A stretch of 64,000 nucleotides of DNA, taken from an uncultured Prevotellaceae bacterium. GTDB lineage: Bacteria > Bacteroidota > Bacteroidia > Bacteroidales > Bacteroidaceae. This document shows positions 1 to 64,000 of the stretch, piece after piece. How positions within the stretch are numbered: position 1 is the first letter of the stretch; each line of letters begins with the position of its first letter. The notes beneath the pieces are model-generated. The model made no database searches. It was not told the DNA's origin and worked only from the letters and a program-made list of their open reading frames with translations. The translations under genes and the position numbers were made by a program. The stretch spans positions 1 through 64,000 of the forward strand of contig CASFNA010000012.1 in assembly GCA_949295905.1 (NCBI GenBank), read 5' to 3'.

Positions 1-43
1 CCGCATTTTGCAAAATCATAAACAAATTAATCATTTAAGTAGT

Positions 44-388
44 ATGAATCAATACGAAACCGTTTTCATTTTGACTCCCGTTTTGTCTGATGAACAGATG
101 AAGGAAACGGTCGCAAAATTCAAGACTCTGCTTACCGACAAGGGTGCGGAAATCCTGAACGAAGAGACCTGGGGATTGAAGAAGATGGCTTACGCTATTC
201 AGAAGAAATCGACAGGTTTCTACTGCCTGCTCGAGTTCAAGGCTGAGCCGGAAGTTATCAAGACATTGGAGACAGGATACCGCCGCGACGAGAAGGTTAT
301 CCGCTTCATGACAGTTAAGCTCGACAAGTACGCCGTAGAGTACGCCGAGAAGAGAAGGAACAAATTAGCTAAAAAAGAGGAGGCATAA
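44..388 (+). CDS. rpsF: 30S ribosomal protein bS6
   Basis: bS6 binds 16S rRNA in the platform of the small subunit together with bS18. The 114-residue product starts [19 protein letters not shown], carries the family segment around [23 protein letters not shown] and ends in a basic/acidic tail ([12 protein letters not shown]). The ATG at 44 is preferred over an in-frame TTG at 8 because the family begins at this MxxYET motif. No Shine-Dalgarno sequence precedes it. It is first in the cluster rpsF-rpsR-rplI with a 3-nt gap to rpsR; any promoter lies upstream of the window. Identification is secure. Confidence 0.97.
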
Positions 389-391
389 ACC

Positions 392-655
392 ATGGCAGAA
401 TCAGAAATCAGATATTTGACCCCTCCTTCGGTTGACACGAAGAGGAAGAAATACTGCCGTTTCAAGAAGAGCGGCATCAAGTACATCGACTACAAGGACC
501 CCGAGTTCCTTAAGAAGTTCTTGAACGAGCAGGGCAAAATCCTGCCCCGCCGCATCACCGGCACGTCTTTGAAGTATCAGCGCCGCGTGGCTCAGGCTGT
601 TAAGCGTGCACGCCAGATTGCGCTGCTTCCGTATGTAACTGACTTGTTGAAGTAA
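392..655 (+). CDS. rpsR: 30S ribosomal protein bS18
   Basis: This 87-residue protein is bS18, the platform partner of bS6. The core is visible in the segments [20 protein letters not shown] and [20 protein letters not shown], which hold the basic rRNA-binding helix. Length is typical. The start lies 12 nt after a GAGGAGG run formed by the last Lys-Glu-Glu-Ala codons of rpsF, an unusually good Shine-Dalgarno candidate for a Bacteroidota gene. It sits between rpsF and rplI on one probable transcript. Confidence 0.97.
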
Positions 656-673
656 AAAGAAGGAGGATGCACG

Positions 674-1216
674 ATGGAAATAATACTGAAAGAAGACATT
701 ATCGGCTTGGGATTCAAGAACGATATAGTTACTGTTAAGGACGGTTACGGCCGCAACTATCTTATCCCCACAGGCAAGGGTGTCATCGCTTCGGCTTCTG
801 CAAAGAAGGTTTTGGCGGAGAACTTGAGGCAGCAGGCTCTCAAGCTGGCAGCCATCAAGGCCGAGGCCGAGAAGAAAGGCGAGGCTCTGAAGGACGTTGC
901 CCTCGTAATACCCGTGAAGGTCAGCGCAAACGGCGTTGCTTACGGAGCTGTTACCGCGGCTACCGTTGCAGCCGAGTTGCAGGCTAAGGGCTTCGACATC
1001 GACCGCAAAATCGTCACCATGCACGACGCTAAGAAGGTGGGCGACTATGTCGCTACCGTTCACTTCCACAAGGAAGTGCTTGTAGAAGTGCCTGTAAAGG
1101 TAGTTGCTGAAGGCACCGACAAGGCAGAGGAAGCACCCAAGGCGGAGGAAGCTCCGGCCGAGGCTCCTGTTTCAGAAGAGGCTCCCAAGGCTGAAGAAGC
1201 TCCCGTAGCAGAGTAA
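674..1216 (+). CDS. rplI: 50S ribosomal protein bL9 with acidic low-complexity tail
   Basis: bL9 binds 23S rRNA near the L1 stalk and extends from the large subunit. The N-domain signature is clear (MEIILKEDIIGLGFKNDIVTVKDGYGRNYLIP), followed by the connecting helix and the C-domain. The protein has 180 residues against about 148 for a typical bL9. The excess is a C-terminal tail from about residue 150 made of repeated EEAPKAEEAP-type units. An AAGGAGG sits 7 nt before the ATG, a textbook Shine-Dalgarno spacing that is rare in this phylum. A strong terminator follows, so the gene ends the operon. Confidence 0.97.
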   Translation: MEIILKEDIIGLGFKNDIVTVKDGYGRNYLIPTGKGVIASASAKKVLAENLRQQALKLAAIKAEAEKKGEALKDVALVIPVKVSANGVAYGAVTAATVAAELQAKGFDIDRKIVTMHDAKKVGDYVATVHFHKEVLVEVPVKVVAEGTDKAEEAPKAEEAPAEAPVSEEAPKAEEAPVAE

Positions 1217-1250
1217 TTTTTGCCCTGTAAAGCAAGTTTATTATACACGT

Positions 1251-1288
1251 CCCCGACGGCACGCTGTGCTGTCGGGGATTATTGTTTT
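1251..1288 (+). terminator. Rho-independent terminator of the rpsF-rpsR-rplI operon
   Basis: A 12-bp stem (CCCCGACGGCAC paired with GTGCTGTCGGGG, one G-U) with a 3-nt loop is followed by ATTATTGTTTTT. It lies 35 nt after the rplI stop codon. Confidence 0.9.
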
Positions 1289-1400
1289 TGTATATTTAAA
1301 GCCGGGATTTGTGGCTTGTTTTAAGTTAAAACGCTATCTTTGGATAAAATAGGCTGCGCTTCGGAAATGAAAATAAAACCTCGTTTAACTCGTTTTTATT

Positions 1401-1430
1401 TTGCATTTCGCTCGGCTTGCACTATCTTTG
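1401..1430 (+). promoter_or_regulatory. Bacteroidota promoter for the regulator/barrel pair
   Basis: TATCTTTG at 1423-1430 matches the -7 box TAnnTTTG. A TTG(C) about 19 nt upstream (1401) serves as the -33 element. The preceding 60 bp contain an imperfect dyad: GGAAATGAAAATAAAA near 1365-1380 mirrors TTTTATTTTGCATTTC near 1394-1409. Confidence 0.7.
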
Positions 1431-1457
1431 TAACGTATAAAGTATTTGTATCGACAC

Positions 1458-2342
1458 ATGAAAGCATATCTATCAATCATCGTTTTCGCTGTGCTGGCGT
1501 TGTCGTCGGTCGTTACCGGCACGGGCAACTATATCGACGCGAAGGAGCGTATAGCGTCAGACCTCAACCGTGCGCTCGTTCGTGCGCTGGCCGAAAAAGG
1601 CGGCGAGTGGGTGACGGAAGACACCGTGCGCGTCTGCCGGCAGCTCCAGGCGCAATCTACGGATGTCGTAGCCATGCTTATACGTGACGAGTGTTTTACC
1701 GAGAGCTTGTCAATCCCTGAGCTTCGCGGTATGTCTTACGTCTCGTTTGCCGTAGTTCCGCAGGGCGGAAAGGGAGCGTTCGAGTGGAATGATGCGGCCG
1801 GAGTGAGCGGCGACACCGTTCTCTTGAAGCCCGGTATGGCGCAGGCGGACGATGTGGAGGTGGCTTTCCGCGGCAATGCCGACTGCTCTTTTGCAACCGT
1901 GTTGGACTTGTCAGACCAGCGTTTGCCCGTCAGCCTGATGATTGCTGCCATGCTTTGGGGCGTATTGTCAATACTTTATATGCGGAGACATGGCGCAAAC
2001 CGCATGACGAAAGCATACGGAATAGCAATCGGCGGATTACGTTTTGACGATTCGCTCAACGCCTTTTACAATGCTGGAAACGAAGAGATGCGTTTCACTC
2101 CGATGCAACACGAGCTGATGCGGATGTTCTTCCGCGCCGACGGGCACAAGCTGTCGAAGGACGAAATCTGCTCCGCGCTGTGGCCGGGCAAGCCTGATGC
2201 CAGCGAGACTCTTTACACCTTAATCCGCCGATTGAAGCAAGTCATAGAGCCGAATACCGGCATCAGGATTGAGTCCGAGCGCGGAAGAGCGTACAGGCTG
2301 ACGGCAGATGTCAGCCAAATGTCAGGAAGTTGTCAGCAATAA
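1458..2342 (+). CDS. membrane-anchored winged-helix transcriptional regulator
   Basis: The 294-residue protein has an N-terminal hydrophobic segment (about 5-20), a roughly 135-residue presumed periplasmic region, a second membrane segment (about 157-175, LPVSLMIAAMLWGVLSILYM) and a C-terminal OmpR-type winged helix (about 207-283, FTPMQHELMRMFF...ALWPGKPDASETLYTLIRRLKQVI...GRAYRL). The layout resembles ToxR/CadC but with the DNA-binding domain at the C-terminus. This is a one-component membrane regulator that probably senses an envelope signal and binds DNA from the membrane. ATG at 1458 is chosen over an in-frame TTG at 1446 because it gives a Lys-led hydrophobic N-terminus. The outer-membrane barrel gene follows after 51 nt and is the obvious candidate target. 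The inducer is unknown. Confidence 0.82.
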   Translation: MKAYLSIIVFAVLALSSVVTGTGNYIDAKERIASDLNRALVRALAEKGGEWVTEDTVRVCRQLQAQSTDVVAMLIRDECFTESLSIPELRGMSYVSFAVVPQGGKGAFEWNDAAGVSGDTVLLKPGMAQADDVEVAFRGNADCSFATVLDLSDQRLPVSLMIAAMLWGVLSILYMRRHGANRMTKAYGIAIGGLRFDDSLNAFYNAGNEEMRFTPMQHELMRMFFRADGHKLSKDEICSALWPGKPDASETLYTLIRRLKQVIEPNTGIRIESERGRAYRLTADVSQMSGSCQQ

Positions 2343-2369
2343 AATGGCCGGTTAACTGCGTCAGTCTCT

Positions 2370-2377
2370 TACTTTTG
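2370..2377 (+). promoter_or_regulatory. -7 box before the outer-membrane barrel gene
   Basis: TACTTTTG fits TAnnTTTG and lies 16 nt before the ATG at 2394, implying a leader of roughly 10 nt. The -33 position is weak (GTTAACTG), which would suit an activator-dependent promoter. Confidence 0.55.
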
Positions 2378-2393
2378 CACGAAAAAGCAAAAG

Positions 2394-4484
2394 ATGAAGG
2401 GACTGTTTTTATTTTCATTGTACATCATTCTGCCATTATCCGTAATGGCACAGACCAAAGGAGACAAGGTTAATGACGGCAAGGCGGCAAGCGACACGGT
2501 GTCGTTAAAAGAGGTTGTGGTGAAGGGCGAGCGCGTAATGAACCGCGACAACACCCTCCGCCTGCTGCCCACGCAGGAGCAGAAGGAGGTTTCTACCACC
2601 GGCTACGGCCTGCTTTCGCGCCTCGCTTTGCCGTATGTCACGGTGGACGAGGTGGCCAAGAGCATCACCGTGCCGCCCAACATGGGGCAGCTCCAGGTGC
2701 GCATCAATGGCATAGTGGCCGACAGGCGCGACCTGACCGCGCTCGACCCGAAGACCGTCAGGTCGGTTGACTTCATCCAAAACCCGGGCGTCCGCTACGG
2801 CCAAGGCGTCACATTTGTAGTCAACATCGTTACAAGCAAGCCCGAATTTGGCTACACCGTCGGCGCGGAACTTATGCAGACGCTCACCTCGGAGCGTACC
2901 AACGGCGAGGCGTTTGCCAAGCTGAACCATGGGAAAAGCGAGCTTGGCGTACACTATTCGTTCGGTTTCGTCGACATGAAGAAGCAGGAATACGAGGAGA
3001 CGGCCGACTACCTGATGCCCGACAATTCCACTTATACAATACAGCGCACGGACAACGACTGGTGCAGACGTAACATAACGCACGACCTGCAACTGCAATA
3101 CAGCCTGGCCGACACGTCGCGCTACACCCTGCAAGCAACCCTCGGCGGCACGCTCTCACGCATACCGCGCGACACGAGGACGCGCACCGAGACGCAGGGC
3201 GGCGTGAGCGAGGCGTTTTCAATAGGCTCTACGGATGATACCAAGGCTGCCATGGCCGACATGTATTTCAACTACAACCTGACGAAACGCCAGAGCCTTA
3301 CCGTCAACGCGAACGGAATTTACACGTCGTCTGCCTACGATTACACCTACGGCGGCACGTCGTCCTACGCCTACACGTCGCGGAGCACGGTGCGCACGCT
3401 CTTCGCCGAGGCTATATACGAGAACCGCCTGCGCCCTTTCACCCTGTCGGCCGGGCTGACGTTCGACCATAACCACAGCGGCATAACCTACCGCGGAGAC
3501 ACCGATGCGGACAACAACATACTTACGCAGAGCCTCTACGCCTTCGCGCAGGTTAAGGGACAGCTGGCCGGCCTGTCATATACAGCAGGAACGGGCGTCA
3601 GCTACCTGCACTACCGTCAGGGCGCGGAGCGTTACAGCTACTGGCTGTGGCGGCCCGAGGTGCAGCTTTCTTGGGCGCCGTGGCGCCCGTTCCGGCTGAA
3701 CTACAACCTGCAAATGAGGCAGGAGGCACCGCGCCTTGCCTACCTCGGCGACGCCGTGGTGAGGAACAATGCGATGGAACTGACCGTCGGCAACCCCGAC
3801 ATCCATCCCAACAAAGTCATTGAGCAGACGCTTACCGCGTCGCTTCAGTTGCCGTCGTTATATACTTCTGTGTCAACGCATTACCGCTCTCATATAAATA
3901 CATGGATGCAGAAGATAGAGCGCATCGCCACAGACGACGGCGGCGCATACTTCCTGTTTACGCGCGCAAACCAGCGGCGCATCAGCATGTTCTACGTTGA
4001 CAACTACACCCGTTACGACCTTCTGCCCGGCAAACTCTCGCTCATGTTCTTTGGCGGACTGTACCGCTGCTTCAATTACGGCGACGATTACACTCACAGT
4101 TCGTCCGCCTTCAACTGGGGTGCAGGTGCCGACGCGTACCTCGGCCGCCTGTCTCTGTCGGCCCATGTGGACAACGGCTGGAGCTTCCTCGAGGGCGAGA
4201 CCAAGGGCATAGGTACGTATGCCTGGTATCTTACGGCGGCTTACCGCATCGGCAATTTCAACGTTTCGCTCTATTGGCAGCACTGTTTCCAGAACCGCGT
4301 TGAGACCAACCACTCCGAACTGCTTAACCTCTATGTGCACAAAAAGCAGCGCATGTACAGCGGCGACATGGGCAACATGCTCACCCTCAGCCTCTCGTGG
4401 CGGCTCTCGAAGGGGCGCGAGCGCAAGGCCGTAAGCCGCAATGCCGTGAAGCGCGGCGGCGACACGGGCATAATAAAGAACTGA
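2394..4484 (+). CDS. TonB-receptor-like outer-membrane beta-barrel protein
   Basis: The 696-residue product begins with a signal peptide (MKGLFLFSLYIILPLSVMAQ). A plug-like domain follows at about 40-165, including VSLKEVVVKGERV, VRINGIVADRRDL and the loop SVDFIQNPGVRYGQGVTFVVNIVT. A long barrel with alternating aromatic strands fills the rest and ends in ...LTLSLSWRLSKGRERKAV. This matches the outer-membrane beta-barrel/TonB-dependent receptor superfamily of Bacteroidota. No carboxypeptidase-like N-terminal domain and no SusD partner are present, so it is not a standard SusC. The upstream membrane-anchored regulator suggests signal-controlled expression. The ligand cannot be read from sequence. 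The final residues after the last strand are unusually basic and polar. Confidence 0.82.
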   Translation: MKGLFLFSLYIILPLSVMAQTKGDKVNDGKAASDTVSLKEVVVKGERVMNRDNTLRLLPTQEQKEVSTTGYGLLSRLALPYVTVDEVAKSITVPPNMGQLQVRINGIVADRRDLTALDPKTVRSVDFIQNPGVRYGQGVTFVVNIVTSKPEFGYTVGAELMQTLTSERTNGEAFAKLNHGKSELGVHYSFGFVDMKKQEYEETADYLMPDNSTYTIQRTDNDWCRRNITHDLQLQYSLADTSRYTLQATLGGTLSRIPRDTRTRTETQGGVSEAFSIGSTDDTKAAMADMYFNYNLTKRQSLTVNANGIYTSSAYDYTYGGTSSYAYTSRSTVRTLFAEAIYENRLRPFTLSAGLTFDHNHSGITYRGDTDADNNILTQSLYAFAQVKGQLAGLSYTAGTGVSYLHYRQGAERYSYWLWRPEVQLSWAPWRPFRLNYNLQMRQEAPRLAYLGDAVVRNNAMELTVGNPDIHPNKVIEQTLTASLQLPSLYTSVSTHYRSHINTWMQKIERIATDDGGAYFLFTRANQRRISMFYVDNYTRYDLLPGKLSLMFFGGLYRCFNYGDDYTHSSSAFNWGAGADAYLGRLSLSAHVDNGWSFLEGETKGIGTYAWYLTAAYRIGNFNVSLYWQHCFQNRVETNHSELLNLYVHKKQRMYSGDMGNMLTLSLSWRLSKGRERKAVSRNAVKRGGDTGIIKN

Positions 4485-4561
4485 AATGAATGAAAAATGA
4501 ATAATGAAGAATGAAAAATCAGCAAATGGCGATGAGGCTATTTATTATTGCAAGCCACGGC

Positions 4562-4662
4562 AATGTCGGCTTTTGGCCGTGACAAAGGCCGCAGATACAT
4601 ACAGTAAGAGCCGTCCATACGCCCAGTAAAGGCCGTCCAAACCACCCGTTTGGACGGCTCTT
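4562..4662 (+). repeat. 22-bp phased palindrome array A1 (5 units)
   Basis: Five degenerate 13-mers start at 4562, 4584, 4606, 4628 and 4650, exactly 22 bp apart: AATGTCGGCTTTT, AAAGGCCGCAGAT, AAGAGCCGTCCAT, AAAGGCCGTCCAA, TTGGACGGCTCTT. The family consensus is AAAGRC-S-GYCTTT. The array lies in the gap downstream of the barrel gene. Confidence 0.75.
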
Positions 4663-4667
4663 ATTTT
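4605..4667 (+). terminator. probable terminator built from array A1 units
   Basis: TAAGAGCCGTCCA (4605-4617) and TGGACGGCTCTTA (4651-4663) are perfect inverted repeats. Inside them GCCGTCCAAAC (4632-4642) pairs with GTTTGGACGGC (4648-4658) across a 5-nt loop, followed by TCTTATTTTA. The inner hairpin looks like a Rho-independent terminator for the regulator/barrel operon. Confidence 0.6.
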
Positions 4668-4714
4668 ATCGTTTGTAACTTATTGGTAATCAGTAGGTTA
4701 ACAATGCCGTTTCA

Positions 4715-4793
4715 AAAGGCCGTGTTTTACTGTCTGAAAGGTGGCCTTTCGTCTCCTCAAAGACGGCCTTTGGCAGGCTTGTTTGCCGTGTTT
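4715..4793 (+). repeat. 22-bp phased palindrome array A2 (4 units)
   Basis: Units start at 4715 (AAAGGCCGTGTTT), 4737 (AAAGGTGGCCTTT), 4759 (AAAGACGGCCTTT) and 4781 (GTTTGCCGTGTTT), again exactly 22 bp apart but out of phase with A1. Nothing protein-coding is apparent between 4485 and 4991. Confidence 0.75.
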
Positions 4794-4869
4794 CGCAAGG
4801 CAACGATATGTTTTGCTGCTAACGGGTAGTGCTTTTGCGTACATTAGTTAAAGATGTTCAACGGCATGA

Positions 4870-4898
4870 TTGTTTGTTGGAGAAAACCTGTATATTTG
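4870..4898 (+). promoter_or_regulatory. promoter for the DUF169 gene
   Basis: TATATTTG (4891-4898) is a perfect -7 box with TTG at 4870-4872, 18 nt upstream. The implied leader is about 90 nt and begins with a TGCTC/GAGCA hairpin (4903-4920) followed by GC-rich sequence. Confidence 0.7.
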
Positions 4899-4991
4899 CA
4901 GATGCTCCCCTAAAAGAGCACGTGCAAGGCGCGTGAAGGGTAGGGTACATCTGATATTGTGACATTTGTGACAGACTTAAACGACGTGACT

Positions 4992-5711
4992 ATGACGGTA
5001 AAAGATTTCATAACCAAGTACCGGGAGGCGTTCGGCGAGAGCGTGCCCCTGCCCGTAGCCTTCGGTTACAGTGACAAGGCGGCTGCGGAAGTGAGAAAAA
5101 TTCCGCGCTGCATGGTTGGCGCGATACGCAAGGTTTGCGACGGGCAGCCGCTTACTCTGTCGGCCGACAACGTGCTTTGCGGCGGCGGAAGCCTTTATAC
5201 AGCCTTCGCCCCGATACCCGGGCGCGTGCCTGGCTTTGTCTCTGAGGTGGAGCATTACAAGCAGACCAAGGAGCAGGTCATTGAGTATATAGACCGTCTG
5301 GGCATACGCCTGACGGAGAAGCCGTATCTCAACTTTATGCGACTTGACACTTTGGAAAGCCTTGACGGGGTGGAGGGTGTTCTCTTTTTCGCCACGCCCG
5401 ACGTGCTTTCAGGCCTGTGTTCATGGGTTTTCTATGACAACAACAGCGACGATGCCGTCAGCGTACGCTTCTCTTCGGGCTGTTGTAGCATCGTAACCTT
5501 CGCCGCGAAGGAGAACGCCGAGGGCGGCCGCCGGTGCTTCATCGGGATGCTTGACCCGTCGGCCCGTCCGCTCATACCGAAGGAAGAGTTGACATTCACC
5601 GTACCCATGTGCCGCTTCCGCGAGCTGACCGGCACGATGGAGCAGTCGGCCTTGTTCCAGAAAGCCTGGTCGGTAGTTAGGAGACGCATCAACGGGGAAA
5701 TACAGAAGTAA
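4992..5711 (+). CDS. DUF169 family protein
   Basis: This 239-residue soluble protein resembles the DUF169 family. Visible features are an N-terminal helical part (VKDFITKYREAFGE), the segment PRCMVGAIRKVCDGQPLTLSADNVLCGGG with three Cys, a central PYLNFMRLDTLESLDGVEGVLFFATPDVLSGL and a late SSGCCSIVTFA. The family's biochemical role is not established; the conserved Cys-rich segments could bind a metal or cluster (inference). ATG at 4992 is preferred to an in-frame GTG at 4959, whose extra 11 residues look non-native. It has its own promoter and a roughly 90-nt leader, and faces rubrerythrin convergently. Confidence 0.75.
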   Translation: MTVKDFITKYREAFGESVPLPVAFGYSDKAAAEVRKIPRCMVGAIRKVCDGQPLTLSADNVLCGGGSLYTAFAPIPGRVPGFVSEVEHYKQTKEQVIEYIDRLGIRLTEKPYLNFMRLDTLESLDGVEGVLFFATPDVLSGLCSWVFYDNNSDDAVSVRFSSGCCSIVTFAAKENAEGGRRCFIGMLDPSARPLIPKEELTFTVPMCRFRELTGTMEQSALFQKAWSVVRRRINGEIQK

Positions 5712-5727
5712 ACGGATACATAATCAT

Positions 5728-5784
5728 ATTGCCAAGATTTGCGCCGTGAAAATGCCGCCTTGGGCAAGGTGAAAGACTGCCTTT
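5728..5784 (+). repeat. 22-bp phased palindrome array E (3 units)
   Basis: Units start at 5728 (ATTGCCAAGATTT, weak), 5750 (AAATGCCGCCTTG) and 5772 (AAAGACTGCCTTT), exactly 22 bp apart. The array lies between the convergent DUF169 and rubrerythrin genes. Confidence 0.6.
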
Positions 5785-5800
5785 TGAAGTCAGATATAAC

Positions 5801-5835
5801 AAAAAAGGCGGCGTGACATTGCGTCACTCCGCCTT
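5801..5835 (-). terminator. terminator of the rubrerythrin gene
   Basis: AAGGCGGCGTGAC (5805-5817) pairs with GTCACTCCGCCTT (5823-5835) with one mismatch. Read on the minus strand the stem is followed by a T6 run. Confidence 0.85.
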
Positions 5836-5875
5836 GGTTTGTGTTTCAGCATGTTGTTGCTGATGTGCCTATTGA

Positions 5876-6415
5876 TTAATAATTCTCAGCCTTAATCTGG
5901 AAGAAGCTCTGCGGATGGTTGCATACGGGGCAGATTTTCGGAGCCTTCTTGCCGATTACGATGTGGCCGCAGTTAGCGCACTGCCAAATGCAGTCACCGT
6001 CTTTCGAGAATACCTTTTCCTCCTTTACGTTGCCGAGGAGCTTGCGGTAACGCTCTTCGTGAGCCTTCTCGATGGCTGCAACCATGCGGAACTTGGCTGC
6101 GATTTCCTTGAAGCCTTCCTCGTCGGCTTCCTTAGCCATACGGTCATACATGTCGGTCCACTCGAAGTTCTCGCCTGCTGCGGCTGCCTCAAGGTTGCTT
6201 GCTGTGTCCTTGATGTCGCCACCCTCAAGATACTTGAACCACAGTTTTGCGTGCTCTTTCTCGTTGCGTGCAGTCTCCTCGAAGATGTCTGCTATCTGCT
6301 CGTAGCCCTCTTTCCTTGCCTTAGAAGCAAAGTAGGTGTACTTGTTGCGTGCCTGTGACTCGCCTGCAAATGCTTCTTGCAGGTTCTTTTCTGTCTTTGT
6401 TCCTTTCAGTTCCAT
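5876..6415 (-). CDS. rbr: rubrerythrin
   Basis: Rubrerythrin reduces hydrogen peroxide in the cytoplasm of anaerobes. It has an N-terminal ferritin-like four-helix bundle with a diiron site and a C-terminal rubredoxin domain. Both are present: the ferritin ligands E19 (GESQARNKY), E52/H55 (NEKEH) and E116/H119 (IEKAHE), and the rubredoxin pairs C146-xx-C149 and C162-xx-C165. At 179 residues it is slightly shorter than the common 190. It is transcribed from its own promoter and terminated separately, so it appears monocistronic. It fits the anaerobic or microaerophilic lifestyle suggested by the rest of the window. Confidence 0.96.
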
Positions 6416-6470
6416 AATGTTATAAATTTTAATTTGATTGTTTTGATGATTTCGTTTGCTAAACTATCTG

Positions 6471-6501
6471 CAAAGATAAGTATTTAATTGAACGGGTGCA
6501 A
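6471..6501 (-). promoter_or_regulatory. promoter of rubrerythrin
   Basis: On the minus strand TATCTTTG (6478 to 6471) is a perfect -7 box and TTG (6501 to 6499) lies 20 nt upstream. The leader would be about 50 nt. Confidence 0.75.
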
Positions 6502-6520
6502 GTTAATTGTGCTTTTTTAA

Positions 6521-7585
6521 TTAAATAGTAATCTCTCCGCAGATAGGGCGGCTCATGAGGTTTCTTACAATCTTGTTGTCTGTATAGTTGCCTTGCAGGC
6601 ACATAAGTTTGGTAACGGCGCATTCTACGGTGCTGTCATATCCGCTGATTACGCCTGTGCTTTTGAGTCGGTACCCGGTGTCGTATCGGTTCATCTCCAC
6701 CGTCCCTGCGAGGCACTGGCTTATGTTTACTATTGTTATTCCGCGGAGGCTGGCCTGTTGCAGTATCCTTGTCAGCCAAGAGCTTTTCGGTGCGTTGCCG
6801 CTGCCGAAGCTCCGCATTACGATGGAACGCAGCTCTGGGGCGTCGAGTACGTGCCGTATGATGTTTTCTTGCAGACCAGGGAATAGGGAGAACACTACGA
6901 CATTTGGGTCGATTGCAGTATGCGGAATCATTGGTTTGCTGAAGTCGGGTTTAAGTATGTATTCCTCATGGTATACTATGTTCACTCCGGCTTCGGCAAG
7001 GTGTGGAAAATTGAACGACTCAAAGGCGTTGAAGCCGTCTGCGTTGCTTTTGGTTGCCCTGTTGCCCCTTAACAGTTTCCCGCTGAAGTATATGCACACC
7101 TCAGGAACGATGGCCGTGCCGTCTTCGTGTACAGCAGATGCAATCTCGATGCTTGTTATAAGATTTTCCTTTCCGTCGGTGCGCAGCTGATTGATGGGCA
7201 ACTGGCTACCGGTGAGAATGACAGGTTTTGTAAGGTTTTCAAGCATGAACGACAGGGCGGAAGCCGTATAGGCCATGGTGTCGGTGCCGTGGAGTATTAC
7301 GAAGCCGTCGTACATGTCGTATCTTTCGGATATAATCCTTACCAATTGTGACCACAGTCTTGGCGACATGTCACTCGAGTCGATAGGTTGTGTGAACTGG
7401 TAAGTCTCGATACCCGTCTTCAGCATGTTGAATTCGGGCATACAGCTGACCAGATGGTTCATATCGAGAGGTTCAAGTACGCCAGTTACCGGGTTTTTCC
7501 CCATGCCGATGGTTCCGCCTGTATAAATCAGCAACACGCGGTTCGTTTTATTTATTGCGGATGTTGAATTGACTAAAGTGGGCAT
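6521..7585 (-). CDS. ansA: type I (cytoplasmic) L-asparaginase
   Basis: The enzyme hydrolyses asparagine to aspartate and ammonia. Both catalytic-threonine motifs are visible: YTGGTIGM near residues 21-28 and LHGTDTMAYTAS further on. There is no signal peptide, which with the 354-residue length points to the cytoplasmic AnsA class rather than the periplasmic AnsB class. It lies upstream of rubrerythrin on the same strand, but rubrerythrin has its own promoter. A divergent promoter region separates it from uxaC. No obvious terminator was seen directly downstream. Confidence 0.93.
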   Translation of the reverse strand: MPTLVNSTSAINKTNRVLLIYTGGTIGMGKNPVTGVLEPLDMNHLVSCMPEFNMLKTGIETYQFTQPIDSSDMSPRLWSQLVRIISERYDMYDGFVILHGTDTMAYTASALSFMLENLTKPVILTGSQLPINQLRTDGKENLITSIEIASAVHEDGTAIVPEVCIYFSGKLLRGNRATKSNADGFNAFESFNFPHLAEAGVNIVYHEEYILKPDFSKPMIPHTAIDPNVVVFSLFPGLQENIIRHVLDAPELRSIVMRSFGSGNAPKSSWLTRILQQASLRGITIVNISQCLAGTVEMNRYDTGYRLKSTGVISGYDSTVECAVTKLMCLQGNYTDNKIVRNLMSRPICGEITI

Positions 7586-7607
7586 AGTTTATGTTTTTTA
7601 TTTTGTG

Positions 7608-7638
7608 CAAATATAGTTTAAATTAAGATGAAATCAAA
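7608..7638 (-). promoter_or_regulatory. promoter of ansA
   Basis: Minus-strand TATATTTG (7615 to 7608) with TTTG (7638 to 7635) 19 nt upstream is a full match to the Bacteroidota promoter grammar. Confidence 0.75.
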
Positions 7639-7648
7639 AAAAATGCTG

Positions 7649-7656
7649 TATATTTG
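7649..7656 (+). promoter_or_regulatory. -7 box of uxaC
   Basis: TATATTTG fits the -7 consensus. No good -33 TTTG is seen at the usual distance, so an activator may be needed. It is divergent from the ansA promoter with about 33 bp between the two -7 boxes. Confidence 0.6.
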
Positions 7657-7713
7657 CATAAATAAAAAGAATGAACTACAAATTGTAATTAACTATTTAA
7701 AGAAAACAAAGAC

Positions 7714-9117
7714 ATGAAAAAATTTATGGATGAAAACTTCCTGCTGGAAACCGCTACTGCACAGGATCTATTTCATAACCATGCGGCGAAAATGCCAATC
7801 ATCGATTACCATTGTCATCTTATACCGGAGATGGTTGCCAATGACCATAAGTTCAAAAGTATTACGGAGCTTTGGCTGGGAGGCGACCACTATAAATGGC
7901 GTGCGATGCGCACCAATGGTGTTGATGAAAAGTATTGCACCGGTACAGACACCAGCGACTGGGAGAAGTTTGAGAAGTGGGCGGAGACAGTGCCTTATAC
8001 ATTCCGTAATCCGCTCTACCATTGGACACACCTTGAATTGAAGACGGCTTTCGGCATAGACAAACTTTTAAGCCCGAAGACGGCACGCGAGATATTTGAC
8101 GAGTGTAACGAGAAGTTGCAGCAGCCGGAGTATACTGCACGTGGATTCATGCGCCGTTACAATGTGGAATGTGTTTGTACGACCGACGACCCGATAGACG
8201 ACTTGCGCTACCACAAGCAGACCCGTGAGAGCGGCTTTGAGATAAAGATGATACCCGCATGGCGTCCCGACAAGGCGATGGCCGTGGACAATGCAAAGAA
8301 TTTTGCAGAGTATGTGACCAAGCTCGGTGAAGTGGCAGACGTCACGATTTCAAGATTCCAGGATTTGGTTGACGCATTGCAGAAGCGTCATGACTTCTTC
8401 AATGAGAACGGTTGCCGACTGTCAGACCATGGAATAGAAGAGTTTTATGACGAGCCGTACACTGACAGCCAGATAGAGACAATCTTTGAAAAGGCAATGC
8501 GTGGGCAAGACTTGTCACAGCTCGAAATCCGCCAGTTCAAGCATTGTATGCTGACCGTGTTCGCAGAGATGGACTACGATAGCGATTGGACGCAGCAATA
8601 TCATTACGGTGCAATACGTGACAACAACAGCCTTATGTTTAAGAAACTTGGTCCTGATACAGGTTTCGACTCTATCGGCGAGTTCAATACGGCCAAGGCA
8701 ATGAGCCATTTCCTTGACCATCTGAATGCGGAAGGCAAGCTCACGCGTACCATATTATATACTTTGAATCCGTGCGCAAATGAAGTCATCGCTACAATGC
8801 TGGGCAACTTCCAGGATGGCTCTTGTCCCGGTAAAATCCAGTTCGGAAGCGGATGGTGGTTCAACGACCAGCTTGACGGCATGACAAGGCAGATGAACGC
8901 ATTGTCGGTGCTCGGACTGTTGAGCCGTTTTGTCGGAATGTTGACCGACAGTCGTTCGTTCCTGTCATATCCGCGTCATGAGTATTTCCGCCGTTTGCTC
9001 TGCAATTTGTTGGGCAACGACGTAGAGAAAGGTCTCTTGCCGGATGACAAGGAGGCGTTGTACAGGATGGTGGAAGACATTAGCTACTATAACGCAAAGA
9101 ACTACTTTAAGTTTTAA
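7714..9117 (+). CDS. uxaC: uronate (glucuronate/galacturonate) isomerase
   Basis: UxaC converts D-glucuronate to D-fructuronate and D-galacturonate to D-tagaturonate, the first step of intracellular hexuronate breakdown. It belongs to the amidohydrolase superfamily. The N-terminal metal-binding motif is visible as DYHCHLIP (H33, H35), and the segments RYNVECVCTTDDPIDDLRYH, FGSGWWFNDQLDGM and LTDSRSFLSYPRHEYFRR are family signatures. Length (467 residues) is normal. It stands alone with its own promoter and terminator; no uxuA, uxuB or transporter is adjacent. Confidence 0.95.
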   Translation: MKKFMDENFLLETATAQDLFHNHAAKMPIIDYHCHLIPEMVANDHKFKSITELWLGGDHYKWRAMRTNGVDEKYCTGTDTSDWEKFEKWAETVPYTFRNPLYHWTHLELKTAFGIDKLLSPKTAREIFDECNEKLQQPEYTARGFMRRYNVECVCTTDDPIDDLRYHKQTRESGFEIKMIPAWRPDKAMAVDNAKNFAEYVTKLGEVADVTISRFQDLVDALQKRHDFFNENGCRLSDHGIEEFYDEPYTDSQIETIFEKAMRGQDLSQLEIRQFKHCMLTVFAEMDYDSDWTQQYHYGAIRDNNSLMFKKLGPDTGFDSIGEFNTAKAMSHFLDHLNAEGKLTRTILYTLNPCANEVIATMLGNFQDGSCPGKIQFGSGWWFNDQLDGMTRQMNALSVLGLLSRFVGMLTDSRSFLSYPRHEYFRRLLCNLLGNDVEKGLLPDDKEALYRMVEDISYYNAKNYFKF

Positions 9118-9136
9118 GGTGTAAGGAAACACGTTG

Positions 9137-9177
9137 GCCTCTCTTGCCGGATTCAATATGGCAGGAGGGGCTTTTTT
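9137..9177 (+). terminator. terminator of uxaC
   Basis: GCCTCTCTTGCC and GGCAGGAGGGGC form a 12-bp stem with G-U pairs, followed by T7. Confidence 0.85.
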
Positions 9178-9200
9178 TGAAGTATTAATATTTGAAAATA

Positions 9201-9232
9201 TTTGTAAGTCTCGGAAAATAAAAGTATTTTTG
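9201..9232 (+). promoter_or_regulatory. promoter of the export lipoprotein/glmS pair
   Basis: TTTG (9201-9204), 20 nt, then TATTTTTG (9225-9232). This is a near-ideal promoter 35 nt before the ATG at 9268. Confidence 0.8.
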
Positions 9233-9267
9233 CAAAGTTTTACGATTTCATTACAACACTTGCATTT

Positions 9268-10065
9268 ATGAAGAAAATACTAAACTTGGTATTGTTTGCT
9301 GCTTTGTGCCTGTTTATGGGAAGTTGTGGCAGCAGCAAACACATCGCGTATTTTCAGAATGCCGATTCGGTAAATACCGAAGCTTCAAAAGGTCTGTTTG
9401 ACGCGAGGATTATGCCTAAAGACTTGCTTACAATAACTGTAAGTACAACTGACCCGAAAGCGGCTACGCCTTTCAATTTGTCAGTAACCAACACGCTTAA
9501 TGCAACAGGTACATTGTATACGGGAGCAGGGTCATTGCAGACATATCTTGTTGACAATGACGGGTTTATCAACTTCCCGGTAGTAGGTCAGCTGAAGGTG
9601 GGAGGAATGACGAAACGTGAATGTGAGAGCTATATCCGGGATAAGATTCTGCCATATATGGCTAAGACTGAGAATCCGATTGTCACAGTGAAAATGGCAA
9701 GCTTCAAGGTTGCTGTCGGCGGCGAGGTTAAGTCGCCCGGGGTTTATACTGTTGACCAGGAGAAGATAAGTGTTATAGAGGCTTTGGCCAGGGCTGGCGA
9801 TTTGACTATTTATGGCAAGCGTGAGAATGTGTTGCTTATTCGTGAGGATTCTACGGGTATGAAGACGTTTCACCGCCTTAACCTCAATGATGCGAATCTG
9901 GTGAATTCTCCATATTATTATCTACAGCAGAACGATTATGTGTACGTAGAGCCGAACAAAGTGCAGGCTCAGAATTCAGCGATAGGTTCAAGTGTAACGA
10001 TTTGGTTCTCTGTATTGAGCGTTGTGACATCTGTTGCGTCTTTGGTTGTTAATGTTTTAAGATGA
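9268..10065 (+). CDS. polysaccharide biosynthesis/export (Wza-like) lipoprotein
   Basis: The 265-residue product has a lipoprotein signal (MKKILNLVLFAALCLFMGSC, acylated Cys at residue 20). A polysaccharide-export domain follows at about 45-140 (IMPKDLLTITV...VDNDGFINFPVVGQLKVGGMTKRE), then an SLBB-type domain (VAVGGEVKSPGVYTV...VIEALARAGDL) and a C-terminal hydrophobic helix (about 240-262) that may cross the outer membrane as in Wza. Such proteins form the outer-membrane pore for capsule or exopolysaccharide. Normally a Wzc-like chain-length kinase is next door; here the next gene is glmS, only 10 nt downstream. Co-expression with amino-sugar supply is plausible but inferred. Confidence 0.87.
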   Translation: MKKILNLVLFAALCLFMGSCGSSKHIAYFQNADSVNTEASKGLFDARIMPKDLLTITVSTTDPKAATPFNLSVTNTLNATGTLYTGAGSLQTYLVDNDGFINFPVVGQLKVGGMTKRECESYIRDKILPYMAKTENPIVTVKMASFKVAVGGEVKSPGVYTVDQEKISVIEALARAGDLTIYGKRENVLLIREDSTGMKTFHRLNLNDANLVNSPYYYLQQNDYVYVEPNKVQAQNSAIGSSVTIWFSVLSVVTSVASLVVNVLR

Positions 10066-10075
10066 TAACCTGTTT

Positions 10076-11920
10076 ATGTGTGGCATTGTAGGCTATATAG
10101 GTGAAAGAAACGCATACCCCATCTTGATAAAAGGTCTTGGCAGGCTAGAGTATCGTGGGTATGACAGTGCCGGCGTAGCGTTGTTGAACGTTGATGGCGG
10201 ACTGAATGTGTATAAGACAAAAGGCAAAGTCGCAGACTTGGATGCGTTCTGTCATGACAAGGATGTTTCGGGAACAGTCGGCATAGCCCATACGCGTTGG
10301 GCCACACACGGTGAGCCTTCTGCTGTCAACGCCCATCCTCACTATTCTGAATCAAAGAATCTTGCGATAATACATAACGGCATTATCGAGAATTATGCAG
10401 ATTTGAAGAAAAAACTTCAGGCAAAGGGATTGACTTTCCGCTCCGATACGGATACAGAGGTGTTGGTACAGCTTATCGAGTATGTGCAGACCAAGAAAAA
10501 TCTTGATTTGCTGACATCAGTTCAGCTTGCATTGCATGAAGTCATAGGTGCTTATGCTGTAGCATTGCTTGATAAGAGGAATCCTGGCCAGATTATTGCT
10601 GCTTGCAGGCAAAGTCCGTTGGTTATAGGCGTTGGTAAGGGCGAGTTTTTCTTGGCTTCAGACGCCAGTCCGATAATAGAGTATACAGACAAGGTCGTTT
10701 ATCTTGATGACGGCAGCATTGCTGTAATGAGCAAGGGTGAGGACCTTAAGGTTGTCAGCATTCTGAACCGTGAGCTGTTTCCAAAAGTCCAAACTGTGGA
10801 TTTAGACTTGGGACAGATTGAAAAGGGTGGTTATCCCCATTTCATGCTGAAGGAAATATTCGAGCAGCCGGAATGTCTTACCAATTGTATGCGTGGCCGT
10901 GTGAATGTAGATGCCACGAACGTTACCTTAAGTGCTGTAATAGATTATAAGAAACAATTGTTGTCGGCAAAAAGGATTATAATCGTGGGCTGTGGGACGT
11001 CATGGCACGCTGGGCTTATAGGAAAGCAAATCATAGAAAACCTTTGCCGCATACCTGTAGAGGTTGAGTATGCAAGTGAGTTCAGGTATAGGAATCCTGT
11101 CGTAACATCTGACGATGTTGTGATTGCAATATCGCAAAGCGGAGAAACGGCCGATACATTGGCGGCTGTTAAACTTGCTAAGGAAAGCGGAGCCTTTATT
11201 TATGGAATCTGCAATGTCATTGGTGCAAGTATTCCTCGTGCTACAGATACAGGTTCATACATTCATGTAGGCCCGGAGATAGGTGTAGCGTCAACCAAGG
11301 CTTTTACCGGACAGGTTACGGTATTGACAATGCTCGCTTTGGCGTTGGCAAAGGAGAAAGGTACGGTGGATGATGTTGTTTATTATGACATTGTCAAGGA
11401 GTTGAGTCTTATTCCTGATAAAATGGAGGATACACTTGCGTTGAATGACCGTATTGCTTCTTTGAGCCGTATTTTCACTTATGCGCGAAACTTCCTGTAT
11501 CTTGGACGCGGCTACAATTACCCAGTAGCATTGGAAGGCGCGTTGAAGTTAAAGGAAATTAGCTATATACATGCTGAAGGATATCCTGCCGCAGAGATGA
11601 AGCATGGGCCTATAGCCCTGATTGATTCAGACATGCCCGTAGTTGTCATTGCGACACGTAACTCAATGTATGAGAAAGTGTTGAGCAATATCCAAGAGAT
11701 AAAGGCCCGTAAGGGTAAGGTTATAGCTTTGGTGACAAAGGGCGACGAGACCATAAGCAATATTGTGGATGAAGTAATCGAGTTGCCTGACACGCATGAA
11801 TGCCTTGAGCCTTTGTTGGCTACGATTCCGTTGCAGCTGTTGGCATATCATATTGCGGTATGCAAGGGAAAGGACGTAGACCAACCGAGAAACCTTGCAA
11901 AGTCGGTAACTGTAGAATGA
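10076..11920 (+). CDS. glmS: glutamine--fructose-6-phosphate aminotransferase (isomerizing)
   Basis: GlmS makes glucosamine-6-phosphate from fructose-6-phosphate and glutamine, the entry point to peptidoglycan, LPS and capsule amino sugars. The N-terminal Ntn glutaminase begins MCGIVGYIG, with Cys2 as nucleophile after Met removal, and continues with LEYRGYDSAG and GIAHTRWATHGEPS. Two SIS domains follow (GCGTSWHAGL, SQSGETADTLAA; later LGRGYNYPVALEGALKLKEISY) and the C-terminus is LAKSVTVE. Length (614) is typical. It starts 10 nt after the export lipoprotein, so the two are probably co-transcribed. No glmS ribozyme space exists upstream. Confidence 0.97.
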   Translation: MCGIVGYIGERNAYPILIKGLGRLEYRGYDSAGVALLNVDGGLNVYKTKGKVADLDAFCHDKDVSGTVGIAHTRWATHGEPSAVNAHPHYSESKNLAIIHNGIIENYADLKKKLQAKGLTFRSDTDTEVLVQLIEYVQTKKNLDLLTSVQLALHEVIGAYAVALLDKRNPGQIIAACRQSPLVIGVGKGEFFLASDASPIIEYTDKVVYLDDGSIAVMSKGEDLKVVSILNRELFPKVQTVDLDLGQIEKGGYPHFMLKEIFEQPECLTNCMRGRVNVDATNVTLSAVIDYKKQLLSAKRIIIVGCGTSWHAGLIGKQIIENLCRIPVEVEYASEFRYRNPVVTSDDVVIAISQSGETADTLAAVKLAKESGAFIYGICNVIGASIPRATDTGSYIHVGPEIGVASTKAFTGQVTVLTMLALALAKEKGTVDDVVYYDIVKELSLIPDKMEDTLALNDRIASLSRIFTYARNFLYLGRGYNYPVALEGALKLKEISYIHAEGYPAAEMKHGPIALIDSDMPVVVIATRNSMYEKVLSNIQEIKARKGKVIALVTKGDETISNIVDEVIELPDTHECLEPLLATIPLQLLAYHIAVCKGKDVDQPRNLAKSVTVE

Positions 11921-11995
11921 TTTATACGGTTATGTTTTGCGAGTGTATAATGACTTTGATTTTTAATTTGATATATATATTAACTGTTTATATTG

Positions 11996-13891
11996 ATGGA
12001 ACCGTTGAAGCATGAATGTGGGGTTGCAATGGTTAGGTTGCTTAAACCATTGGAATACTACCAGCAGAAATATGGAACGTGGATGTTTGGGCTTAACAAG
12101 CTCTATCTTATGATGGAGAAACAGCACAACAGGGGGCAGGAAGGTGCCGGTATGGCATGTGTCAATCTTGACGCTGTCCCGGGGTCTGAATATATGTTCA
12201 GGGAGCGTGCGGAAGGTTCCAATGCCATAACCGAGATATTCGGTAACGTGCAAAAGAAATTCAAGGGGCTGACCCAAAAGCAGTTGTCGGATGTCAGCTA
12301 TGCCAAGAAGAATCTGCCTTTTGCCGGAGAGTTGTATATGGGACACTTGCGTTATTCCACAACAGGCAAGAGCGGTTTGTCGTACGTTCATCCGTTTTTG
12401 CGCAGGAACAACTGGAGGGCGAAGAATTTATGTTTGTGCGGGAATTTCAACATGACGAATATCGACGAGATATTTGACAAGCTGGTAAAGCAGGGGCAGT
12501 CGCCGAGGATTTACAGCGACAGTTATATAACCCTTGAGTTTATGGGACACAGGCTTGACCGTGAGGTTGAGCGCAACTTTGTTGAAGGACAGGAAAAAGG
12601 ACTGAAAGACCAGGACGTGACTCGCTATATTGAAGACAACATAAAGATGAGCAATGTGTTGAAATCTACAATGGCGGATTTTGACGGTGGTTATGTCATG
12701 TGCGGCATTACTGGAAGCGGCGAAATGTTCTCTATGCGCGACCCGTGGGGTATACGTCCGGTATTTTGGTATAAGAACGACGAGATAGTAGTCGTTGCAA
12801 GTGAACGCCCTGTATTGCAGACGACGTTTGGCCTGGAGTGTGATGACATCAACGAGCTTGAGCCTGGTTGTGCCCTGATTGTGAAAAAGAATTGTGAGAC
12901 TTCGGTAGAAAGGATACTTGAACAGAGGGGTGACTGCAAGTGCTCTTTTGAGAGGATTTATTTTAGCCGTGGTTCTGACAGGGATATTTATAAGGAGCGT
13001 AAGAAACTTGGTGAACAACTTACGGACTCAATTCTGAAGGCTGTGGGTTATGATACCGGGCATACGGTGTTCTCATTCATTCCGAATACGGCCGAAGTCG
13101 CTTTTTACGGAATGCTCGGCGGTTTCAAGCGATATATCAATGAGCAGAAGATTAATCTGATAATGAATATGGACCACAAGCCTTCTTATGAAGAGCTTGA
13201 GCATTTGCTGAATCAGTATGTAAGGAGCGAGAAGGTTGCATGGAAGGACATCAAGCTGCGCACGTTCATTACTGAAGGAGCTTCACGCAATGACTTGGCA
13301 TCCCATGTTTACGATGTTACTTACGAGTCGTTGGAACCTTATAAGGACAACCTTGTCATAATTGACGACAGTATAGTGCGTGGTACTACATTGAAAGAAA
13401 GTATATTGAAGATACTTGACCGCCTGCATCCTAAGAAGATAGTCATAGTAAGCAGTTCGCCTCAGATTCGTTATCCTGATTATTACGGCATAGACATGCC
13501 AAGTCTTGAAGAGTTTTGTGTGTTCCGGGCTACAATAGAATTGTTGAAGGACCGTGGCATGTATCAGTTGATTGAAGACACTTACAACAGGTGTAAGGAA
13601 GAGCTTAAGAAACCAAAGGCGGAGATGAAAAACTGTGTTCGTGATATATACAAGCCTTTTACGGTGAACGAGATAAACGAGAAAATCATAGAGATGCTCC
13701 GCCCCGAAGGCATGACCACTTCGGTAGAATTGGTTTACCAGTCGATAGAAGGTCTGCACGAGGCCATACCTGACCATAAAGGTGACTGGTACTTTACGGG
13801 CAATTATCCCACGCCTGGCGGTGTGAAGCTTGTCAATCAGGCGTTTATTAGGTATGTGGAGAAGGTATATCAGTTTGAACAGAAATTTTAG
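11996..13891 (+). CDS. purF: amidophosphoribosyltransferase (PurF-type), long Bacteroidota form
   Basis: PurF transfers the glutamine amide to PRPP in the first step of purine synthesis. The Ntn glutaminase begins MEPLKHECGVA, so the nucleophile Cys8 must be exposed by removing a 7-residue propeptide, as known for some PurF enzymes. Further glutaminase motifs are QHNRGQEGAG and GHLRYSTTG. The PRPP loop is LVIIDDSIVRGTTLK. At 631 residues it is about 130-160 longer than typical PurF; the extra length includes insertions in the glutaminase half and a C-terminal extension (about 545-631). ATG at 11996 is chosen over an in-frame TTG immediately before it. Substrate specificity is inferred from the PRPP loop. 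Confidence 0.87.
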   Translation: MEPLKHECGVAMVRLLKPLEYYQQKYGTWMFGLNKLYLMMEKQHNRGQEGAGMACVNLDAVPGSEYMFRERAEGSNAITEIFGNVQKKFKGLTQKQLSDVSYAKKNLPFAGELYMGHLRYSTTGKSGLSYVHPFLRRNNWRAKNLCLCGNFNMTNIDEIFDKLVKQGQSPRIYSDSYITLEFMGHRLDREVERNFVEGQEKGLKDQDVTRYIEDNIKMSNVLKSTMADFDGGYVMCGITGSGEMFSMRDPWGIRPVFWYKNDEIVVVASERPVLQTTFGLECDDINELEPGCALIVKKNCETSVERILEQRGDCKCSFERIYFSRGSDRDIYKERKKLGEQLTDSILKAVGYDTGHTVFSFIPNTAEVAFYGMLGGFKRYINEQKINLIMNMDHKPSYEELEHLLNQYVRSEKVAWKDIKLRTFITEGASRNDLASHVYDVTYESLEPYKDNLVIIDDSIVRGTTLKESILKILDRLHPKKIVIVSSSPQIRYPDYYGIDMPSLEEFCVFRATIELLKDRGMYQLIEDTYNRCKEELKKPKAEMKNCVRDIYKPFTVNEINEKIIEMLRPEGMTTSVELVYQSIEGLHEAIPDHKGDWYFTGNYPTPGGVKLVNQAFIRYVEKVYQFEQKF

Positions 13892-13904
13892 CAATATCAA
13901 AATA

Positions 13905-13946
13905 GAAGCCCACGGCAGGCACTTGTGCCGTCCTTGGGCTTTTTTA
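13905..13946 (+). terminator. terminator after purF
   Basis: AAGCCCA...TGGGCTT with an inner CGGCA...TGCCG stem, followed by TTTTTTA. It separates purF from carA. Confidence 0.85.
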
Positions 13947-14023
13947 TGGCAGCATCGGGTTTTTAGGCGAATGCCTTTTAGCTTGGGTTTATAAAAATAC
14001 ACATTCATTAAGCACGATAGAAA

Positions 14024-15100
14024 ATGAGAAATGTAACTTTAGAACTTGAAGACGGAACAAAGTTTCATGGAAAGTCTTTTGGGTATGACAGTCCGGTGGC
14101 TGGCGAAGTGGTGTTCAACACAGCCATGATGGGATATCCCGAGAGTCTTACCGACCCATCTTATGCGGGCCAGCTGATGGTGTTGACTTATCCGCTTGTA
14201 GGCAATTATGGTGTACCTCCGTTTACGGTAGAGCCTGACGGCATAGCCACATTCATGGAAAGTGACAAGATTTATGCCTCGGCCATAATCGTAGCCGATT
14301 ACAGTGGGCAGTATAGCCATTGGAATGCAGCTGAAAGCCTTGCCGATTGGCTTAAGCGCGAGCATGTGCCGGGGGTTACAGGTATTGATACGCGTGAGCT
14401 TACCAAGGTTCTGCGTGAACACGGTGTTATGATGGGTAAGATTTTGTTCGACGACGAGCCAGACAATATTCCTACGGCTGATTATGAAGGCGTTAATTTT
14501 GTTGACCAAGTAAGTTGTAAGCAAATAATACGTTATAACGAAGGAGCTGGAAAAAAAGTCGTGCTTGTTGACTGTGGTGTGAAAAACAATATTATAAGGT
14601 GTTTGGTGCATCGTGGAGTTGAAGTGATACGCGTTCCTTGGAACTACGATTATACCGATATGGATTTCGATGGATTGTTCTTGGCCAACGGCCCGGGCGA
14701 CCCTGACATGTGTGAGGATGCCGTCAATGTGATACGCAAGCAGATGAATATCTCGACAAAGCCTATTTGCGGCATATGTATGGGTAATCAGTTGCTGGCA
14801 AAGGCCGGTGGCGCTAAAATTTATAAATTGAAGTATGGCCACCGTTCACATAACCAGCCGGTGCGCCTTGTCAGCACGGAGCGTTGCTATGTGACAAGCC
14901 AGAACCACGGCTATGCCGTTGACGCCACAACCCTTGGCGGTGATTGGGAAGAGTTGTTCGTAAACATGAACGACGGCAGTAACGAAGGCATACGACATAA
15001 GGTAAATCCTTGGTTCTCAAGCCAGTTCCATCCTGAAGCTTGTTCAGGCCCGGTTGATACGGAATTCATGTTCGACAGGTTTGTCGATGCCCTGAAGTAA
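14024..15100 (+). CDS. carA: carbamoyl-phosphate synthase small subunit
   Basis: CarA hydrolyses glutamine and passes ammonia to CarB for carbamoyl phosphate synthesis (pyrimidines, arginine). The N-terminal CarA domain (LELEDGTKFHGKSFG...VVFNTAMMGYPESLTDPSYAGQ) is followed by a class I glutaminase domain with the nucleophile elbow ICGICMGNQ and the His-Glu pair in SSQFHPEACSGP. Length (358) is normal. The carB gene starts 51 nt downstream. No clear promoter was found in the 77 nt after the purF terminator; TAGCTTGG near 13979 is a one-mismatch -7 candidate. Confidence 0.97.
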   Translation: MRNVTLELEDGTKFHGKSFGYDSPVAGEVVFNTAMMGYPESLTDPSYAGQLMVLTYPLVGNYGVPPFTVEPDGIATFMESDKIYASAIIVADYSGQYSHWNAAESLADWLKREHVPGVTGIDTRELTKVLREHGVMMGKILFDDEPDNIPTADYEGVNFVDQVSCKQIIRYNEGAGKKVVLVDCGVKNNIIRCLVHRGVEVIRVPWNYDYTDMDFDGLFLANGPGDPDMCEDAVNVIRKQMNISTKPICGICMGNQLLAKAGGAKIYKLKYGHRSHNQPVRLVSTERCYVTSQNHGYAVDATTLGGDWEELFVNMNDGSNEGIRHKVNPWFSSQFHPEACSGPVDTEFMFDRFVDALK

Positions 15101-15151
15101 TCGTTTCTTGTTAAAAATTCCATTATAAGGCAAACTCCTAAAATTATTGAA

Positions 15152-18100
15152 ATGAAATACAACGATATAAAGAAAGTGCTGCTTCTTGGTTCGGGAGCAC
15201 TGAAGATAGGCGAGGCCGGCGAATTTGACTATTCTGGTTCGCAGGCGTTGAAGGCTTTGAGGGAAGAAGGGGTTGAGACCGTGCTTATCAATCCTAATAT
15301 TGCCACGGTGCAGACATCAGAAGGTGTGGCCGACCAGATATACTTCCTTCCTGTCCAACCGTATTTTGTGGAGCGTGTAATCGAGAAAGAACGCCCGGAC
15401 GGCATACTCTTGTCGTTTGGAGGACAGACCGCTCTTAATTGCGGTGTTGAATTATATAAAAGCGGTGTGCTTGAAAAATACGGTGTCCGTGTACTTGGTA
15501 CGCCTGTACAGGCTATAATGGATACCGAAGACCGCGAGCTGTTTGTCGAGCGTCTTAATGAGATTGATGTAAAGACAATCAAGAGCGAGGCGTGTGAGAA
15601 TATCGAGCAGGCGCGCAAGGCTGCTGCCGAACTTGGCTATCCCGTAATCATCCGTGCGGCTTATGCTTTGGGTGGCCTTGGCAGTGGTTTCTGTGACAAC
15701 GAGGAAGAACTCGACCGCTTGGCGGAAAAAGCCTTTTCGTTCTCTCCACAGGTATTGGTTGAGAAGAGCCTGAAAGGCTGGAAGGAAATAGAGTACGAAG
15801 TGGTGCGTGACCGTTATGACAACTGCATAACGGTATGTAACATGGAGAACTTCGACCCTCTCGGCATCCACACAGGCGAGAGCATCGTCATCGCTCCGTC
15901 GCAGACGCTTACTAACAGCGAGTATCATAAGCTCCGTGCATTGTCAATCAAAATCATACGCCATATCGGAATCGTAGGTGAGTGCAACGTGCAGTACGCT
16001 TTCGACCCGAAGAGCGAGGACTACCGCGTCATCGAGGTCAATGCCCGTTTGAGCCGCAGTTCGGCTCTCGCTTCAAAGGCTACAGGCTATCCGCTTGCAT
16101 TCGTTGCCGCCAAGCTCGGGTTGGGTTATGGCCTGTTTGAGCTTAAGAACTCTGTAACAAAGACCACGAGCGCATTCTTCGAGCCGGCGTTGGACTATGT
16201 CGTATGCAAGATACCGCGTTGGGATTTGAGCAAGTTCCGTGGTGTTGACCGTGAGCTTGGTTCTTCGATGAAGTCAGTCGGCGAAGTGATGGCTATAGGG
16301 CGCAACTTCGAGGAAGCCATACAGAAGGGCTTGCGAATGATAGGGCAGGGAATGCACGGTTTTGTTGAGAACAAGGAGCTTGAAATCGCTGACATCGACG
16401 AGGCGTTGCGCGACCCGACGGACAACCGCATATTCGTCATATCAAAAGCCATGCACCGTGGTTATACCATAGACCAAATCCACGAACTGACAAAGATAGA
16501 CAAGTGGTTCCTTTACAAGCTGAAGCATATCATCGACATTGACGAGACGTTGAAGCGTTGCAAGAGTGTAAACGTGCTTGGTAAGGACTTGCTGCGCACG
16601 GCTAAGGTATACGGCTTTACCGACTTCCAGATAGCTCGTGCGGTCGGCCTTGAAAATGAGCTTGGCAATATGAATAAGGCAGGCCTTGTAATACGCCAGT
16701 TGCGCAAGAACTATGGAATATTGCCCGTTGTAAAGCAAATCGACACGTTGGCGGCCGAGTATCCGGCGCAGACAAACTATCTGTACGTTACTTATGCCGG
16801 CGTTAAGAGCGACATCAACTTCGAGCGCGACAAGCGTTCAATTATAGTGCTTGGCTCCGGTGCTTACAGGATAGGCAGCTCCGTGGAGTTCGACTGGTGC
16901 GGTGTGCAGGCTTTGAACACCATACGCAAGCAAGGCTGGCGTTCGGTCATGATAAACTATAACCCGGAAACTGTCTCTACGGACTATGACATGTGCGACC
17001 GCCTGTATTTCGACGAACTTACGTTCGAGCGTGTCATGGATATTATTGACCTTGAATGTCCGCATGGTGTAATCGTTTCTACAGGCGGGCAAATCCCCAA
17101 TAATCTGGCCATGCGCCTTGACGCGCAGAATGTGCCAATCCTCGGTACGTCGGCAAAGGACATTGACAATGCCGAGGACCGTGCCAAGTTTTCGTCGATG
17201 CTTGGCCGCAACGGCATAGACCAGCCGGAGTGGAGCGCGCTGACTTCGATGGACGACATTCAGAAGTTTATCGACCGCGTAGGTTTCCCTGTCCTTGTAC
17301 GTCCGTCATATGTGCTGTCAGGCGCGGCTATGAACGTATGTTCAAACAACGACGAGCTGGTGCGCTTCCTTAAGTTGGCCGCCAACGTGTCTGAAGACCA
17401 CCCTGTAGTTGTAAGCCAGTTTATTGAACACGCCAAGGAGGTTGAGATGGATGCCGTTGCACGTGACGGCGAAATCATAGCTTACGCCATAAGTGAACAC
17501 ATAGAGTTCGCCGGCGTCCACTCTGGCGACGCCACCATCCAGTTCCCGCCGCAGAAACTGTATTGTGAGACGATACGCCGTATCAAGCGCGTGAGCCGTA
17601 AGATAGCCCAGGAACTTCACATCAGTGGCCCGTTCAACATACAGTTCCTTGCCCGCGACAACGACATTAAGGTAATAGAGTGCAACCTGCGTGCTTCGCG
17701 CTCGTTCCCATTTGTCAGCAAGGTGCTTAAAATCAACCTCATAGAGCTTGCCACAAAAGTTATGCTCGGCTTGCCGGTCGAGCGTCCTGACAAAGACCTC
17801 TTCGACCTTGATTACGTCGGAATAAAGGCCAGCCAGTTCTCGTTCAACCGTTTGCAGAAGGCCGACCCTGTGCTCGGTGTTGACATGGCTTCTACTGGCG
17901 AAGTGGGTTGCCTTGGCGACGATACCAATACAGCGTTGCTTAAGAGCATGCTGTCCGTTGGCCAGCGTATCCCCGAGAAGAACATACTCCTGTCAACCGG
18001 CGGTCCTAAGCAGAAGGCCGAGACGCTTGATGCCGCACGTCAGCTGGTCAAGAACGGTTACAAGATTTTTGCTACTGTAGGCAGTTCAAAGTTCCTTACG

Positions 18101-18382
18101 GAGAACGGAGTTGAGAACACGATGGTCTATTGGCCGTCAGATGCCGACAAGCATCCGCAGGCTATCGACATGCTTCACCGTCATGAAATAGACCTTGTGG
18201 TCAACATCCCGAAAGACCTTACGGTAAGCGAGCTTTCAAACGGCTACAAGATACGCCGTGCCGCCATCGACCTTAACGTTCCGCTCATTACAAACAGCCG
18301 TTTGGCATCGGCGTTCATCAACGCCTTTTGCCGCGTCAAGCTTGACGACATAGACATCAAGTCTTGGAGCGAGTACAAATAA
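15152..18382 (+). CDS. carB: carbamoyl-phosphate synthase large subunit
   Basis: CarB uses two ATP-grasp halves to make carbamoyl phosphate from bicarbonate, ammonia and ATP. The two homologous halves are visible: the first starts [30 protein letters not shown] and the second near residue 560 ([25 protein letters not shown]). Each has its own ATP-grasp core ([29 protein letters not shown]). A C-terminal MGS-like allosteric domain covers about 945-1076 ([21 protein letters not shown]). Length 1076 is standard. It pairs with carA and ends at a terminator. Confidence 0.97.
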   Translation: [1076 protein letters not shown]

Positions 18383-18407
18383 GGATTTTTATAAATGATT
18401 CTTTTAT

Positions 18408-18444
18408 ATTGCGGCAGGCATTACGGTGCTTGCCGCAATTTTTG
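18408..18444 (+). terminator. terminator of carAB
   Basis: ATTGCGGCA (18408-18416) pairs perfectly with TGCCGCAAT (18431-18439), followed by TTTTTG. The gap 18445-18675 holds no gene I can support; ATATACGGTCTTT at 18477 and CTTTTGAAAAGACTTGCC nearby look like decayed relatives of the 22-bp palindrome family. Confidence 0.8.
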
Positions 18445-18675
18445 TCGGTTCGAGTTAACCGTCAGTCAGCAATGCTATATACGGTCTTTGATAATTCATT
18501 TCTACTTTTGAAAAGACTTGCCGTTTTCAGGAATTTCCTTTGCCTGCAACCCACATGAAAACGAATGAATATTGTCTTTTTATACATCTTTGGTTGTCGG
18601 TTTGTTTTTTTACGTATTCCCTCCTCTTTGCGTGCGGTAAAATAACCGCTATTAACGTAATTAATTAAAGGAAAA

Positions 18676-18707
18676 TTTGTTTTGATATGAAAAAATATAT
18701 AATTTTG
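18676..18707 (+). promoter_or_regulatory. promoter of the thioredoxin/Omp28 cassette
   Basis: TTTG (18676-18679), 20 nt, then TAATTTTG (18700-18707). The ATG follows 23 nt later. Confidence 0.75.
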
Positions 18708-18730
18708 CAATTATAAAAAGATAAATTACT

Positions 18731-19219
18731 ATGAAGAGAATTTTTCAAATACTTCTGTTCGCGTTCGGCCTGACAATGGCGGCCGAGGCGCAAGTTCCTT
18801 CGGTCACATTGAAGGACATAAACGGTAAAACCGTAAGGACTGACACATTGTCAAACGGCGGCAAGCCGTTTATCATCGACTTTTTCGCTACATGGTGCAA
18901 GCCGTGCAACCGCGAGCTCACGGCCATCAGCGAAGTGTATGAGGAGTGGCAGGAAGAGACCGGCGTAAAGGTCATAGCCGTGTCCATAGACCAGGCACAG
19001 AATATAAATAAGGTGAAACCTCTTGTTGACAGCCACGGATGGACTTACGACGTGCTGCTCGACCCTAACAGCGATTTCAAGCGCGCGCTTGGCGTGCAGA
19101 CAATACCTTACACAATCATTGTGGATGGCAACGGTAAGATAGCATACCGCCACAACGGCTACGTTGAAGGCGCGGAGGAAGAGCTTATCGAGAAAGTAAG
19201 GGAACTTTTGTTACAGTAA
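18731..19219 (+). CDS. TlpA-like thioredoxin-fold protein (exported)
   Basis: The 162-residue product has a signal peptide (MKRIFQILLFAFGLTMAAEAQ) and a TlpA/ResA-type thioredoxin fold. The active site is WCKPC (C56/C59) after FIIDFFAT, and the cis-proline region is GVQTIPYTIIVDGNGKI. It should act as a periplasmic thiol-disulfide reductase, reducing Cys pairs in envelope proteins or haem-binding sites. It leads a same-strand run with a DUF6029 protein and Omp28-type proteins that carry their own CxxC motifs, so those are candidate partners (inference). No membrane reductant donor such as CcdA is adjacent. Confidence 0.92.
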   Translation: MKRIFQILLFAFGLTMAAEAQVPSVTLKDINGKTVRTDTLSNGGKPFIIDFFATWCKPCNRELTAISEVYEEWQEETGVKVIAVSIDQAQNINKVKPLVDSHGWTYDVLLDPNSDFKRALGVQTIPYTIIVDGNGKIAYRHNGYVEGAEEELIEKVRELLLQ

Positions 19220-19249
19220 GCCACAATAACTTAACCATTTTTTTGTACG

Positions 19250-20944
19250 ATGGCATACTCATCAAGCAAGTTGCTGTGCCTGTTGGCAGCATCGGTCATG
19301 CCGCTTTGCGCCGTGGCGCAAGAAGACGGGACGAATAAGGTCACCGTTACCGGCAGCATACAGAGCGACATACTCATTCCGCAGGAAGACAAGGCTATCA
19401 ACGCCAAGGACTACGACGAGTGGGCCTTGACCAACACATACGCCGACGTAAACGTCACCAGCGAGCACATCGACGCCGGTGCGCGTTTCGAGTTTGTAAA
19501 GCACCCGTTGCCTACGTTCTATGATGAAGACGGCTACAAAGGCTGGGGAGTACCTTATATATATGTAAAGGCACGCTTCAAGTCATGGGATTTGACACTT
19601 GGTAATTTCTACGAGCAGTTTGGTTCGGGCTTCATCCTTCGTACATATGAGGAGCGCACGCTCGGCATAGACAACTCACTGCTCGGCGGACGCCTCGTGC
19701 TGCGCCCCGTCAAGGGCGTTACAGCCAAAATCCTCTCTGGTAAGCAGCGTCGCTTTTGGTCTTTGAATAGTGGTTGGGTTAGTGGTGCCGATGTAGAGTT
19801 TAATGTTGACCAATGGTTCAAGGGACTTTCTTCAAAAGGCACTTACATTACGCTCGGCGCGTCATGGGTGAACAAGTATGAGAAAGACCAGGAAATAATG
19901 GTCGGTGGTACTAACAGACTTAATTTGCCATCATCAGTTAATGCTTTTGATGTTAGAGCCAATTTCCAAAAAGGTGGGTTGAATATTCTTGCAGAATATG
20001 CTTGGAAAGGACAAGACCCTTCGCAGGGGAACGCCCTTACTGGTCGTGATTATTCATATATATATCGTAAGGGTAATGTGGCCATGCTTTCTGCAACATA
20101 TTCGAGAAAAGGACTTAGTGTTTTGTTGCAGGCCAAGCGTAGTGATGCAATGTCTTTTAAGAGTAAAAGGGATGAGATAAGCGGTATCGCTTCATCCATA
20201 AATCATTTACCTGCGTTTACAATGGACCAGACCTACGCCCTCGCAGCGCTTTATCCTTATGGAACCCAACCTGATGGTGAATGGGCATACCAGGCAGAAC
20301 TCGGCTATCGCTTTAAACGCAATACTGTGTTAGGCGGCAAATATGGAATGAATGTAAAGGTGAACTTCTCCCATGTTCATTCCATAGACCGTAAAGATTG
20401 TGCAGGTAATGCGTATGACGGTACGGCAAAAGGTACTAATGGTTATAGTTCCGCATTTTGGAAATGGGGCGATGAAATGTATTATCAGGATTTAAACATA
20501 CAAATCGAGAAGCGTTTTTCGCGTTCATTTAGTTTGAACTTGATGTATATGAATCAGTTTTACAATCAGACTATTGTTGAAGGCGAAGGCGGTATGGTTC
20601 ATTCCGACATATATATAGCTGACGCGAAATACCGTATCAATAGGAAACTGACTCTGCGTGGAGAGTTGCAGTATTTAAATACGGATGATGATGAAGGCGA
20701 TTGGCTGTATGGCTTATTGGAGCTGTCTTTCCTCCCGAATTGGATGTTTACAATAGCTGATATGTATAACAGCGGAGTTACAAACCAGCATTATTATCAA
20801 GGTTACGTCACCTTTAATCATGGTTCGCATCGTTTGCAGCTTGGTTATGGGCGTACTCGTGAGGGTTGGAACTGTGCAGGCGGTGTCTGCCGTCGTGTTC
20901 CGTCAAGCAAAGGTTTTACATTGTCGTATAATTATAATTTCTAA
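19250..20944 (+). CDS. DUF6029 family outer-membrane protein
   Basis: This 564-residue protein begins with a signal peptide (MAYSSSKLLCLLAASVMPLCAVAQ). It then shows alternating amphipathic strands typical of a barrel (VNVTSEHIDAGARFEFVKHPLP, IYVKARFKSWDLTLGNFYEQFGSGFILR) and ends in an aromatic terminal strand (KGFTLSYNYNF). It matches the DUF6029 family, whose role is unknown. It lies 30 nt after the TlpA-like gene and 9 nt before the Omp28 lipoprotein. Codon usage changes inside the gene: the first ~490 bp use GC-rich codons like carB, while most of the remainder is AT-rich like the genes downstream. Confidence 0.8.
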   Translation: MAYSSSKLLCLLAASVMPLCAVAQEDGTNKVTVTGSIQSDILIPQEDKAINAKDYDEWALTNTYADVNVTSEHIDAGARFEFVKHPLPTFYDEDGYKGWGVPYIYVKARFKSWDLTLGNFYEQFGSGFILRTYEERTLGIDNSLLGGRLVLRPVKGVTAKILSGKQRRFWSLNSGWVSGADVEFNVDQWFKGLSSKGTYITLGASWVNKYEKDQEIMVGGTNRLNLPSSVNAFDVRANFQKGGLNILAEYAWKGQDPSQGNALTGRDYSYIYRKGNVAMLSATYSRKGLSVLLQAKRSDAMSFKSKRDEISGIASSINHLPAFTMDQTYALAALYPYGTQPDGEWAYQAELGYRFKRNTVLGGKYGMNVKVNFSHVHSIDRKDCAGNAYDGTAKGTNGYSSAFWKWGDEMYYQDLNIQIEKRFSRSFSLNLMYMNQFYNQTIVEGEGGMVHSDIYIADAKYRINRKLTLRGELQYLNTDDDEGDWLYGLLELSFLPNWMFTIADMYNSGVTNQHYYQGYVTFNHGSHRLQLGYGRTREGWNCAGGVCRRVPSSKGFTLSYNYNF

Positions 20945-20953
20945 GAGTACAGT

Positions 20954-21778
20954 ATGAGACTGAGGAATCTTATATACAATCTTTCATTGTGCGTGGCAGG
21001 CTTAATGTTTGTTGCATGTAATGAAATTTCAGATGATGATAGGTTTATATATGTAGAGCCTGCGGATATTGCAAAGCGTGTGTTGCTTGAGGATTTTACA
21101 GGGCAGCGTTGTGTCAACTGTCCTGCGGCAGCAGAGTTGATTGAGCAAATACAGGAGGAGTATGGTGCAGACAATGTGATTGCTGTTGGAATATACGGAG
21201 GAGATTTGGGCACAACGCTTCCTAATGGGGTAAAATGTCCACTGTATACAGATGAGGGGCAAAAGTATTATGATTATTGGGGCGTAACAACACAACCTGT
21301 TGGAATGGTAGACCGTCATGGCTTGTTAAGTACCAGTGCATGGCCTGGGGCTGTTTATAATTATATACAGCAGAAGCCTGCGGTTCTGCTTGATGCAGAA
21401 TGTCGTTATGACAAAGTTTCGCGTAATGTTGACATTTCTGTAACTGTAGACGGCGTGGAAAGCGTTGCAGGAAATCTGCAAGTCTGGCTTGTTGAAGACG
21501 GCGTGGTTAGCTTGCAGTTCCTGACAGGAAATATTGTGGATGATGATTATGTTCACAACCATGTATTCCGTGCAACAGTCAATGGTCAAATGGGTGATGC
21601 CTTAAATGTTGCATCAGGAGAGAGGATTACTCGTGAGTATTCTTATGTAGTTAATCAAGATTGGAATCCTGAAAATATGTCAGCTGTAGCATTTGTTTAT
21701 AATGATAGTGGAGTTTTGCAGGTGGTCAAGACTTCTCTTGTAACTCCTGACAGTGTTGATGACGAGAATAATGTTTAA
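20954..21778 (+). CDS. Omp28-related lipoprotein with CxxC
   Basis: The 274-residue protein has a lipoprotein signal ending in LMFVAC (Cys22). A thioredoxin-like Omp28 domain follows, with the motif LLEDFTGQRCVNCPAAAELI and a TTQPVGMVDR segment in the cis-proline position. The Omp28 family is known from Porphyromonas as an outer-membrane protein; its thioredoxin fold suggests redox activity, but the substrate is unknown. The later half (VEDGVVSLQFL...DYVHNHVFRATVNG) repeats closely in the larger Omp28 protein two genes downstream. It starts 9 nt after the DUF6029 gene, so one operon is likely. Confidence 0.85.
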   Translation: MRLRNLIYNLSLCVAGLMFVACNEISDDDRFIYVEPADIAKRVLLEDFTGQRCVNCPAAAELIEQIQEEYGADNVIAVGIYGGDLGTTLPNGVKCPLYTDEGQKYYDYWGVTTQPVGMVDRHGLLSTSAWPGAVYNYIQQKPAVLLDAECRYDKVSRNVDISVTVDGVESVAGNLQVWLVEDGVVSLQFLTGNIVDDDYVHNHVFRATVNGQMGDALNVASGERITREYSYVVNQDWNPENMSAVAFVYNDSGVLQVVKTSLVTPDSVDDENNV

Positions 21779-21799
21779 TAAAATTAATTGATAGGAATC

Positions 21800-22480
21800 A
21801 TGAAAATGAAAAAACTAAAATTGTTCATGCTTTTTGCCGTTTGTACATTAGTTGGCACGGCATCTGCGCAGGTTGACAATACGCTTCAGTTTGTTGACGC
21901 TAATGGAGAGGTTGTTGAAAACGGAGCGGTTGTCAATGGTGTTGTGGAGTATAAGGACATGGGTGAATATGGCGGTTATTATCAAGTCAGCACAGGCTTG
22001 TCTGTAAGGAACAATACATCTGATTATGCTGGTGTGCAGACGGCTGTAGACCTGAAGCGCATTGATAATGGTAGTTTTTCTTGTTGTTTTCCAAGTACGT
22101 GTCAAGAAGTCACTTCTACAGGAACATATACAACTAGAGGAGGAGTTTTAAATGCGAATGAGCTAAAATCATTTGAGACAGAGTGGATTCCTGTTGAATA
22201 TGGCCAGTGTGAGGCAACGTTCAAGCTTGAGATTCTTGGAGTTGACGAACTTTTCGGTATGCCTGTAGCTGGTAATGAGGTCATAGCAGAAGGTCCGACG
22301 GTTACGGTGAAGTTTGTTTATGATGAAAATACGACCGGTATAAATAATATAACGACTTCAGAGGGACATGATGTTGTCGCATACTACAGTTTGGATGGAC
22401 AAAAACTGAACACTCCTAAGAAAGGTATCAATATAGTGAAATATAAGAATGGCAAAACCGCCAAAATAGTTGTTAAATAA
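21800..22480 (+). CDS. small secreted protein with T9SS-like C-terminal domain
   Basis: The 226-residue product has a signal peptide (MKMKKLKLFMLFAVCTLVGTASAQ) and a beta-rich body with no recognised family. The C-terminus reads YYSLDGQKLNTPKKGINIVK and ends KNGKTAKIVVK. This matches the type A C-terminal sorting-domain pattern of type IX secretion cargo, so it may be exported and anchored at the surface. Two adjacent Cys (SCCF) and one further Cys (STCQE) lie mid-protein. The ATG at 21800 is used; an in-frame TTG at 21788 would give a poor start. Its neighbours suggest a role in the same envelope redox cassette (inference). Confidence 0.68.
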   Translation: MKMKKLKLFMLFAVCTLVGTASAQVDNTLQFVDANGEVVENGAVVNGVVEYKDMGEYGGYYQVSTGLSVRNNTSDYAGVQTAVDLKRIDNGSFSCCFPSTCQEVTSTGTYTTRGGVLNANELKSFETEWIPVEYGQCEATFKLEILGVDELFGMPVAGNEVIAEGPTVTVKFVYDENTTGINNITTSEGHDVVAYYSLDGQKLNTPKKGINIVKYKNGKTAKIVVK

Positions 22481-22493
22481 AAAACGTATTATT

Positions 22494-24503
22494 ATGAAAA
22501 AGACTTTACTTTGTTTAGTCGCTTTCATGTTGTCGGTGACAATGGTTAGCGCACAAGAAAAGTTTATTGACGGACGTGGATTGAAGTCTGCTGTGACGAA
22601 CAAGATGGGTTCGGCACCGCGGAATTTAGTGCAAGGTGTCAAGAAGGCTCCAGTTCAGAGTGGTGTGAACAAAATTGCGCTTGACAATGATGAGCATCTT
22701 GTTGGTTTCTACACCACGGACGACCTTGATTTGTCAGGATATTCTTCTATTGGTCTTACCGGCTATCCTGGTAATCTTACTGCAGCTGTGATATTTACCC
22801 CAAGCGAATTGTCAAAAGCTGTAGGTGGAACTATCACAAAGATTCGTTTCGGACTTTCTACATCTGTTGAGGTGTCGCGTGTTTTCATTAGTCCTTTTGA
22901 TATGAGTACAGGTGAGATTTCCGACCCTGTTTCAGAGCAAACTATTACTTCTACCGTAAGTGGGTGGAATGATGTTATTCTTGATACACCTGTTGCCGTA
23001 GAAGAGGGTAAAAGCTATATGATTGGTTATGATTATGTTCAGGTTTCAGGTCAGGTAGACGAGGCATACCCACTTTTAACTGACTATAAGGTCAATAATA
23101 ATCCCAGTGACTATGGCTTTATGATTTATGGAAATTTGGATCAAGGTCTTGGCTGGTATACGATGGGAACCACTTACGGCAACCTTTGTATTCAGGCAGT
23201 TGTCAAAGGTGGAAAGTTTACAGATGACGACTTGACTCTTACATCTATCAGCACATCATCAGTGTTCAATAAAGGCGGCAGCAATGTTACTGTTAATTTG
23301 GGTGTGAAGAATAATGGTAATAAAGTTCCTTCATCTTATGCTATAGATATTGCTTTGGATGGTAATGTGGTTAAGACCCTGAATACGCCGGCTACTCTGT
23401 CTGGTGCCATACAAACAGTTAGCAGTGAGATAACTTTGCCTGCTAACTTGTCTGACGGCTCACATGAATTGACGGCTACTGTGGCGCAGATAAATGGCGT
23501 TAAGCCGACGGAAAATGTAGACGACGATGTCGTTTCGGGAACTCTTTTGTCTTATAGTGAAGAAATGCCTCACCAAAAGACTTTGGTAGAGCAATTCACT
23601 TCTACAAGTTGCACTTATTGCCCACTTGGCTATGACATGCTTAACGCGCTTACAGAAATACGTGACGATATAGCATGGGTGGCCATTCATGGTAATCAGA
23701 GTCCATATTATCCGGATGAATACACAACTGAGGATGGAGATATCTTGACTTCTTTTGAGATACTTGGTTGGCCAAGTGCTTCGTTCAACCGTTGCTATAT
23801 TCAGGATACTCAAATCAACTCTGACGGTTCATTGGCTGTTTTTATTAGTTGGAATGGCCAAGCGAGCCAGGTTGCTTCAATGTTTGACGAAGTTATTGAT
23901 ACTTATGCGTCTGTACCAGCATTTGCAACGGTTAATATCGCTTCGACTTATGACCCCTCTACACGTAATGTAAACATCAAGGTTACCGGTGATGCCGTAA
24001 AGGCATTCAAAGAGCTTATGGGCGATGATGCAGTGCTGTCTGTTTATCTGACAGAGGACGGTTTGGTTTCGCGCCAGAACAACGGCGGTACTTGGGTTAA
24101 TGATTATCCTCATGACCACGTATTCCGTTGTGCTGCAACAAATGTTCTCGGCGACCCGATTAAGTGGAATGGCGACAGCTATGAAAATGAGTTGAACGTA
24201 ACCCTTGACCGTGATTGGAATGCTGATAATATGAACATCGTTGCTTTCATAAGCCGACCGATAAAGATGGAGGGCGAGTACTATGTTTCAAGCCTGACGG
24301 ACGTATATGTAACCAATACAAACGTCGCAAAAGTTGGTGGAACTTCTACTGGCATAAGCGATACGATTGTTTCTTCAGAGGATAACGCTACAGAGGTTGC
24401 ACGTTACTCACTTGACGGCACAAGGCTGTCAGCTCCTACTAAGGGCATCAACATCGTCAAGATGTCTGACGGTACAACGAGGAAAGTTGTTGTAGCGGAG
24501 TAA
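22494..24503 (+). CDS. large Omp28-domain protein with T9SS-like C-terminal domain
   Basis: The 669-residue exported protein (signal MKKTLLCLVAFMLSVTMVSAQ) has three parts. The N-terminal beta-rich region (about 60-240) resembles choice-of-anchor or adhesion domains. A CARDB-like domain follows at about 245-355 (LTLTSISTSSVFNKGGSNVTVNLGVKNNG). The Omp28/thioredoxin-like domain starts at about 370 (TLVEQFTSTSCTYCPLGYDMLN) and includes an EILGWPSASFNR segment. The end (ARYSLDGTRLSAPTKGINIVKMSDGTTRKVVV) parallels that of the preceding gene, again a T9SS-like sorting domain. It is last in the cassette; a terminator follows 24 nt later. Substrate unknown. Confidence 0.82.
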   Translation: MKKTLLCLVAFMLSVTMVSAQEKFIDGRGLKSAVTNKMGSAPRNLVQGVKKAPVQSGVNKIALDNDEHLVGFYTTDDLDLSGYSSIGLTGYPGNLTAAVIFTPSELSKAVGGTITKIRFGLSTSVEVSRVFISPFDMSTGEISDPVSEQTITSTVSGWNDVILDTPVAVEEGKSYMIGYDYVQVSGQVDEAYPLLTDYKVNNNPSDYGFMIYGNLDQGLGWYTMGTTYGNLCIQAVVKGGKFTDDDLTLTSISTSSVFNKGGSNVTVNLGVKNNGNKVPSSYAIDIALDGNVVKTLNTPATLSGAIQTVSSEITLPANLSDGSHELTATVAQINGVKPTENVDDDVVSGTLLSYSEEMPHQKTLVEQFTSTSCTYCPLGYDMLNALTEIRDDIAWVAIHGNQSPYYPDEYTTEDGDILTSFEILGWPSASFNRCYIQDTQINSDGSLAVFISWNGQASQVASMFDEVIDTYASVPAFATVNIASTYDPSTRNVNIKVTGDAVKAFKELMGDDAVLSVYLTEDGLVSRQNNGGTWVNDYPHDHVFRCAATNVLGDPIKWNGDSYENELNVTLDRDWNADNMNIVAFISRPIKMEGEYYVSSLTDVYVTNTNVAKVGGTSTGISDTIVSSEDNATEVARYSLDGTRLSAPTKGINIVKMSDGTTRKVVVAE

Positions 24504-24527
24504 TTCTTGTTTACAGAATCTTGATAT

Positions 24528-24558
24528 AAAGAGGGACGCTTAGGCGTTCCTCTTTTTT
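24528..24558 (+). terminator. terminator of the thioredoxin/Omp28 cassette
   Basis: AAAGAGGGACGC pairs with GCGTTCCTCTTT (one G-U) across a TTAG loop, followed by T7. The next stretch (24560-24885) has no supportable gene. It contains a low-complexity run near 24645-24700 of GTGTTTCG/GTCTCTGTG-type words resembling widespread non-coding 'DTEAQ' repeats. Confidence 0.85.
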
Positions 24559-24888
24559 TGTGTGCAGGTTGTAATGCCATGCGTCTGTAGTAACTGCGTC
24601 TTGTCTAAAATGCGGATGCCGCTTCACGTTAGAATCTCTGCATTCACGTTCTCCGTGTTTCGTCAGTCTCTTGTGCTTCGGTGTCTCTGTGTTTCGGCGT
24701 GATTTGTAATCCGCTCAAACCGCCACTCCTTGCCACAACAAACACAGAACAGTCAATCGGATTGCAAACCGTTATATTGACAGCCGACATATTGCAAGTC
24801 CGCCGGAACGGATAATAGTCGGCATTATGCGGTCTGTCGCTGTCTGGCATTGCCTGTATAGCCGTATTTCGCCGTTAATGCAGAATCC

Positions 24889-25096
24889 TATTATTAACGT
24901 GAGTTCGGCATAACTTCTATTTTTCACAAACAGCGGAAACACCCTTTGTAGGGACATAATTCATTATGTCCGCACGCCGCGAAGAGGCGTATTATACAAG
25001 CAAAATTGCCCAAAAACGTTCTTTCAGAACGTGCGGACATAATGAATTATGTCCCTACAAAGGATGTTTTCTTATACCGAACTCACGTTATTATTG
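24889..25096. mobile_element. MITE-like nested inverted-repeat element
   Basis: Two 34-bp arms at 24943-24976 and 25030-25063 are perfect inverted repeats (CCTTTGTAGGGACATAAT...). Each arm contains its own near-palindrome GGACATAAT-GA-ATTATGTCC. Outside them a second pair at 24895-24913 and 25072-25090 (TAACGTGAGTTCGGCATAA) matches in inverse with one mismatch. The 53-bp centre holds a further hairpin, ACGTTCT-TTC-AGAACGT (25016-25032). There is no open reading frame. The structure fits a small non-autonomous transposable element or REP-type repeat; the transposase family is unknown. Target-site duplication is not obvious. Confidence 0.65.
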
Positions 25097-25140
25097 AATC
25101 CTAAAGCTTAGGATGGGCACTTTGAAGTGGGATGGATAAT

Positions 25141-25182
25141 AAAAAAGAATGCCAAATGATTGTAAGTAAATCACTTGGCATT
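25141..25182 (-). terminator. terminator of tRNA-Arg
   Basis: Minus-strand AATGCCAAGTGAT pairs with ATCATTTGGCATT (one G-U) and is followed by CTTTTTTATT. It lies directly downstream of the tRNA. Confidence 0.85.
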
Positions 25183-25190
25183 TCTTTGTG

Positions 25191-25264
25191 TGACCCCGAC
25201 AGGATTCAAACCTGTAACCTTCTGATCCGTAGTCAGATGCTCTATTCAGTTGAGCCACGGGGCC
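25191..25264 (-). tRNA. tRNA-Arg (anticodon ACG)
   Basis: The minus strand folds as a 74-nt tRNA. The acceptor GGCCCCG pairs with CGGGGTC, the D-arm has GCTC...GAGC, and the anticodon stem TCTGA/TCAGA encloses the loop CTACGGA, giving anticodon ACG (Arg, CGN codons after inosine modification). The T-arm is ACAGG-TTTGAAT-CCTGT with discriminator A. CCA is not encoded. It stands alone with its own promoter and terminator. Confidence 0.96.
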
Positions 25265-25282
25265 TTTTTCTTAATTGCGATG

Positions 25283-25314
25283 CAAAGGTACGCACTTTTT
25301 TTGTAACGACCAAA
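25283..25314 (-). promoter_or_regulatory. promoter of tRNA-Arg
   Basis: Minus-strand TTTG (25314 to 25311), 20 nt, TACCTTTG (25290 to 25283). The tRNA 5' end is 19 nt downstream. The rest of 25315-25500 shows nothing but a short inverted repeat CGATATGC/GCATATCG (25424/25449). Confidence 0.75.
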
Positions 25315-25500
25315 TGTTTCCGCCTCTTTTTTTAGAAAAACTTTATTTTTTATGTAAATTCCGGCATTTCTGTATTAATATTCGCGAAAGATACATGCAT
25401 ATGGCGGAAAGAACATGCGGAAGCGATATGCTTTCACGCTTTGGCACGGCATATCGTATTGACTGTTTCGTGTTCATGCTGCTTGGCGCATGCTGCGGAA

Positions 25501-25541
25501 TAAAAAGCCGGCTGGCACCAGATTCTGGTGCCAGCCGGCTT
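25501..25541 (-). terminator. terminator of the bamD-rpoZ-DUF4293 operon
   Basis: A perfect 15-bp stem, AGCCGGCTGGCACCA (25506-25520) with TGGTGCCAGCCGGCT (25526-25540), followed on the minus strand by TTTTTA. This is the strongest terminator hairpin in the window. Confidence 0.92.
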
Positions 25542-25572
25542 ATAGGTATAGGGTTGTCTTATTGTCCGGGTG

Positions 25573-26031
25573 TTATCTTATGCGGTCAGCCGAGCGCACC
25601 AACGCCTCGTCGGCCAGTATGGCCTTCCTTGCCATGAAGTGGAGCAGCATAGACACGGCAGGCAGTGCCGCCGCTATGGCGACTCTGAAGCCGCCTGCGG
25701 CTCCGTTGGTGTTGAGGGCCATTGCCGCGAATACTATGTACCATCCGAGTGCGAGCAGGATGTTGAACATGCAGAAGCGGCTTTGCACCATCCTGTTCTT
25801 GTATGAGAATATCGCCATCAGCGATATGGGGCAGGTGACGAGCAGTATTGCGAACAGCGCCCATACGGAGAAGTCATGGCTTCCGTCCGGGCGTACTATC
25901 CACAGGTTGTACATCACGGAGTTTCCGCCGAGTGCGTTGCCGGTTGCGAATTCGCCGAGTGGCAGGCACAGGCATGCTATCGATACGAGCACTGCCAGCA
26001 GCAGGAACAATGTCTGTTTACGCTGTATCAT
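25573..26031 (-). CDS. DUF4293 family membrane protein
   Basis: The 152-residue integral membrane protein has four hydrophobic segments (about 7-25, 57-77, 88-107 and 115-133). It starts MIQRKQTLFLLLAVLVSIACLCLP, a typical start for DUF4293, a Bacteroidota-specific family of unknown function. Its start codon overlaps the rpoZ stop by one base (TAATG), indicating translational coupling. A position after bamD and rpoZ is the usual neighbourhood for the family as I recall it. No catalytic motif is visible. Confidence 0.85.
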   Translation of the reverse strand: MIQRKQTLFLLLAVLVSIACLCLPLGEFATGNALGGNSVMYNLWIVRPDGSHDFSVWALFAILLVTCPISLMAIFSYKNRMVQSRFCMFNILLALGWYIVFAAMALNTNGAAGGFRVAIAAALPAVSMLLHFMARKAILADEALVRSADRIR

Positions 26032-26366
26032 TACGCTTCCTTTACGTTGTCCTTCTGCGTGTCGCGCCAGTACACGTTGCCGTCGATGAACTCCTGTGTG
26101 GCGAGCAGCGTGGGTTTGGGCAGCTTCTCGTAGTACCTTGATATTTCGATTTGTTCCCTGTTCTCGAACACTTCCTCAAGGCTGTCGTTGTAAGACGCGA
26201 ACTCCGCGAGCTTCTTGCTCAAGTCCTGCTTGATTTCGACGGAGATTTGGTTTGCGCGCTTTGAGATGATGGCGACGCTTTCGTAGATGTTTCCGGTTTC
26301 GTTACACAGGTCCATGATGTTGCGGGTCACTGTGTTGGTAGGGGCTTTTGACTTCTTATAATCCAT
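26031..26366 (-). CDS. rpoZ: RNA polymerase omega subunit (RpoZ/Rpb6-like)
   Basis: This 111-residue protein has the omega core: APTNTVTRNIMDLCNETGNIYESVAIISKRANQI, matching the conserved helix that clasps the beta-prime C-terminus. Bacteroidota omega differs from the E. coli form and is often annotated only by domain. It lies 28 nt after bamD and overlaps the DUF4293 start. The C-terminal part (KPTLLATQEFIDGNVYWRDTQKDN) resembles other Bacteroidota versions. Assignment rests on motif and gene order. Confidence 0.85.
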   Translation of the reverse strand: MDYKKSKAPTNTVTRNIMDLCNETGNIYESVAIISKRANQISVEIKQDLSKKLAEFASYNDSLEEVFENREQIEISRYYEKLPKPTLLATQEFIDGNVYWRDTQKDNVKEA

Positions 26367-26394
26367 TTCTTTATATAAGTTTTATGCTTTCTTG

Positions 26395-27222
26395 TTATTC
26401 CTCACCAGTAAATTTCTTGCAAGACGCGATGTATTTTTCGGCCAGTTTCTTGTTCTTCGACTCGGGAAACTCGTTTATGAAGCCGTAGCATTCGTCCTCG
26501 GCGTCGCGGTATCGGTCGAGCTTCTTTTCCTCCACGCTCTGCTCCGCCAGCTCGAACTTGCTCTTCATTATGAGCAGTGCGAAGTCCTCGCGCAGCGCAC
26601 TGTACGGATAGTCGTTGATGGCGTTCTGCGCTGTGATGATGCAAGCCTCGTAGTTGCTGCCTCCGCTGGTGCAGTTGCCGAAGTAGGTGCCGAGGTTGTA
26701 GTACAGCTCGGCCGAGTACAGTTCTTTCTTCACCAGCTTGTCCTGCAGCTCGAACAGGCGGCTCTGCGCTTTGTCCTTCAGCTTGGCCTCGGGGTATATG
26801 TCCATGTACTCCTGGAAAGCCGCGATTGAGTTGACCGTCTGCGTCTGGTCGAGCCTCGGCTCGGGCGTGCTCATGTAGAGGCTTTCGCCTATGTAGAACG
26901 ACGCCATTTCGGCGTAAATGCCTTTGGGATAAGTCTGGCGATACTTCTTGAACGTCATTGCCGCGCCCTCATAATCCATGTCGCAATACTGCGCCATGGC
27001 GAGCATGTATAGGCTTTCCTCGGCGTTGTCGGTACCTTTCTGTATGGTTACGAGTTCCTGCAACAGTGTTATTGCCTGGGCGTATTTGCCTCTTGCGAAG
27101 CACTCCTTCGCGTATTCATACTTGTATGCGTAGTCCTGTGATTTGTACACCTGGTTGAATTCGTGCGCGCATCCTGAAAGCAATATGACGGCAAATATCG
27201 GGATAAGAACTTTCTTCTTCAT
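26395..27222 (-). CDS. bamD: outer-membrane assembly lipoprotein BamD
   Basis: BamD is the TPR lipoprotein of the BAM complex that inserts outer-membrane barrels. The 275-residue product has a lipobox (MKKKVLIPIFAVILLSGC, Cys18) and then helical TPR pairs: KYEYAKECFARGKYAQAITLLQELV, LYMLAMAQYCDMDYEGAAMTFKKYRQTYPKG, AAFQEYMDIYPEAKL and LYYNLGTYFGN. ATG at 27222 is chosen because longer alternatives begin at or before the inferred transcription start (the -7 box ends at 27242). It leads bamD-rpoZ-DUF4293. Confidence 0.93.
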   Translation of the reverse strand: MKKKVLIPIFAVILLSGCAHEFNQVYKSQDYAYKYEYAKECFARGKYAQAITLLQELVTIQKGTDNAEESLYMLAMAQYCDMDYEGAAMTFKKYRQTYPKGIYAEMASFYIGESLYMSTPEPRLDQTQTVNSIAAFQEYMDIYPEAKLKDKAQSRLFELQDKLVKKELYSAELYYNLGTYFGNCTSGGSNYEACIITAQNAINDYPYSALREDFALLIMKSKFELAEQSVEEKKLDRYRDAEDECYGFINEFPESKNKKLAEKYIASCKKFTGEE

Positions 27223-27241
27223 AAAATTCCGCATTTGGCTG

Positions 27242-27272
27242 CAAAAATACACATTATCTTATAAATGGCAAA
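27242..27272 (-). promoter_or_regulatory. promoter of the bamD operon
   Basis: Minus-strand TTTG (27272 to 27269), 19 nt, TATTTTTG (27249 to 27242). The start codon is 20 nt beyond the -7 box, so the leader is about 15 nt. Confidence 0.8.
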
Positions 27273-27318
27273 GCTTTGCCTTCGATTTTAAGAAAAAATT
27301 GTTTTTATACTTGCCTTT

Positions 27319-27350
27319 TTTGCCGATGAATGGAATAATGGTTAACTTTG
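27319..27350 (+). promoter_or_regulatory. promoter of uvrB
   Basis: TTTG (27319-27322), 20 nt, TAACTTTG (27343-27350). The implied leader of about 205 nt contains a hairpin and a phased repeat array. Confidence 0.75.
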
Positions 27351-27380
27351 CATCCGGCGTGCATGGCTTTACGCCGGATG
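27351..27380 (+). promoter_or_regulatory. hairpin at the 5' end of the uvrB leader
   Basis: CATCCGGCGT (27351-27360) and ACGCCGGATG (27371-27380) are a perfect 10-bp inverted repeat with a 10-nt loop. It starts immediately after the -7 box, so it could be an operator or a 5' stabilising stem. Confidence 0.55.
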
Positions 27381-27459
27381 AAAGGCGGCCTTTGGGCTTG
27401 CAATATGCGGCCTTTCGGGCGCTGAAAGACGGCCTTTTACCGTGTGAAAGACGGTCTTT
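27381..27459 (+). repeat. 22-bp phased palindrome array B (4 units, uvrB leader)
   Basis: Units AAAGGCGGCCTTT, ATATGCGGCCTTT, AAAGACGGCCTTT and AAAGACGGTCTTT start at 27381, 27403, 27425 and 27447. All have the central base G and spacing is exactly 22 bp. The array would be transcribed as part of the uvrB leader. Confidence 0.85.
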
Positions 27460-27564
27460 TGCAAGGCGGTTTGCAACGCGCTGAACATCAGGAGATTACG
27501 AGAGCTTGTCGGAACGGCACTTGCCTGCTTGTCCCTCGTCAGCTTGTCAACTGAAAATAAAACA

Positions 27565-29607
27565 ATGAGCGACTTCAAACTTATATCCGAATACAGTCCT
27601 ACGGGCGACCAGCCCGAGGCCATACGCCAGCTTACCGACGGCGTGCTGGTCGGCGACGAGGCGCAGGTGCTTCTCGGCGTTACCGGCTCGGGCAAGACGT
27701 TCACCATAGCCAACGTCATAGCCAACGTGAACAAACCAACGCTCATATTGAGCCACAACAAGACGCTGGCAGCCCAGCTGTACAGCGAGATGAAGTCGTT
27801 TTTCCCCGACAACGCCGTAGAGTATTACGTTTCTTACTATGACTATTACCAGCCCGAGGCGTACCTGCCGCAGACCGACACCTACATAGAGAAAGACCTG
27901 GCCATCAACGAGGAGATTGACCGCCTGCGTCTGTCGGCCGTGTCGTCGCTGCTCTCGGGCAGGAAGGATGTTGTCGTGGTGTCTTCCGTGTCGTGCATAT
28001 ACGGTATGGGCGGCCCGGTGGAGATGGCCAAGAGCGTCATTTCGATAAAGCGCGGCCAGCGGCTTGACCGCAACGTCTTCCTGCGCAGCCTCGTCAACGC
28101 CCTCTACGTGCGCAACGACATTGAGCTGAAGCGCGGCAACTTCCGCGTGAAGGGCGACACCGTGGACGTATTCATGGCGTATAGCGACAACGTGCTGCGC
28201 GTGTCATTCTGGGACGACGAGATTGATTCAATCGAGGAGATAGACTCCGTCAGCTTCCACCGCCTCGCTTCGTTCGACGAATACCAGATATATCCGGCCA
28301 ACCTCTTCGTCACTTCCAAGGAGCAGACCGAAATAGCCATACGCGAAATACAGGACGACCTGGTGAAGCAGGTTGACTTCTTCAACGAGCAGGGCGACGC
28401 CATCAAGGCGCAGCGCATCAAGGAACGTGTAGAGTATGACATGGAAATGATTAAGGAACTGGGCCACAGCTCGGGCATTGAAAACTACTCGCGCTACTTT
28501 GACGGCCGCCAGCCCGGGCAGAAGCCGTACTGCCTGCTCGACTTTTTCCCGAAGGACTACCTGCTCGTAATCGACGAGAGCCACGTCAGCGTGCCGCAAA
28601 TCAGCGCGATGTACGGCGGCGACCGCGCCCGCAAGACCAACCTCGTGGAGTATGGCTTCCGCCTCCCGGCGGCCTTCGACAACCGCCCCCTGACATTCGA
28701 CGAGTTCCACTCGATGCTCCACCAGGTGATTTACGTGTCGGCCACGCCTGCCGATTACGAGCTGGCCGAGGCCGGCGGAGTGGTGGTGGAGCAGGTAATC
28801 CGCCCCACGGGACTGCTCGACCCCGAAATAGAAGTGCGCCCCAGCGAGAACCAGATAGACGACCTCATGGAGGAAATACTGCTGCGCAACGAGCGCGGAG
28901 AGCGCACCCTGGTCACCACATTGACCAAGCGCATGGCCGAGGAGCTGACCGAATACCTGCTGAACCACGGCGTCCGCGCCAACTACATACACAGCGACGT
29001 CGCCACGCTCGACCGTGTAAAGATTATGAACGACCTGCGCGAGGGGCTGTTCGACGTGCTCGTGGGTGTCAACCTGCTGCGCGAGGGCTTGGACTTGCCT
29101 GAAGTGTCGCTCGTGGCAATCCTCGATGCCGACAAGGAGGGCTTTCTCCGCTCTCACCGTTCGCTTACGCAGACGGCCGGCCGCGCCGCCCGCAACGTTA
29201 ACGGCAAGGTAATAATGTATGCCGACAAAATAACGGCCAGCATGCAGCTGACCATCGACGAGACACTGCGGCGGCGCGAAAAGCAGCTGCGTTACAACGA
29301 GCTTCACCACATCACTCCGCGCCAAATCACCAAGGACATCAAGCGCAACGCCCTCGGCACCGCACCCGTCGAGGCGGAGGCGGCCAAGGCTTCGCCGAAG
29401 TACAAGCCGTACATAGAGGAGGAGCACGTGGCCTTCGCCGCCGACCCTATTGTGCAGACCATGAGCCGCGAGCAGCTTGAGAAGAGCATAGCCAACACCA
29501 CACGCCTGATGAAGAAGGCCGCCAAGGAGCTTGACTTCATACAGGCGGCGCAGTTCCGCGACGAGCTTTTGAGGCTACAGGCCATGCTGGAAGGGAAACA
29601 GGCATAG
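27565..29607 (+). CDS. uvrB: excinuclease ABC subunit B
   Basis: UvrB is the damage-verifying helicase of nucleotide excision repair, loaded by UvrA and cut by UvrC. Visible features are Walker A LLGVTGSGKTFT (about residues 37-48), the beta-hairpin region YYVSYYDYYQPEAYLPQTD, the DEAD-like segment LLVIDESHV, the helicase motifs VSATPADYE and VGVNLLREGLDLPEVSLVAILDADKEG, QTAGRAARN, and a C-terminal UVR domain (IANTTRLMKKAAKELDFIQAAQFRDEL). Length 680 is typical. ATG at 27565 is chosen because the 12 residues before it lack family similarity. A long antisense open frame here is a codon-bias shadow. Confidence 0.97.
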   Translation: MSDFKLISEYSPTGDQPEAIRQLTDGVLVGDEAQVLLGVTGSGKTFTIANVIANVNKPTLILSHNKTLAAQLYSEMKSFFPDNAVEYYVSYYDYYQPEAYLPQTDTYIEKDLAINEEIDRLRLSAVSSLLSGRKDVVVVSSVSCIYGMGGPVEMAKSVISIKRGQRLDRNVFLRSLVNALYVRNDIELKRGNFRVKGDTVDVFMAYSDNVLRVSFWDDEIDSIEEIDSVSFHRLASFDEYQIYPANLFVTSKEQTEIAIREIQDDLVKQVDFFNEQGDAIKAQRIKERVEYDMEMIKELGHSSGIENYSRYFDGRQPGQKPYCLLDFFPKDYLLVIDESHVSVPQISAMYGGDRARKTNLVEYGFRLPAAFDNRPLTFDEFHSMLHQVIYVSATPADYELAEAGGVVVEQVIRPTGLLDPEIEVRPSENQIDDLMEEILLRNERGERTLVTTLTKRMAEELTEYLLNHGVRANYIHSDVATLDRVKIMNDLREGLFDVLVGVNLLREGLDLPEVSLVAILDADKEGFLRSHRSLTQTAGRAARNVNGKVIMYADKITASMQLTIDETLRRREKQLRYNELHHITPRQITKDIKRNALGTAPVEAEAAKASPKYKPYIEEEHVAFAADPIVQTMSREQLEKSIANTTRLMKKAAKELDFIQAAQFRDELLRLQAMLEGKQA

Positions 29608-29610
29608 TGA

Positions 29611-29639
29611 AGGCGGAACGCATGTTCCGCTTTCTTTTT
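29611..29639 (+). terminator. terminator of uvrB
   Basis: GCGGAAC-GCAT-GTTCCGC followed by TTTCTTTTT, just 5 nt after the stop codon. Confidence 0.85.
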
Positions 29640-29775
29640 GATTTCTGGTGACGCTCTCTGACTGCGTTATCCTGAAATGAAAATACTTTTGGCGGAAATA
29701 ATGCCGGGAAAAGTGTGCAAATGTAAATGCTTTAATACATGCGCGTTACTGTCTTGGGCGGCAAAGTGTGCAATG

Positions 29776-29940
29776 AAATGGGGCTGAAACGTGGAGTAAA
29801 AGCCGTTCAGACGGGTTGTAAGAGCGGCCTTTACTGGTAGTAATGACGGCTTTTACGGGCGCAAAAGGCCGTCGTTTGTGTTGCAAAATGCCGTCTTTGG
29901 CATGACGGAATACGGCCTTTAGCCGTTTAGACGGCCGTTT
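29776..29940 (+). repeat. 22-bp phased palindrome array C (6-7 units)
   Basis: Clear units start at 29798, 29820, 29842, 29864, 29886 and 29908: AAAAGCCGTTCAG, AAGAGCGGCCTTT, AATGACGGCTTTT, AAAGGCCGTCGTT, AAATGCCGTCTTT and GAATACGGCCTTT. A weak unit lies at 29776 and a slightly shifted one at 29928. Central-base orientation is mixed (C, G, G, C, C, G). It is the longest array, in the 577-bp gap between uvrB and the DUF4468 gene. Nothing else is recognised in that gap apart from the terminator and promoter. Confidence 0.85.
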
Positions 29941-30156
29941 CCGCAATGGCGGCAGGCCGTTTATGGCGTCGCCTTTCACTGTTTCGTGCAAATCCGTAGA
30001 CATTTCCCGATTGACATTTTGTAAGGATATTGCCCATTTGGGGCCGCATGGTGTCATGCCGTAAGGCCTCCGCCGTCGGCGCGTACAGTTGTTGTCCGTT
30101 TTGTCCCCGTTGATGTTAAATAATGCTTTTTGTTATGGCTGTCGGCTTAAAATTCG

Positions 30157-30164
30157 TAACTTTG
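30157..30164 (+). promoter_or_regulatory. -7 box of the DUF4468 gene
   Basis: TAACTTTG, 20 nt before the ATG at 30185. No TTTG lies at the ideal -33 distance; the nearest is 24 nt upstream. Confidence 0.6.
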
Positions 30165-30184
30165 CAAAAATATTTACGCTTGCA

Positions 30185-30832
30185 ATGAGACTGTTTTTAA
30201 TTCTTGCCGTGTGCCTTATGCCGCTGGCGGCGGTGGCGCAGGGCGTATGGGAAAGGCCTGACACTGCCGGTGATGCCGCCAAAAAGGTGAAGGAACAAAA
30301 GGCGGAGAAGCCTAATCCTGACGCGAAATACTTGGCCGGAGCTGTTACCGAGGTGGACGGCAAGGTGGTGTGGACGCTGGATGTTGACGTGCCGGGCAAG
30401 TCGGCCGACCAGATTTACAACCAGGTGTTGCAGTGTTTTACTGACCTTACCAAGACCGAGAACCAGATTGAAGGCAGCAGCGTGGCCTTGGTCAACAAGG
30501 CGGAGCACATGGTTGTCGCCACAATCAGGGAGTGGCTGGTGTTCACTGACAAGTTTTTCGCGCTTGACAGAACCAAGTTCTATTATACCCTCATAGCCAG
30601 CTGCGAGGACAACCACCTCAACGTAACCATGAGCCGCATATCATACCGTTACGAGGAAGGGCGCGACTCAGGCGGCGGCTCCGTGTACAAGGCGGAGGAG
30701 TGGATAAACGACAAGAACGCCTTGAACAAGAAAAAGACGCGCCTGTTGCCCGGTTCGGCCAAGTTCCGCCGCAAGACGGTTGACCGCAAGGACTATCTTT
30801 TCAGCGTCATCCGCGAGGCTGTGCTTCAATAG
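30185..30832 (+). CDS. exported DUF4468 domain protein
   Basis: The 215-residue product has a signal peptide (MRLFLILAVCLMPLAAVAQ). It continues with a short Lys/Glu/Pro-rich linker and a DUF4468-like domain (about 60-165: VVWTLDVDVPGKSADQIYNQVLQCFTDL...MVVATIREWLVF...LNVTMSRISYRYEEG). The fold is thought to be TBP-like; the function is unknown. ATG at 30185 is used because it starts the signal peptide and follows the -7 box. It precedes the small membrane protein by 15 nt, so these may be co-transcribed with the porin. Confidence 0.8.
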   Translation: MRLFLILAVCLMPLAAVAQGVWERPDTAGDAAKKVKEQKAEKPNPDAKYLAGAVTEVDGKVVWTLDVDVPGKSADQIYNQVLQCFTDLTKTENQIEGSSVALVNKAEHMVVATIREWLVFTDKFFALDRTKFYYTLIASCEDNHLNVTMSRISYRYEEGRDSGGGSVYKAEEWINDKNALNKKKTRLLPGSAKFRRKTVDRKDYLFSVIREAVLQ

Positions 30833-30847
30833 TTATTAATTGGCAAT

Positions 30848-31096
30848 ATGACAAACAACGAACAAATGACAACCAACCAAGACAACACCGCCGCTGAAAT
30901 GCGCCCAAGACACAGGCGGGGCGGCGGTGACGACCGCTACATCGTGTTGCGCAACGTGCTCAACATCATCTTCATGGTGGGTGCAGTGGTCGGCGTAGTG
31001 GTGTTTTATCAGTGCGGCCGTGAGGCCGGCACGGTAATCATCCTTGCCTCGATGCTGTTCAAGATTGTAGAATGTGTATTCCGTTTCATGAAATGA
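30848..31096 (+). CDS. small two-helix membrane protein
   Basis: I do not recognise this 82-residue protein. It has a polar N-terminus with a basic patch (RPRHRRGGG), two hydrophobic segments (about 35-54 and 60-77) and a very short C-terminus (FRFMK). Its stop overlaps the porin start (ATGA), a sign of real translation and coupling. It may assist or be co-regulated with the porin, but no motif supports a specific role. Confidence 0.65.
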   Translation: MTNNEQMTTNQDNTAAEMRPRHRRGGGDDRYIVLRNVLNIIFMVGAVVGVVVFYQCGREAGTVIILASMLFKIVECVFRFMK

Positions 31097-33432
31097 AAGC
31101 AAGGCTCATCTTTGCCCTGTCTGTGCTTTTAGCCTTGTCATGCCTGCCTGTCGGCGCGCAGGGCTTCAACCAGCTGACCGACCAGGGCGAATTCACAAAC
31201 TCCAGCACAAGCCGCGATTCGCGGCGCGACTCTCTCTCGCAGGGGCATAGGGAGATACCCAAGGGGCTGAAGGTGTGGACGGTTGACGAGCGTTTTGGCG
31301 AGCGCATCGCCGCCGAACCGGACACCATGCCCCACATGTACATGAACTCCATCTTCACCGAAGGCCTGCGCGGAGAGTACAATACGCTGGGCAACCTCGG
31401 CTCGCCGCGCATCAACCGCATATTCATAGACCGCGGAGAGCAGCAGCAGTTCATGTTCACCCAGCCTTATGATTACTTCATAACCCCGGTAGACAAGTTT
31501 CATTTTACCAACACGTTGTCGCCCATCACCAACCTTTCTTATAATTCATGCGGCAACAGGACAAACGGTGAAGACCACTTCAAGGCCCTGTTCGGCGTGA
31601 ACGCCGGCAAGCGTCTCGGCGTAGGTTTCAAGTTCGATTACCTGTACGGCCGCGGCTATTTCCAGAATCAGAGCACGTCCCACTTCAATTATTCGATGTA
31701 CGGCTCATATCTTGGTGAGCGTTACCAGGCACACCTGTTGTTCTCTACCAACCACGAGAAGGTGACCGAGAACGGCGGTATTACGGACGACCAGTATATC
31801 ACTCACCCGGAATCCTTTGAGGACAACTTCCGCAATGACGAAATACCTACGGTGCTACAGCAGAACTGGAACCGCAACGACAACCAGCACATCTTCTTCT
31901 CCCACAGGTACAGTTTCGGCTTCAGCCGCAAGGTGAAGATGACCGAAGACGAAATCAAGGCCAAGAAATTCGCCATGGAGTCGATGAAGGAGAACGCCGC
32001 CAGGAAGGCCAAGGAGGAGGCTCGCAAGAAGGCAGAAGAAGAAGGAAGGGATTTTGACGAAGACGAGTTTGACGAGCAAAAGACATTCTCCGGGAGGCCT
32101 GACGACGCCGTGATAGCGGGCAACGAGCCTGCCGACACCGTGAAGACGTCGGGCGGACGCATTGCCGTTGACAAGGCCGCGGCCGACAGCCTGCTTGCCG
32201 CCGACGCGCAGAAATCGGCCGAGATGCAGGGAGACACAACGTGGATGAAGGACGAGTATGTGCCCGTGACGAGCTTCATACATACCCTGAAGTTCGACAA
32301 CTATGAGCGCATATACCAGGCTTACGACACGCCTGAAGGCTATTATGCAAACACTTATCCCGTGCATGAGAAGCTGCCGGGCGACTCAATATACGACCGC
32401 ACGACGCATTATTCGCTGAAAAACACCTTCGCCGTGGCCTTGCTCGAAGGCTTTAACAAGTGGGCGAAGGCCGGATTGAGGGCTTTCGTGACATCGGATT
32501 TGAGGCATTTCACCCTGCCTGACTCCGTTGGAGGCCGCATGTCGTACAACGAGCACAACCTTAGCGTGGGCGGACAGCTGCTCAAGGCGCAGGGCAAGAC
32601 GTTGCATTACAACGTCACGGGAGAGTTCTGGCTCATGGGTGAGGATGCCGGACAGCTGAAGATTGACGGCAAGGCCGACCTCAACTTCCGCCTGTTCAAG
32701 GACACGGTGACGCTTGCCGCCAACGCTTTCTTCCACAGGTTGAACCCTACGTTCTATTACCGCCATTACCATTCAAGGCACTTATGGTGGGACAACGGCG
32801 GTCTGGACCAGGAACTGCGCACGCACATCGAGGGGCTGTTCTCGCTGAAACGCACTAAGACAAAGCTGCGCGTGGCTTACGACAACCTTCAGAACTATAC
32901 GTATTTCGCACAGAGTTACAACATAACTGAAGACTTTGGACGCAGCGGCAACACTGTTTCCGTGCGCCAGAGCGGCAAGAACATAAGCCTGCTTACATTG
33001 CAGCTGGCGCAGGATTTCCGTCTCGGGCCGCTTAACTGGCAGAATGTGGTAACCTATCAGAAGTCGAGCGACGAGGACGTGCTGCCCGTGCCTGCGCTCA
33101 ATGTGTACACAAACCTGTTCCTGCACTTCAAAATCGCCAAGGTGCTCACTGTGGACTTGGGAGCCGATGCGCGCTTCTTCACCAAGTACAAGGCACTCGA
33201 CTACAGTCCGGCTCTCGGCCAGTTCACCGTCCAGGACAACGGGGCGGCCAACGTGGAGATAGGCAATTACCCCATCGTCAACGCATATGCCAACATGCAC
33301 TTGAAGCATACGCGCTTCTTCGTGATGATGAGCCACGTCAACGCCAGCAGCGGCGACAGCTTTCTTGTGCCGCATTATCCCGTCAATGGAAGGATATTCC
33401 GCTTTGGCGTGTCGTGGAACTTCTTTAACTGA
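31093..33432 (+). CDS. putative porin (Bacteroidota family) with charged insertion
   Basis: The 779-residue protein has a signal peptide (MKARLIFALSVLLALSCLPVGAQ) and the family segment IFIDRGEQQQFMFTQPYDYFITPVDKFHFTNTLSPITNLSYNSCG. A barrel follows and ends FRFGVSWNFFN, a standard outer-membrane C-terminus. Between two early strands (about residues 281-385) lies a long hydrophilic insertion rich in Lys, Glu and Asp, including EEARKKAEEEGRDFDEDEFDEQK, unusual for a periplasmic turn or surface loop. The start overlaps the preceding small gene; an earlier in-frame TTG-type start is unlikely. The substrate is unknown. Confidence 0.82.
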   Translation: MKARLIFALSVLLALSCLPVGAQGFNQLTDQGEFTNSSTSRDSRRDSLSQGHREIPKGLKVWTVDERFGERIAAEPDTMPHMYMNSIFTEGLRGEYNTLGNLGSPRINRIFIDRGEQQQFMFTQPYDYFITPVDKFHFTNTLSPITNLSYNSCGNRTNGEDHFKALFGVNAGKRLGVGFKFDYLYGRGYFQNQSTSHFNYSMYGSYLGERYQAHLLFSTNHEKVTENGGITDDQYITHPESFEDNFRNDEIPTVLQQNWNRNDNQHIFFSHRYSFGFSRKVKMTEDEIKAKKFAMESMKENAARKAKEEARKKAEEEGRDFDEDEFDEQKTFSGRPDDAVIAGNEPADTVKTSGGRIAVDKAAADSLLAADAQKSAEMQGDTTWMKDEYVPVTSFIHTLKFDNYERIYQAYDTPEGYYANTYPVHEKLPGDSIYDRTTHYSLKNTFAVALLEGFNKWAKAGLRAFVTSDLRHFTLPDSVGGRMSYNEHNLSVGGQLLKAQGKTLHYNVTGEFWLMGEDAGQLKIDGKADLNFRLFKDTVTLAANAFFHRLNPTFYYRHYHSRHLWWDNGGLDQELRTHIEGLFSLKRTKTKLRVAYDNLQNYTYFAQSYNITEDFGRSGNTVSVRQSGKNISLLTLQLAQDFRLGPLNWQNVVTYQKSSDEDVLPVPALNVYTNLFLHFKIAKVLTVDLGADARFFTKYKALDYSPALGQFTVQDNGAANVEIGNYPIVNAYANMHLKHTRFFVMMSHVNASSGDSFLVPHYPVNGRIFRFGVSWNFFN

Positions 33433-33446
33433 TAATTGTTGTTTTA

Positions 33447-33478
33447 TTGGCTTATTACAATTGTTTTTTGTAACTTTG
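33447..33478 (+). promoter_or_regulatory. promoter of the aminotransferase/permease pair
   Basis: TAACTTTG (33471-33478) with TTG at 33447-33449, 21 nt upstream. A weak hairpin AATTGT/ACAATT followed by GTTTTTTG (33434-33469) overlaps it and may end the porin transcript. Confidence 0.65.
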
Positions 33479-33510
33479 CCACCGTTTGAAATAATAAAAA
33501 GACAATAACC

Positions 33511-34716
33511 ATGCCCCAGATATCAGTCCGCGGATTGGAAATGCCGGAGTCGCCGATACGCAAGCTTGCGCCTTTGGCCGCTGCGGCGAAGAAGCGCGGA
33601 ATAAAGGTTTACCATCTTAACATAGGCCAGCCCGACCTGCCTACGCCGCAGGTTGCGCTCGACGCCATACGCAACATCGACCGCACAATCCTTGAATACT
33701 CGCCGTCGCAGGGATATTCGAGCTACAGGGAGAAGCTGGTATCGTATTACAAGAAGTACGACATCAATGTAACGGCCGACGACATAATCATCACCTGCGG
33801 AGGCAGCGAGGCCGTGCTGTTCGCCTTCATGTCGTGCCTCAACCCCGGCGACGAGATTATCGTGCCCGAACCGGCCTACGCCAACTACATGGCTTTTGCC
33901 ATATCGGCAGGCGCTAAAATCCGTACCATCGCCACGACAATAGAGGAAGGCTTCTCGCTGCCAAAGGTCGAGAAGTTTGAGGAACTGATAAACGAGCGCA
34001 CGCGCGCCATACTTATATGTAATCCGAACAACCCTACGGGCTACCTTTACACGCGGCGCGAGATGCACCAGATACGCGACCTCGTGAAGAAATACGACCT
34101 TTACCTGTTTTCCGATGAGGTTTACCGTGAGTACATCTATACCGGCTCGCCTTACATTAGCGCCTGCCATCTTGAGGGAATAGAGCAGAACGTGGTGCTC
34201 ATCGACTCCGTAAGCAAGCGTTACAGCGAGTGCGGAATACGCATCGGCGCGCTTATCACCAAGAACGAGGAGGTGCGCCGCGCCGTTATGAAGTTCTGCC
34301 AGGCGCGCCTCTCGCCGCCGCTCATAGGGCAGATTGCCGCCGAGGCTTCACTCGACGCGCCTGAAGAGTATTACCGCAACGTGTACGACGAGTATGTGGA
34401 ACGCCGCAAATGCCTCATTGACGGGCTTAACCGGATACCGGGAGTATATTCGCCAATCCCCATGGGGGCGTTTTATACCGTGGCGAAGCTGCCCGTTGAC
34501 GACAGCGAGAAGTTCTGCCGATGGTGCCTTGAGGATTTTAATTATGAAGGAGAGACGGTCATGATGGCTCCGGCGTCAGGCTTTTATACCACTCCCGGAG
34601 CAGGGCGCAACCAGGTGAGGATTGCATATGTGTTGAATAAGGAAGACCTTATGCGGTCGCTGTTCGTGCTGCGCAAGGCGCTTGAGGCTTATCCGGGGAG
34701 GGTGGACGAAGAATGA
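33511..34716 (+). CDS. PLP-dependent class I/II aminotransferase
   Basis: This 401-residue cytoplasmic enzyme belongs to fold-type I PLP aminotransferases of the aspartate-aminotransferase-like group. Motifs seen: VYHLNIGQPDLPTP, ITCGGSEAVLFAF, ILICNPNNPTG, LFSDEVYREY and the Schiff-base lysine in DSVSKRYSECGIRIG, then GAGRNQVRIAYVL with the carboxylate-binding Arg. The SVSKRYS variant marks a Bacteroidota subgroup; amino-donor specificity is not readable. Its stop overlaps the next gene's start (ATGA), though the permease has no obvious metabolic link. Confidence 0.9.
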   Translation: MPQISVRGLEMPESPIRKLAPLAAAAKKRGIKVYHLNIGQPDLPTPQVALDAIRNIDRTILEYSPSQGYSSYREKLVSYYKKYDINVTADDIIITCGGSEAVLFAFMSCLNPGDEIIVPEPAYANYMAFAISAGAKIRTIATTIEEGFSLPKVEKFEELINERTRAILICNPNNPTGYLYTRREMHQIRDLVKKYDLYLFSDEVYREYIYTGSPYISACHLEGIEQNVVLIDSVSKRYSECGIRIGALITKNEEVRRAVMKFCQARLSPPLIGQIAAEASLDAPEEYYRNVYDEYVERRKCLIDGLNRIPGVYSPIPMGAFYTVAKLPVDDSEKFCRWCLEDFNYEGETVMMAPASGFYTTPGAGRNQVRIAYVLNKEDLMRSLFVLRKALEAYPGRVDEE

Positions 34717-35960
34717 ACCTGCCATTGTTTATAGCGAGGCGCATCTATTCCGCCAACGACGCCCGGCGCAAAGTGAGCCGCCCGGCCATGCGCATAGCCA
34801 CCGCCGGGGTAGCCATAGGGCTTGCCGTTATGCTTGTTTCGGTAAGCGTGGTTTTCGGTTTCAAGCACACCATACGCGACAAGGTGGTAGGTTTCGGCAG
34901 CCACATAACCGTCGCCAACTTCATGTCACTGCACGGCAGGGACACCCGTCCCATTTGCATTGACGACAGCATGATGGCCGTGCTGCGCTCTGTAGGCGGT
35001 GTCAAGCATGTGCAGAGGTACGCGTTCAAGCAGGGAATACTGAAGACCGACAGCGATTTTCTCGGCGTAGCGTTCAAGGGGATAGCGGCCGAATACGACA
35101 CTACGTTCATACACGACAACCTTGTAAGCGGCAGCATCCCGGCGTTCAGCGACTCCGTAGCGCACAACAAGATTCTCATATCCAAAATGATGGCCGACAA
35201 GCTGAGGCTGGCCGCAGGCGACAAGGTGTTCGCTTACTTCATAGACGGCGGCGGGGTGCGCGTCCGCCGCTTCACCGTTTCGGGCGTTTATCAGACAAAC
35301 CTTTCCAAGTTTGACGAGGCGATATGCTTCGCCGACCTTTACACTACCGTCCGCCTGAACGGCTGGCAGCCCGGTCAGGCAGGCGGAGCGGAGCTTGCCG
35401 TGAACGATTTCGGCAACGTGGACGCCGTTGAAGAGGCGCTGGTGAAGAAGGTCAACCGCACTACCGACCGTTACGGAGAGACCTATTCGTCGGAAACCGT
35501 GCAGGATTCCAACCCTCAAATCTTCACCTGGCTCGACCTGCTCGACCTCAACGTATGGATTATCCTCGCCCTCATGCTCTGCGTGGCAGGCTTCACCATG
35601 ATTTCAGGTCTGCTCATCATAATCCTCGAGCGCACGTCGATGATAGGCGTGCTGAAGGCTCTTGGTGCCCGCAACGGCACCGTGCGCAAGACGTTCCTGT
35701 GGTTCGCCGTGTTTATAATAGGCAAGGGTATGTTAATCGGGAACATCGTCGGCCTCGGCCTTATATTGTTGCAGAAGCTTACGGGCGCAGTCAAGCTCGA
35801 CGCCGCAACGTATTATGTTGACGTAGTTCCGGTAGAGTTCAACCTCTTGGCTATGCTTCTGCTCAATGCCGCAACGCTCATCGTCAGCGTGTTTGTACTC
35901 ATCGCTCCGAGCTTCCTTGCGTCAAGGGTGCATCCGGCAAAGTCGATGAGATACGAATGA
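34713..35960 (+). CDS. LolC/LolE-like ABC transporter permease (FtsX family)
   Basis: The 415-residue protein has one N-terminal membrane segment (about 27-48), a large extracytoplasmic domain (about 50-275), and three C-terminal segments (about 278-306, 320-352 and 376-400). This is the MacB/FtsX-type permease layout. The start NLPLFIARRIYSANDARRKVSRPAMRIATAGVAIGLAVML matches LolC/E-type proteins, which extract lipoproteins from the inner membrane for transfer to the outer membrane. No ATPase is adjacent, so a LolD partner would be encoded elsewhere. Translation is coupled to the aminotransferase. Confidence 0.84.
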   Translation: MNLPLFIARRIYSANDARRKVSRPAMRIATAGVAIGLAVMLVSVSVVFGFKHTIRDKVVGFGSHITVANFMSLHGRDTRPICIDDSMMAVLRSVGGVKHVQRYAFKQGILKTDSDFLGVAFKGIAAEYDTTFIHDNLVSGSIPAFSDSVAHNKILISKMMADKLRLAAGDKVFAYFIDGGGVRVRRFTVSGVYQTNLSKFDEAICFADLYTTVRLNGWQPGQAGGAELAVNDFGNVDAVEEALVKKVNRTTDRYGETYSSETVQDSNPQIFTWLDLLDLNVWIILALMLCVAGFTMISGLLIIILERTSMIGVLKALGARNGTVRKTFLWFAVFIIGKGMLIGNIVGLGLILLQKLTGAVKLDAATYYVDVVPVEFNLLAMLLLNAATLIVSVFVLIAPSFLASRVHPAKSMRYE

Positions 35961-36057
35961 AAAGTGAGAAGTGAGAAATGAAAAATGAAAAATCCAATAC
36001 TTGTTAAATTTTTGCATTTGGATTTTTCACTTTTCACTTTTCATTTTTCACTTCTCA
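35958..36057. repeat. long AT-rich inverted repeat abutting two stop codons
   Basis: The left arm (35958-35997, GAAAAGTGAGAAGTGAG... ending AAAAATCCAA) mirrors the right arm (36018-36057, TTGGATTTTTCACTTTTC...). The stop codons of the convergent permease and nitroreductase genes are the outer edges of the two arms. It probably serves as a bidirectional terminator. A related copy lies at 48619-48696. Confidence 0.8.
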
Positions 36058-36687
36058 ATACCCTACCGGCATGTAAACCAGTGGCATGATGCTTTCCTTT
36101 ATGCCGAGGAACTTTTGCATATCCTTTGGTGCGTCGCCTGCATAGCAGCATACGGTAGCCAGGCCGTTGGCCGCGCAGTACAGATAGACGTTCTGCATCA
36201 CCGCGCCTACGTTGAGGCCGCTTATTCCCATGTTGCCGCCTGTAAGCCCAGTGTCTGATGCTATTACGAGTACAACCGGGGCTGTGGAAATGAATTTGTT
36301 GCGGTCAGCCGCCGCCTTGCGCAGGTCGCCACCGCCGATTTTCACTAGTTTGTTTGTCGCAGCGTCATACCTGAACGTGCCGTCGGCCTTGCCCACGTAG
36401 ATGGTAACGTCCTGCCGGTTCATGGCCGACGGGGCCGTACGCTTGCCGTCCTTGCGGTTTACGCCGTCGGCAGCCCATAGCAGGTCGGCGAGCGTCTGGT
36501 CGGACAGCGTGGTGTCGCTGAACGTGCGTGTGGAGTGCCGGTCTTGCAGGGCCTTTGTCAGGCTGCCCGCCACGCTGCTTTGAGTTGGCTGCGGCAGGGC
36601 TGTCTCTTGTGCGCTGGCAGTTCCGCATAAGGCCGTCAGTCCGAACATTGTGGCGCAGGCCGCAGTAATGATTTTGTTCTTTTTCAT
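36055..36687 (-). CDS. exported nitroreductase-family protein (SagB/ThcOx-like)
   Basis: The 210-residue product starts with a signal peptide (MKKNKIITAACATMFGLTALCGTASAQ). A nitroreductase fold follows with the FMN-phosphate motif DRHSTRTFSDTTLSDQTLADLLWAADGVN, then TAPSAMNRQDVTIYV and SGLNVGAVMQNVYLYCAANGLATVC. These enzymes are FMN-dependent; most are cytoplasmic, so export is noteworthy. A secreted branch exists in Bacteroidota, with unknown substrate. Flavin loading outside the cytoplasm is unresolved. It is monocistronic and convergent with the permease. Confidence 0.87.
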   Translation of the reverse strand: MKKNKIITAACATMFGLTALCGTASAQETALPQPTQSSVAGSLTKALQDRHSTRTFSDTTLSDQTLADLLWAADGVNRKDGKRTAPSAMNRQDVTIYVGKADGTFRYDAATNKLVKIGGGDLRKAAADRNKFISTAPVVLVIASDTGLTGGNMGISGLNVGAVMQNVYLYCAANGLATVCCYAGDAPKDMQKFLGIKESIMPLVYMPVGY

Positions 36688-36719
36688 GTCGTTATCATTT
36701 AGAGTGTCATTATATACTG

Positions 36720-36727
36720 CAAATTTA
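36720..36727 (-). promoter_or_regulatory. -7 box of the nitroreductase gene
   Basis: Minus-strand TAAATTTG (36727 to 36720), 33 nt before the start codon. No strong -33 element is seen. Confidence 0.55.
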
Positions 36728-36859
36728 TCACAAAACGGCCATAACGCATAAGAACCACCCCTGTTTTTTTATTTTGTTATGCTTTGGTGGTTAAAGTTTA
36801 TTAATATGTTCGGCGCCTCCGTAATGCCTTACGCCCGTATGATTGCTGACGGCGATGCA

Positions 36860-36938
36860 AAAGGCGGCATTCCGTGCAGCGAAAGGCCATCTTTTGCAAC
36901 GTGAAAGGCCGCCTTTCACGTTGTGTTTTGCCATGTTT
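36860..36938 (+). repeat. 22-bp phased palindrome array D (4 units)
   Basis: Units start at 36860 (AAAGGCGGCATTC), 36882 (AAAGGCCATCTTT), 36904 (AAAGGCCGCCTTT, embedded in a perfect ACGTGAAAGGC/GCCTTTCACGT palindrome) and 36926 (TTTTGCCATGTTT). Spacing is exactly 22 bp. It occupies the divergent gap between the nitroreductase and the sulfur-relay fusion gene; the remaining ~200 bp of that gap shows nothing else recognisable. Confidence 0.8.
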
Positions 36939-37158
36939 TGTGGCAGACTTTGTATATTGTTGATTTTCAATAGGTTGCATCGTGTCTGCTGGTTGTGGTT
37001 GATTGATGCGTTATAAGTTGTCCGCATTAGGCTACACAACTGTTAAATTATTGAAATATTACGGCTGTGCTGCTTTCAATATTTCGTTTTTAACGGATAA
37101 AATGCTTATTTTGTAGGGCAAAGAAACATTGATTGCAAACAACGAAAAAGTAAGCATA

Positions 37159-39603
37159 ATGAAGATTTTGATAGTAGGAGGCGTAGCCGGGGGAGCTACC
37201 GCGGCGGCGCGCATACGCCGCAACACGGAGGATGCGGAAATCATATTGTTTGAGAAAGGCGCGTACATATCATACGCCAACTGCGGACTGCCTTATTATA
37301 TTGGCGGCATAATCAGCGAGCGCGACCGTCTGTTCGTGCAGACGCCGGAGGCTTTCGGTCGCCGTTTCAACATTGACGTGCGCGTTAACCATGAGGTTAC
37401 GGCCATAGACTTGGCTGGAAAGGCAGTAACGGTGCGCACCGTTGACGGGCGCGAGTACACCGAGACGTATGACAAGCTGTTGCTGTCGCCGGGTGCGTCG
37501 CCCGTGCGTCCGCCGCTGCCGGGCATAGACACGAAGGGCATATTCACCCTGCGCAACGTGGCCGATACCGACGCCATAAAGGCTTACGTAAAGGAGCACG
37601 GCGTAAGGCACGCTGTAATTGTGGGCGGAGGCTTCATAGGCCTTGAGATGGCCGAGAACCTTGTACACGCCGGGGCGAGGGTGGCGGTGGTGGAAATGGC
37701 CGACCAAGTGATGGGGCCTATCGACTATTCCATGGCTGCGCTCGTGCACGGGCATCTGTTGCAGAAGGGCGTAGGCCTGTATCTCGGACAGGCGGTAGAG
37801 TCGTTTGCCGCAGCCGACGGACGTGTTGAAGTAAGGATGAAGTCGGGCGTTTGCCTGAATACCGACATGGTAATTCTTTCAATAGGCGTGCGAGCAGAGA
37901 CCAAGCTGGCGCAGGATGCGGGGCTTAAGCTCGGCGAGATGCGCGGCATATACGTGGATGAATACTTGCAGACGTCAGACAAGGACGTGTATGCCGTGGG
38001 CGACGCCATCGAGTTTACACATCCTGTAACGGGTAAGCCGTGGCTCAACTTCCTTGCAGGCCCGGCCAACAGGCAGGCACGCATCGTGGCCGACAACATG
38101 GTGTTTGGCAACAAAGTGAAGTATGAAGGCTCCATCGGAACGTCCATAGCCAAAGTGTTCGACCTTACCGTGGCTTCCACCGGACTGCCTGTCAAGAGGT
38201 TGAAGCAGATGGGCATTCCGGCTCTTTCGGCCACAATCCATCCTTCTTCGCACGCCGGCTATTATCCCGGGGCGGTGCAGATGTCAATCAAAATAGCCTT
38301 CTCGCCCGGCGACGGGCGGCTTTATGGAGCGCAAATAGTAGGCGGCGAGGGCGTAGACAAGCGCATAGACGAGTACGCAATGGTAATAAAGAACGGCGGT
38401 ACCGTGCACGACCTTACACGCATAGAGCACGCCTACGCCCCTCCGTTCTCATCGGCGAAAGACCCTGTAGCCGTGTCGGGCTATGTTGCCGGCAACATCC
38501 TGTCGGGCAAGATGCAGCCGCTTTATTGGCGCGAGCTGGCACAGGCCGATTTGTCAAAGGTTACATTGGTGGATGTGCGCACGGCTGATGAGTTCGCCCT
38601 CGGCGCGATTGGTGGTGCCGTCAACATCCCTCTCGACGACCTGCGCCTGCGTTTGTCGGAACTGCCGAAGGACAAACCCGTGTGGGTGTACTGCGGAGTG
38701 GGGCTTAGAGGATACCTCGCGTCCAACATATTGAGGTGCAACGGCTATGCCGACGTGCGCAACCTTGTCGGTGGACTGAAGACTTACAGGGCGGCTACGG
38801 CTCCGGTGCCGCAGCCCGGTGAGAACACAGAAGACGCTCCGATGTGCGCAGCTACATGCGCAAGGGCGGCCGAAGGCGATGCAGGCGCTGTGAACATAGA
38901 TGCTTGCGGGCTGCAATGTCCGGGTCCGATAGTAAGGTTGAAGAAGGCAATGGAGGACGTGCAGCCTGGTAGGCGGCTGTGCGTAAAGGCCACAGACCCG
39001 GGCTTTCCGCGTGATGCCGAGGCCTGGTGCAACATTACGGGCAACTCGTTTGTGTCTGCTGAAAGCGCGGGCGGCGTATATACCGTGGTTATAGAGAAGG
39101 GCGGCAAGCGGCAAACCGTTGCACCGCAGGCGGCCAAAGGCAAGACGTTCATCATGTTCAGTGACGACCTTGACAAGGCTCTCGCCACGTTTGTGCTTGC
39201 CAACGGCGCGGCAGCCACCGGCGAGAAGGTCACTATTTTCTTCACCTTCTGGGGGCTTAACGTCATCAAGAAAGAGTACAAGCCACGGGTTGAGAAAGAC
39301 TTTTTCGGCCGCATGTTCGGCATGATGTTGCCCGGCAGTTCGCGCAAGTTGAAGCTGTCTAAGATGAACATGTGCGGCATCGGTGCGGGCATGATGCGTA
39401 ACTTGATGAAGCGCAAGGGCGTAAGCTCGCTTGAAGAACTGCGCAGCCAGGCCATAGAGGCCGGTGTGGAGTTCATTGCCTGCCAGATGTCGATGGACGT
39501 GATGGGCGTAAAGCGTGAGGAACTGCTTGACTGCGTAACCGTTGGCGGAGTGGCAACCTACATGGAACGGGCCGACAAGGCCAACGTCAACCTGTTTATC
39601 TGA
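37159..39603 (+). CDS. CoA-disulfide reductase-rhodanese-TusA-DsrE fusion protein
   Basis: Four sulfur-handling modules lie in one 814-residue cytoplasmic chain. Residues 1-~445 form a pyridine-nucleotide-disulfide oxidoreductase of the CoA-disulfide/persulfide reductase type (MKILIVGGVAGGATAAAR, single redox Cys42 in YANCGLPYYIGG, second dinucleotide site VIVGGGFIGLEMAENL). Residues ~455-545 are a rhodanese with active loop YCGVGLRGY (Cys near 511). Residues ~575-645 are TusA-like (DACGLQCPGPIVRLKKAM). Residues ~658-814 are a DsrE_2-like domain (KTFIMFSDDLDKALATFVLANGA...FIACQMSMDVMGV). The order suggests handling of persulfide sulfur by sequential transfer. ATG at 37159 is chosen because it begins the Rossmann motif. 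No partner genes are adjacent. Confidence 0.92.
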   Translation: MKILIVGGVAGGATAAARIRRNTEDAEIILFEKGAYISYANCGLPYYIGGIISERDRLFVQTPEAFGRRFNIDVRVNHEVTAIDLAGKAVTVRTVDGREYTETYDKLLLSPGASPVRPPLPGIDTKGIFTLRNVADTDAIKAYVKEHGVRHAVIVGGGFIGLEMAENLVHAGARVAVVEMADQVMGPIDYSMAALVHGHLLQKGVGLYLGQAVESFAAADGRVEVRMKSGVCLNTDMVILSIGVRAETKLAQDAGLKLGEMRGIYVDEYLQTSDKDVYAVGDAIEFTHPVTGKPWLNFLAGPANRQARIVADNMVFGNKVKYEGSIGTSIAKVFDLTVASTGLPVKRLKQMGIPALSATIHPSSHAGYYPGAVQMSIKIAFSPGDGRLYGAQIVGGEGVDKRIDEYAMVIKNGGTVHDLTRIEHAYAPPFSSAKDPVAVSGYVAGNILSGKMQPLYWRELAQADLSKVTLVDVRTADEFALGAIGGAVNIPLDDLRLRLSELPKDKPVWVYCGVGLRGYLASNILRCNGYADVRNLVGGLKTYRAATAPVPQPGENTEDAPMCAATCARAAEGDAGAVNIDACGLQCPGPIVRLKKAMEDVQPGRRLCVKATDPGFPRDAEAWCNITGNSFVSAESAGGVYTVVIEKGGKRQTVAPQAAKGKTFIMFSDDLDKALATFVLANGAAATGEKVTIFFTFWGLNVIKKEYKPRVEKDFFGRMFGMMLPGSSRKLKLSKMNMCGIGAGMMRNLMKRKGVSSLEELRSQAIEAGVEFIACQMSMDVMGVKREELLDCVTVGGVATYMERADKANVNLFI

Positions 39604-39621
39604 CGTTTTGTTTTATAATAA

Positions 39622-39656
39622 AACAAGGGCGCAGGCGTCATGTCCTGCGCCTTGTT
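39622..39656 (-). terminator. terminator at the 3' end of the cobalamin operon, overlapping btuC
   Basis: AACAAGGGCGCAGG (39622-39635) pairs with CCTGCGCCTTGTT (39644-39656) with one bulge. On the minus strand it is followed by TTATTATAAAAC, and it includes the btuC stop codon. It probably also serves the convergent fusion gene. Confidence 0.7.
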
Positions 39657-40651
39657 ATTACATATATTATTACCGGCGCGCCCATGACGGGTGTTATGGC
39701 GTTGAGCGGTATTATGCCGTTCTCGCCGGGCAATGTGCAGACGATGTTGCAGAGCAGGGCGATGGCCGCCCCGGTGAAGATGGTCGAGGGGACGAGGTGA
39801 CGGTGGCTGTCGGTGGCGAGCATCATGCGCGATATGTGGGGCACGGCCAGCCCTATGAAAGCTACGGGGCCGCAGAAGGCAGTAGCCGAAGCCGTGAGCA
39901 GTCCTGTTACTACGAGCAGCTGGTTGCGCAGGCGTATGGTGTTTACACCGAGGTTCTCGGCGTATTGTTCTCCCAAGAGCAGCGTGTTGAGCGGTTTTAT
40001 GAGCAACAGGGCCCATGCCAGCCCCGTAATCGTGACCGTTGCGAACAGCGGAATCTGGCTTAGCGGCACGCCGCCGAAGTTGCCCAGTCCCCACACCATG
40101 TACGAGTGTACGCCCTCTTCGGTGGCGAAGAAGTTGAGCAGGGATATGGCCGACGAGGCGATGTAGCCAATCATGATGCCCACGATGAGCAGCATGACGT
40201 TGTTTTTTACAATACCTGCGAAGGCGAGCAGCAGCAACATTACTGCCGCCGCGCCTGCGAAGGCTGCGGCGAGCACGGCCACGGAGCCGCCGAGCGTAAC
40301 GCCGCCTATGGTAACGCCGCCGCCGAAGGCCAGCAGCACGAGGGCTGCTCCGAGGCTTGCGCCGCTGTTTATGCCGAAGATGGAGGGGCCGGCCAAGGGG
40401 TTGCGGAACGCCGTCTGGAGCAGCAGTCCGCTTACGGCGAGCGAGCTGCCGCAGAGCATGGCCGTTATGGCTTGTGGCAGCCGTGCGTTGAGCACTATGT
40501 AGCTCCACGCCGCGTTGCCTTCGTATTTGCCTGTAAGTATGGCGGCGATGTCGGCCAGGGGTATGTCAACCGCGCCGAAGGCGAGGCTGGCAGCAAACAG
40601 CGGCAGCAACGCCGCCGCCATTAATATGTTGGCTTTTGCGGCTTTGCTCAT
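39638..40651 (-). CDS. btuC: cobalamin/iron-siderophore ABC permease (BtuC/FecCD type)
   Basis: The 337-residue permease has about ten hydrophobic segments. FecCD-family motifs are LPQAITAMLCGSSLAVSGLLLQTAFRNPLAGPSIFGINSGASLGA and CGPVAFIGLAVPHISRMM. Family members move cobalamin, haem or iron chelates through the inner membrane. Cobalamin is assigned because the operon is led by a B12 riboswitch and BtuB. Its start overlaps btuF (ATGA). No ATP-binding subunit gene follows; the transcript terminates at its stop codon. Confidence 0.9.
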   Translation of the reverse strand: MSKAAKANILMAAALLPLFAASLAFGAVDIPLADIAAILTGKYEGNAAWSYIVLNARLPQAITAMLCGSSLAVSGLLLQTAFRNPLAGPSIFGINSGASLGAALVLLAFGGGVTIGGVTLGGSVAVLAAAFAGAAAVMLLLLAFAGIVKNNVMLLIVGIMIGYIASSAISLLNFFATEEGVHSYMVWGLGNFGGVPLSQIPLFATVTITGLAWALLLIKPLNTLLLGEQYAENLGVNTIRLRNQLLVVTGLLTASATAFCGPVAFIGLAVPHISRMMLATDSHRHLVPSTIFTGAAIALLCNIVCTLPGENGIIPLNAITPVMGAPVIIYVITRRRT

Positions 40652-41832
40652 TTCAGTTTCTTGAAGTATTTGGGTGTGCCGAGCTTCGCGAGGTCGGGGT
40701 GTGTTATTATGATGAAGTCGCGGAGCAGCAGGTCGGGGCTGAACGGGGTGTCTTCATAGAAGGTGCTGCCGCCGGTGGTGGGGCATCCGTAGACGCGCCG
40801 TTCCCTGAAGGCTTTGAACTGGGCGTAGCCTGGGTTTTCGGCGAGCAGGGCATTGTATGTGGCCGGTTGGCGGCTGTCGTGGCGCAGCATCCACACGTCA
40901 GCATCCTTGGCTTTTGCCAGTACGGCTTCGAACGTGAGGGGTAGGCTGCCGCTGTTGGCATCGTCGGCAAAGGGGTAGGCGGCGTTGGCGTCGGCTATGA
41001 CCTGCCCCATGGTGCTTTGTCCGCCCGGCACGTACCATACGGGGCCTGTCACCTTGTCGATGATGACGGATAGCCGCGTGCCTGATTTTTGCGCTATGGC
41101 CTTCAGCCCGTTGTACCGGCGCTTCACTGCGTTCCAGATGCTGTCGGCCTCGTGCTCCGCGCCGAACAGCATTCCGTATAGCTTCATCCACTCGGCGCGC
41201 CCCAGTGCGGAGGTTTCCATGTAGTCGGCCACTTCTATTATGGGCCTGCCCCATTCGTCGAGGCGGCCGTAGCCGCCGCTGTTCTGGAACGGCGAGATGA
41301 GTATCGCGTCGGCATCGGCCTCGATGATTTTCTCGAGCGTAGGCGTGGTTCCGTTGCCGCAGTCGGCCATGCGGCCTTCTTTCAGGCGCTGCTTTACCCA
41401 CGGCAGGTTGATGTATTGCGCGTCGCATATGCCGCGCACGGCGTCTCTTTTCCCGAATTTGTCCAAGAGTGCGCAGTGTGCCGACGTGGTTATTATGGCA
41501 CGGCGCAGTGGGGTGTGTACTATCTCGGCCTTTTGTCCGTTGGCGGACAGTGCGGCCGCCAGCTTCTCCGCCTTGTCGTTGCCAGCCTGCTTGCCTTCGG
41601 CTTGTCCGTCGGCGACAAGTATGTATGTGTGCAGTGTCCGGCCTTTGTTCCACGGGTCGTGTAGTGTGGCTACGGTGTAGCCGTTGTGCTTCACGATGGT
41701 AAGCCGCCGGGCGTATTCCAGCCTGACGGTGTCTCCGCCTGAAAGGGCGGCACTGGTGCCGCCTCCCTTGCACGCGCAGAGGAGTAGCGGCGCCGAGGCT
41801 ATGAGCAAAGCTATGGTTTTCAGCTTATTCAT
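40648..41832 (-). CDS. btuF: cobalamin-binding lipoprotein of the ABC transporter (BtuF-like)
   Basis: The 394-residue protein has a lipoprotein signal (MNKLKTIALLIASAPLLLCAC, Cys21) and a periplasmic-binding domain of the helical-backbone class III type (AIITTSAHCALLDKFGKRDAVRGICDAQYI, KIIEADADAILISPFQN, MLFGAEHEADSIWNAVKRRY, VWYVPGGQSTMGQVIADANAAYPF). These proteins deliver B12 or iron chelates to a BtuC-type permease. It overlaps btuG by 8 nt and btuC by 4 nt. It is longer than E. coli BtuF, with an N-terminal ~75-residue extension (LTIVKHNGYTVATLHDPWNKGRTLHTYILV) typical of Bacteroidota versions. Confidence 0.87.
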   Translation of the reverse strand: MNKLKTIALLIASAPLLLCACKGGGTSAALSGGDTVRLEYARRLTIVKHNGYTVATLHDPWNKGRTLHTYILVADGQAEGKQAGNDKAEKLAAALSANGQKAEIVHTPLRRAIITTSAHCALLDKFGKRDAVRGICDAQYINLPWVKQRLKEGRMADCGNGTTPTLEKIIEADADAILISPFQNSGGYGRLDEWGRPIIEVADYMETSALGRAEWMKLYGMLFGAEHEADSIWNAVKRRYNGLKAIAQKSGTRLSVIIDKVTGPVWYVPGGQSTMGQVIADANAAYPFADDANSGSLPLTFEAVLAKAKDADVWMLRHDSRQPATYNALLAENPGYAQFKAFRERRVYGCPTTGGSTFYEDTPFSPDLLLRDFIIITHPDLAKLGTPKYFKKLK

Positions 41833-42949
41833 ACGTCATGTGGTAGTTGAAGGCCAGTGCCGTAGGACCTACGCCGGCATCGTAGCTTGCCACGAAGGTG
41901 CCGTCTGCACGGTAGCGGTTTACGTAGCCGTCGGCGGCGTAGTCGGCGTAGCCGGTGTCGGGGCTTATCCTGTATGACGATATGTAGACGTCGCCGTTCA
42001 CGGGGTCAACGGCAATGGCCGCCGGGCTGTCCACGCCGTCGCCCGTGATGAACTGGCGTGTCTCGCCTGTCCGTGTGTCGTAGACGTAGTATGTCACGGT
42101 AGCGCCTTCTGCGCCGTATGCGGAGTTGATGTAGTACACGAGGCCGTTGCGCGCATCGGCTGCCATGAACGTAGCGTCGGCAAGCTTCTCTATCGTGCCG
42201 TTCTCTATCTTCCTGATGCCGGCGTCGTGCTGCGCCCAGTTGTCGTCGTACCATCCCGAGTCGAGCACGTACATGGCGCTGCCTACCGTGGCAATGCTTA
42301 CGGGGTTGGTTATCAGGGCGTCCTTATGGTCGGTCACGTTGCCCGTGGCAAGGTCTATTTCGGATATTGAAGGGTTCTTGTTCTGTCCCAAGTCGGAGTT
42401 TGCCACGTAAAGTTTGCCGTTGGCTACGGCCATCCCTTCCGGGTATGAGCCTGCCGCGTAACATGCGTTCATGGTGTAGTCTGTTGTGTCTATGGCTGCT
42501 ATGTAGCCGTCGAATGTCGATATGTAGACGTTTCCTCCGGCCGCCACAATGCGCCGTGGCTGCTTGCCCTTGTCGCTGCCCATCAGCGCGGCGGTGCTGA
42601 TTTGTTTGAGCACGTTCAGCTTGCGGCGGTCAACCACCCATACGCAGTAGTCCCCGTTCACCACGATGTACAGCTTGGAGCCGTACACGATGGCGTCGTT
42701 CGGTGTGTCGCCGAGTGCCATGTTGTTGTTTGCTTTGGCGAAAGCGTCCTGTAACGTGCCGCCGTCGTTGCCTATGAATGTAAGGCTGCCGGGTATGTTG
42801 CCCATGGTGCCGGCATTGACTACGAACACTCCTTCGCCTGCGTTGACTGGTGAAGGGTCGGGGCCGGGCGTGCCGTCGTCGCTGCACGCCGTAAACACTG
42901 AAACACTGATTGCCGCCATTGCGGCGATGGATAAAAGTTTTTTCATCAT
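41825..42949 (-). CDS. btuG: surface cobalamin-capture lipoprotein (BtuG-like, DUF5074 propeller)
   Basis: The 374-residue lipoprotein (MMKKLLSIAAMAAISVSVFTAC, Cys22) has repeated beta-propeller blades: EGVFVVNAGTMGNIPGSLTFI, KLYIVVNGDYCVWVVDRRKL, NVYISTFDGYIAAIDTTDY, KLYVANSDLGQ, AMYVLDSGWYDDNWAQHDAGIRKI, LVYYINSAYGAEGATVTYYVYD and DVYISSYRISPD. BtuG of gut Bacteroides is a surface propeller that binds B12 extremely tightly and caps BtuB. The identical position, directly after btuB (1-nt gap) behind a B12 riboswitch, supports the assignment. It lacks the extra domains seen in some DUF5074 proteins. Confidence 0.85.
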   Translation of the reverse strand: MMKKLLSIAAMAAISVSVFTACSDDGTPGPDPSPVNAGEGVFVVNAGTMGNIPGSLTFIGNDGGTLQDAFAKANNNMALGDTPNDAIVYGSKLYIVVNGDYCVWVVDRRKLNVLKQISTAALMGSDKGKQPRRIVAAGGNVYISTFDGYIAAIDTTDYTMNACYAAGSYPEGMAVANGKLYVANSDLGQNKNPSISEIDLATGNVTDHKDALITNPVSIATVGSAMYVLDSGWYDDNWAQHDAGIRKIENGTIEKLADATFMAADARNGLVYYINSAYGAEGATVTYYVYDTRTGETRQFITGDGVDSPAAIAVDPVNGDVYISSYRISPDTGYADYAADGYVNRYRADGTFVASYDAGVGPTALAFNYHMTYE

Positions 42950-42950
42950 T

Positions 42951-44945
42951 TTAGAATTTGTAGTTTATCGAGAATTGCCAGCTGCGCCCGGGCATGGGAT
43001 AGCGTGCCACAATCTCGTATTGTTTGTCAAACAGGTTCTTGATGTCGGCGCGCGTCTCGAGAGTACCTTGCCATATGCGCCATTGGCGGTAGGCCGTCAG
43101 CCCGAACTCGGCGTAGCCGGGCAGGTCGGTGCCTTCGTAGTGGTTGTTGTTGGCGTGCCGCTTGCTTACGGCATAGCCGTGTATTGAAACGTTGACCCAC
43201 GGGTTTTCGAAGCTAACCGTGGCACTTCCCTGGTGCTCAGGGGTATACGCCAGCTGGTAGCCGTAGTATTGGGAGCTTTTGCTTGTGCGGTTTTCGGCGC
43301 GCTGCCAGCCGTAATTGGCTGTACCCAAAAGCGTAAAGCGTGGGCTGAAATGGTGTTCTATCGTGGCTTCGGCCTCGATGCCGTGCCCGCATACCTTGCC
43401 CACGTTGATGTTGGTCCATATGAACATGTTGTAAGGCACGGCCACAATCTTGTCTTTCACGCGGTTGATGTAACCGTCTGCCGACAGCCTGAAATGTGAC
43501 GACTTTCCGTAAACGTGCCGACAGGCCATCCCCAGATTCACCTGGTCTGTGCTTTCTGGCAGCAGACTGGTGCTGCCGTAGTGGAAGTAGTACGACTCGT
43601 TGAACGTAGGTGCGCGGAATATGTTTTTGTACGACAGGCGCACGTACAGTTCTTCGTCCTCAAGCAGGCGGAAGGACATTGATGCCGATGGCGAAAGCCT
43701 GCGCACGTTGCGTGCTGCGCTGCCGGCTTTCGCCGCGTTGAAGTACATCGACCACAGCAAGCGCGCCATGACCGTAAGGCGTCCGCTCTTGTAACGCGCC
43801 GCGGCGGTTTGCAATATGGCGTGGCGCCGTGGGCGCGTGTCGGTGTCGAGGCTGCTGTTGAGGTTGTTGAATATATAGTCGGCCGAATAATCCAACGCCC
43901 ACGCTTTCGCCGGTGTGTATAGCAGACATGCCGATACGTATGCCTCGCGCTGCCAGTAGCTTGCGTCGTTGGCTCCGTCTTTGTAGGTCGCATCGGTATA
44001 TATGGACGATGCCCAGTTGTATTTTGCGGTGAACTTTGCCGATAGGTTGCGGCTGTTCCATACGCGGTACTGCGCTTGCGCGAAGAAGTTGCTCTCGTGT
44101 AGCCTCTCTCCGCTCATGTCGGTGTAGTACCTTACCTGTCCGGGCAGCCTGCGGTTGTTGTCATAATAATATATCTTGCCGTCGAGCCTGCCGTTGGTTC
44201 CGGTTTTCCATATGAAGCCGGTCTCGGCATGGACGGAGTTCATGCGGCTGTTGGTGCGCTTTTCACGCATCGTGGTGCCGCCGTTGCGCAGGGTGAAGGG
44301 ATAGTCGTTCTCGGCATAGACGTATTCGCCGGACATGGTGAACGCCATCCTGTCCGTGAAGTTGTGGCTGTAGCGCACGAACGGGCTTACGTAGCCGAAC
44401 GAGCCGAACTTTACCTGTGCCGTAACGTGTGGCCGCAAGTCGCCGGACGGCGGCTGCACGGTGTTGACAGACAGCATTGAGGCGAAGGCCGCGTTGCGCG
44501 CAGGGACGAATATGTCTTCATTGTCACTGATGGTCAACGCTATGCTCTCTGCGTTTTCGAGCGAATAGCGAGATACGTCTATTTCTCCTGTCTGGCAGTC
44601 GCTCAATGCCACTCCGTCATAACTTACGCCGGTATGTTGTGCTCCAAGCCCACGTACGGCAACGGTTTTCATGCCTCCGGCTCCGCCATAGTCACGCAAG
44701 GTTATTCCCGGCAGGCGGCGCAGGGCATCGGCCATATCGGCCACCCCGAGGCGCAGCATGTCGCGGCTGTCCAGCAGGCGCACGGGAGTGGTGGCGGCAG
44801 TACCGCCGGACCTTGCCTTGTCGGTCACTGTTACGCCTTCCAAAACGCCGTTATGCGCAATGCTGTCAGTGCGCTGCGCGAAGACCGCAGCCGAGACCGT
44901 GAGCATGGTCATGACTGCAAACTGTCTAAGAATGAAGCGTGTCAA
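42951..44945 (-). CDS. btuB: TonB-dependent vitamin B12 receptor
   Basis: The 664-residue receptor has a signal peptide (MTRFILRQFAVMTMLTVSAAVFAQ), a plug (GVTVTDKARSGG...DMLRLGVADMADALRRLPGITLRDYGGAGGMKTVAVRGLGAQHTGVSYDGVAL) and a 22-strand-size barrel ending RSWQFSINYKF. B12 specificity is inferred from the riboswitch and btuG/F/C. The start is a TTG at 44945; the alternative ATG at 44912 would remove the basic n-region of the signal peptide, so TTG is favoured though rare. It is the first gene of btuB-G-F-C. Confidence 0.9.
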   Translation of the reverse strand: MTRFILRQFAVMTMLTVSAAVFAQRTDSIAHNGVLEGVTVTDKARSGGTAATTPVRLLDSRDMLRLGVADMADALRRLPGITLRDYGGAGGMKTVAVRGLGAQHTGVSYDGVALSDCQTGEIDVSRYSLENAESIALTISDNEDIFVPARNAAFASMLSVNTVQPPSGDLRPHVTAQVKFGSFGYVSPFVRYSHNFTDRMAFTMSGEYVYAENDYPFTLRNGGTTMREKRTNSRMNSVHAETGFIWKTGTNGRLDGKIYYYDNNRRLPGQVRYYTDMSGERLHESNFFAQAQYRVWNSRNLSAKFTAKYNWASSIYTDATYKDGANDASYWQREAYVSACLLYTPAKAWALDYSADYIFNNLNSSLDTDTRPRRHAILQTAAARYKSGRLTVMARLLWSMYFNAAKAGSAARNVRRLSPSASMSFRLLEDEELYVRLSYKNIFRAPTFNESYYFHYGSTSLLPESTDQVNLGMACRHVYGKSSHFRLSADGYINRVKDKIVAVPYNMFIWTNINVGKVCGHGIEAEATIEHHFSPRFTLLGTANYGWQRAENRTSKSSQYYGYQLAYTPEHQGSATVSFENPWVNVSIHGYAVSKRHANNNHYEGTDLPGYAEFGLTAYRQWRIWQGTLETRADIKNLFDKQYEIVARYPMPGRSWQFSINYKF

Positions 44946-44962
44946 TACCGTATAAACGTAAT

Positions 44963-44984
44963 CACCGCCGTCCTCGAAGCGGTG
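44963..44984 (-). promoter_or_regulatory. hairpin between riboswitch and btuB start
   Basis: CACCGC (44963-44968) and GCGGTG (44979-44984) form a 6-bp stem with a 10-nt loop, 18 nt before the TTG start. It is a candidate expression platform acting on translation. There is no U-tract, so termination is unlikely here. Confidence 0.5.
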
Positions 44985-44993
44985 GATTATACA

Positions 44994-45170
44994 TTGCCGA
45001 CGGCAGGTCTTCTGACTTTGCTACCACAAGGACTGGCGGCCTTCCCGGCGTAAAAACTGTGCCAGTGGCCATATTTGCCTGTCCTGGTAACGGCGGCTCA
45101 CAGCAGCGGGACTGTACGGGATTTTCACCCGTTTCCCTTTTAATCACTAATGTGTGAACCAATCGGCGTA
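44994..45170 (-). ncRNA. cobalamin riboswitch
   Basis: The minus strand carries the AdoCbl-class landmarks in order: GGTTCACACATTAG, AAAAGGGAA-ACGGGTGAAAATCCCG, CCCGCTGCTGTGAGCC, GCCACTGG, GGGAAGGCC and the B12 box GTCAGAAGACCTGCC. It precedes btuB and should shut off the operon when cobalamin is abundant. About 45 extra bases upstream contain a direct repeat of CGCACCGGCA (near 45181-45218) outside the canonical aptamer. Confidence 0.95.
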
Positions 45171-45239
45171 TGCAGGGATAATGCCGGTGCGCGCGATGCA
45201 ACTTCGATTGCCGGTGCGTGATATGCGGATTATCTATTG

Positions 45240-45270
45240 CAAAGGTATATAAAAATACTGTACGGGCAAA
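45240..45270 (-). promoter_or_regulatory. promoter of the btuB operon
   Basis: Minus-strand TTTG (45270 to 45267), 19 nt, TACCTTTG (45247 to 45240), giving a leader of about 290 nt that holds the riboswitch. Confidence 0.8.
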
Positions 45271-45436
45271 ACAAAAATATGGAAATTAGATGATAATCAT
45301 ATGTGACGCGCCAACGGGAAGTATGTCTGTAGCTGCTACATTCGTTAAAAATAGCCGCCAGAAAACCTTGTTCGGGCGGCTTATGGATTAGTTGTATTTG
45401 ACTTTTCTGTAAGTTGTTGATGCTCTGTGTGATACA

Positions 45437-45515
45437 AAACGTCGTCTTTTGTATGTCAAGATGTGGTTTTTTGCAATATGACTGATAACCTTTTGGAGCG
45501 CAAAAGACCAAACTG
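45437..45515 (+). repeat. 22-bp phased palindrome array F (4 units, decayed)
   Basis: Units start at 45437 (AAACGTCGTCTTT), 45459 (AGATGTGGTTTTT), 45481 (ACTGATAACCTTT) and 45503 (AAAGACCAAACTG). The sequences are divergent but the 22-bp register is intact. Otherwise 45271-45575 contains nothing I can support. Confidence 0.55.
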
Positions 45516-45575
45516 TGTGTAATCGTTGATAGTAAAACCGCTGTGGAATGTAATTTGACTTATGTTGCGGTTGTT

Positions 45576-45621
45576 AAATTCCGTATGGCGGTCACACAGC
45601 TTGTGGCACCATACGGAATTT
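45576..45621 (-). terminator. hairpin downstream of the acidic-tail gene
   Basis: AAATTCCGTATGG (45576-45588) and CCATACGGAATTT (45609-45621) are a perfect 13-bp inverted repeat; the minus-strand tail has only a short T run, so termination is likely but not certain. Confidence 0.7.
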
Positions 45622-45634
45622 GCTTGTTTGTTTT

Positions 45635-46447
45635 TCAGTATTCGTCATCGTCGGCGACGTCTTCTGCGAGTTCAAGGTCTTCAGGATTTTCCTCGATGGT
45701 TGTGCGATAGCTTTCCTCGGTGAGCTTGTCGTCGTCAAAGGTGTCGTCATCGTCATCGTCCTGTCTGTCGAACTTGTCGTCGTCAATGTCGTCTGGCAGG
45801 TCCTCGTCACTGTCTTCGTCGCCGTAGCGGTCCTTTCCGTCCTGTCCGAACTTGAGGCGGGGCTTCTCCGTTTCGGGCTTCAGTTTGGCGAAGATGGCCT
45901 CCACCCACGCGCCTTTGGCTATTTCGAGCACGGCATATCCGTCGGCCACTTTCTTCTCGTACATGCCGCCGGGCTTATGCAGGCGGTCTTTGGGCAGTGT
46001 TGTTGTACTGATGTCGAATCCGCTCTGTATGATGTCCTGTATGCTCTGCGATAGTGAATCCCATCCGCCGCCGAAGTTGCGGTCGATAACTTCCATCAGC
46101 TTTTCGGCAGTGATGTGGCGTATGTTCTCATATGTAAGGTCGGTGACACGCATTATGGGGCGCTTTTTTATGGCGACCTTGCCTTCCTGGCCGTCGGTAG
46201 TGCGCACTGGGCCGACCTTATAGCCTCGGTCTTCGTATTTCCTGATTACTTCGGGGCGGTCGACCTTGATGTCTTCCATGTCGAAGGCGCTTTTTATTAT
46301 GTCTATGTAGTGTCTGTAGTTTTCCTTTATGTCGGCATCTTTTTCGGCGGCCTCGAGCATACGGAATATGTCGCTCTCCTGTACGTCCCAAATGTTGCTC
46401 TTGTTGAGCGTTTTCAGTGTAAGTGATTTCTTGTCGATACTCTTCAT
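45635..46447 (-). CDS. conserved hypothetical protein with long acidic tail
   Basis: I do not recognise this 270-residue soluble protein. The N-terminal two thirds look folded: KKSLTLKTLNKSNIWDVQESDIFRMLEAAEKDADIKENYRHYIDIIKSAFD, then VAIKKRPIMRVTDLTYENIRHITAEKLMEVIDRNFGGGWDSLSQSIQDIIQSGFD. The final ~63 residues are dominated by Asp and Glu (PDDIDDDKFDRQDDDDDD and similar). No signal peptide or membrane segment is present. It lies 31 nt after the nitrilase gene on the same strand, so co-transcription is plausible. The acidic tail could mimic nucleic acid or bind basic partners (inference). Confidence 0.7.
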   Translation of the reverse strand: MKSIDKKSLTLKTLNKSNIWDVQESDIFRMLEAAEKDADIKENYRHYIDIIKSAFDMEDIKVDRPEVIRKYEDRGYKVGPVRTTDGQEGKVAIKKRPIMRVTDLTYENIRHITAEKLMEVIDRNFGGGWDSLSQSIQDIIQSGFDISTTTLPKDRLHKPGGMYEKKVADGYAVLEIAKGAWVEAIFAKLKPETEKPRLKFGQDGKDRYGDEDSDEDLPDDIDDDKFDRQDDDDDDTFDDDKLTEESYRTTIEENPEDLELAEDVADDDEY

Positions 46448-46478
46448 ACGTCGGATATATTAAGTGTTCTTGTTCTTG

Positions 46479-47234
46479 TCAAAATATTTTGTCCCGGTCT
46501 TCAAGTACGGGGAATTTTCTTCTGAATGTGCGTAGGGCTTCGATGTCTATGTCGGCGGTTACTGTTTGTGGCCTTTGCCCCTCTGCCTGTGCCACTGAAC
46601 GTCCCTTTGCATCGATAATGGCACTGCCTCCTGCGTAGCGGCAGTTGGGGTCGTTGCCCGTCCGGTTTGCGGCGATGACGTAGCACTGGTTTTCTATGGC
46701 GCGCGCCCTTATGAGCGTGTCCCATGCGTATTGGCGGCTCTCGGGCCAGTTGGCCGTTAGTATTATGGCATCGTAGTCGCCACGATATCGTGCCCATACG
46801 GGAAAGCGCAGGTCATAGCATGTGAGCAGCAGGAACCTTATGCCCTTGTATTCGGTCACGACCCTTCGGTTGCCAGGTGTGTATTGCCTGTTTTCGCCGC
46901 CATAGGTGAACAGGTGATGCTTGTCGTAGTGGACGGACGTACCGTCGGGCTGTACGAAGTATAGCCTGTTGCGCAGGGTACCGTCGGATGCCCGGGCCGC
47001 CAGACTGCCGCATACGGCATCATGGCGTGTAGTGGCAGTGTGCCTCATCCAATCCAAAGGCTCGCGGCCGTGCGCGGATGGGGCTCCGAAGCCTGTGGCC
47101 CACATTTCAGGCAGTACGTACAGGTCGGACTTTGGGGCGCTGTTGAGCAGTGCTTCCGCTGAAATGATGTTTTCTTCAGGACTGTCCCACTTGATGTCGG
47201 TCTGTACAATCGTTATTCTCACGTTTTGCGGCAT
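46479..47234 (-). CDS. nitrilase-superfamily amidase (omega-amidase/YafV-like)
   Basis: This 251-residue enzyme has the nitrilase triad: Glu43 (VLPEMWATGF), Lys in YDKHHLFTYGGE and Cys in LLTCYDLRFPVWAR. The pattern around Cys matches omega-amidases, which hydrolyse 2-oxoglutaramate or 2-oxosuccinamate formed by glutamine transaminases. Exact substrate is inferred. It is divergent from rarA with interleaved promoters. Confidence 0.9.
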   Translation of the reverse strand: MPQNVRITIVQTDIKWDSPEENIISAEALLNSAPKSDLYVLPEMWATGFGAPSAHGREPLDWMRHTATTRHDAVCGSLAARASDGTLRNRLYFVQPDGTSVHYDKHHLFTYGGENRQYTPGNRRVVTEYKGIRFLLLTCYDLRFPVWARYRGDYDAIILTANWPESRQYAWDTLIRARAIENQCYVIAANRTGNDPNCRYAGGSAIIDAKGRSVAQAEGQRPQTVTADIDIEALRTFRRKFPVLEDRDKIF

Positions 47235-47254
47235 TCAGGTTATTATGGGTGTTG

Positions 47255-47284
47255 CAAAAGTAATACATTATCCGTTAACGGCAA
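47255..47284 (-). promoter_or_regulatory. promoter of the amidase gene
   Basis: Minus-strand TTG (47284 to 47282), 19 nt, TACTTTTG (47262 to 47255), 20 nt before the start codon. Confidence 0.7.
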
Positions 47285-47301
47285 GTTTTTGAGTGATAAT
47301 T

Positions 47302-47332
47302 TTTGCCTGATGCGATATATTTCTTACTTTTG
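47302..47332 (+). promoter_or_regulatory. promoter of rarA
   Basis: TTTG (47302-47305), 19 nt, TACTTTTG (47325-47332). The ATG at 47343 is only 10 nt beyond the -7 box. Confidence 0.78.
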
Positions 47333-47342
47333 CAATATAATT

Positions 47343-48626
47343 ATGGTAAGACCTTTGGCAGAAAGACTGAGGCCGAAGACGCTTGACGAGTATATCGGGC
47401 AGAAGCATCTTGTAGGCAAGGGCGCCGTCCTACGAAGCATGATAGAGTCGGGTAGGGTGGTGTCGTTCATCTTATGGGGACCGCCGGGCGTAGGCAAGAC
47501 AACGCTGGCACTCATTGTAGCCAATCAGTTGAATGTGCCGTTTTACACGCTCAGCGCTGTGTCGAGCGGTGTGAAGGAGGTACGCGAGGTGATAGACAAG
47601 GCCCGGCATTCGGGCTTCTTCAACAGAAATGCGCCGATTCTTTTCATCGATGAGATACACCGTTTCAGCAAAAGTCAGCAAGACTCGTTGCTGGCGGCGG
47701 TGGAACAGGGTGTTGTGACGCTCATCGGAGCTACGACGGAGAACCCGTCGTTCGAGGTCATCAGGCCGTTGCTGTCGCGGTGCCAGCTGTATGTGCTGAA
47801 ACCGCTTGACAAGGAAGACCTGTTGGAGCTATTACACCGCGCCATAACTGAAGACACCGAACTCAAGAAGCTTGAAATACGCCTGAAAGAAACAGGGGCG
47901 ATGTTGCGGTACAGCGGCGGCGACGCGCGGAAGTTGCTTAATATACTTGAACTTGTGGTAAGTGCGGCCGGCGGCGGTGCGGTGGAAGTGACGGACGAAA
48001 GAGTGGTGGCGTGTCTTCAGCAGAATCCTTTGGCATACGACAAGGATGGCGACATGCACTATGACATCATTTCGGCGTTCATAAAGAGCATACGTGGCTC
48101 CGACCCCGATGCGGCCTTATATTGGCTGGCGCGCATGATAGAGGGCGGCGAGGATCCGAAGTTCATCGCAAGGAGGCTGGTTATAAGTGCGGCCGAGGAC
48201 GTGGGGTTAGCCAATCCTAATGCGCTGTTGTTGGCAAACGCAGCATTTGATGCCGTGAGTAAGATAGGATGGCCCGAGGGACGGATACCATTGGCCGAGG
48301 CCACAGTGTACCTTGCCACGAGTGCCAAGAGCAATTCGGCATATAACGGCATAGCCGAGGCTCTGAGTTTGGTGAAGAAGACAGGTAACCTGCCCGTGCC
48401 ACTGCACCTGCGTAATGCACCGACAAAGTTGATGGCCGACCTTGGTTATCATGACGGATATAAGTATGCACACGATTATGAGGGTAACTTTGTAGTGCAG
48501 CAGTACCTGCCAGATGACGTGCAGGGCGAGCGGATTTGGCGCGCCCAACATTCGCCGGCTGAGGAGAAGATGTACCAGCGGATGATTGCCTGCTGGGGTG
48601 AAAGGTACAAGGATAATGAAAAGTGA
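47343..48626 (+). CDS. rarA: replication-associated recombination AAA+ ATPase RarA
   Basis: RarA (MgsA) is a clamp-loader-like AAA+ ATPase acting at stalled forks. The 427-residue product begins MVRPLAERLRPKTLDEYIGQKHLVG, with Walker A LWGPPGVGKTTLA, Walker B PILFIDEIHRFSKSQQD, sensor 1 LIGATTENPSFEV, and the C-terminal tetramerisation part (DPDAALYWLARMIEGGEDPKFIARRLVISAAEDVGLANP; GYKYAHDYEG). The ATG at 47343 is fixed by the promoter: the longer open frame starts upstream of the -7 box. The mRNA leader is only a few nt. Its stop codon lies inside the left arm of an inverted repeat. Confidence 0.95.
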   Translation: MVRPLAERLRPKTLDEYIGQKHLVGKGAVLRSMIESGRVVSFILWGPPGVGKTTLALIVANQLNVPFYTLSAVSSGVKEVREVIDKARHSGFFNRNAPILFIDEIHRFSKSQQDSLLAAVEQGVVTLIGATTENPSFEVIRPLLSRCQLYVLKPLDKEDLLELLHRAITEDTELKKLEIRLKETGAMLRYSGGDARKLLNILELVVSAAGGGAVEVTDERVVACLQQNPLAYDKDGDMHYDIISAFIKSIRGSDPDAALYWLARMIEGGEDPKFIARRLVISAAEDVGLANPNALLLANAAFDAVSKIGWPEGRIPLAEATVYLATSAKSNSAYNGIAEALSLVKKTGNLPVPLHLRNAPTKLMADLGYHDGYKYAHDYEGNFVVQQYLPDDVQGERIWRAQHSPAEEKMYQRMIACWGERYKDNEK

Positions 48627-48696
48627 AAAAAGAAAAGTGGAAAATCCAAATGTATCACAGAGTAATGGATTTTTCACTTTCACTTTTACTTCACTT
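48619..48696. repeat. AT-rich inverted repeat after rarA (second copy)
   Basis: Left arm AAAGTGAAAAAAG...GAAAATCCAA (48619-48649) imperfectly mirrors TGGATTTTTCACTTTC...TTCACTT (48666-48696). It is related to the element at 35958-36057 and again overlaps a stop codon. Confidence 0.7.
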
Positions 48697-48709
48697 AAAA
48701 ATTAAAAAT

Positions 48710-49666
48710 ATGAAAATAGTTGTTTTAGACGGATACAGCGTCAATCCCGGCGATTTGTCGTGGAATGCGCTTGGAGAATTGGGTGAATTGACTGTATATG
48801 ACAGGACGGATGCCTGTGAGGTGGTAAGCCGTGCTCAAGGTGCGGATGTTGTCTTGACAAACAAAGTGGTAATATCCGATGAAGTCATGGAGCGTCTTGC
48901 CGGTTTGAAGTATATCGGCGTGCTTGCCACGGGATATAATGTGGTGGATGTCGATGCTGCATCACGCCGGGGAATTGTGGTGACAAACGTTCCGGCCTAC
49001 AGTACGGATAGTGTAGTGCAGATGACATTTGCGCACATATTGAACATGACCAACCGTGTTGCGCATTATGCACGGGAGAACAGTGAAGGCAAGTGGAGCG
49101 CGGCTGCCGATTTTTGTTATTGGGACACCCCGTTGGAAGAGTTGGCAGGAATGACGCTCGGCATTGTTGGGCTTGGCAATATAGGATACAAGGTGGCTTG
49201 TATCGCTCACGGGTTTGGTATGGATGTTTTTGCCTGTACGAGCAAGAATTCAGCCGACCTGCCTTCTTGGATACAGAAGACAACGTTCAAGGGTTTGCTC
49301 GGCATAAGCGATATACTTACACTTCATTGTCCTTTGACGGCGGATACGCATGAGATGATAAACAAGGAGACGCTTGGCCTGATGAAGCGTGGTGCCTTGC
49401 TTGTTAATACAGGGCGTGGCGCCCTTGTCAACGAGTCTGATGTGGCTAAGGCTCTTGCAGGAGGCCAGCTTGGAGGATATGGTGCAGATGTTATGTTGCA
49501 GGAGCCTCCGGCGGCAGACAATCCATTGCTGTATGCGCCAAATGCTTATTTGACTCCACACATAGCATGGGCTACGGCTGCGGCTCGCAAGCGGCTGATG
49601 GCCGTTGCCGTTGCCAACGTCAAGGCGTTTGTCGAAGGACTGCCGGTTAACGTAGTAAGCAGATGA
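48710..49666 (+). CDS. D-2-hydroxyacid dehydrogenase family protein
   Basis: The 318-residue NAD-dependent enzyme has the dinucleotide motif TLGIVGLGNIGYKV, the active-site Arg in LLVNTGRGALVNESDV and the catalytic His in YLTPHIAWAT. Glu lies in VMLQEPPAADNPLL, slightly different from the common DVxxxEP. This resembles glycerate or hydroxypyruvate-type reductases; the substrate is not determined. ATG at 48710 is used because the longer frame reads through the inverted repeat. It overlaps the channel gene (ATGA). Confidence 0.88.
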   Translation: MKIVVLDGYSVNPGDLSWNALGELGELTVYDRTDACEVVSRAQGADVVLTNKVVISDEVMERLAGLKYIGVLATGYNVVDVDAASRRGIVVTNVPAYSTDSVVQMTFAHILNMTNRVAHYARENSEGKWSAAADFCYWDTPLEELAGMTLGIVGLGNIGYKVACIAHGFGMDVFACTSKNSADLPSWIQKTTFKGLLGISDILTLHCPLTADTHEMINKETLGLMKRGALLVNTGRGALVNESDVAKALAGGQLGGYGADVMLQEPPAADNPLLYAPNAYLTPHIAWATAAARKRLMAVAVANVKAFVEGLPVNVVSR

Positions 49667-50283
49667 ACACGATACAGCTGGTGATAGAGTTTCTTGGGAC
49701 GTTTGCCTTCGCCATATCTGGCATACGTTGGGCTGCGGCCAAGGATTTTGATTGGTTCGGCGGCTATGTTGTCGGTTTGGCTACCGCGATTGGCGGCGGT
49801 ACAATAAGGGATGTCATGCTCGGCGTCACACCGTTTTGGATGACAAACTCCATTTATTTGATATGCACTGCCGTGGCGTTGGTTACGGTGATAGTGTTTA
49901 AGAAGATGATAGTGCGGTTTACCAACACTTGGTTCTTGTTTGACACGTTGGGGCTTGCCTTGTTCACCGTAGCAGGGTTGCAGAAGACACTTTATCATGG
50001 CTATCCGTTTTGGGTGGCTATCATAATGGGGTGCATAACTGGTGCCGCCGGCGGAGTGATACGCGATGTACTCATCAACGAAGTTCCGTTGATATTCCGT
50101 AAAGAGATTTACGCCATGGCCTGTATACTTGGCGGCATTGCGTATTATGTAAGTCAGTCTATCGGCTTGAGCATGGAGATTACGGTAATGATAAGTTTTT
50201 CCGTTGTCGTTTTTATAAGGCTTATGGCCGTGAGGCTGCACATATCTTTGCCCCATCTTCATGAGGCAAAGGATGAAGAATAA
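49663..50283 (+). CDS. TRIC-type channel family membrane protein (YicG-like)
   Basis: The 206-residue protein has seven hydrophobic segments arranged as two repeats, each with a glycine-rich motif: GLATAIGGGTIRDVMLG and CITGAAGGVIRDVLINE. This defines the UPF0126/TRIC family, trimeric channels thought to conduct potassium or other monovalent ions; prokaryotic physiological roles are unclear, and glycine transport has been proposed for some. Translation is coupled to the upstream dehydrogenase. Confidence 0.88.
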   Translation: MNTIQLVIEFLGTFAFAISGIRWAAAKDFDWFGGYVVGLATAIGGGTIRDVMLGVTPFWMTNSIYLICTAVALVTVIVFKKMIVRFTNTWFLFDTLGLALFTVAGLQKTLYHGYPFWVAIIMGCITGAAGGVIRDVLINEVPLIFRKEIYAMACILGGIAYYVSQSIGLSMEITVMISFSVVVFIRLMAVRLHISLPHLHEAKDEE

Positions 50284-50298
50284 CTAACAATTGTTATA

Positions 50299-50352
50299 CC
50301 GCATTGTGTGTCATGTTTTCATATTATATTAAAACATGGTCGCACAATGCGG
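50299..50352. terminator. bidirectional terminator between the channel and TPR genes
   Basis: CCGCATTGTG pairs with (CG)CACAATGCGG and an inner CATGTTTT pairs with AAAACATG; both convergent genes end nearby. Confidence 0.75.
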
Positions 50353-50393
50353 CACAGCTTTTATTTATTAAATCCGAGCAATGGCAGATTTTC

Positions 50394-52064
50394 TTATTTC
50401 GAGTATTTGTCTATAAGCGGTTGGGCTTGTGGGTTGCCCAGCTCTTTGGCTTTCTCAAGGTTGGGAAGTCCGGTCGCTGTGTCCCCTTTTCTTATTTGCG
50501 CCAGTCCAAGCAGAAGGTATCCGTCAGAATATTCAGGCGCGAGCTTGATGCAACGTGTTGCCGTTTCTGCGGCTTCGTTGTTCATGTTCACTCTTAGTTG
50601 AAGTGAGGCCATTTCGGCGTAATATGTAGGTTCTTCAGGTGAGAGCATAATTGCAGCGGCAAGGTCGCCAAGTGCTTGTTGGTAAAGTCTGGCTTTAATT
50701 TCTGCCTGGCTGCGTACGTAGTAGAACTGAGAATTCATGCGTTGTCCGGAAAGAATCTCGTAACGTGTATAATCAAACACGGCCTGACGGAAACTGTCGA
50801 TAGCGTTGTAGGCATCTGCACGGGCGAGAAAGTACGGTGCGGCTTCGCGTATGCGTAGTGTGTCAGTATTATTGATTGCGCTGTCGAGCAGGGCTATGAT
50901 TTCCTGCTGCGGCGCTTTCATCATGGTCTTACACTGTGCGGCCTCATAAAACAGCTCGGGGTTGTGCATGGATGTGTTGAGCAACTGTGTGAACTCGTTG
51001 TAAGCCTTTTGATAATCGCCTTTGGCGAATGTTATTTGAGCCAATTGGTGGCGGTATGTAGGCTGCGGTGTGATAGAATAAGCCTGGTTAGTTTCTTCCT
51101 CTGCCTTGTCAAAGGTCCAGTCGGCATAGGGAGTGTCTGTCTTGAATATGAGTTTGTCATATATAATTTTCCCGTATCCGGCATGTGCCTCGTCTTTCTT
51201 CTCTGCCTGTTTAATAGCTGTCTCCATAGTTTTGGCTGCCCCGTTGAAGTCGTTTACGGCAACTTGCATCCGTGCTTTTGCCGAATATCCGTCAACAATT
51301 TTGGGGTATTGCGCAATAAAATCGTTAACAACGGCAGCATGTTTTACGGAGTCTCCGCTTTCTGACATCATTAGCATGAGCAGGGCCTGTTCCTGACCTT
51401 CAGGTAATGCTGGCGGAATACCTATCTGGCGCATGATAGGGTCGTTCAAGGCAAATCCTGTGGTGTGTAGGCTTAGGGCAAAGTTGGCGTCAGTGGCGTG
51501 TGTGTCGGTTGATGTTGCTGACGGTTTCAGAAGGCCGATGACTTCTCCACGGACGTTGAAGAACGGGCTGGCGTCAGACTTGTCTGGCGCTTGCATAGTG
51601 AAGATATAGTAAGAGTATTTCTCCATGAACGTTTCAACGCTTTTTACCGTTGTTGCCAAAGGTTTTGAGCCATCCTCTTGGTAGGTAGCCAGCCAAACTT
51701 CGTCGCCACTTCCGGCTGGTGCCGAGGCAATGTTTGCAGGTTCGGGTTTTATGTTCTCAACCTTGAACTTGGCCATGTCGTATATTTCGTTTGTTCCAAG
51801 CATACGCGTTACTTCCCCCTGTTTGCCTTTGGAATCTGTAACTGTGGCGTGCGCCGCTCCCAAGAACGGTTTGAGTGAACTTACGGCTGTACCGTCAGTG
51901 GAAATGAATATTCCATTGCTTTCTGACAATACCGTGCCGTCAGCATTGTAAGTGGTGAGCCTGAATACAGATTTTGCAGCGTTCTTTACTGGAGCTGGTT
52001 GTGCCAGGCATTTTACCGTGAAACATACTACCGTTATCAGAGTTAATAGACTTATGCGTTTCAT
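50394..52064 (-). CDS. exported TPR protein with inactive trypsin-like N-terminal domain
   Basis: The 556-residue product has a signal peptide (MKRISLLTLITVVCFTVKCLAQ). Residues ~28-215 resemble an HtrA/trypsin fold (GIFISTDGTAVSSLKPF, LGTNEIYDMAKFKVEN, DKSDASPFFNVRGEVIGLL), but the His position reads Lys/Pro (residues 63-67) and the GNSGGP loop reads SDASPFF, so His and Ser are lost while Asp96 remains. Residues ~235-556 are TPR repeats. It is probably a periplasmic scaffold or pseudoprotease. It is the last gene of the dnaN operon, 12 nt after recN. Confidence 0.82.
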   Translation of the reverse strand: MKRISLLTLITVVCFTVKCLAQPAPVKNAAKSVFRLTTYNADGTVLSESNGIFISTDGTAVSSLKPFLGAAHATVTDSKGKQGEVTRMLGTNEIYDMAKFKVENIKPEPANIASAPAGSGDEVWLATYQEDGSKPLATTVKSVETFMEKYSYYIFTMQAPDKSDASPFFNVRGEVIGLLKPSATSTDTHATDANFALSLHTTGFALNDPIMRQIGIPPALPEGQEQALLMLMMSESGDSVKHAAVVNDFIAQYPKIVDGYSAKARMQVAVNDFNGAAKTMETAIKQAEKKDEAHAGYGKIIYDKLIFKTDTPYADWTFDKAEEETNQAYSITPQPTYRHQLAQITFAKGDYQKAYNEFTQLLNTSMHNPELFYEAAQCKTMMKAPQQEIIALLDSAINNTDTLRIREAAPYFLARADAYNAIDSFRQAVFDYTRYEILSGQRMNSQFYYVRSQAEIKARLYQQALGDLAAAIMLSPEEPTYYAEMASLQLRVNMNNEAAETATRCIKLAPEYSDGYLLLGLAQIRKGDTATGLPNLEKAKELGNPQAQPLIDKYSK

Positions 52065-52076
52065 TTTTATAGGTTG

Positions 52077-53741
52077 TTATTGTTTGAGTAATTCTTTTGC
52101 GTTGCTTATGGCGGCTTCGGTTACTTCTGAGCCGCTGAGCATTTGAGCAATTTCTCTAATGCGTTCACATTCTGTGAGTATGCACATTTTACTTGTCGTG
52201 CCGTTTTCTCCCTCTTCTTTGTACACTCTGTAGTGTGTGGAGCCTTTTGCCGCTATCTGCGGCAGGTGTGTTATGCTTATTACCTGTCGTTCGGAGTTTG
52301 CCATCTCCTGCATTATGTCTGCCATCTTTTCAGCCACTTTGCCGCTAACTCCAGTGTCAATCTCGTCGAATATTATTGTTGGCAGTTTCACCGCACCGCT
52401 TATCATTGCTTTTAGCGAGAGCATAACTCTGGCTATTTCACCTCCTGATGCCACTTGGGCGACGGGCAGCATGGGTGTGCTTGTATTTGCGCTGAACAGA
52501 AACGAGGCTTTGTCGCGACCGTCCGTGTCAAGTTCTTTCGTTTCAAGTTTTACGGCGAAGCGGATTTTGGGAATACCAAGCAAAACAAGTCTTTCCGGAA
52601 TTTCGCATTCTATCTTTTGGGCTGCTTTGGTTCGTATGGCCGTCAGTTTGTCGGCAAGGTTCGAACATTCATCGGCGAGTTGGCGCTCGCGGTCAAGCAT
52701 AGCGGCTATTTCATCGTCCGCGTTGTCTATTTTATCCAGTTTCGATTCAAGTTCGGATTGGATTGACAGCAGGTCTTCTACAGTGGAGACATTGTGTTTC
52801 TTTTCAAGTGAATAAATACTGTCAAGCGCATTGTCAACCGTTTCTTGGCGTTGAGGGTCAAATTCTATGCTGTCCACGCTTGAACCTATATCCTGTAAGA
52901 TGTCCTTTAGCTCGATGTAGCAGCTTTCCAGCCGTTCCGCCAATGGTTTTGTTTCGGGGTAGATACCTGTTATGCTCTCGAGCGAGCGTACAGCTTCTTT
53001 CAGCTTGTCTGTCATTCCGCCGTCAGTTGCATTGCCGTCCAATATGTTTTCAACATTATACAGTGTGGTTTTTATTTCCTCGACATGGCTTAACATGTCG
53101 CTTTCATGTTCAAGTTCATCCTGCATTCCAGGTTTCAGTCCGGCTTCGGTGAGCTCTTTAAGTTGGAAGCGCATGAAGTCTTCGTTTCTTTTGCTTTCTT
53201 CGGCTTCGTCTTGCAGTCGTTTGACTTCTTTCTTTACAGCTTTGTACTCGGAAAAACGCTCTTTGTACTCTGCCAGTAACGTCTTGTCGTCGGCAATGAT
53301 GTCGATTACATTCATCTGGAAATCTTCCTCGTTAAGCAACAGGTTCTGGTGCTGGCTGTGTATGTCAATCAACTGTCCGCCGAGACATTTCATTGACGAC
53401 AATGGAACAGGCGTGTCGTTAATGAACGCCCTGCTCTTTCCCGAAGGGCTTATTTCGCGGCGCAATATGCAGTCTCCTGCATCGTAATCGATGCTGTTTT
53501 CGTTGAAAAAGTCTTGCATCTCATATCGGCTAATGTCGAAATGCGCTTCAATGACACATTTGCGTGTGTTCTGCTTGATGTATTTGGTGTCGGCGCGCTG
53601 CCCTAACAATAGGTTTATGGCTCCGAGTATGATGCTCTTGCCGGCTCCGGTTTCGCCAGTTATGACTGAAAAGCCAGGATTAAACCGTATGTCGAGCGTG
53701 TCTATAAGCGTAAAGTTGTTGATGTACAGTTGTTTCAGCAT
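52077..53741 (-). CDS. recN: DNA repair protein RecN
   Basis: RecN is an SMC-like ATPase in double-strand-break repair. The 554-residue protein has Walker A VITGETGAGKSIILGAI at the N-terminus, a long coiled-coil middle (about 150-370), the ABC signature QVASGGEIARVMLSLKAMI and Walker B TIIFDEIDTGVSGKVAEKMA, then VISITHLPQIAAKG. ATG at 53741 (MLKQLYINNFTLID) is chosen over a longer frame. It lies between porD and the TPR gene. Confidence 0.96.
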   Translation of the reverse strand: MLKQLYINNFTLIDTLDIRFNPGFSVITGETGAGKSIILGAINLLLGQRADTKYIKQNTRKCVIEAHFDISRYEMQDFFNENSIDYDAGDCILRREISPSGKSRAFINDTPVPLSSMKCLGGQLIDIHSQHQNLLLNEEDFQMNVIDIIADDKTLLAEYKERFSEYKAVKKEVKRLQDEAEESKRNEDFMRFQLKELTEAGLKPGMQDELEHESDMLSHVEEIKTTLYNVENILDGNATDGGMTDKLKEAVRSLESITGIYPETKPLAERLESCYIELKDILQDIGSSVDSIEFDPQRQETVDNALDSIYSLEKKHNVSTVEDLLSIQSELESKLDKIDNADDEIAAMLDRERQLADECSNLADKLTAIRTKAAQKIECEIPERLVLLGIPKIRFAVKLETKELDTDGRDKASFLFSANTSTPMLPVAQVASGGEIARVMLSLKAMISGAVKLPTIIFDEIDTGVSGKVAEKMADIMQEMANSERQVISITHLPQIAAKGSTHYRVYKEEGENGTTSKMCILTECERIREIAQMLSGSEVTEAAISNAKELLKQ

Positions 53742-53761
53742 TGTCGTGTTTGCAGTACGTG

Positions 53762-54664
53762 TTACTCTTTTATTTTGTCCCAATAGTTGCTTTGCGATGC
53801 GTTGATTGAGAAAAGTACATTGTAGACGGCATCTTTTTCTTTAGGGGTGCCTTTGCCTTTGTATATGTTGCCGAGTTCGTCTTTCTTGTAATCCGTCCAT
53901 ATTTGCGGCAACATGCTTAAAGGCTTGTCTTCATGGGCTTTTTTCAGATTAGTCTGTATCGCGGTTGATATGTTTGTGCGTCCGCGGTCGGCGTTGTTCG
54001 CCATTTCATCCAGACCTGTACGATAGTAGTCATATTGGAACTGGCGGAAAGGCTGCATCGCTCCGTCCATATAGTCATTGATTATGGCAAAACGGTTGCG
54101 GTCGTTCTCAAAAGCTTTCCATCCTGTAAAGCTTAGGTTTTGGGCGTTGTTTACAAGATTCAGGCATCGTTGCAGCACGTCTTCGCCTCCCATAGGCGAG
54201 AAGCTGTCAAGGTCGAGGCCTATAATCAGGTAGGCATAGTATGCTATTAGTGCGGTCAGTTGGTTGTCAACCATCTCTTCATTGAATTCGAGCTGGTCGA
54301 ACTGTGCGAACTCAAAATTGAAGTCGGCGTCTTGGTTGTTGTATAAGGTTGATGTGTATGCCGAATTATAAACCGGCCTGTTGGCCTGAATAAGTGCCGT
54401 ACATGTGAAAGCGTTTGACGACTGGTCGTATTTCGTAACCGTTATGTTGAAATTGCATACAATCCTTTCGTTCTTTTGGAATTGCAGTGAAGTCCATTGC
54501 CGGTCGTTGATAAACTGTTCAAGCGTCTGTTGCAAATTGTCGAATACGCTGGCGTCGGTTCCTTGTACCTGGTTGTGGTTTATGGTAACTTTGGCCAGAA
54601 GCTCTTGTGCTTTCACGCCTGTCAGCATGGCGCAAAGACATATTATGGTGGATAATAGTCTCAT
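53762..54664 (-). CDS. porD: type IX secretion system protein PorD (DUF4835)
   Basis: This 300-residue exported protein (signal MRLLSTIICLCAMLTGVKAQ) matches DUF4835: ELLAKVTINHNQVQGTDASVFDNLQQTLEQFINDRQWTS, NFNITVTKYD, FNFEFAQFDQLEFNEE, LDSFSPMGGEDVLQRCLNLVNNAQN. DUF4835 proteins are now called PorD and are linked to T9SS; the molecular role is unclear. Its position between coaBC and recN is typical for the phylum as I recall. It fits the T9SS-like domains on two proteins near 22-24.5 kb. Confidence 0.87.
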   Translation of the reverse strand: MRLLSTIICLCAMLTGVKAQELLAKVTINHNQVQGTDASVFDNLQQTLEQFINDRQWTSLQFQKNERIVCNFNITVTKYDQSSNAFTCTALIQANRPVYNSAYTSTLYNNQDADFNFEFAQFDQLEFNEEMVDNQLTALIAYYAYLIIGLDLDSFSPMGGEDVLQRCLNLVNNAQNLSFTGWKAFENDRNRFAIINDYMDGAMQPFRQFQYDYYRTGLDEMANNADRGRTNISTAIQTNLKKAHEDKPLSMLPQIWTDYKKDELGNIYKGKGTPKEKDAVYNVLFSINASQSNYWDKIKE

Positions 54665-54685
54665 TCTCTTATTCTGTGACAATTT

Positions 54686-55885
54686 TTATTGCATTGATAT
54701 TTCTGCAAGCTTGTCTATAATGTCGCATGCAACTTCCTGCTTGCTTTTCTTTTCGTATTCAAACGTTTCCCTGTCGGTTATTATTTTTATTTGGTTGTCA
54801 TCAGTGCGGAACGTTGTGCCTTTGTTGCGTGTCGAGTTGAGTACAATGAAGTCGAAATTTTTTTTCTCAAGCTTGTTTTTGGCATTAGCGTCTTCGTTGT
54901 CTGTCTCCAAAGCGAAACCTATCAGGCATTGTCCGCCGTGCTTTTGTCGCCCAAGTTCTTCTGCGATGTCTTGTGTGGGACAGAGTTTTATAATCAGGTC
55001 GTCTTTACCACGCTTTATTTTTTTGTCCGCGGCGTTCTCGGGCCTGAAATCGGCTACGGCAGCACATAGTATTGCTGCGTCACACTTGTGGAATTCGCTT
55101 GTAGCCGCTTTGTACATTTCCTGGCAGCTTTCCACGTCGATTCGCCGTATTTTATTTGAACACTGTATGCTTACCGGACCGCTTATCAATGTTACTTCGG
55201 CTCCACGCCTTACGCATTCTTCGGCGATGGCGAATCCCATTTTCCCACTTGAATAGTTGCCTATGAATCTTACAGGGTCGATTTTCTCGTACGTAGGGCC
55301 TGCCGTAATCATTATTTGTTTGCCTTTAAGCTGGTCTTTTTTTTCATAGAAGAAGTGGTCCAATGTCTTGACTATTATTTCTGGTTCCTCCATCCGCCCT
55401 TTGCCTTCAAGTCCGCTTGCAAGGAAACCGCTTTGCGGCTCTATTATGATGTTGCCGTATGAACGGAGCTTGTCAAGGTTTTGTCGGGTGGATGGATGGG
55501 CATACATGTCAAGGTCCATTGCAGGGGCGATGAATACCGGAGCTTTCATTGAAAGGTAGGTGGTAATCAGCATGTTGTCGGCTATGCCGTTTGCCATTTT
55601 GCCTATCGTGCTTGCCGTACACGGAGCGATGAGCATGGCGTCAGCCCAAAGGCCGAGGTCAACGTGTGAGTTCCATGTGCCGTCGCGCTGTGAGAAAAAT
55701 TCACTGATAACCGGCTTGTGTGTCAATGCCGACAATGTTATTGGAGTTATGAATTCTTTTCCCGCAGGTGTTATCACAGTCTGTACTTCGGCTCCTTGCT
55801 TTATCAACTCACGGACAATCATACATGCCTTGTATGCGGCGATGCTTCCCGTTATGCCGAGAACTATTTTTTTACCTTTCAACAT
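54686..55885 (-). CDS. coaBC: bifunctional phosphopantothenoylcysteine decarboxylase/phosphopantothenate-cysteine ligase
   Basis: CoaBC performs two steps of coenzyme A synthesis. The N-terminal flavoprotein half (KKIVLGITGSIAAYKA, active His in WNSHVDLGLWADAMLIAPCTASTIGKMANGIADN, PAMDLDMY) is the decarboxylase. The C-terminal half from about residue 185 (KQIMITAGPTYEKIDPVRFIGNYSSGKMGFAIAEE, AAVADFRPENAADKKIK) is the ligase. Length 399 is normal. It sits 19 nt after the exonuclease gene and 21 nt before porD. Confidence 0.97.
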   Translation of the reverse strand: MLKGKKIVLGITGSIAAYKACMIVRELIKQGAEVQTVITPAGKEFITPITLSALTHKPVISEFFSQRDGTWNSHVDLGLWADAMLIAPCTASTIGKMANGIADNMLITTYLSMKAPVFIAPAMDLDMYAHPSTRQNLDKLRSYGNIIIEPQSGFLASGLEGKGRMEEPEIIVKTLDHFFYEKKDQLKGKQIMITAGPTYEKIDPVRFIGNYSSGKMGFAIAEECVRRGAEVTLISGPVSIQCSNKIRRIDVESCQEMYKAATSEFHKCDAAILCAAVADFRPENAADKKIKRGKDDLIIKLCPTQDIAEELGRQKHGGQCLIGFALETDNEDANAKNKLEKKNFDFIVLNSTRNKGTTFRTDDNQIKIITDRETFEYEKKSKQEVACDIIDKLAEISMQ

Positions 55886-55904
55886 GATTGGTGAAGTTAT
55901 GTTT

Positions 55905-56759
55905 TCAATTCTTATTGAATTCTCTCAGTCTGATACGTGTCAGCACTTGTTTGGTATTGTATGTGAAGTCGCTGCTTAGCATCCAACTGTAGTATCCTGG
56001 GTCACGGTGCAGTACGTCTGCCACCCCCCATCCCTTATATTTGCCGAAGTTGAACACCTCGTACATGCGTGGATTGCCTGAAGCGTCAAGCAGTGTGTTC
56101 CCGTCTTTGTCTTTCATTTCTTTCCAGATGATGCGTCCGGCAAAATCCACATTGTTGTTGGTTTTTGAGAATTCGGCCAGTTCGTCCATGTCGTTGTTTA
56201 ACTGACGTTCAGGTTCTTCTTGCCTGCCGGGAGCGTACATGTCAAGCTCGCCTTGCAATACACGGTAGGTAGCTTCTGTATCCTCGTCAGCCTTGTGCGC
56301 CGTGAAGTCGTCTTCCATTTTGCGGCCACAGTAAAATTTGTATGCAGCGGCGAGGTTGCGGCGTTCCATCTTGTGAAAGATTGTTTGCACATCGATTAGG
56401 CGGCATTTTGTGAAATCAAAGTCAATGCCGGCGCGTAGGAACTCTTCTGCCAGCATGGGTATGTCAAAGTGATTTGAGTTGAATCCGGCGAAATCGCAAC
56501 TTTTGAACTTACTCTCAAGGCCAGCGGCTATTTCCTTGAAAGTCGGCGCGTCTTTAACGTCGTCATCGGATATGCCTGTAAGCTGGGCTACTTCTGCCGG
56601 AATCGGTTTCTCTGGATTAACGAAAAAGTTTTGGCGTTCTTCTTTCCCGTCTGGATAAACTTTAATATATGAAATCTGTATTATCCTGTCTTTTACAAGG
56701 TCAAGCCCAGTTGTCTCAAGGTCGAATACAATCAGCGGCTTTGTGAGGTTGAGTTTCAT
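55905..56759 (-). CDS. DnaQ-like 3'-5' exonuclease family protein
   Basis: The 284-residue protein has a DEDDh exonuclease core: Exo I VFDLETTGLD (D13, E15), Exo II FNSNHFDIPMLAEEF and Exo III HKADEDTEATYRVL. After a linker a C-terminal domain (about 215-284: EVFNFGKYKGWGVADVLHRDPGYYSWMLSSDF) resembles DUF3820-type accessory modules. Similar proteins act in proofreading or RNA/DNA trimming. Placement right after dnaN suggests cooperation with the replisome. Confidence 0.92.
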   Translation of the reverse strand: MKLNLTKPLIVFDLETTGLDLVKDRIIQISYIKVYPDGKEERQNFFVNPEKPIPAEVAQLTGISDDDVKDAPTFKEIAAGLESKFKSCDFAGFNSNHFDIPMLAEEFLRAGIDFDFTKCRLIDVQTIFHKMERRNLAAAYKFYCGRKMEDDFTAHKADEDTEATYRVLQGELDMYAPGRQEEPERQLNNDMDELAEFSKTNNNVDFAGRIIWKEMKDKDGNTLLDASGNPRMYEVFNFGKYKGWGVADVLHRDPGYYSWMLSSDFTYNTKQVLTRIRLREFNKN

Positions 56760-56779
56760 TGTCTTAATTTACGAATTGA

Positions 56780-56830
56780 CCAGTGACAAGCAGACTCGTA
56801 AGATTATATCCCTTGTCTGTTTGTCACTGG
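56780..56830. promoter_or_regulatory. intergenic hairpin between dnaN and the exonuclease gene
   Basis: CCAGTGACAA (56780-56789) and TTGTCACTGG (56821-56830) are perfect inverted repeats flanking a 31-nt loop; the stem can be extended by CAGA/TCTG. A U-tract is lacking, so processing or attenuation is more likely than full termination. Confidence 0.5.
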
Positions 56831-56853
56831 CCGTTTGTCAGTTTATTTGTTAA

Positions 56854-57978
56854 TCAATCATTAAGCAGCATTGGCATGATGAGCATCAATATGTCTTCGT
56901 TCTCAGGTTGCTGTATTGGCAGTATGAGGCAAGGGCGGCTGGGGTCGGCGAGTTGGAGCTCAACTTCCTCGCAATCCAGGTTGTTGAGTATTTCCATGAG
57001 AGATGTTCCCTTGAAGCCTATGTCCATAGGTGTACCGTTGTAGTCGCATACAATCTCTTCTTTGGCGCTTGTGTAGAAGTCGATGTCTTCTGATGAGATT
57101 ACGGCTTTGCCCATTTCGATATGCAGACGCACTTGCTGGCTGCTGTCGCTTGCAAATGGCAATACACGGCGGATGACACCCGCAAACACCATTCTGTCAA
57201 TCGTCATCCTGTTAGGATTGTCATGGGGTATGACAGAATTGTAATTTGGATAACGTCCTTCTATCAGGCGGCATGACAGTGTTCCTCCGGGGAATGATAT
57301 CGTGGCATTGCGCTCATCGACGCGAATGAGTACGTCTTCATCATTCTTTTGCAAGACATTCCTTAATAATGTCGCTGGTTTCTTAGGCATTATGAAGGAC
57401 ATGGGAACTTCTGACTTTATATTCTTGTTGCGTGTTCGCACAAGCTTGTGCCCGTCACTTGCAACAATGGCCAAAGCGTCAGGGGTAAGGTCGAAGTATA
57501 TACCGTTCATTACTTGTCGCAACTCTTCATTGGATGTTGCGAATATTGAACGGGAAATGTCGTTTGCCAATGTTTTTGAATCGATAACTATTGATGCCGC
57601 ACCTTCCTGTAATTGTTGCAGGCGTGGAAACTCGTCGCCGCACTGTCCTGTGAAGTTGTAAATGCCGTTCATGTAAACAACTTTTATTGCATATGACGAC
57701 ATGTCAACATCCAATGTCAACGGTTGTTCTGGCAATTCCTTGACAGCGTCGAGTATGGTACGGTTGTTTACGGCAAAAGTGCCGTCGCCGTCGCTATCGT
57801 CCAATTGTACTTGGGTCGTCATGACGTTTTCGCTGTCAGATGCGGTGATGGTCAGCGTACCTGCATGGACATCGAACAGGTAACAGTCCAATATGGGCAT
57901 CGAGTTTTTGTTGTTGAAAACCTTTGACAGGGCCGAAAGCCGTCCTGCCAAGGCTGTGCTTGATATGGTCAGTCTCAT
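56854..57978 (-). CDS. dnaN: DNA polymerase III beta subunit (sliding clamp)
   Basis: The 374-residue sliding clamp tethers polymerase to DNA. The three-domain pattern is visible: MRLTISSTALAGRLSALSKVFNNKNSMPILDCYLFDV, then ISRSIFATSNEELRQVMNGIYFDLTPDALAIVASDGHKLVRTRN, then the third domain with AGVIRRVLPFASDSSQQVRLHIEMGKAVISSED and the end LPIQQPENEDILMLIMPMLLND. Length is typical. It heads dnaN-exo-coaBC-porD-recN-TPR. Confidence 0.97.
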   Translation of the reverse strand: MRLTISSTALAGRLSALSKVFNNKNSMPILDCYLFDVHAGTLTITASDSENVMTTQVQLDDSDGDGTFAVNNRTILDAVKELPEQPLTLDVDMSSYAIKVVYMNGIYNFTGQCGDEFPRLQQLQEGAASIVIDSKTLANDISRSIFATSNEELRQVMNGIYFDLTPDALAIVASDGHKLVRTRNKNIKSEVPMSFIMPKKPATLLRNVLQKNDEDVLIRVDERNATISFPGGTLSCRLIEGRYPNYNSVIPHDNPNRMTIDRMVFAGVIRRVLPFASDSSQQVRLHIEMGKAVISSEDIDFYTSAKEEIVCDYNGTPMDIGFKGTSLMEILNNLDCEEVELQLADPSRPCLILPIQQPENEDILMLIMPMLLND

Positions 57979-58081
57979 TATGTTGATGTTTTTATTAGTT
58001 TACATTTTGTTTGTTGACAAGTCCGTAGTGCCATTGGGATAGTACGCCTGCTTGGGGCTTGTCGAATATTCAAATAGGACA

Positions 58082-58113
58082 CAAAAATACGAAAAAGCAA
58101 GTTGCGAAACAAA
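58082..58113 (-). promoter_or_regulatory. promoter of the dnaN operon
   Basis: Minus-strand TTTG (58113 to 58110), 20 nt, TATTTTTG (58089 to 58082). The leader is about 95 nt. Confidence 0.75.
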
Positions 58114-58152
58114 AAAAATGTGCAAAAATTTCTTTATTCACAAGTATTTTAC

Positions 58153-58160
58153 TAATTTCG
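58153..58160 (+). promoter_or_regulatory. candidate -7 box of the DUF3127 gene
   Basis: TAATTTCG is a one-mismatch match to TAnnTTTG, 34 nt before the ATG. The same C variant appears in front of pstS. Confidence 0.4.
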
Positions 58161-58194
58161 CAATCAAAAACGGAAACAACACTAACGAGTAATT

Positions 58195-58623
58195 ATGGAA
58201 ATAGAAGGTAAAATCATAGCTGTCATTCCCGCAAGGGAGGGCGTTTCTGCAAGAACAGGCACAGCATGGAAGACTCAGGATTACGTCATCGAGACTCATG
58301 ATCAGTATCCGCGTCGCTGCTGTTTCAATGTGTTCGGGGCGGACAAAATACAATTGTTCAACATCCAGGTGGGTGAGGAGCTTCGTATAAGTTTCGATAT
58401 TGATGCCCATGAATATCAGGGGCGTTGGTTTAATTCGATACGAGCTTGGAAGGTTGAGCGTATAGACCCTAATGCTGCCGTTCAGGCTCCTATGGCGCCG
58501 TTTGACCAGCCTGCGCCTGTGCAACCTGTGCAGAAGGCTCCGGCAGGGGCGGTACCAGCGGCGGACGCCTCTCCGTTCCCACCGCAGCAAGATGGTGGAA
58601 GCGAGGATGATTTACCATTCTGA
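58195..58623 (+). CDS. DUF3127 protein, probable OB-fold with SSB-type acidic tip
   Basis: The 142-residue protein has an N-terminal ~95-residue beta-rich domain (MEIEGKIIAVIPAREGVSARTG, WKTQDYVIETHDQYPRRCCFNVFGADKI, LRISFDIDAHEYQGRWFNSIRAWKVERI) that reads like an OB-fold single-strand-binding domain. A Pro/Ala/Gln-rich linker follows, and the last residues are GGSEDDLPF. That tail has the same shape as the conserved SSB C-terminal tip (DDDLPF-type), which docks DNA-repair and replication partners. The family is annotated as unknown function; an SSB-like role is inferred. It is divergent from dnaN. Confidence 0.85.
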   Translation: MEIEGKIIAVIPAREGVSARTGTAWKTQDYVIETHDQYPRRCCFNVFGADKIQLFNIQVGEELRISFDIDAHEYQGRWFNSIRAWKVERIDPNAAVQAPMAPFDQPAPVQPVQKAPAGAVPAADASPFPPQQDGGSEDDLPF

Positions 58624-58643
58624 TAATTGGTTGTATAAATAAT

Positions 58644-58677
58644 GGGCTTGACACATAATGTGGCAAGCCTTTTATTT
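58644..58677 (+). terminator. terminator of the DUF3127 gene
   Basis: GGGCTTG-ACACA-TAA-TGTGG-CAAGCCT hairpin followed by TTTATTTT. Confidence 0.85.
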
Positions 58678-58678
58678 T

Positions 58679-58720
58679 GAAAAATATTTCCGCCTGTTCA
58701 CAAAGAACGGGCGGAAATAT
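58679..58720 (-). terminator. terminator of the pstCAB-phoU operon
   Basis: ATATTTCCGCCTGTTC pairs with GAACGGGCGGAAATAT (16 bp, one G-U) with a 5-nt loop; on the minus strand TTTTTC follows. Confidence 0.88.
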
Positions 58721-58768
58721 CAATGTTTGTTCTTGTGTTGTCACATATGTTGCGCAACACCCTGTTTG

Positions 58769-59482
58769 TTATTCTTGTCCTTCGTGTAATTTACGCAGCA
58801 TTGCCTGTTCCGTATTGTTTTTGTCAGAGTGTTTAAGCACAACGGCGTCTATGTAAAAAACTATTTCTTCGGCAAGGTTGGTTATATGGTCGCCTGCGCG
58901 TTCAAGCCGTAGGAAAACACCTTTGAAATCAAGGCAGAATGCGGCGTTGTCTGGATGCTCTGTGATGTACTTTGCAAGTACGGATGTTGCAGCCGCATTA
59001 ATTTCATCAACTTCGTTGTCTTTGTCGAACAGGCTGTTGGCCATGGTTATATCTTCTTTTTCAAGTGCGAGTTTTGCAGTAAGCAGCATGTCAATGACGG
59101 CATCGGCCATTTCTTTCAACCGTGCAGCCTCAATGAGGGCTGCGTCGATAGGCTGGCCGTCAAGCCTGATGATGAATCGTGCTATGTTTTCGGCGAAGTC
59201 TCCGATGCGCTCCAAGTCGCTGTTAATCTTCAACATGGCCACAATGAAACGCATGTCAACAGCCACAGGATTGTACAAAACAAGGAAGTCTTCTATGTCA
59301 CAGTCAAGCTTTAGCTCGCAGGCGTTCACTTTTTTCTCTCTTACCAGCACTTCCCAAGCCTTGTCTTTGTCTGCTGTAGGCAGTGCTTGGCATACGTTTT
59401 TCATCTGGTCATAAACCAAGTCCCACATGTCGAGCACTTCCTTGCGGATGTTTTTCAGCTCTTCTTCTACGAATTTTACCAT
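58769..59482 (-). CDS. phoU: phosphate signalling complex protein PhoU
   Basis: PhoU links the Pst transporter to the PhoR/PhoB two-component system and represses phosphate uptake when phosphate is plentiful. The 237-residue all-helical protein shows two PhoU repeats: ELKLDCDIEDFLVLYNPVAVDMRFIVAMLKINSDLERIGDFAENIA and FCLDFKGVFLRLERAGDHITNLAEEIVFYI, the latter carrying the conserved E-x-x-x-D metal-binding pattern. It is last in the pst operon, 176 nt after pstB; that gap contains only a short CCCATC/GATGGG inverted repeat. Confidence 0.95.
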   Translation of the reverse strand: MVKFVEEELKNIRKEVLDMWDLVYDQMKNVCQALPTADKDKAWEVLVREKKVNACELKLDCDIEDFLVLYNPVAVDMRFIVAMLKINSDLERIGDFAENIARFIIRLDGQPIDAALIEAARLKEMADAVIDMLLTAKLALEKEDITMANSLFDKDNEVDEINAAATSVLAKYITEHPDNAAFCLDFKGVFLRLERAGDHITNLAEEIVFYIDAVVLKHSDKNNTEQAMLRKLHEGQE

Positions 59483-59658
59483 AATTTACTGATGTGTTAG
59501 TGTGCCCATCAAAGCTACCTTTTGAACAGAATGAAGCTTTATATGTTGAAACTTGCGTAGTCGGATGGGTTTTGTTATTATTGTATTTATTTGATTAGGC
59601 CGTTTTTTATTGGATGATGTGGATGTGTATGAAAGTCGTGCAATGTGTGGATGTTGCA

Positions 59659-60417
59659 TCATCCAAATCGTCCTGTGATATAATTCTGTGTGGCTTCTTT
59701 GCCCGGGTTTGTGAATATTTTGGTTGTCTTGTCGTATTCTATGAGCTCGCCGAGGTAGAAGAAGGCTGTCTTGTCACTTACGCGTGTAGCCTGTTGCATG
59801 TTGTGTGTTACTATTACGATAGTGTAGTCTTTTTTCAGCTCGTGTATAAGTTCCTCTACTTTTGATGTTGAAATCGGGTCTAACGCCGATGCAGGTTCGT
59901 CCATCAGTAGTATTGACGGTTGCACAGCCATTGCCCGTGCAATGCAGAGGCGTTGTTGCTGTCCGCCAGACAAGGCGTATGCTGATTTTTTCAGTTTGTC
60001 CTTAACCTCGTCCCATAAAGCGGCTCCTTTGAGAGACTTTTCCACACGCTCCGCAATGAAAGTTTCGTCCTTTACTCCGTTCACGCGAAGGCCGTATGCT
60101 ACGTTTTCATATATGCTCTTGGGGAACGGGTTGGGGCGTTGGAAAACCATGCCTACGCTTTTCCTCAGTTCGTCAACATTTATTTTCTTGTCATAAATGT
60201 CTTGTCCGTCAATGCTTATTGTTCCTTCGAGACGAGTGCCGGGTATGAGGTCGTTCATTCGGTTGAACAGTCGCAGAAATGTTGATTTTCCGCAGCCAGA
60301 CGGACCAATGAACGCTACCACCTCGTTCTCTTTGATTTCCATATTGATTTTCTTCAGTGCGTGAAATTGTCCGTAAAAGAAGTCCACGTCCTTGGCCTGT
60401 ATTATTATGTTGTCCAT
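59659..60417 (-). CDS. pstB: phosphate ABC transporter ATP-binding protein
   Basis: PstB powers phosphate import. Motifs: Walker [24 protein letters not shown]-loop [21 protein letters not shown], signature [16 protein letters not shown], Walker [16 protein letters not shown], and H-loop [15 protein letters not shown]. Length 252 is typical. It follows pstA after 74 nt. Confidence 0.97.
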
Positions 60418-60491
60418 ATTTTTATTAGTTAAGAATTAAAAACTACCCTGTGATTTTTAAGTATGATGTATGTTATTGGTTTTGTTGCGAA

Positions 60492-61394
60492 TCAATTTGT
60501 CTTCAGTTTTTTCTGGAAGTAATTGCGCATGGCGTTGGCCAGCAGGTTTACGGCAAGGATTATGATGACGAGTACAAGGGCGGTTCCGTAGGCAATAGGT
60601 ATCTGTTTTTCCATATCGGTTCCGCTTGTGGCTAATACATACAAATGGTATGGCAAGGCCATACACTGGTCGAAGACACTTTCTGGCAATTGCGGCAGGA
60701 AATATGCGGCACAGGTGAAAAGAATGGGTGCCGTCTCGCCCGACACACGTCCAAGTGCGAGTATAAGTCCGGTTATCACGTTCGGCATGGCCATTGGCAA
60801 GATTACCTTGCGTATGGTTTGAAGCTTTGTCGCGCCGAGTGCGAGGCTGCCTTCACGGAAACTGTCCGGGATGGCTTTCAGGGCTTCTTCCGTTGTCCTT
60901 ATTACAAGCGGCATGGCAAGTAGTCCCAATGTGAGGCTGCCTGCCAGTATGCTGTCGCCGAAACCGAAGAAGTTGACGAACAGGGACATTCCGAACAAGC
61001 CGAACACAATTGACGGTATTCCTGCAAGGTTGTTTGTCATCATGCGTATGAACTTGATTACGCGGCCGCTTTTCGCATATTCGTGCATGTATATTCCGCT
61101 CATTATGCCCAACGGGAATGCGAACAACGCACTGCCCGCCATCAGGTAGAATGTACCTACTATGGCTGGCCATATGCCGCCGCCTTTCATTCCGTCTGTT
61201 GGTGCGGAGGTGATAAACTGCCAGTCTAAAACGCTTGCCCCTTTGACGATTATGAACGCAAGGATGATGAAAAGCACTGTTACTATCACTCCGCTGAGTA
61301 TGCGGAACAGCCCGAATGCCGCATGTTCGGCAATGGTCTTGCTGCGGTGGTTGCCCAAGCGAAGTTGCTCTGACGGGCTTTTTTTGTCTGACAT
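60492..61394 (-). CDS. pstA: phosphate ABC transporter permease
   Basis: PstA forms the channel with PstC. The 300-residue protein has six membrane segments and the family core GIWPAIVGTFYLMAGSALFAFPLGIMSGIYMHEYAK, NLAGIPSIVFGLFGMSLFV, and the EAA coupling loop DSFREGSLALGATKLQTIRKVILPMAMPNVITG. ATG at 61394 (MSDKKSPSEQ) is preferred over 61439 because the extra 15 codons are A-rich leader-like sequence; the longer start cannot be excluded. Gap to pstC is 108 nt. Confidence 0.94.
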   Translation of the reverse strand: MSDKKSPSEQLRLGNHRSKTIAEHAAFGLFRILSGVIVTVLFIILAFIIVKGASVLDWQFITSAPTDGMKGGGIWPAIVGTFYLMAGSALFAFPLGIMSGIYMHEYAKSGRVIKFIRMMTNNLAGIPSIVFGLFGMSLFVNFFGFGDSILAGSLTLGLLAMPLVIRTTEEALKAIPDSFREGSLALGATKLQTIRKVILPMAMPNVITGLILALGRVSGETAPILFTCAAYFLPQLPESVFDQCMALPYHLYVLATSGTDMEKQIPIAYGTALVLVIIILAVNLLANAMRNYFQKKLKTN

Positions 61395-61502
61395 ATGTTT
61401 GTATGTTTTATTTTTTACTTTCAATATCTTGTCAAGCATATATTGCGGCTTGACGGTCTGTTTTCAGGCTGTGGCTGTTGTAATTAAGGCCGTAGTCTGA
61501 TG

Positions 61503-62690
61503 CTACTTCTTGTTTTTGGACGATATGTACTCTACGCTCGAGTTGATAATCAAGGTTATGAAGAACAGGACTACGCCTAAAAGGAACAACGACTGGTAAT
61601 GTGGTCCTCCGGCGGGAGCTTCGCCCAGTTCGGCGGCAATTGTCGCGGGAATTGTGCGCAATGGGTCGGTGATTGACAGGGGGATGACGGCCGCGTTGCC
61701 TGTAACCATCAGCACCGCCATCGTCTCGCCGAAGGCACGCCCTATGCCGAGCACTACGGCCGATGTTATTCCTGATATGGAGTAGGGCATGACCACTTTG
61801 TATATGGTTTGCCACTTTGACGCTCCGAGCGCGAGACTTGCTTCGCGCTGTGAGCGGGGGCAGTTCATCATGGCGTCCTGGCTTACCGTGATTATTGTTG
61901 GCAGTGCCATGATGGCCAGGACGATGGCGCCGGCAAGTCCGCTTTCGCCTACTGGCAGTCCGAATACATCCTGCAACAAAGGTACTATTACAATCAGGCC
62001 GAAGAAGCCGTAGACTACTGACGGTATGCCGTTAAGCAGCTCTATTACGGGTTTCAGCACTTTGCGCATCTTCTCGGAGGCAACCTCGGACATGTATATG
62101 GACACTGCCAGGCCGAACGGAAGGGCGAAGAGTATCGCGAAGACCGTAACCCACACCGTGCCGAGAACCAAGGGTAAGAATCCGAATTGCGGTGCCGGTG
62201 TGGCTGTAGGGAACCATTCGCTGCCGAAAAAGACTTCCGTTCCTGATATGTGGTGGTCGTCGAGGCGTTTGCCTGTGAAGTCGTTTCCGACAAAGTTCTC
62301 CGGCACGAACGCTATTATGCCGCTGTTTTTATCAACCAACGAATCGATGCACCGTCCGGCGTTCTCATAGTTTTTGCCGAGTTGTTCTTCGTTGAAGAAC
62401 TTTTGCATGTCGTCGAAGCGGAACAGCATTACTGCTTCGTCACGCCCTCCTACCTGCTTCCAGTTGGTGACATCCTCGTCAAAAATCTCCTTAATCTGCT
62501 TTGCGTCAAGTTCGTTGACGGGGTTTTCCTTGTTTACTACGAGGGCGTATCCGTCCTCTATGGTTTTCTGCGAGAACAACCCGAAGCCTTCCGAGAACAG
62601 GAACAGCACTATCAGCAGTATTATGACGCTTGTCAGGAAGCCGCTGCATGTTATGACTCCGGTAACAATCTTTTCCAGAAACTTTTTCAT
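61503..62690 (-). CDS. pstC: phosphate ABC transporter permease with PstS-like insertion
   Basis: The 395-residue PstC has a first membrane segment (about 12-38), then a ~120-residue extracytoplasmic domain before the usual permease core (QFGFLPLVLGTVWVTVFAILFALPFGLAVSIYMSEVA, LLNGIPSVVYGFFGLIVIV, EAA loop CPRSQREASLALGASKWQTIYKVVMPYSISG). The insertion (VNKENPVNELDAKQIKEIFDEDVTNWKQVGG...MQKFF) is recognisably like the phosphate-binding protein PstS. Typical PstC is about 300-320 residues. ATG at 62690 begins MKKFLEKIVTG. It leads pstC-A-B-phoU. Confidence 0.93.
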   Translation of the reverse strand: MKKFLEKIVTGVITCSGFLTSVIILLIVLFLFSEGFGLFSQKTIEDGYALVVNKENPVNELDAKQIKEIFDEDVTNWKQVGGRDEAVMLFRFDDMQKFFNEEQLGKNYENAGRCIDSLVDKNSGIIAFVPENFVGNDFTGKRLDDHHISGTEVFFGSEWFPTATPAPQFGFLPLVLGTVWVTVFAILFALPFGLAVSIYMSEVASEKMRKVLKPVIELLNGIPSVVYGFFGLIVIVPLLQDVFGLPVGESGLAGAIVLAIMALPTIITVSQDAMMNCPRSQREASLALGASKWQTIYKVVMPYSISGITSAVVLGIGRAFGETMAVLMVTGNAAVIPLSITDPLRTIPATIAAELGEAPAGGPHYQSLFLLGVVLFFITLIINSSVEYISSKNKK

Positions 62691-62715
62691 AATGCCATGT
62701 TTCGTTATTTGCTTG

Positions 62716-62773
62716 CAAAAGTATGGCAAGCAATTGACGAACGTGTGACACGCACGTTACAATCGCGTTACAA
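62716..62773 (-). promoter_or_regulatory. pstC promoter with Pho-box-like tandem half-sites
   Basis: Reading the minus strand: TTGTAAC (62773-62767), GCGA, TTGTAAC (62762-62756), GTGC, GTGTCAC (62751-62745), ACGT, TCGTCAA (62740-62734), then the -7 box TACTTTTG (62723-62716). The 7-bp sites repeat every 11 bp, the geometry of PhoB boxes. No TTTG -33 element is present, as expected for an activator-dependent promoter. Confidence 0.65.
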
Positions 62774-62790
62774 CATGTGTCGGCCCTGCG

Positions 62791-62848
62791 TCGCAACCTT
62801 ATTGTAACATGTGTGTAACCCGAATGAAAACGCAAACGTGTTATTTCG
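62791..62848 (+). promoter_or_regulatory. pstS promoter with Pho-box-like tandem half-sites
   Basis: TCGCAAC (62791-62797), CTTA, TTGTAAC (62802-62808), ATGT, GTGTAAC (62813-62819), then 22 bp to TATTTCG (62842-62848), a variant -7 box. Same 11-bp spacing and nearly the same distance to the -7 box as on the pstC side. Confidence 0.6.
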
Positions 62849-62977
62849 CACCGTGAAAAGAGACGGGTGGACAGGAAACTGGTATGGAAGGGGCATTGGA
62901 GAAGATGCAAGACAAACTTCCATTCTAACCCGTAAACAGTAACATGTGGATTAAACATATATAATGGTATATACAGC

Positions 62978-63814
62978 ATGGACTTTTTAAGAATTACAGC
63001 CATGGCGCTTGCAACGGCGCTTACGCTTTGCGCACAGGCGCAGAAGATAAAAGGCAGCGACACGGTGCTGCCTGTGTCGCAAGAGGCGGCAGAGGTTTAC
63101 ATGACGCTTAATCCGCAGGCGAGGGTTACCGTGACCGGTGGAGGTTCTGGTGTTGGCATCTCTGCGCTGATGGACGGCACTACCGACATTGCCATGGCGT
63201 CGCGTTCGGTCAAGTTCAACGAGCGTGTAAAGATAAGCAGGAGCGGCAAGCAACTGTGTGAGGCGGTGGTGGCTTACGATGCGTTGGCCGTCATCGTGAA
63301 TCCGTCGAATCCCATAACCCATCTGACGCGTGAACAACTGGAGGCAATATTCCGGGGAAAGGTGACGAACTGGAACCAGGTTACTGACTTGTATACAGGC
63401 CGGCGCGGCCCTGACATGAAGATAATAGTGTACTCGCGCGAGACATCTTCGGGTACATACGAGTTTTTCAAGACCAGCGTATTGCATGAGAAAAACTATA
63501 TGGCCGGCGTGCTTTCGATGCCTGCCACTGGTGCGGTAATTCAGTCGGTAAGCCAGACCAAGGGAGCGATAGGCTATGTAGGCATGGCATACATCAACCG
63601 TAACGTGAAGGCGGTCAAGGTGTCATATGACTGCAAGCACTTCGTATATCCCAACATGGACATGGGGCGGCGCCACATTTACCCGATAATAAGGGAACTG
63701 TACTATTACTATACTGCCGACAAGGCTGGTGTTGTGGAGCCGTTCATACGCTTCCTGCTTTCGCCGAAAGGGCAGCAGATAGTGATGAAGAGCGGTTACG
63801 TGCCTGCCAACTGA
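62978..63814 (+). CDS. pstS: phosphate-binding periplasmic protein
   Basis: PstS captures phosphate for PstCAB. The 278-residue protein has a short signal peptide (MDFLRITAMALATALTLCAQAQ), the N-terminal phosphate loop KIKGSDTVLPVSQ, the GGGSGVGISALMDGTTDIAMASR segment, VNPSNPITHLTREQLEAIFRGKVTNWNQV, and the second loop SRETSSGTYEFFK. It belongs to the PBP_like_2 group common in Bacteroidota. It is transcribed divergently from pstCAB-phoU, with opposed Pho-box-like arrays between. Confidence 0.94.
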   Translation: MDFLRITAMALATALTLCAQAQKIKGSDTVLPVSQEAAEVYMTLNPQARVTVTGGGSGVGISALMDGTTDIAMASRSVKFNERVKISRSGKQLCEAVVAYDALAVIVNPSNPITHLTREQLEAIFRGKVTNWNQVTDLYTGRRGPDMKIIVYSRETSSGTYEFFKTSVLHEKNYMAGVLSMPATGAVIQSVSQTKGAIGYVGMAYINRNVKAVKVSYDCKHFVYPNMDMGRRHIYPIIRELYYYYTADKAGVVEPFIRFLLSPKGQQIVMKSGYVPAN

Positions 63815-63882
63815 CGCGCCTTTCGTAGTCGGAAGCATGTTGACACATTGTTTGTAAAGGACTTTTCAGGATAACGCAATTG

Positions 63883-63930
63883 GCCGACAGGCTGGCATAA
63901 AAACATTACATGCCGGCCTGTCGGCATGTT
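63883..63930 (+). terminator. possible terminator after pstS with two competing hairpins
   Basis: GCCGACAGGC (63883-63892) pairs perfectly with GCCTGTCGGC (63916-63925). Alternatively ACATGCCG (63908-63915) pairs with CGGCATGT (63922-63929), followed by TTCTGT. Only one can form at a time. No gene is supported from 63815 to the window end. Confidence 0.5.
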
Positions 63931-64000
63931 TCTGTAATTGTAATAGCAGGGCTTTTTCGTTTCTTGTGCATCAGTGCTGTCGATGCGCATAATGTAATGT

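What the first reader, a model, noticed from the sequence alone, without database searches (positions are those of the whole stretch)
29776..29940. Family of intergenic palindrome arrays with an exact 22-bp register (longest copy)
Six clear 13-mers related to AAAGRC-S-GYCTTT start at 29798, 29820, 29842, 29864, 29886 and 29908, every 22 bp. The 9-bp linkers are unrelated and the 13-mers vary, yet the register is kept. The same rule holds in at least six other gaps (4562, 4715, 5728, 27381, 36860, 45437). 22 bp is two turns of B-DNA, so a DNA-binding protein that docks on one face, or a spacing-sensitive polymerising protein, would explain constraint on spacing over sequence. The odd-length palindrome has a central G or C that labels orientation, and orientation is mixed here. 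I know of no named repeat family with this description.
Basis: seen in the sequence. Interest (0 to 1): 0.75.

Follow-up and report, generated by a model that had tools for sequence, protein, structure and literature searches.

The report
Evenly spaced 22-bp DNA docking arrays
Some Prevotella chromosomes carry hundreds of evenly spaced, mostly four-part DNA palindrome arrays with an exact 22-bp step, and the DNA for kilobases around them, genes included, rises and falls in GC content every 11 bp in step with the arrays, which points to an unrecognised way of folding or coating a bacterial chromosome.

Summary
In this genome (Prevotella in the broad sense, inferred from named hits) AAAGRCSGYCTTT occurs 602 times per strand against 3 for the reversed control. 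Copies pair at 22, 44, 66 and once 88 bp, at no other distance up to 160. A sampled 670 kb (about a quarter of the draft) holds 93 arrays; a shuffle holds none. Linkers have a consensus. Related species carry the same 22-bp architecture with their own cores. Arrays lie mostly between genes, avoid one another within about 4 kb and often keep their place in near relatives.

Around them GC content oscillates at 10.995 bp, phase-locked to arrays over kilobases and through genes, mostly by synonymous codon placement. It falls nearly to noise beyond 5 kb from arrays and was not seen as a line in E. coli or four genomes of other families. One clade's version is probably the published 188-bp repeat PINSR, function unknown. 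I propose docking sites for a sequence-specific nucleoid protein anchoring a kilobase-scale, one-contact-per-turn structure. The binder is not identified.

The parts
29820..29920 (.). Array of five 13-mers at an exact 22-bp step (29820, 29842, 29864, 29886, 29908), 5' of the DUF4468 gene and 3' of uvrB; weak flanking units at 29798 (5 mismatches) and 29952 (4)
   Evidence: gene names; an array at the same gene end in Marseilla massiliensis locus L045, though at a different distance and with linkers unlike
27381..27459 (.). Four-unit array in the divergent gap between a YfiO-like gene (minus) and uvrB (plus)
   Evidence: array at the same gene end in L112, 70 bp from uvrB there against 69 here
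4715..4793 (.). Four-unit array (three good units, the fourth at 4781 degraded)
4562..4640 (.). Four degraded units at the 22-bp step, starting 153 bp upstream of the array at 4715; one of 3 intervals under 1.5 kb among 84 in the sample
5750..5784 (.). Two-unit remnant (5750, 5772)
36860..36938 (.). Three good units plus a degraded fourth, between a nitroreductase gene (minus) and a pyridine nucleotide-disulphide oxidoreductase/rhodanese gene (plus)
45437..45515 (.). Degraded array, one good unit and three weak ones
1..64000 (.). 11-bp GC lattice: a Fourier line at 10.997 bp across the window (20.1 times background; 16.2 at 11.000 with arrays masked); stronger at about 0-8 kb and 26-46 kb, near noise at about 8-24 kb and after 46 kb. 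The 6 arrays used are not significantly in phase on this contig alone (R 0.49, p 0.23)

Best explanation
The arrays are high-affinity docking sites for a sequence-specific nucleoid protein, most simply four dimers, one per 22 bp (two turns at 11 bp), on one face of DNA whose A/T tracts are phased at 11 bp. From these anchors, set one per roughly 6-10 kb between genes, the protein or a partner holds the DNA for up to about 5 kb on each side in a regular structure with one contact per turn of 10.995 bp. DNA held this way has acquired, by selection or by position-dependent mutation, a GC rhythm in the same phase, in genes mostly through synonymous codon choice. The protein and its core site change together between species, so each species has its own core while register, unit number and linker type largely stay. 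Shown: arrays, register, spacing, positional conservation in near relatives, species-specific cores, kilobase phase lock in several species. Inferred: the protein, its oligomeric state, the coating or wrapping, the anchoring role.
For: Register independent of sequence: a four-unit similarity scan peaks at spacing 22 in G000, G108, G063, G016 and G085; a four-palindrome scan does so in G000, G108 and G063, with 33 a weaker second peak in G000 and G063, and shows little in G016 and G085. Place and step kept: array-bearing gene ends coincide in near relatives (30 both, 36 and 17 single, 227 neither; with one partner of at least 60% identity per gene end 21, 18, 8 and 159, OR 23, p 4.5e-12). In 8 of 23 pairs, from 5 distinct arrays, gene-to-array distance agrees within 1 bp; over the 23 pairs linker identity averages 0.49 against 0.44 for unrelated pairs. 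Cores are species-specific: 41 of 160 genomes of the genus match the generic two-unit pattern, against 2 of 158 others of the order with one hit each. Even spacing: 92 arrays, CV 0.49 (3 intervals over 20 kb set aside) against 0.68-0.77 in gene-boundary nulls, none of 2000 as extreme. Lattice: line at 10.993-11.001 bp in 8 of 8 contigs, autocorrelation to lags of 4-6 kb, array phase equals phase of flanks 1-4 kb away (R 0.43, p about 5e-15), power 3.5-4.8 within 5 kb of an array and 1.1-1.4 beyond. Synonymous shuffling cuts coding power from 8.42 to 3.07, full codon shuffling to 1.79 (control band 1.99; 8 shuffles each). Divergent gaps are not avoided (22 of 73 array placements; 56 of 311 gaps).
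Against: No protein was identified. G164, G189 and G010 carry arrays but show no clear lattice in 40-60 kb (z 1.6, 2.9, 3.3) and G071 only z 6.2 in 18 kb. G063 has a weak line (z 8.5) but its arrays are not phase-locked to flanks (R 0.14, p 0.6), and its contig C2 has 4 arrays in 100 kb and no line at 11. In 2 of 8 own contigs the arrays are not significantly in phase (C1 p 0.2, C12 p 0.23). In distant species positional conservation is not significant (OR 2.4, p 0.12). Evenness is weak in G108 (CV 0.71), and with all intervals kept one stricter null is not exceeded (CV 0.85 against 0.84, p 0.62). Random anchors in G000 also give R 0.20 (p 6e-4), because the lattice is widespread, so 0.61 and 0.43 must be read against that. 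The loss of power beyond 5 kb rests on 50 windows; one array-poor island still has 2.30, and a weak array falls inside it. Non-Prevotella G041 gives z 5.4 with control bands as high. The array scans find only arrays in step, so they cannot show arrays that lost the step. Phased A/T tracts alone could supply part of the effect.
Confidence: 0.5

Rival explanations
1. Curved-DNA pins for plectonemes: the eight phased A/T tracts of a four-unit array bend the DNA, fix the tips of supercoiled loops every 6-10 kb, and the 10.995-bp lattice records the underwound helical repeat. No dedicated sequence-specific protein is needed.
For: A/T tracts alternate about every 11 bp in the versions seen. Phased A-tracts are described as lying in plectoneme loops and 11-bp signals as a structural code (passages of PMC4132750). 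Even spacing.
Against: Within a species the cores are far more constrained than bending needs, yet they differ between species. The preferred unit number and the 22-bp rather than 11-bp identity of the step are unexplained. Controls with ordinary bacterial DNA show no long coherence.
Confidence: 0.2
2. A mobile or copy-amplified intergenic repeat (REP/BIME- or MITE-like, as PINSR was described as a repeat), with even spacing due to insertion avoidance near existing copies and no cellular role.
For: Hundreds of copies, recent near-identical copies in G156, G170 and G108, absence of arrays from a stretch with a Mu portal gene, short-range avoidance, and array presence on one side only in 4 of 11 compared gaps.
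Against: No Y1/RAYT match in array-bearing G012, G063, G071, G084, G102 and G108, though G000, G004, G010, G077, G089 and G100 have one or two. No constant ends in the flank profile of this genome. Places shared across species. Does not explain a kilobase GC lattice in genes.
Confidence: 0.17
3. RNA hairpins or bidirectional terminators: neighbouring units pair as stems in transcripts.
For: Units 1-2 and 3-4 match as reverse complements more than shuffled partners (z 13.5; 85 of 398 exact; also units 1-2 in 82 oriented arrays, 0 of 2000 shuffles). Arrays lie nearer the upstream stop in 26 of 37 tandem gaps.
Against: Units 1-3 and 2-4 show it too (z 7.5) and 2-3 match directly (z 7.1), so mixed strand orientation explains much of it. 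Divergent gaps are not avoided. In most G156 and G170 arrays the units face one way and cannot pair well.
Confidence: 0.06
4. DNA uptake signals for transformation.
For: Species-specific, numerous and evenly spaced. That known uptake sequences are evenly spaced is recalled, not looked up.
Against: About one per 7 kb, mostly intergenic, mostly four-unit palindrome arrays, and a helical lattice in genes have no place in uptake as I know it; one paper search found nothing.
Confidence: 0.04

Closest known systems
[quoted passage not shown] PMC4755523, section 3.4 read)
   Same: Intergenic, 177 and 184 copies in two strains, judged not protein-coding, about three-quarters at places conserved between strains, absent from most strain-specific mobile regions, and present downstream of tnaA.
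   Different: PINSR was described as one 188-bp sequence limited to a clade. In the section read, no 22-bp register, relatives in other species, spacing or lattice is reported. That G108 belongs to that clade is inferred; the published consensus is in a figure and was not compared.
REP/BIME/REPIN elements with RAYT transposases (PMC3733652 abstract, PMC6006769 passages)
   Same: Hundreds of short intergenic palindromes, species-specific, often paired in inverse orientation.
   Different: Exact 22-bp step, mostly four units, no link to Y1 transposases, divergent gaps not avoided.
About 11-bp bacterial sequence periodicity, or structural code (passages of PMC4132750, PMC7537859 and PMC3372288)
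   Same: 11-bp GC/AT rhythm mostly in third codon positions.
   Different: Signals are described as about 100 bp long, and one study explored half-lives of 5-60 bp. Here phase holds over kilobases and is locked to arrays. A very persistent signal in Mycoplasma hyopneumoniae is mentioned; as I read it, that is presence along the chromosome, not phase.
BrickBuilt MITEs of Porphyromonas gingivalis (PMC4596501 abstract)
   Same: Intergenic Bacteroidales element built of 23-nt tandem repeats.
   Different: 19 copies in one strain, direct repeats without spacers, leader and tail with inverted-repeat ends.
MatP/matS, parS and plasmid iterons (recalled)
   Same: Chromosomal palindromes or arrays of about 22-bp repeats read by dedicated proteins.
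   Different: Far fewer sites, or one replication origin; no helical lattice known to me.

Membership tests
REP/BIME with RAYT | Associated Y1 (TnpA_REP) transposase in genomes rich in the element | tested here: not met
   No PF01797 match in array-bearing G012, G063, G071, G084, G102, G108; matches in this genome and in many array-poor genomes (64 of 100 overall)
REP/BIME with RAYT | GTAG/GTGG or CGTC foot at a hairpin | not tested
   No dedicated scan was run
REP/BIME with RAYT | Mostly between tandem or convergent genes | tested here: not met
   Divergent gaps hold 22 of 73 array placements though they are 56 of 311 gaps of 60 bp or more
PINSR | 188-bp intergenic repeat in the P. intermedia/nigrescens group | tested here: inconclusive
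   G108 repeat conserved over about 190-220 bp and found downstream of a tryptophanase-family gene; G108 is unnamed and the published consensus was not available
MITE | Constant terminal inverted repeats and target duplications | tested here: inconclusive
   No constant ends in flank profiles of this genome, conservation fades gradually; empty sites were not aligned
Intrinsic terminator or RNA hairpin | Stem pairing kept by compensatory change, in transcribed DNA | tested here: inconclusive
   Reverse-complement matching of units is partly an orientation effect; most G156/G170 arrays face one way; transcription not testable
Ordinary 11-bp bacterial periodicity | Signal decays within about 100 bp | tested here: not met
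   Oscillation persists to lags of 4-6 kb in G000
DNA uptake sequence | Uptake preference in transformation | not testable with these tools
   Needs an experiment

The most novel reading that the evidence does not exclude
Array-bearing Prevotella species have a chromatin-like chromosome: a register-locked nucleoprotein structure nucleated at evenly spaced arrays, mostly of four units, holds DNA with one contact every 10.995 bp over kilobases, and this helical phase is written into the genome, genes included, as a second code laid over the protein code.
Probability: 0.4. Interest if true: 0.95.

Novelty: categorically new. Interest (0 to 1): 0.88.

Why it matters
I know of no sequence-encoded, kilobase-long helical register in a bacterial chromosome, and the searches listed found none. 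Here the register, its anchors and its imprint on synonymous codons can be read directly from genomes, and the lattice is strongest in the named strain Marseilla massiliensis An824. If right, it makes the question whether DNA keeps a fixed rotational phase in vivo directly testable, explains part of codon choice in these bacteria, and would give PINSR-type repeats a function.

Tried and rejected
Mobile REP/RAYT reading: tested with PF01797 and dropped. Pure hairpin reading: unit pairing is real as a statistic, but orientation mixing and one-way arrays in G156/G170 undercut it. A universal + - - + orientation looked likely after and was not confirmed across species. A recurring neighbour gene that might encode the binder: neighbour clustering showed no cluster that stood out; the clusters were not annotated with a family library. 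Synteny: first pass 7 gaps with arrays in both, 4 in one, 79 arrays without a comparable gap; with distant species too few shared gaps, then not significant. The strict one-array-per-gap null on all intervals gave no evenness signal (p 0.62) and random non-coding placement p 0.042; with intervals above 20 kb set aside, all gene-boundary nulls are exceeded.

Rows dropped or doubled: one search compared 23 of the 30 shared ends; the 7 left out were five hits of 27-50% identity, one overlapping locus and one second gene of the same gap. One search counts some gene ends several times and some genomes twice, so I reran it with one partner of at least 60% identity per end. and later used 80 of the 81 loci. 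Loci under 5 kb were skipped. In one search a 696-aa ORF (2394-4484) had no Pfam family. G016 and G085, taken as array-negative from the AAAG pattern, proved to have arrays of other sequence.

Papers: ten searches; three found nothing. Of the papers listed I opened nine; PMC5771137 and PMC5608340 (passages) held nothing on this. Only aimed at long sequence periodicity. Subscription papers are mostly missing from the library.

Full report
WHAT IS THERE. The ladder in the finding is real: five 13-mers at 29820-29908, each within 2 mismatches of AAAGRCSGYCTTT, exactly 22 bp apart. The sixth, at 29798, is poor (5 mismatches). No five-unit ladder in 200 shuffled windows comes near it (total 8 against 23 or more). 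Genome-wide the motif occurs 602 times per strand, its reversed control 3 times. In 275 kb, copies with at most one mismatch are paired at 22 (46), 44 (25), 66 (12) and 88 bp (1) and at no other distance up to 160. In 670 kb, about a quarter of the draft genome, a four-unit scan finds 93 arrays, none in one shuffle of the same pieces. By extrapolation there are near 380. Of 39 arrays listed, 23 have four units, 15 fewer, one five. The linkers have a consensus, roughly YGCNNTGCR, and the outer half-linkers are conserved too.

WHOSE IT IS. The generic two-unit pattern AAAGN5CTTT-N9-AAAGN5CTTT occurs in 41 of 160 genomes of the genus including this one. Outside the genus, 2 of 158 genomes of the order have one hit each. 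Cores differ by species: AAAGGTCATCTTT, AAAGCGGCTCTTT, AAAGCTATGCTTT, AAAGGGCTGCTTT, AAAGACGCCCTTT. G016 and G085, with no match, carry arrays with other arms (ATTTG..., AATTTCGCCCAAATT) at the same step. A scan for four similar units peaks at 22 bp in G000, G108, G063, G016 and G085. A scan for four palindromes does so in G000, G108 and G063, with 33 bp a weaker second peak in G000 (17 against 56) and G063 (6 against 16); it shows little in G016 and G085. In one search G024 is borderline, G069, E. coli and G043 show nothing at 22, and G477, G512 and G041 show no excess there.

WHERE IT LIES. Using simple ORF calls, 83 of 92 arrays could be placed: 73 in gaps (37 tandem, 22 divergent, 14 convergent, against 204, 56 and 51 gaps of 60 bp or more) and 10 within ORFs of 120 aa or more, some of which may be spurious. 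In tandem gaps 26 of 37 are nearer the upstream stop. Spacing is even: intervals under 2.5 kb number 6 of 84 against 20-23 expected, and CV is 0.49 against 0.68-0.77, none of 2000 null sets as extreme. The CV sets aside the 3 intervals above 20 kb; on all intervals one stricter null is not exceeded (p 0.62). The pair correlation shows avoidance up to about 4.5 kb and no long-range order (0.15, 0.57, 0.64, then about 1). Contig C1 of G063 is more regular still (CV 0.27, 13 arrays), but its C2 has only 4 arrays in 100 kb; G108 is less regular (0.71). The largest array-free stretch, 48 kb of contig C5, has a Mu portal gene (1 of 10 ORFs scanned, of 17 over 900 bp).

HOW IT EVOLVES. Between this genome and near relatives (179 reciprocal best pairs, mean identity 73%) array-bearing gene ends coincide: 30 both, 36 and 17 single, 227 neither (OR 11.1, p 3e-12). 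With one partner of at least 60% identity per gene end the table is 21, 18, 8 and 159 (OR 23, p 4.5e-12). For distant species (94 pairs, 51%) OR is 2.4, p 0.12. In 8 of 23 compared pairs, from 5 distinct arrays of this genome, the distance from gene to array agrees to 1 bp. Over the 23 pairs core identity is 0.76 and linker identity 0.49, against 0.72 and 0.44 for non-orthologous pairs: linkers have nearly randomised while the step has not. The scan finds only arrays in step, so lost steps would be missed, but no other spacing is comparably enriched. The array named in the finding has a counterpart at the DUF4468 gene end in locus L045.

THE LATTICE. Flank profiles showed G and C peaks every 11 bp, phase-locked beyond 130 bp. 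Following it outward, GC content keeps an 11.0-bp rhythm in the phase of the array to at least 2.2 kb on both sides, also in stretches that are coding throughout (coherence 8.8-31 at period 11 in twenty 110-bp steps; at most 7.1 at period 9 and 4.9 at 13). Without anchors, the autocorrelation of GC content oscillates at 11 bp out to lags of 4-6 kb. Each of 8 contigs has a Fourier line at 10.993-11.001 bp, 14 to 93 times background; with arrays masked it is 12 to 80 times. Arrays then sit near the GC maximum (R 0.37-0.76, mean phase -0.5 to 0.4 rad; 6 of 8 contigs below p 0.05). The common period is 10.995. Power is 3.5-4.8 within 5 kb of an array and 1.1-1.4 farther away (noise 1; 50 windows). 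The C5 stretch (1.36) and the array-free part of this window (0.83) are near noise, while a third array-poor stretch keeps 2.30. Array phase agrees with flanks 1-4 kb away in this genome (R 0.43, p about 5e-15). With flanks from 0.15 to 3 kb it agrees in this genome (0.61), G108 (0.66), G085 (0.72, p 0.02) and G016 (0.43, p 0.04), not in G063 (0.14); random anchors give 0.20. Among 27 samples the line is clear in 16 array-bearing Prevotella samples, 15 genomes at most (z 8.5-46, Marseilla massiliensis highest). It is weak in G071 (z 6.2, 18 kb only) and not clear in array-bearing G164, G189 and G010, in G024 and G069, in four genomes of other families, or in E. coli. Of these G041 gives z 5.4 but equally high control bands. 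In one search none of the five non-Prevotella controls has a line.

WHAT CARRIES IT. The GC amplitude is 3.3% at third codon positions (z 21), 1.7% at first, 1.1% at second, 2.1% outside genes. In coding DNA alone, power 8.42 falls to 3.07 when synonymous codons are shuffled within genes and to 1.79 when all codons are (control band 1.99). So most of it is synonymous, with a smaller share in protein sequence. Selection and position-dependent mutation both fit.

READING. What stays constant is the 22-bp step, mostly four units, A/T arms around a GC-rich core, a palindromic linker and, in most species sampled, a helical phase shared with kilobases of DNA. What changes is the core, species by species. 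That is what one expects of sites for a fast-evolving DNA-binding protein docking on one face, from which an ordered structure spreads. A period of 10.995 bp equals the repeat of B-DNA underwound by about 4.5% (from 10.5 bp, recalled), so supercoiling geometry may set the constant. The binder was not found. Y1 transposases do not track arrays, and neighbour clustering gave no candidate.

WHAT IS KNOWN. PINSR of Prevotella intermedia (section 3.4 of PMC4755523 read) is probably this element in one clade: an array lies about 280 bp downstream of a tryptophanase-family gene in unnamed G108, and its repeat is conserved over roughly 190-220 bp. Its authors left function open, and that section reports no register. 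The 11-bp bacterial signal is known, but as signals of about 100 bp (PMC4132750 passages) and fitted with half-lives of 5-60 bp in one study (PMC7537859 passages). Kilobase phase coherence and its locking to arrays were not found in ten searches of the open-access library, two of which aimed at periodicity.

LIMITS. Genes are ORF calls without a trained predictor. The genome is a draft of 86% completeness. Other genomes are samples of 18-300 kb, some chosen around known arrays. Only one non-Bacteroidales control, 50 kb of E. coli, was used.

Noticed in passing
L035-L037 (own genome, contig C5 about 22-70 kb): A 48-kb array-free stretch with a Mu-type portal gene and several large ORFs without Pfam family; GC like its surroundings but the 11-bp lattice is near noise. 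Arrays and lattice may thus mark long-resident DNA.
   Followed up: partly
window 5000-27000: Array-free 22-kb stretch at noise level for the lattice and lower in GC (0.464 against 0.501); a candidate for recent acquisition.
   Followed up: no
window 29707-29720 and 29760-29773: Two near-identical copies of GGMAAAGTGTGCAA beside the array; a similar AGTGTGCAATTTT stretch stands at an array edge in G164 (L142) and G189 (L156).
   Followed up: no
L012:744-822 (own genome, contig C3): An array about 380 bp from one of the two Y1-type transposase matches of this genome (C3:1200-1547); presence of such genes does not track arrays across species.
   Followed up: partly
flanks of several arrays, e.g. 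L031:2037, L042:18763, L057: Besides TTGATTATCA-type sequence at the outer 22-bp position, a second flanking motif TCATCCGCA recurs (6 counts in 174 flanks of G000); its meaning is unknown.
   Followed up: no
L141-L143 (G164), L156-L158 (G189): Species whose inner units are often full palindromes and whose outer units are ATATAT-like have arrays but no detectable lattice in 60 kb each, which could separate array function from lattice formation.
   Followed up: partly
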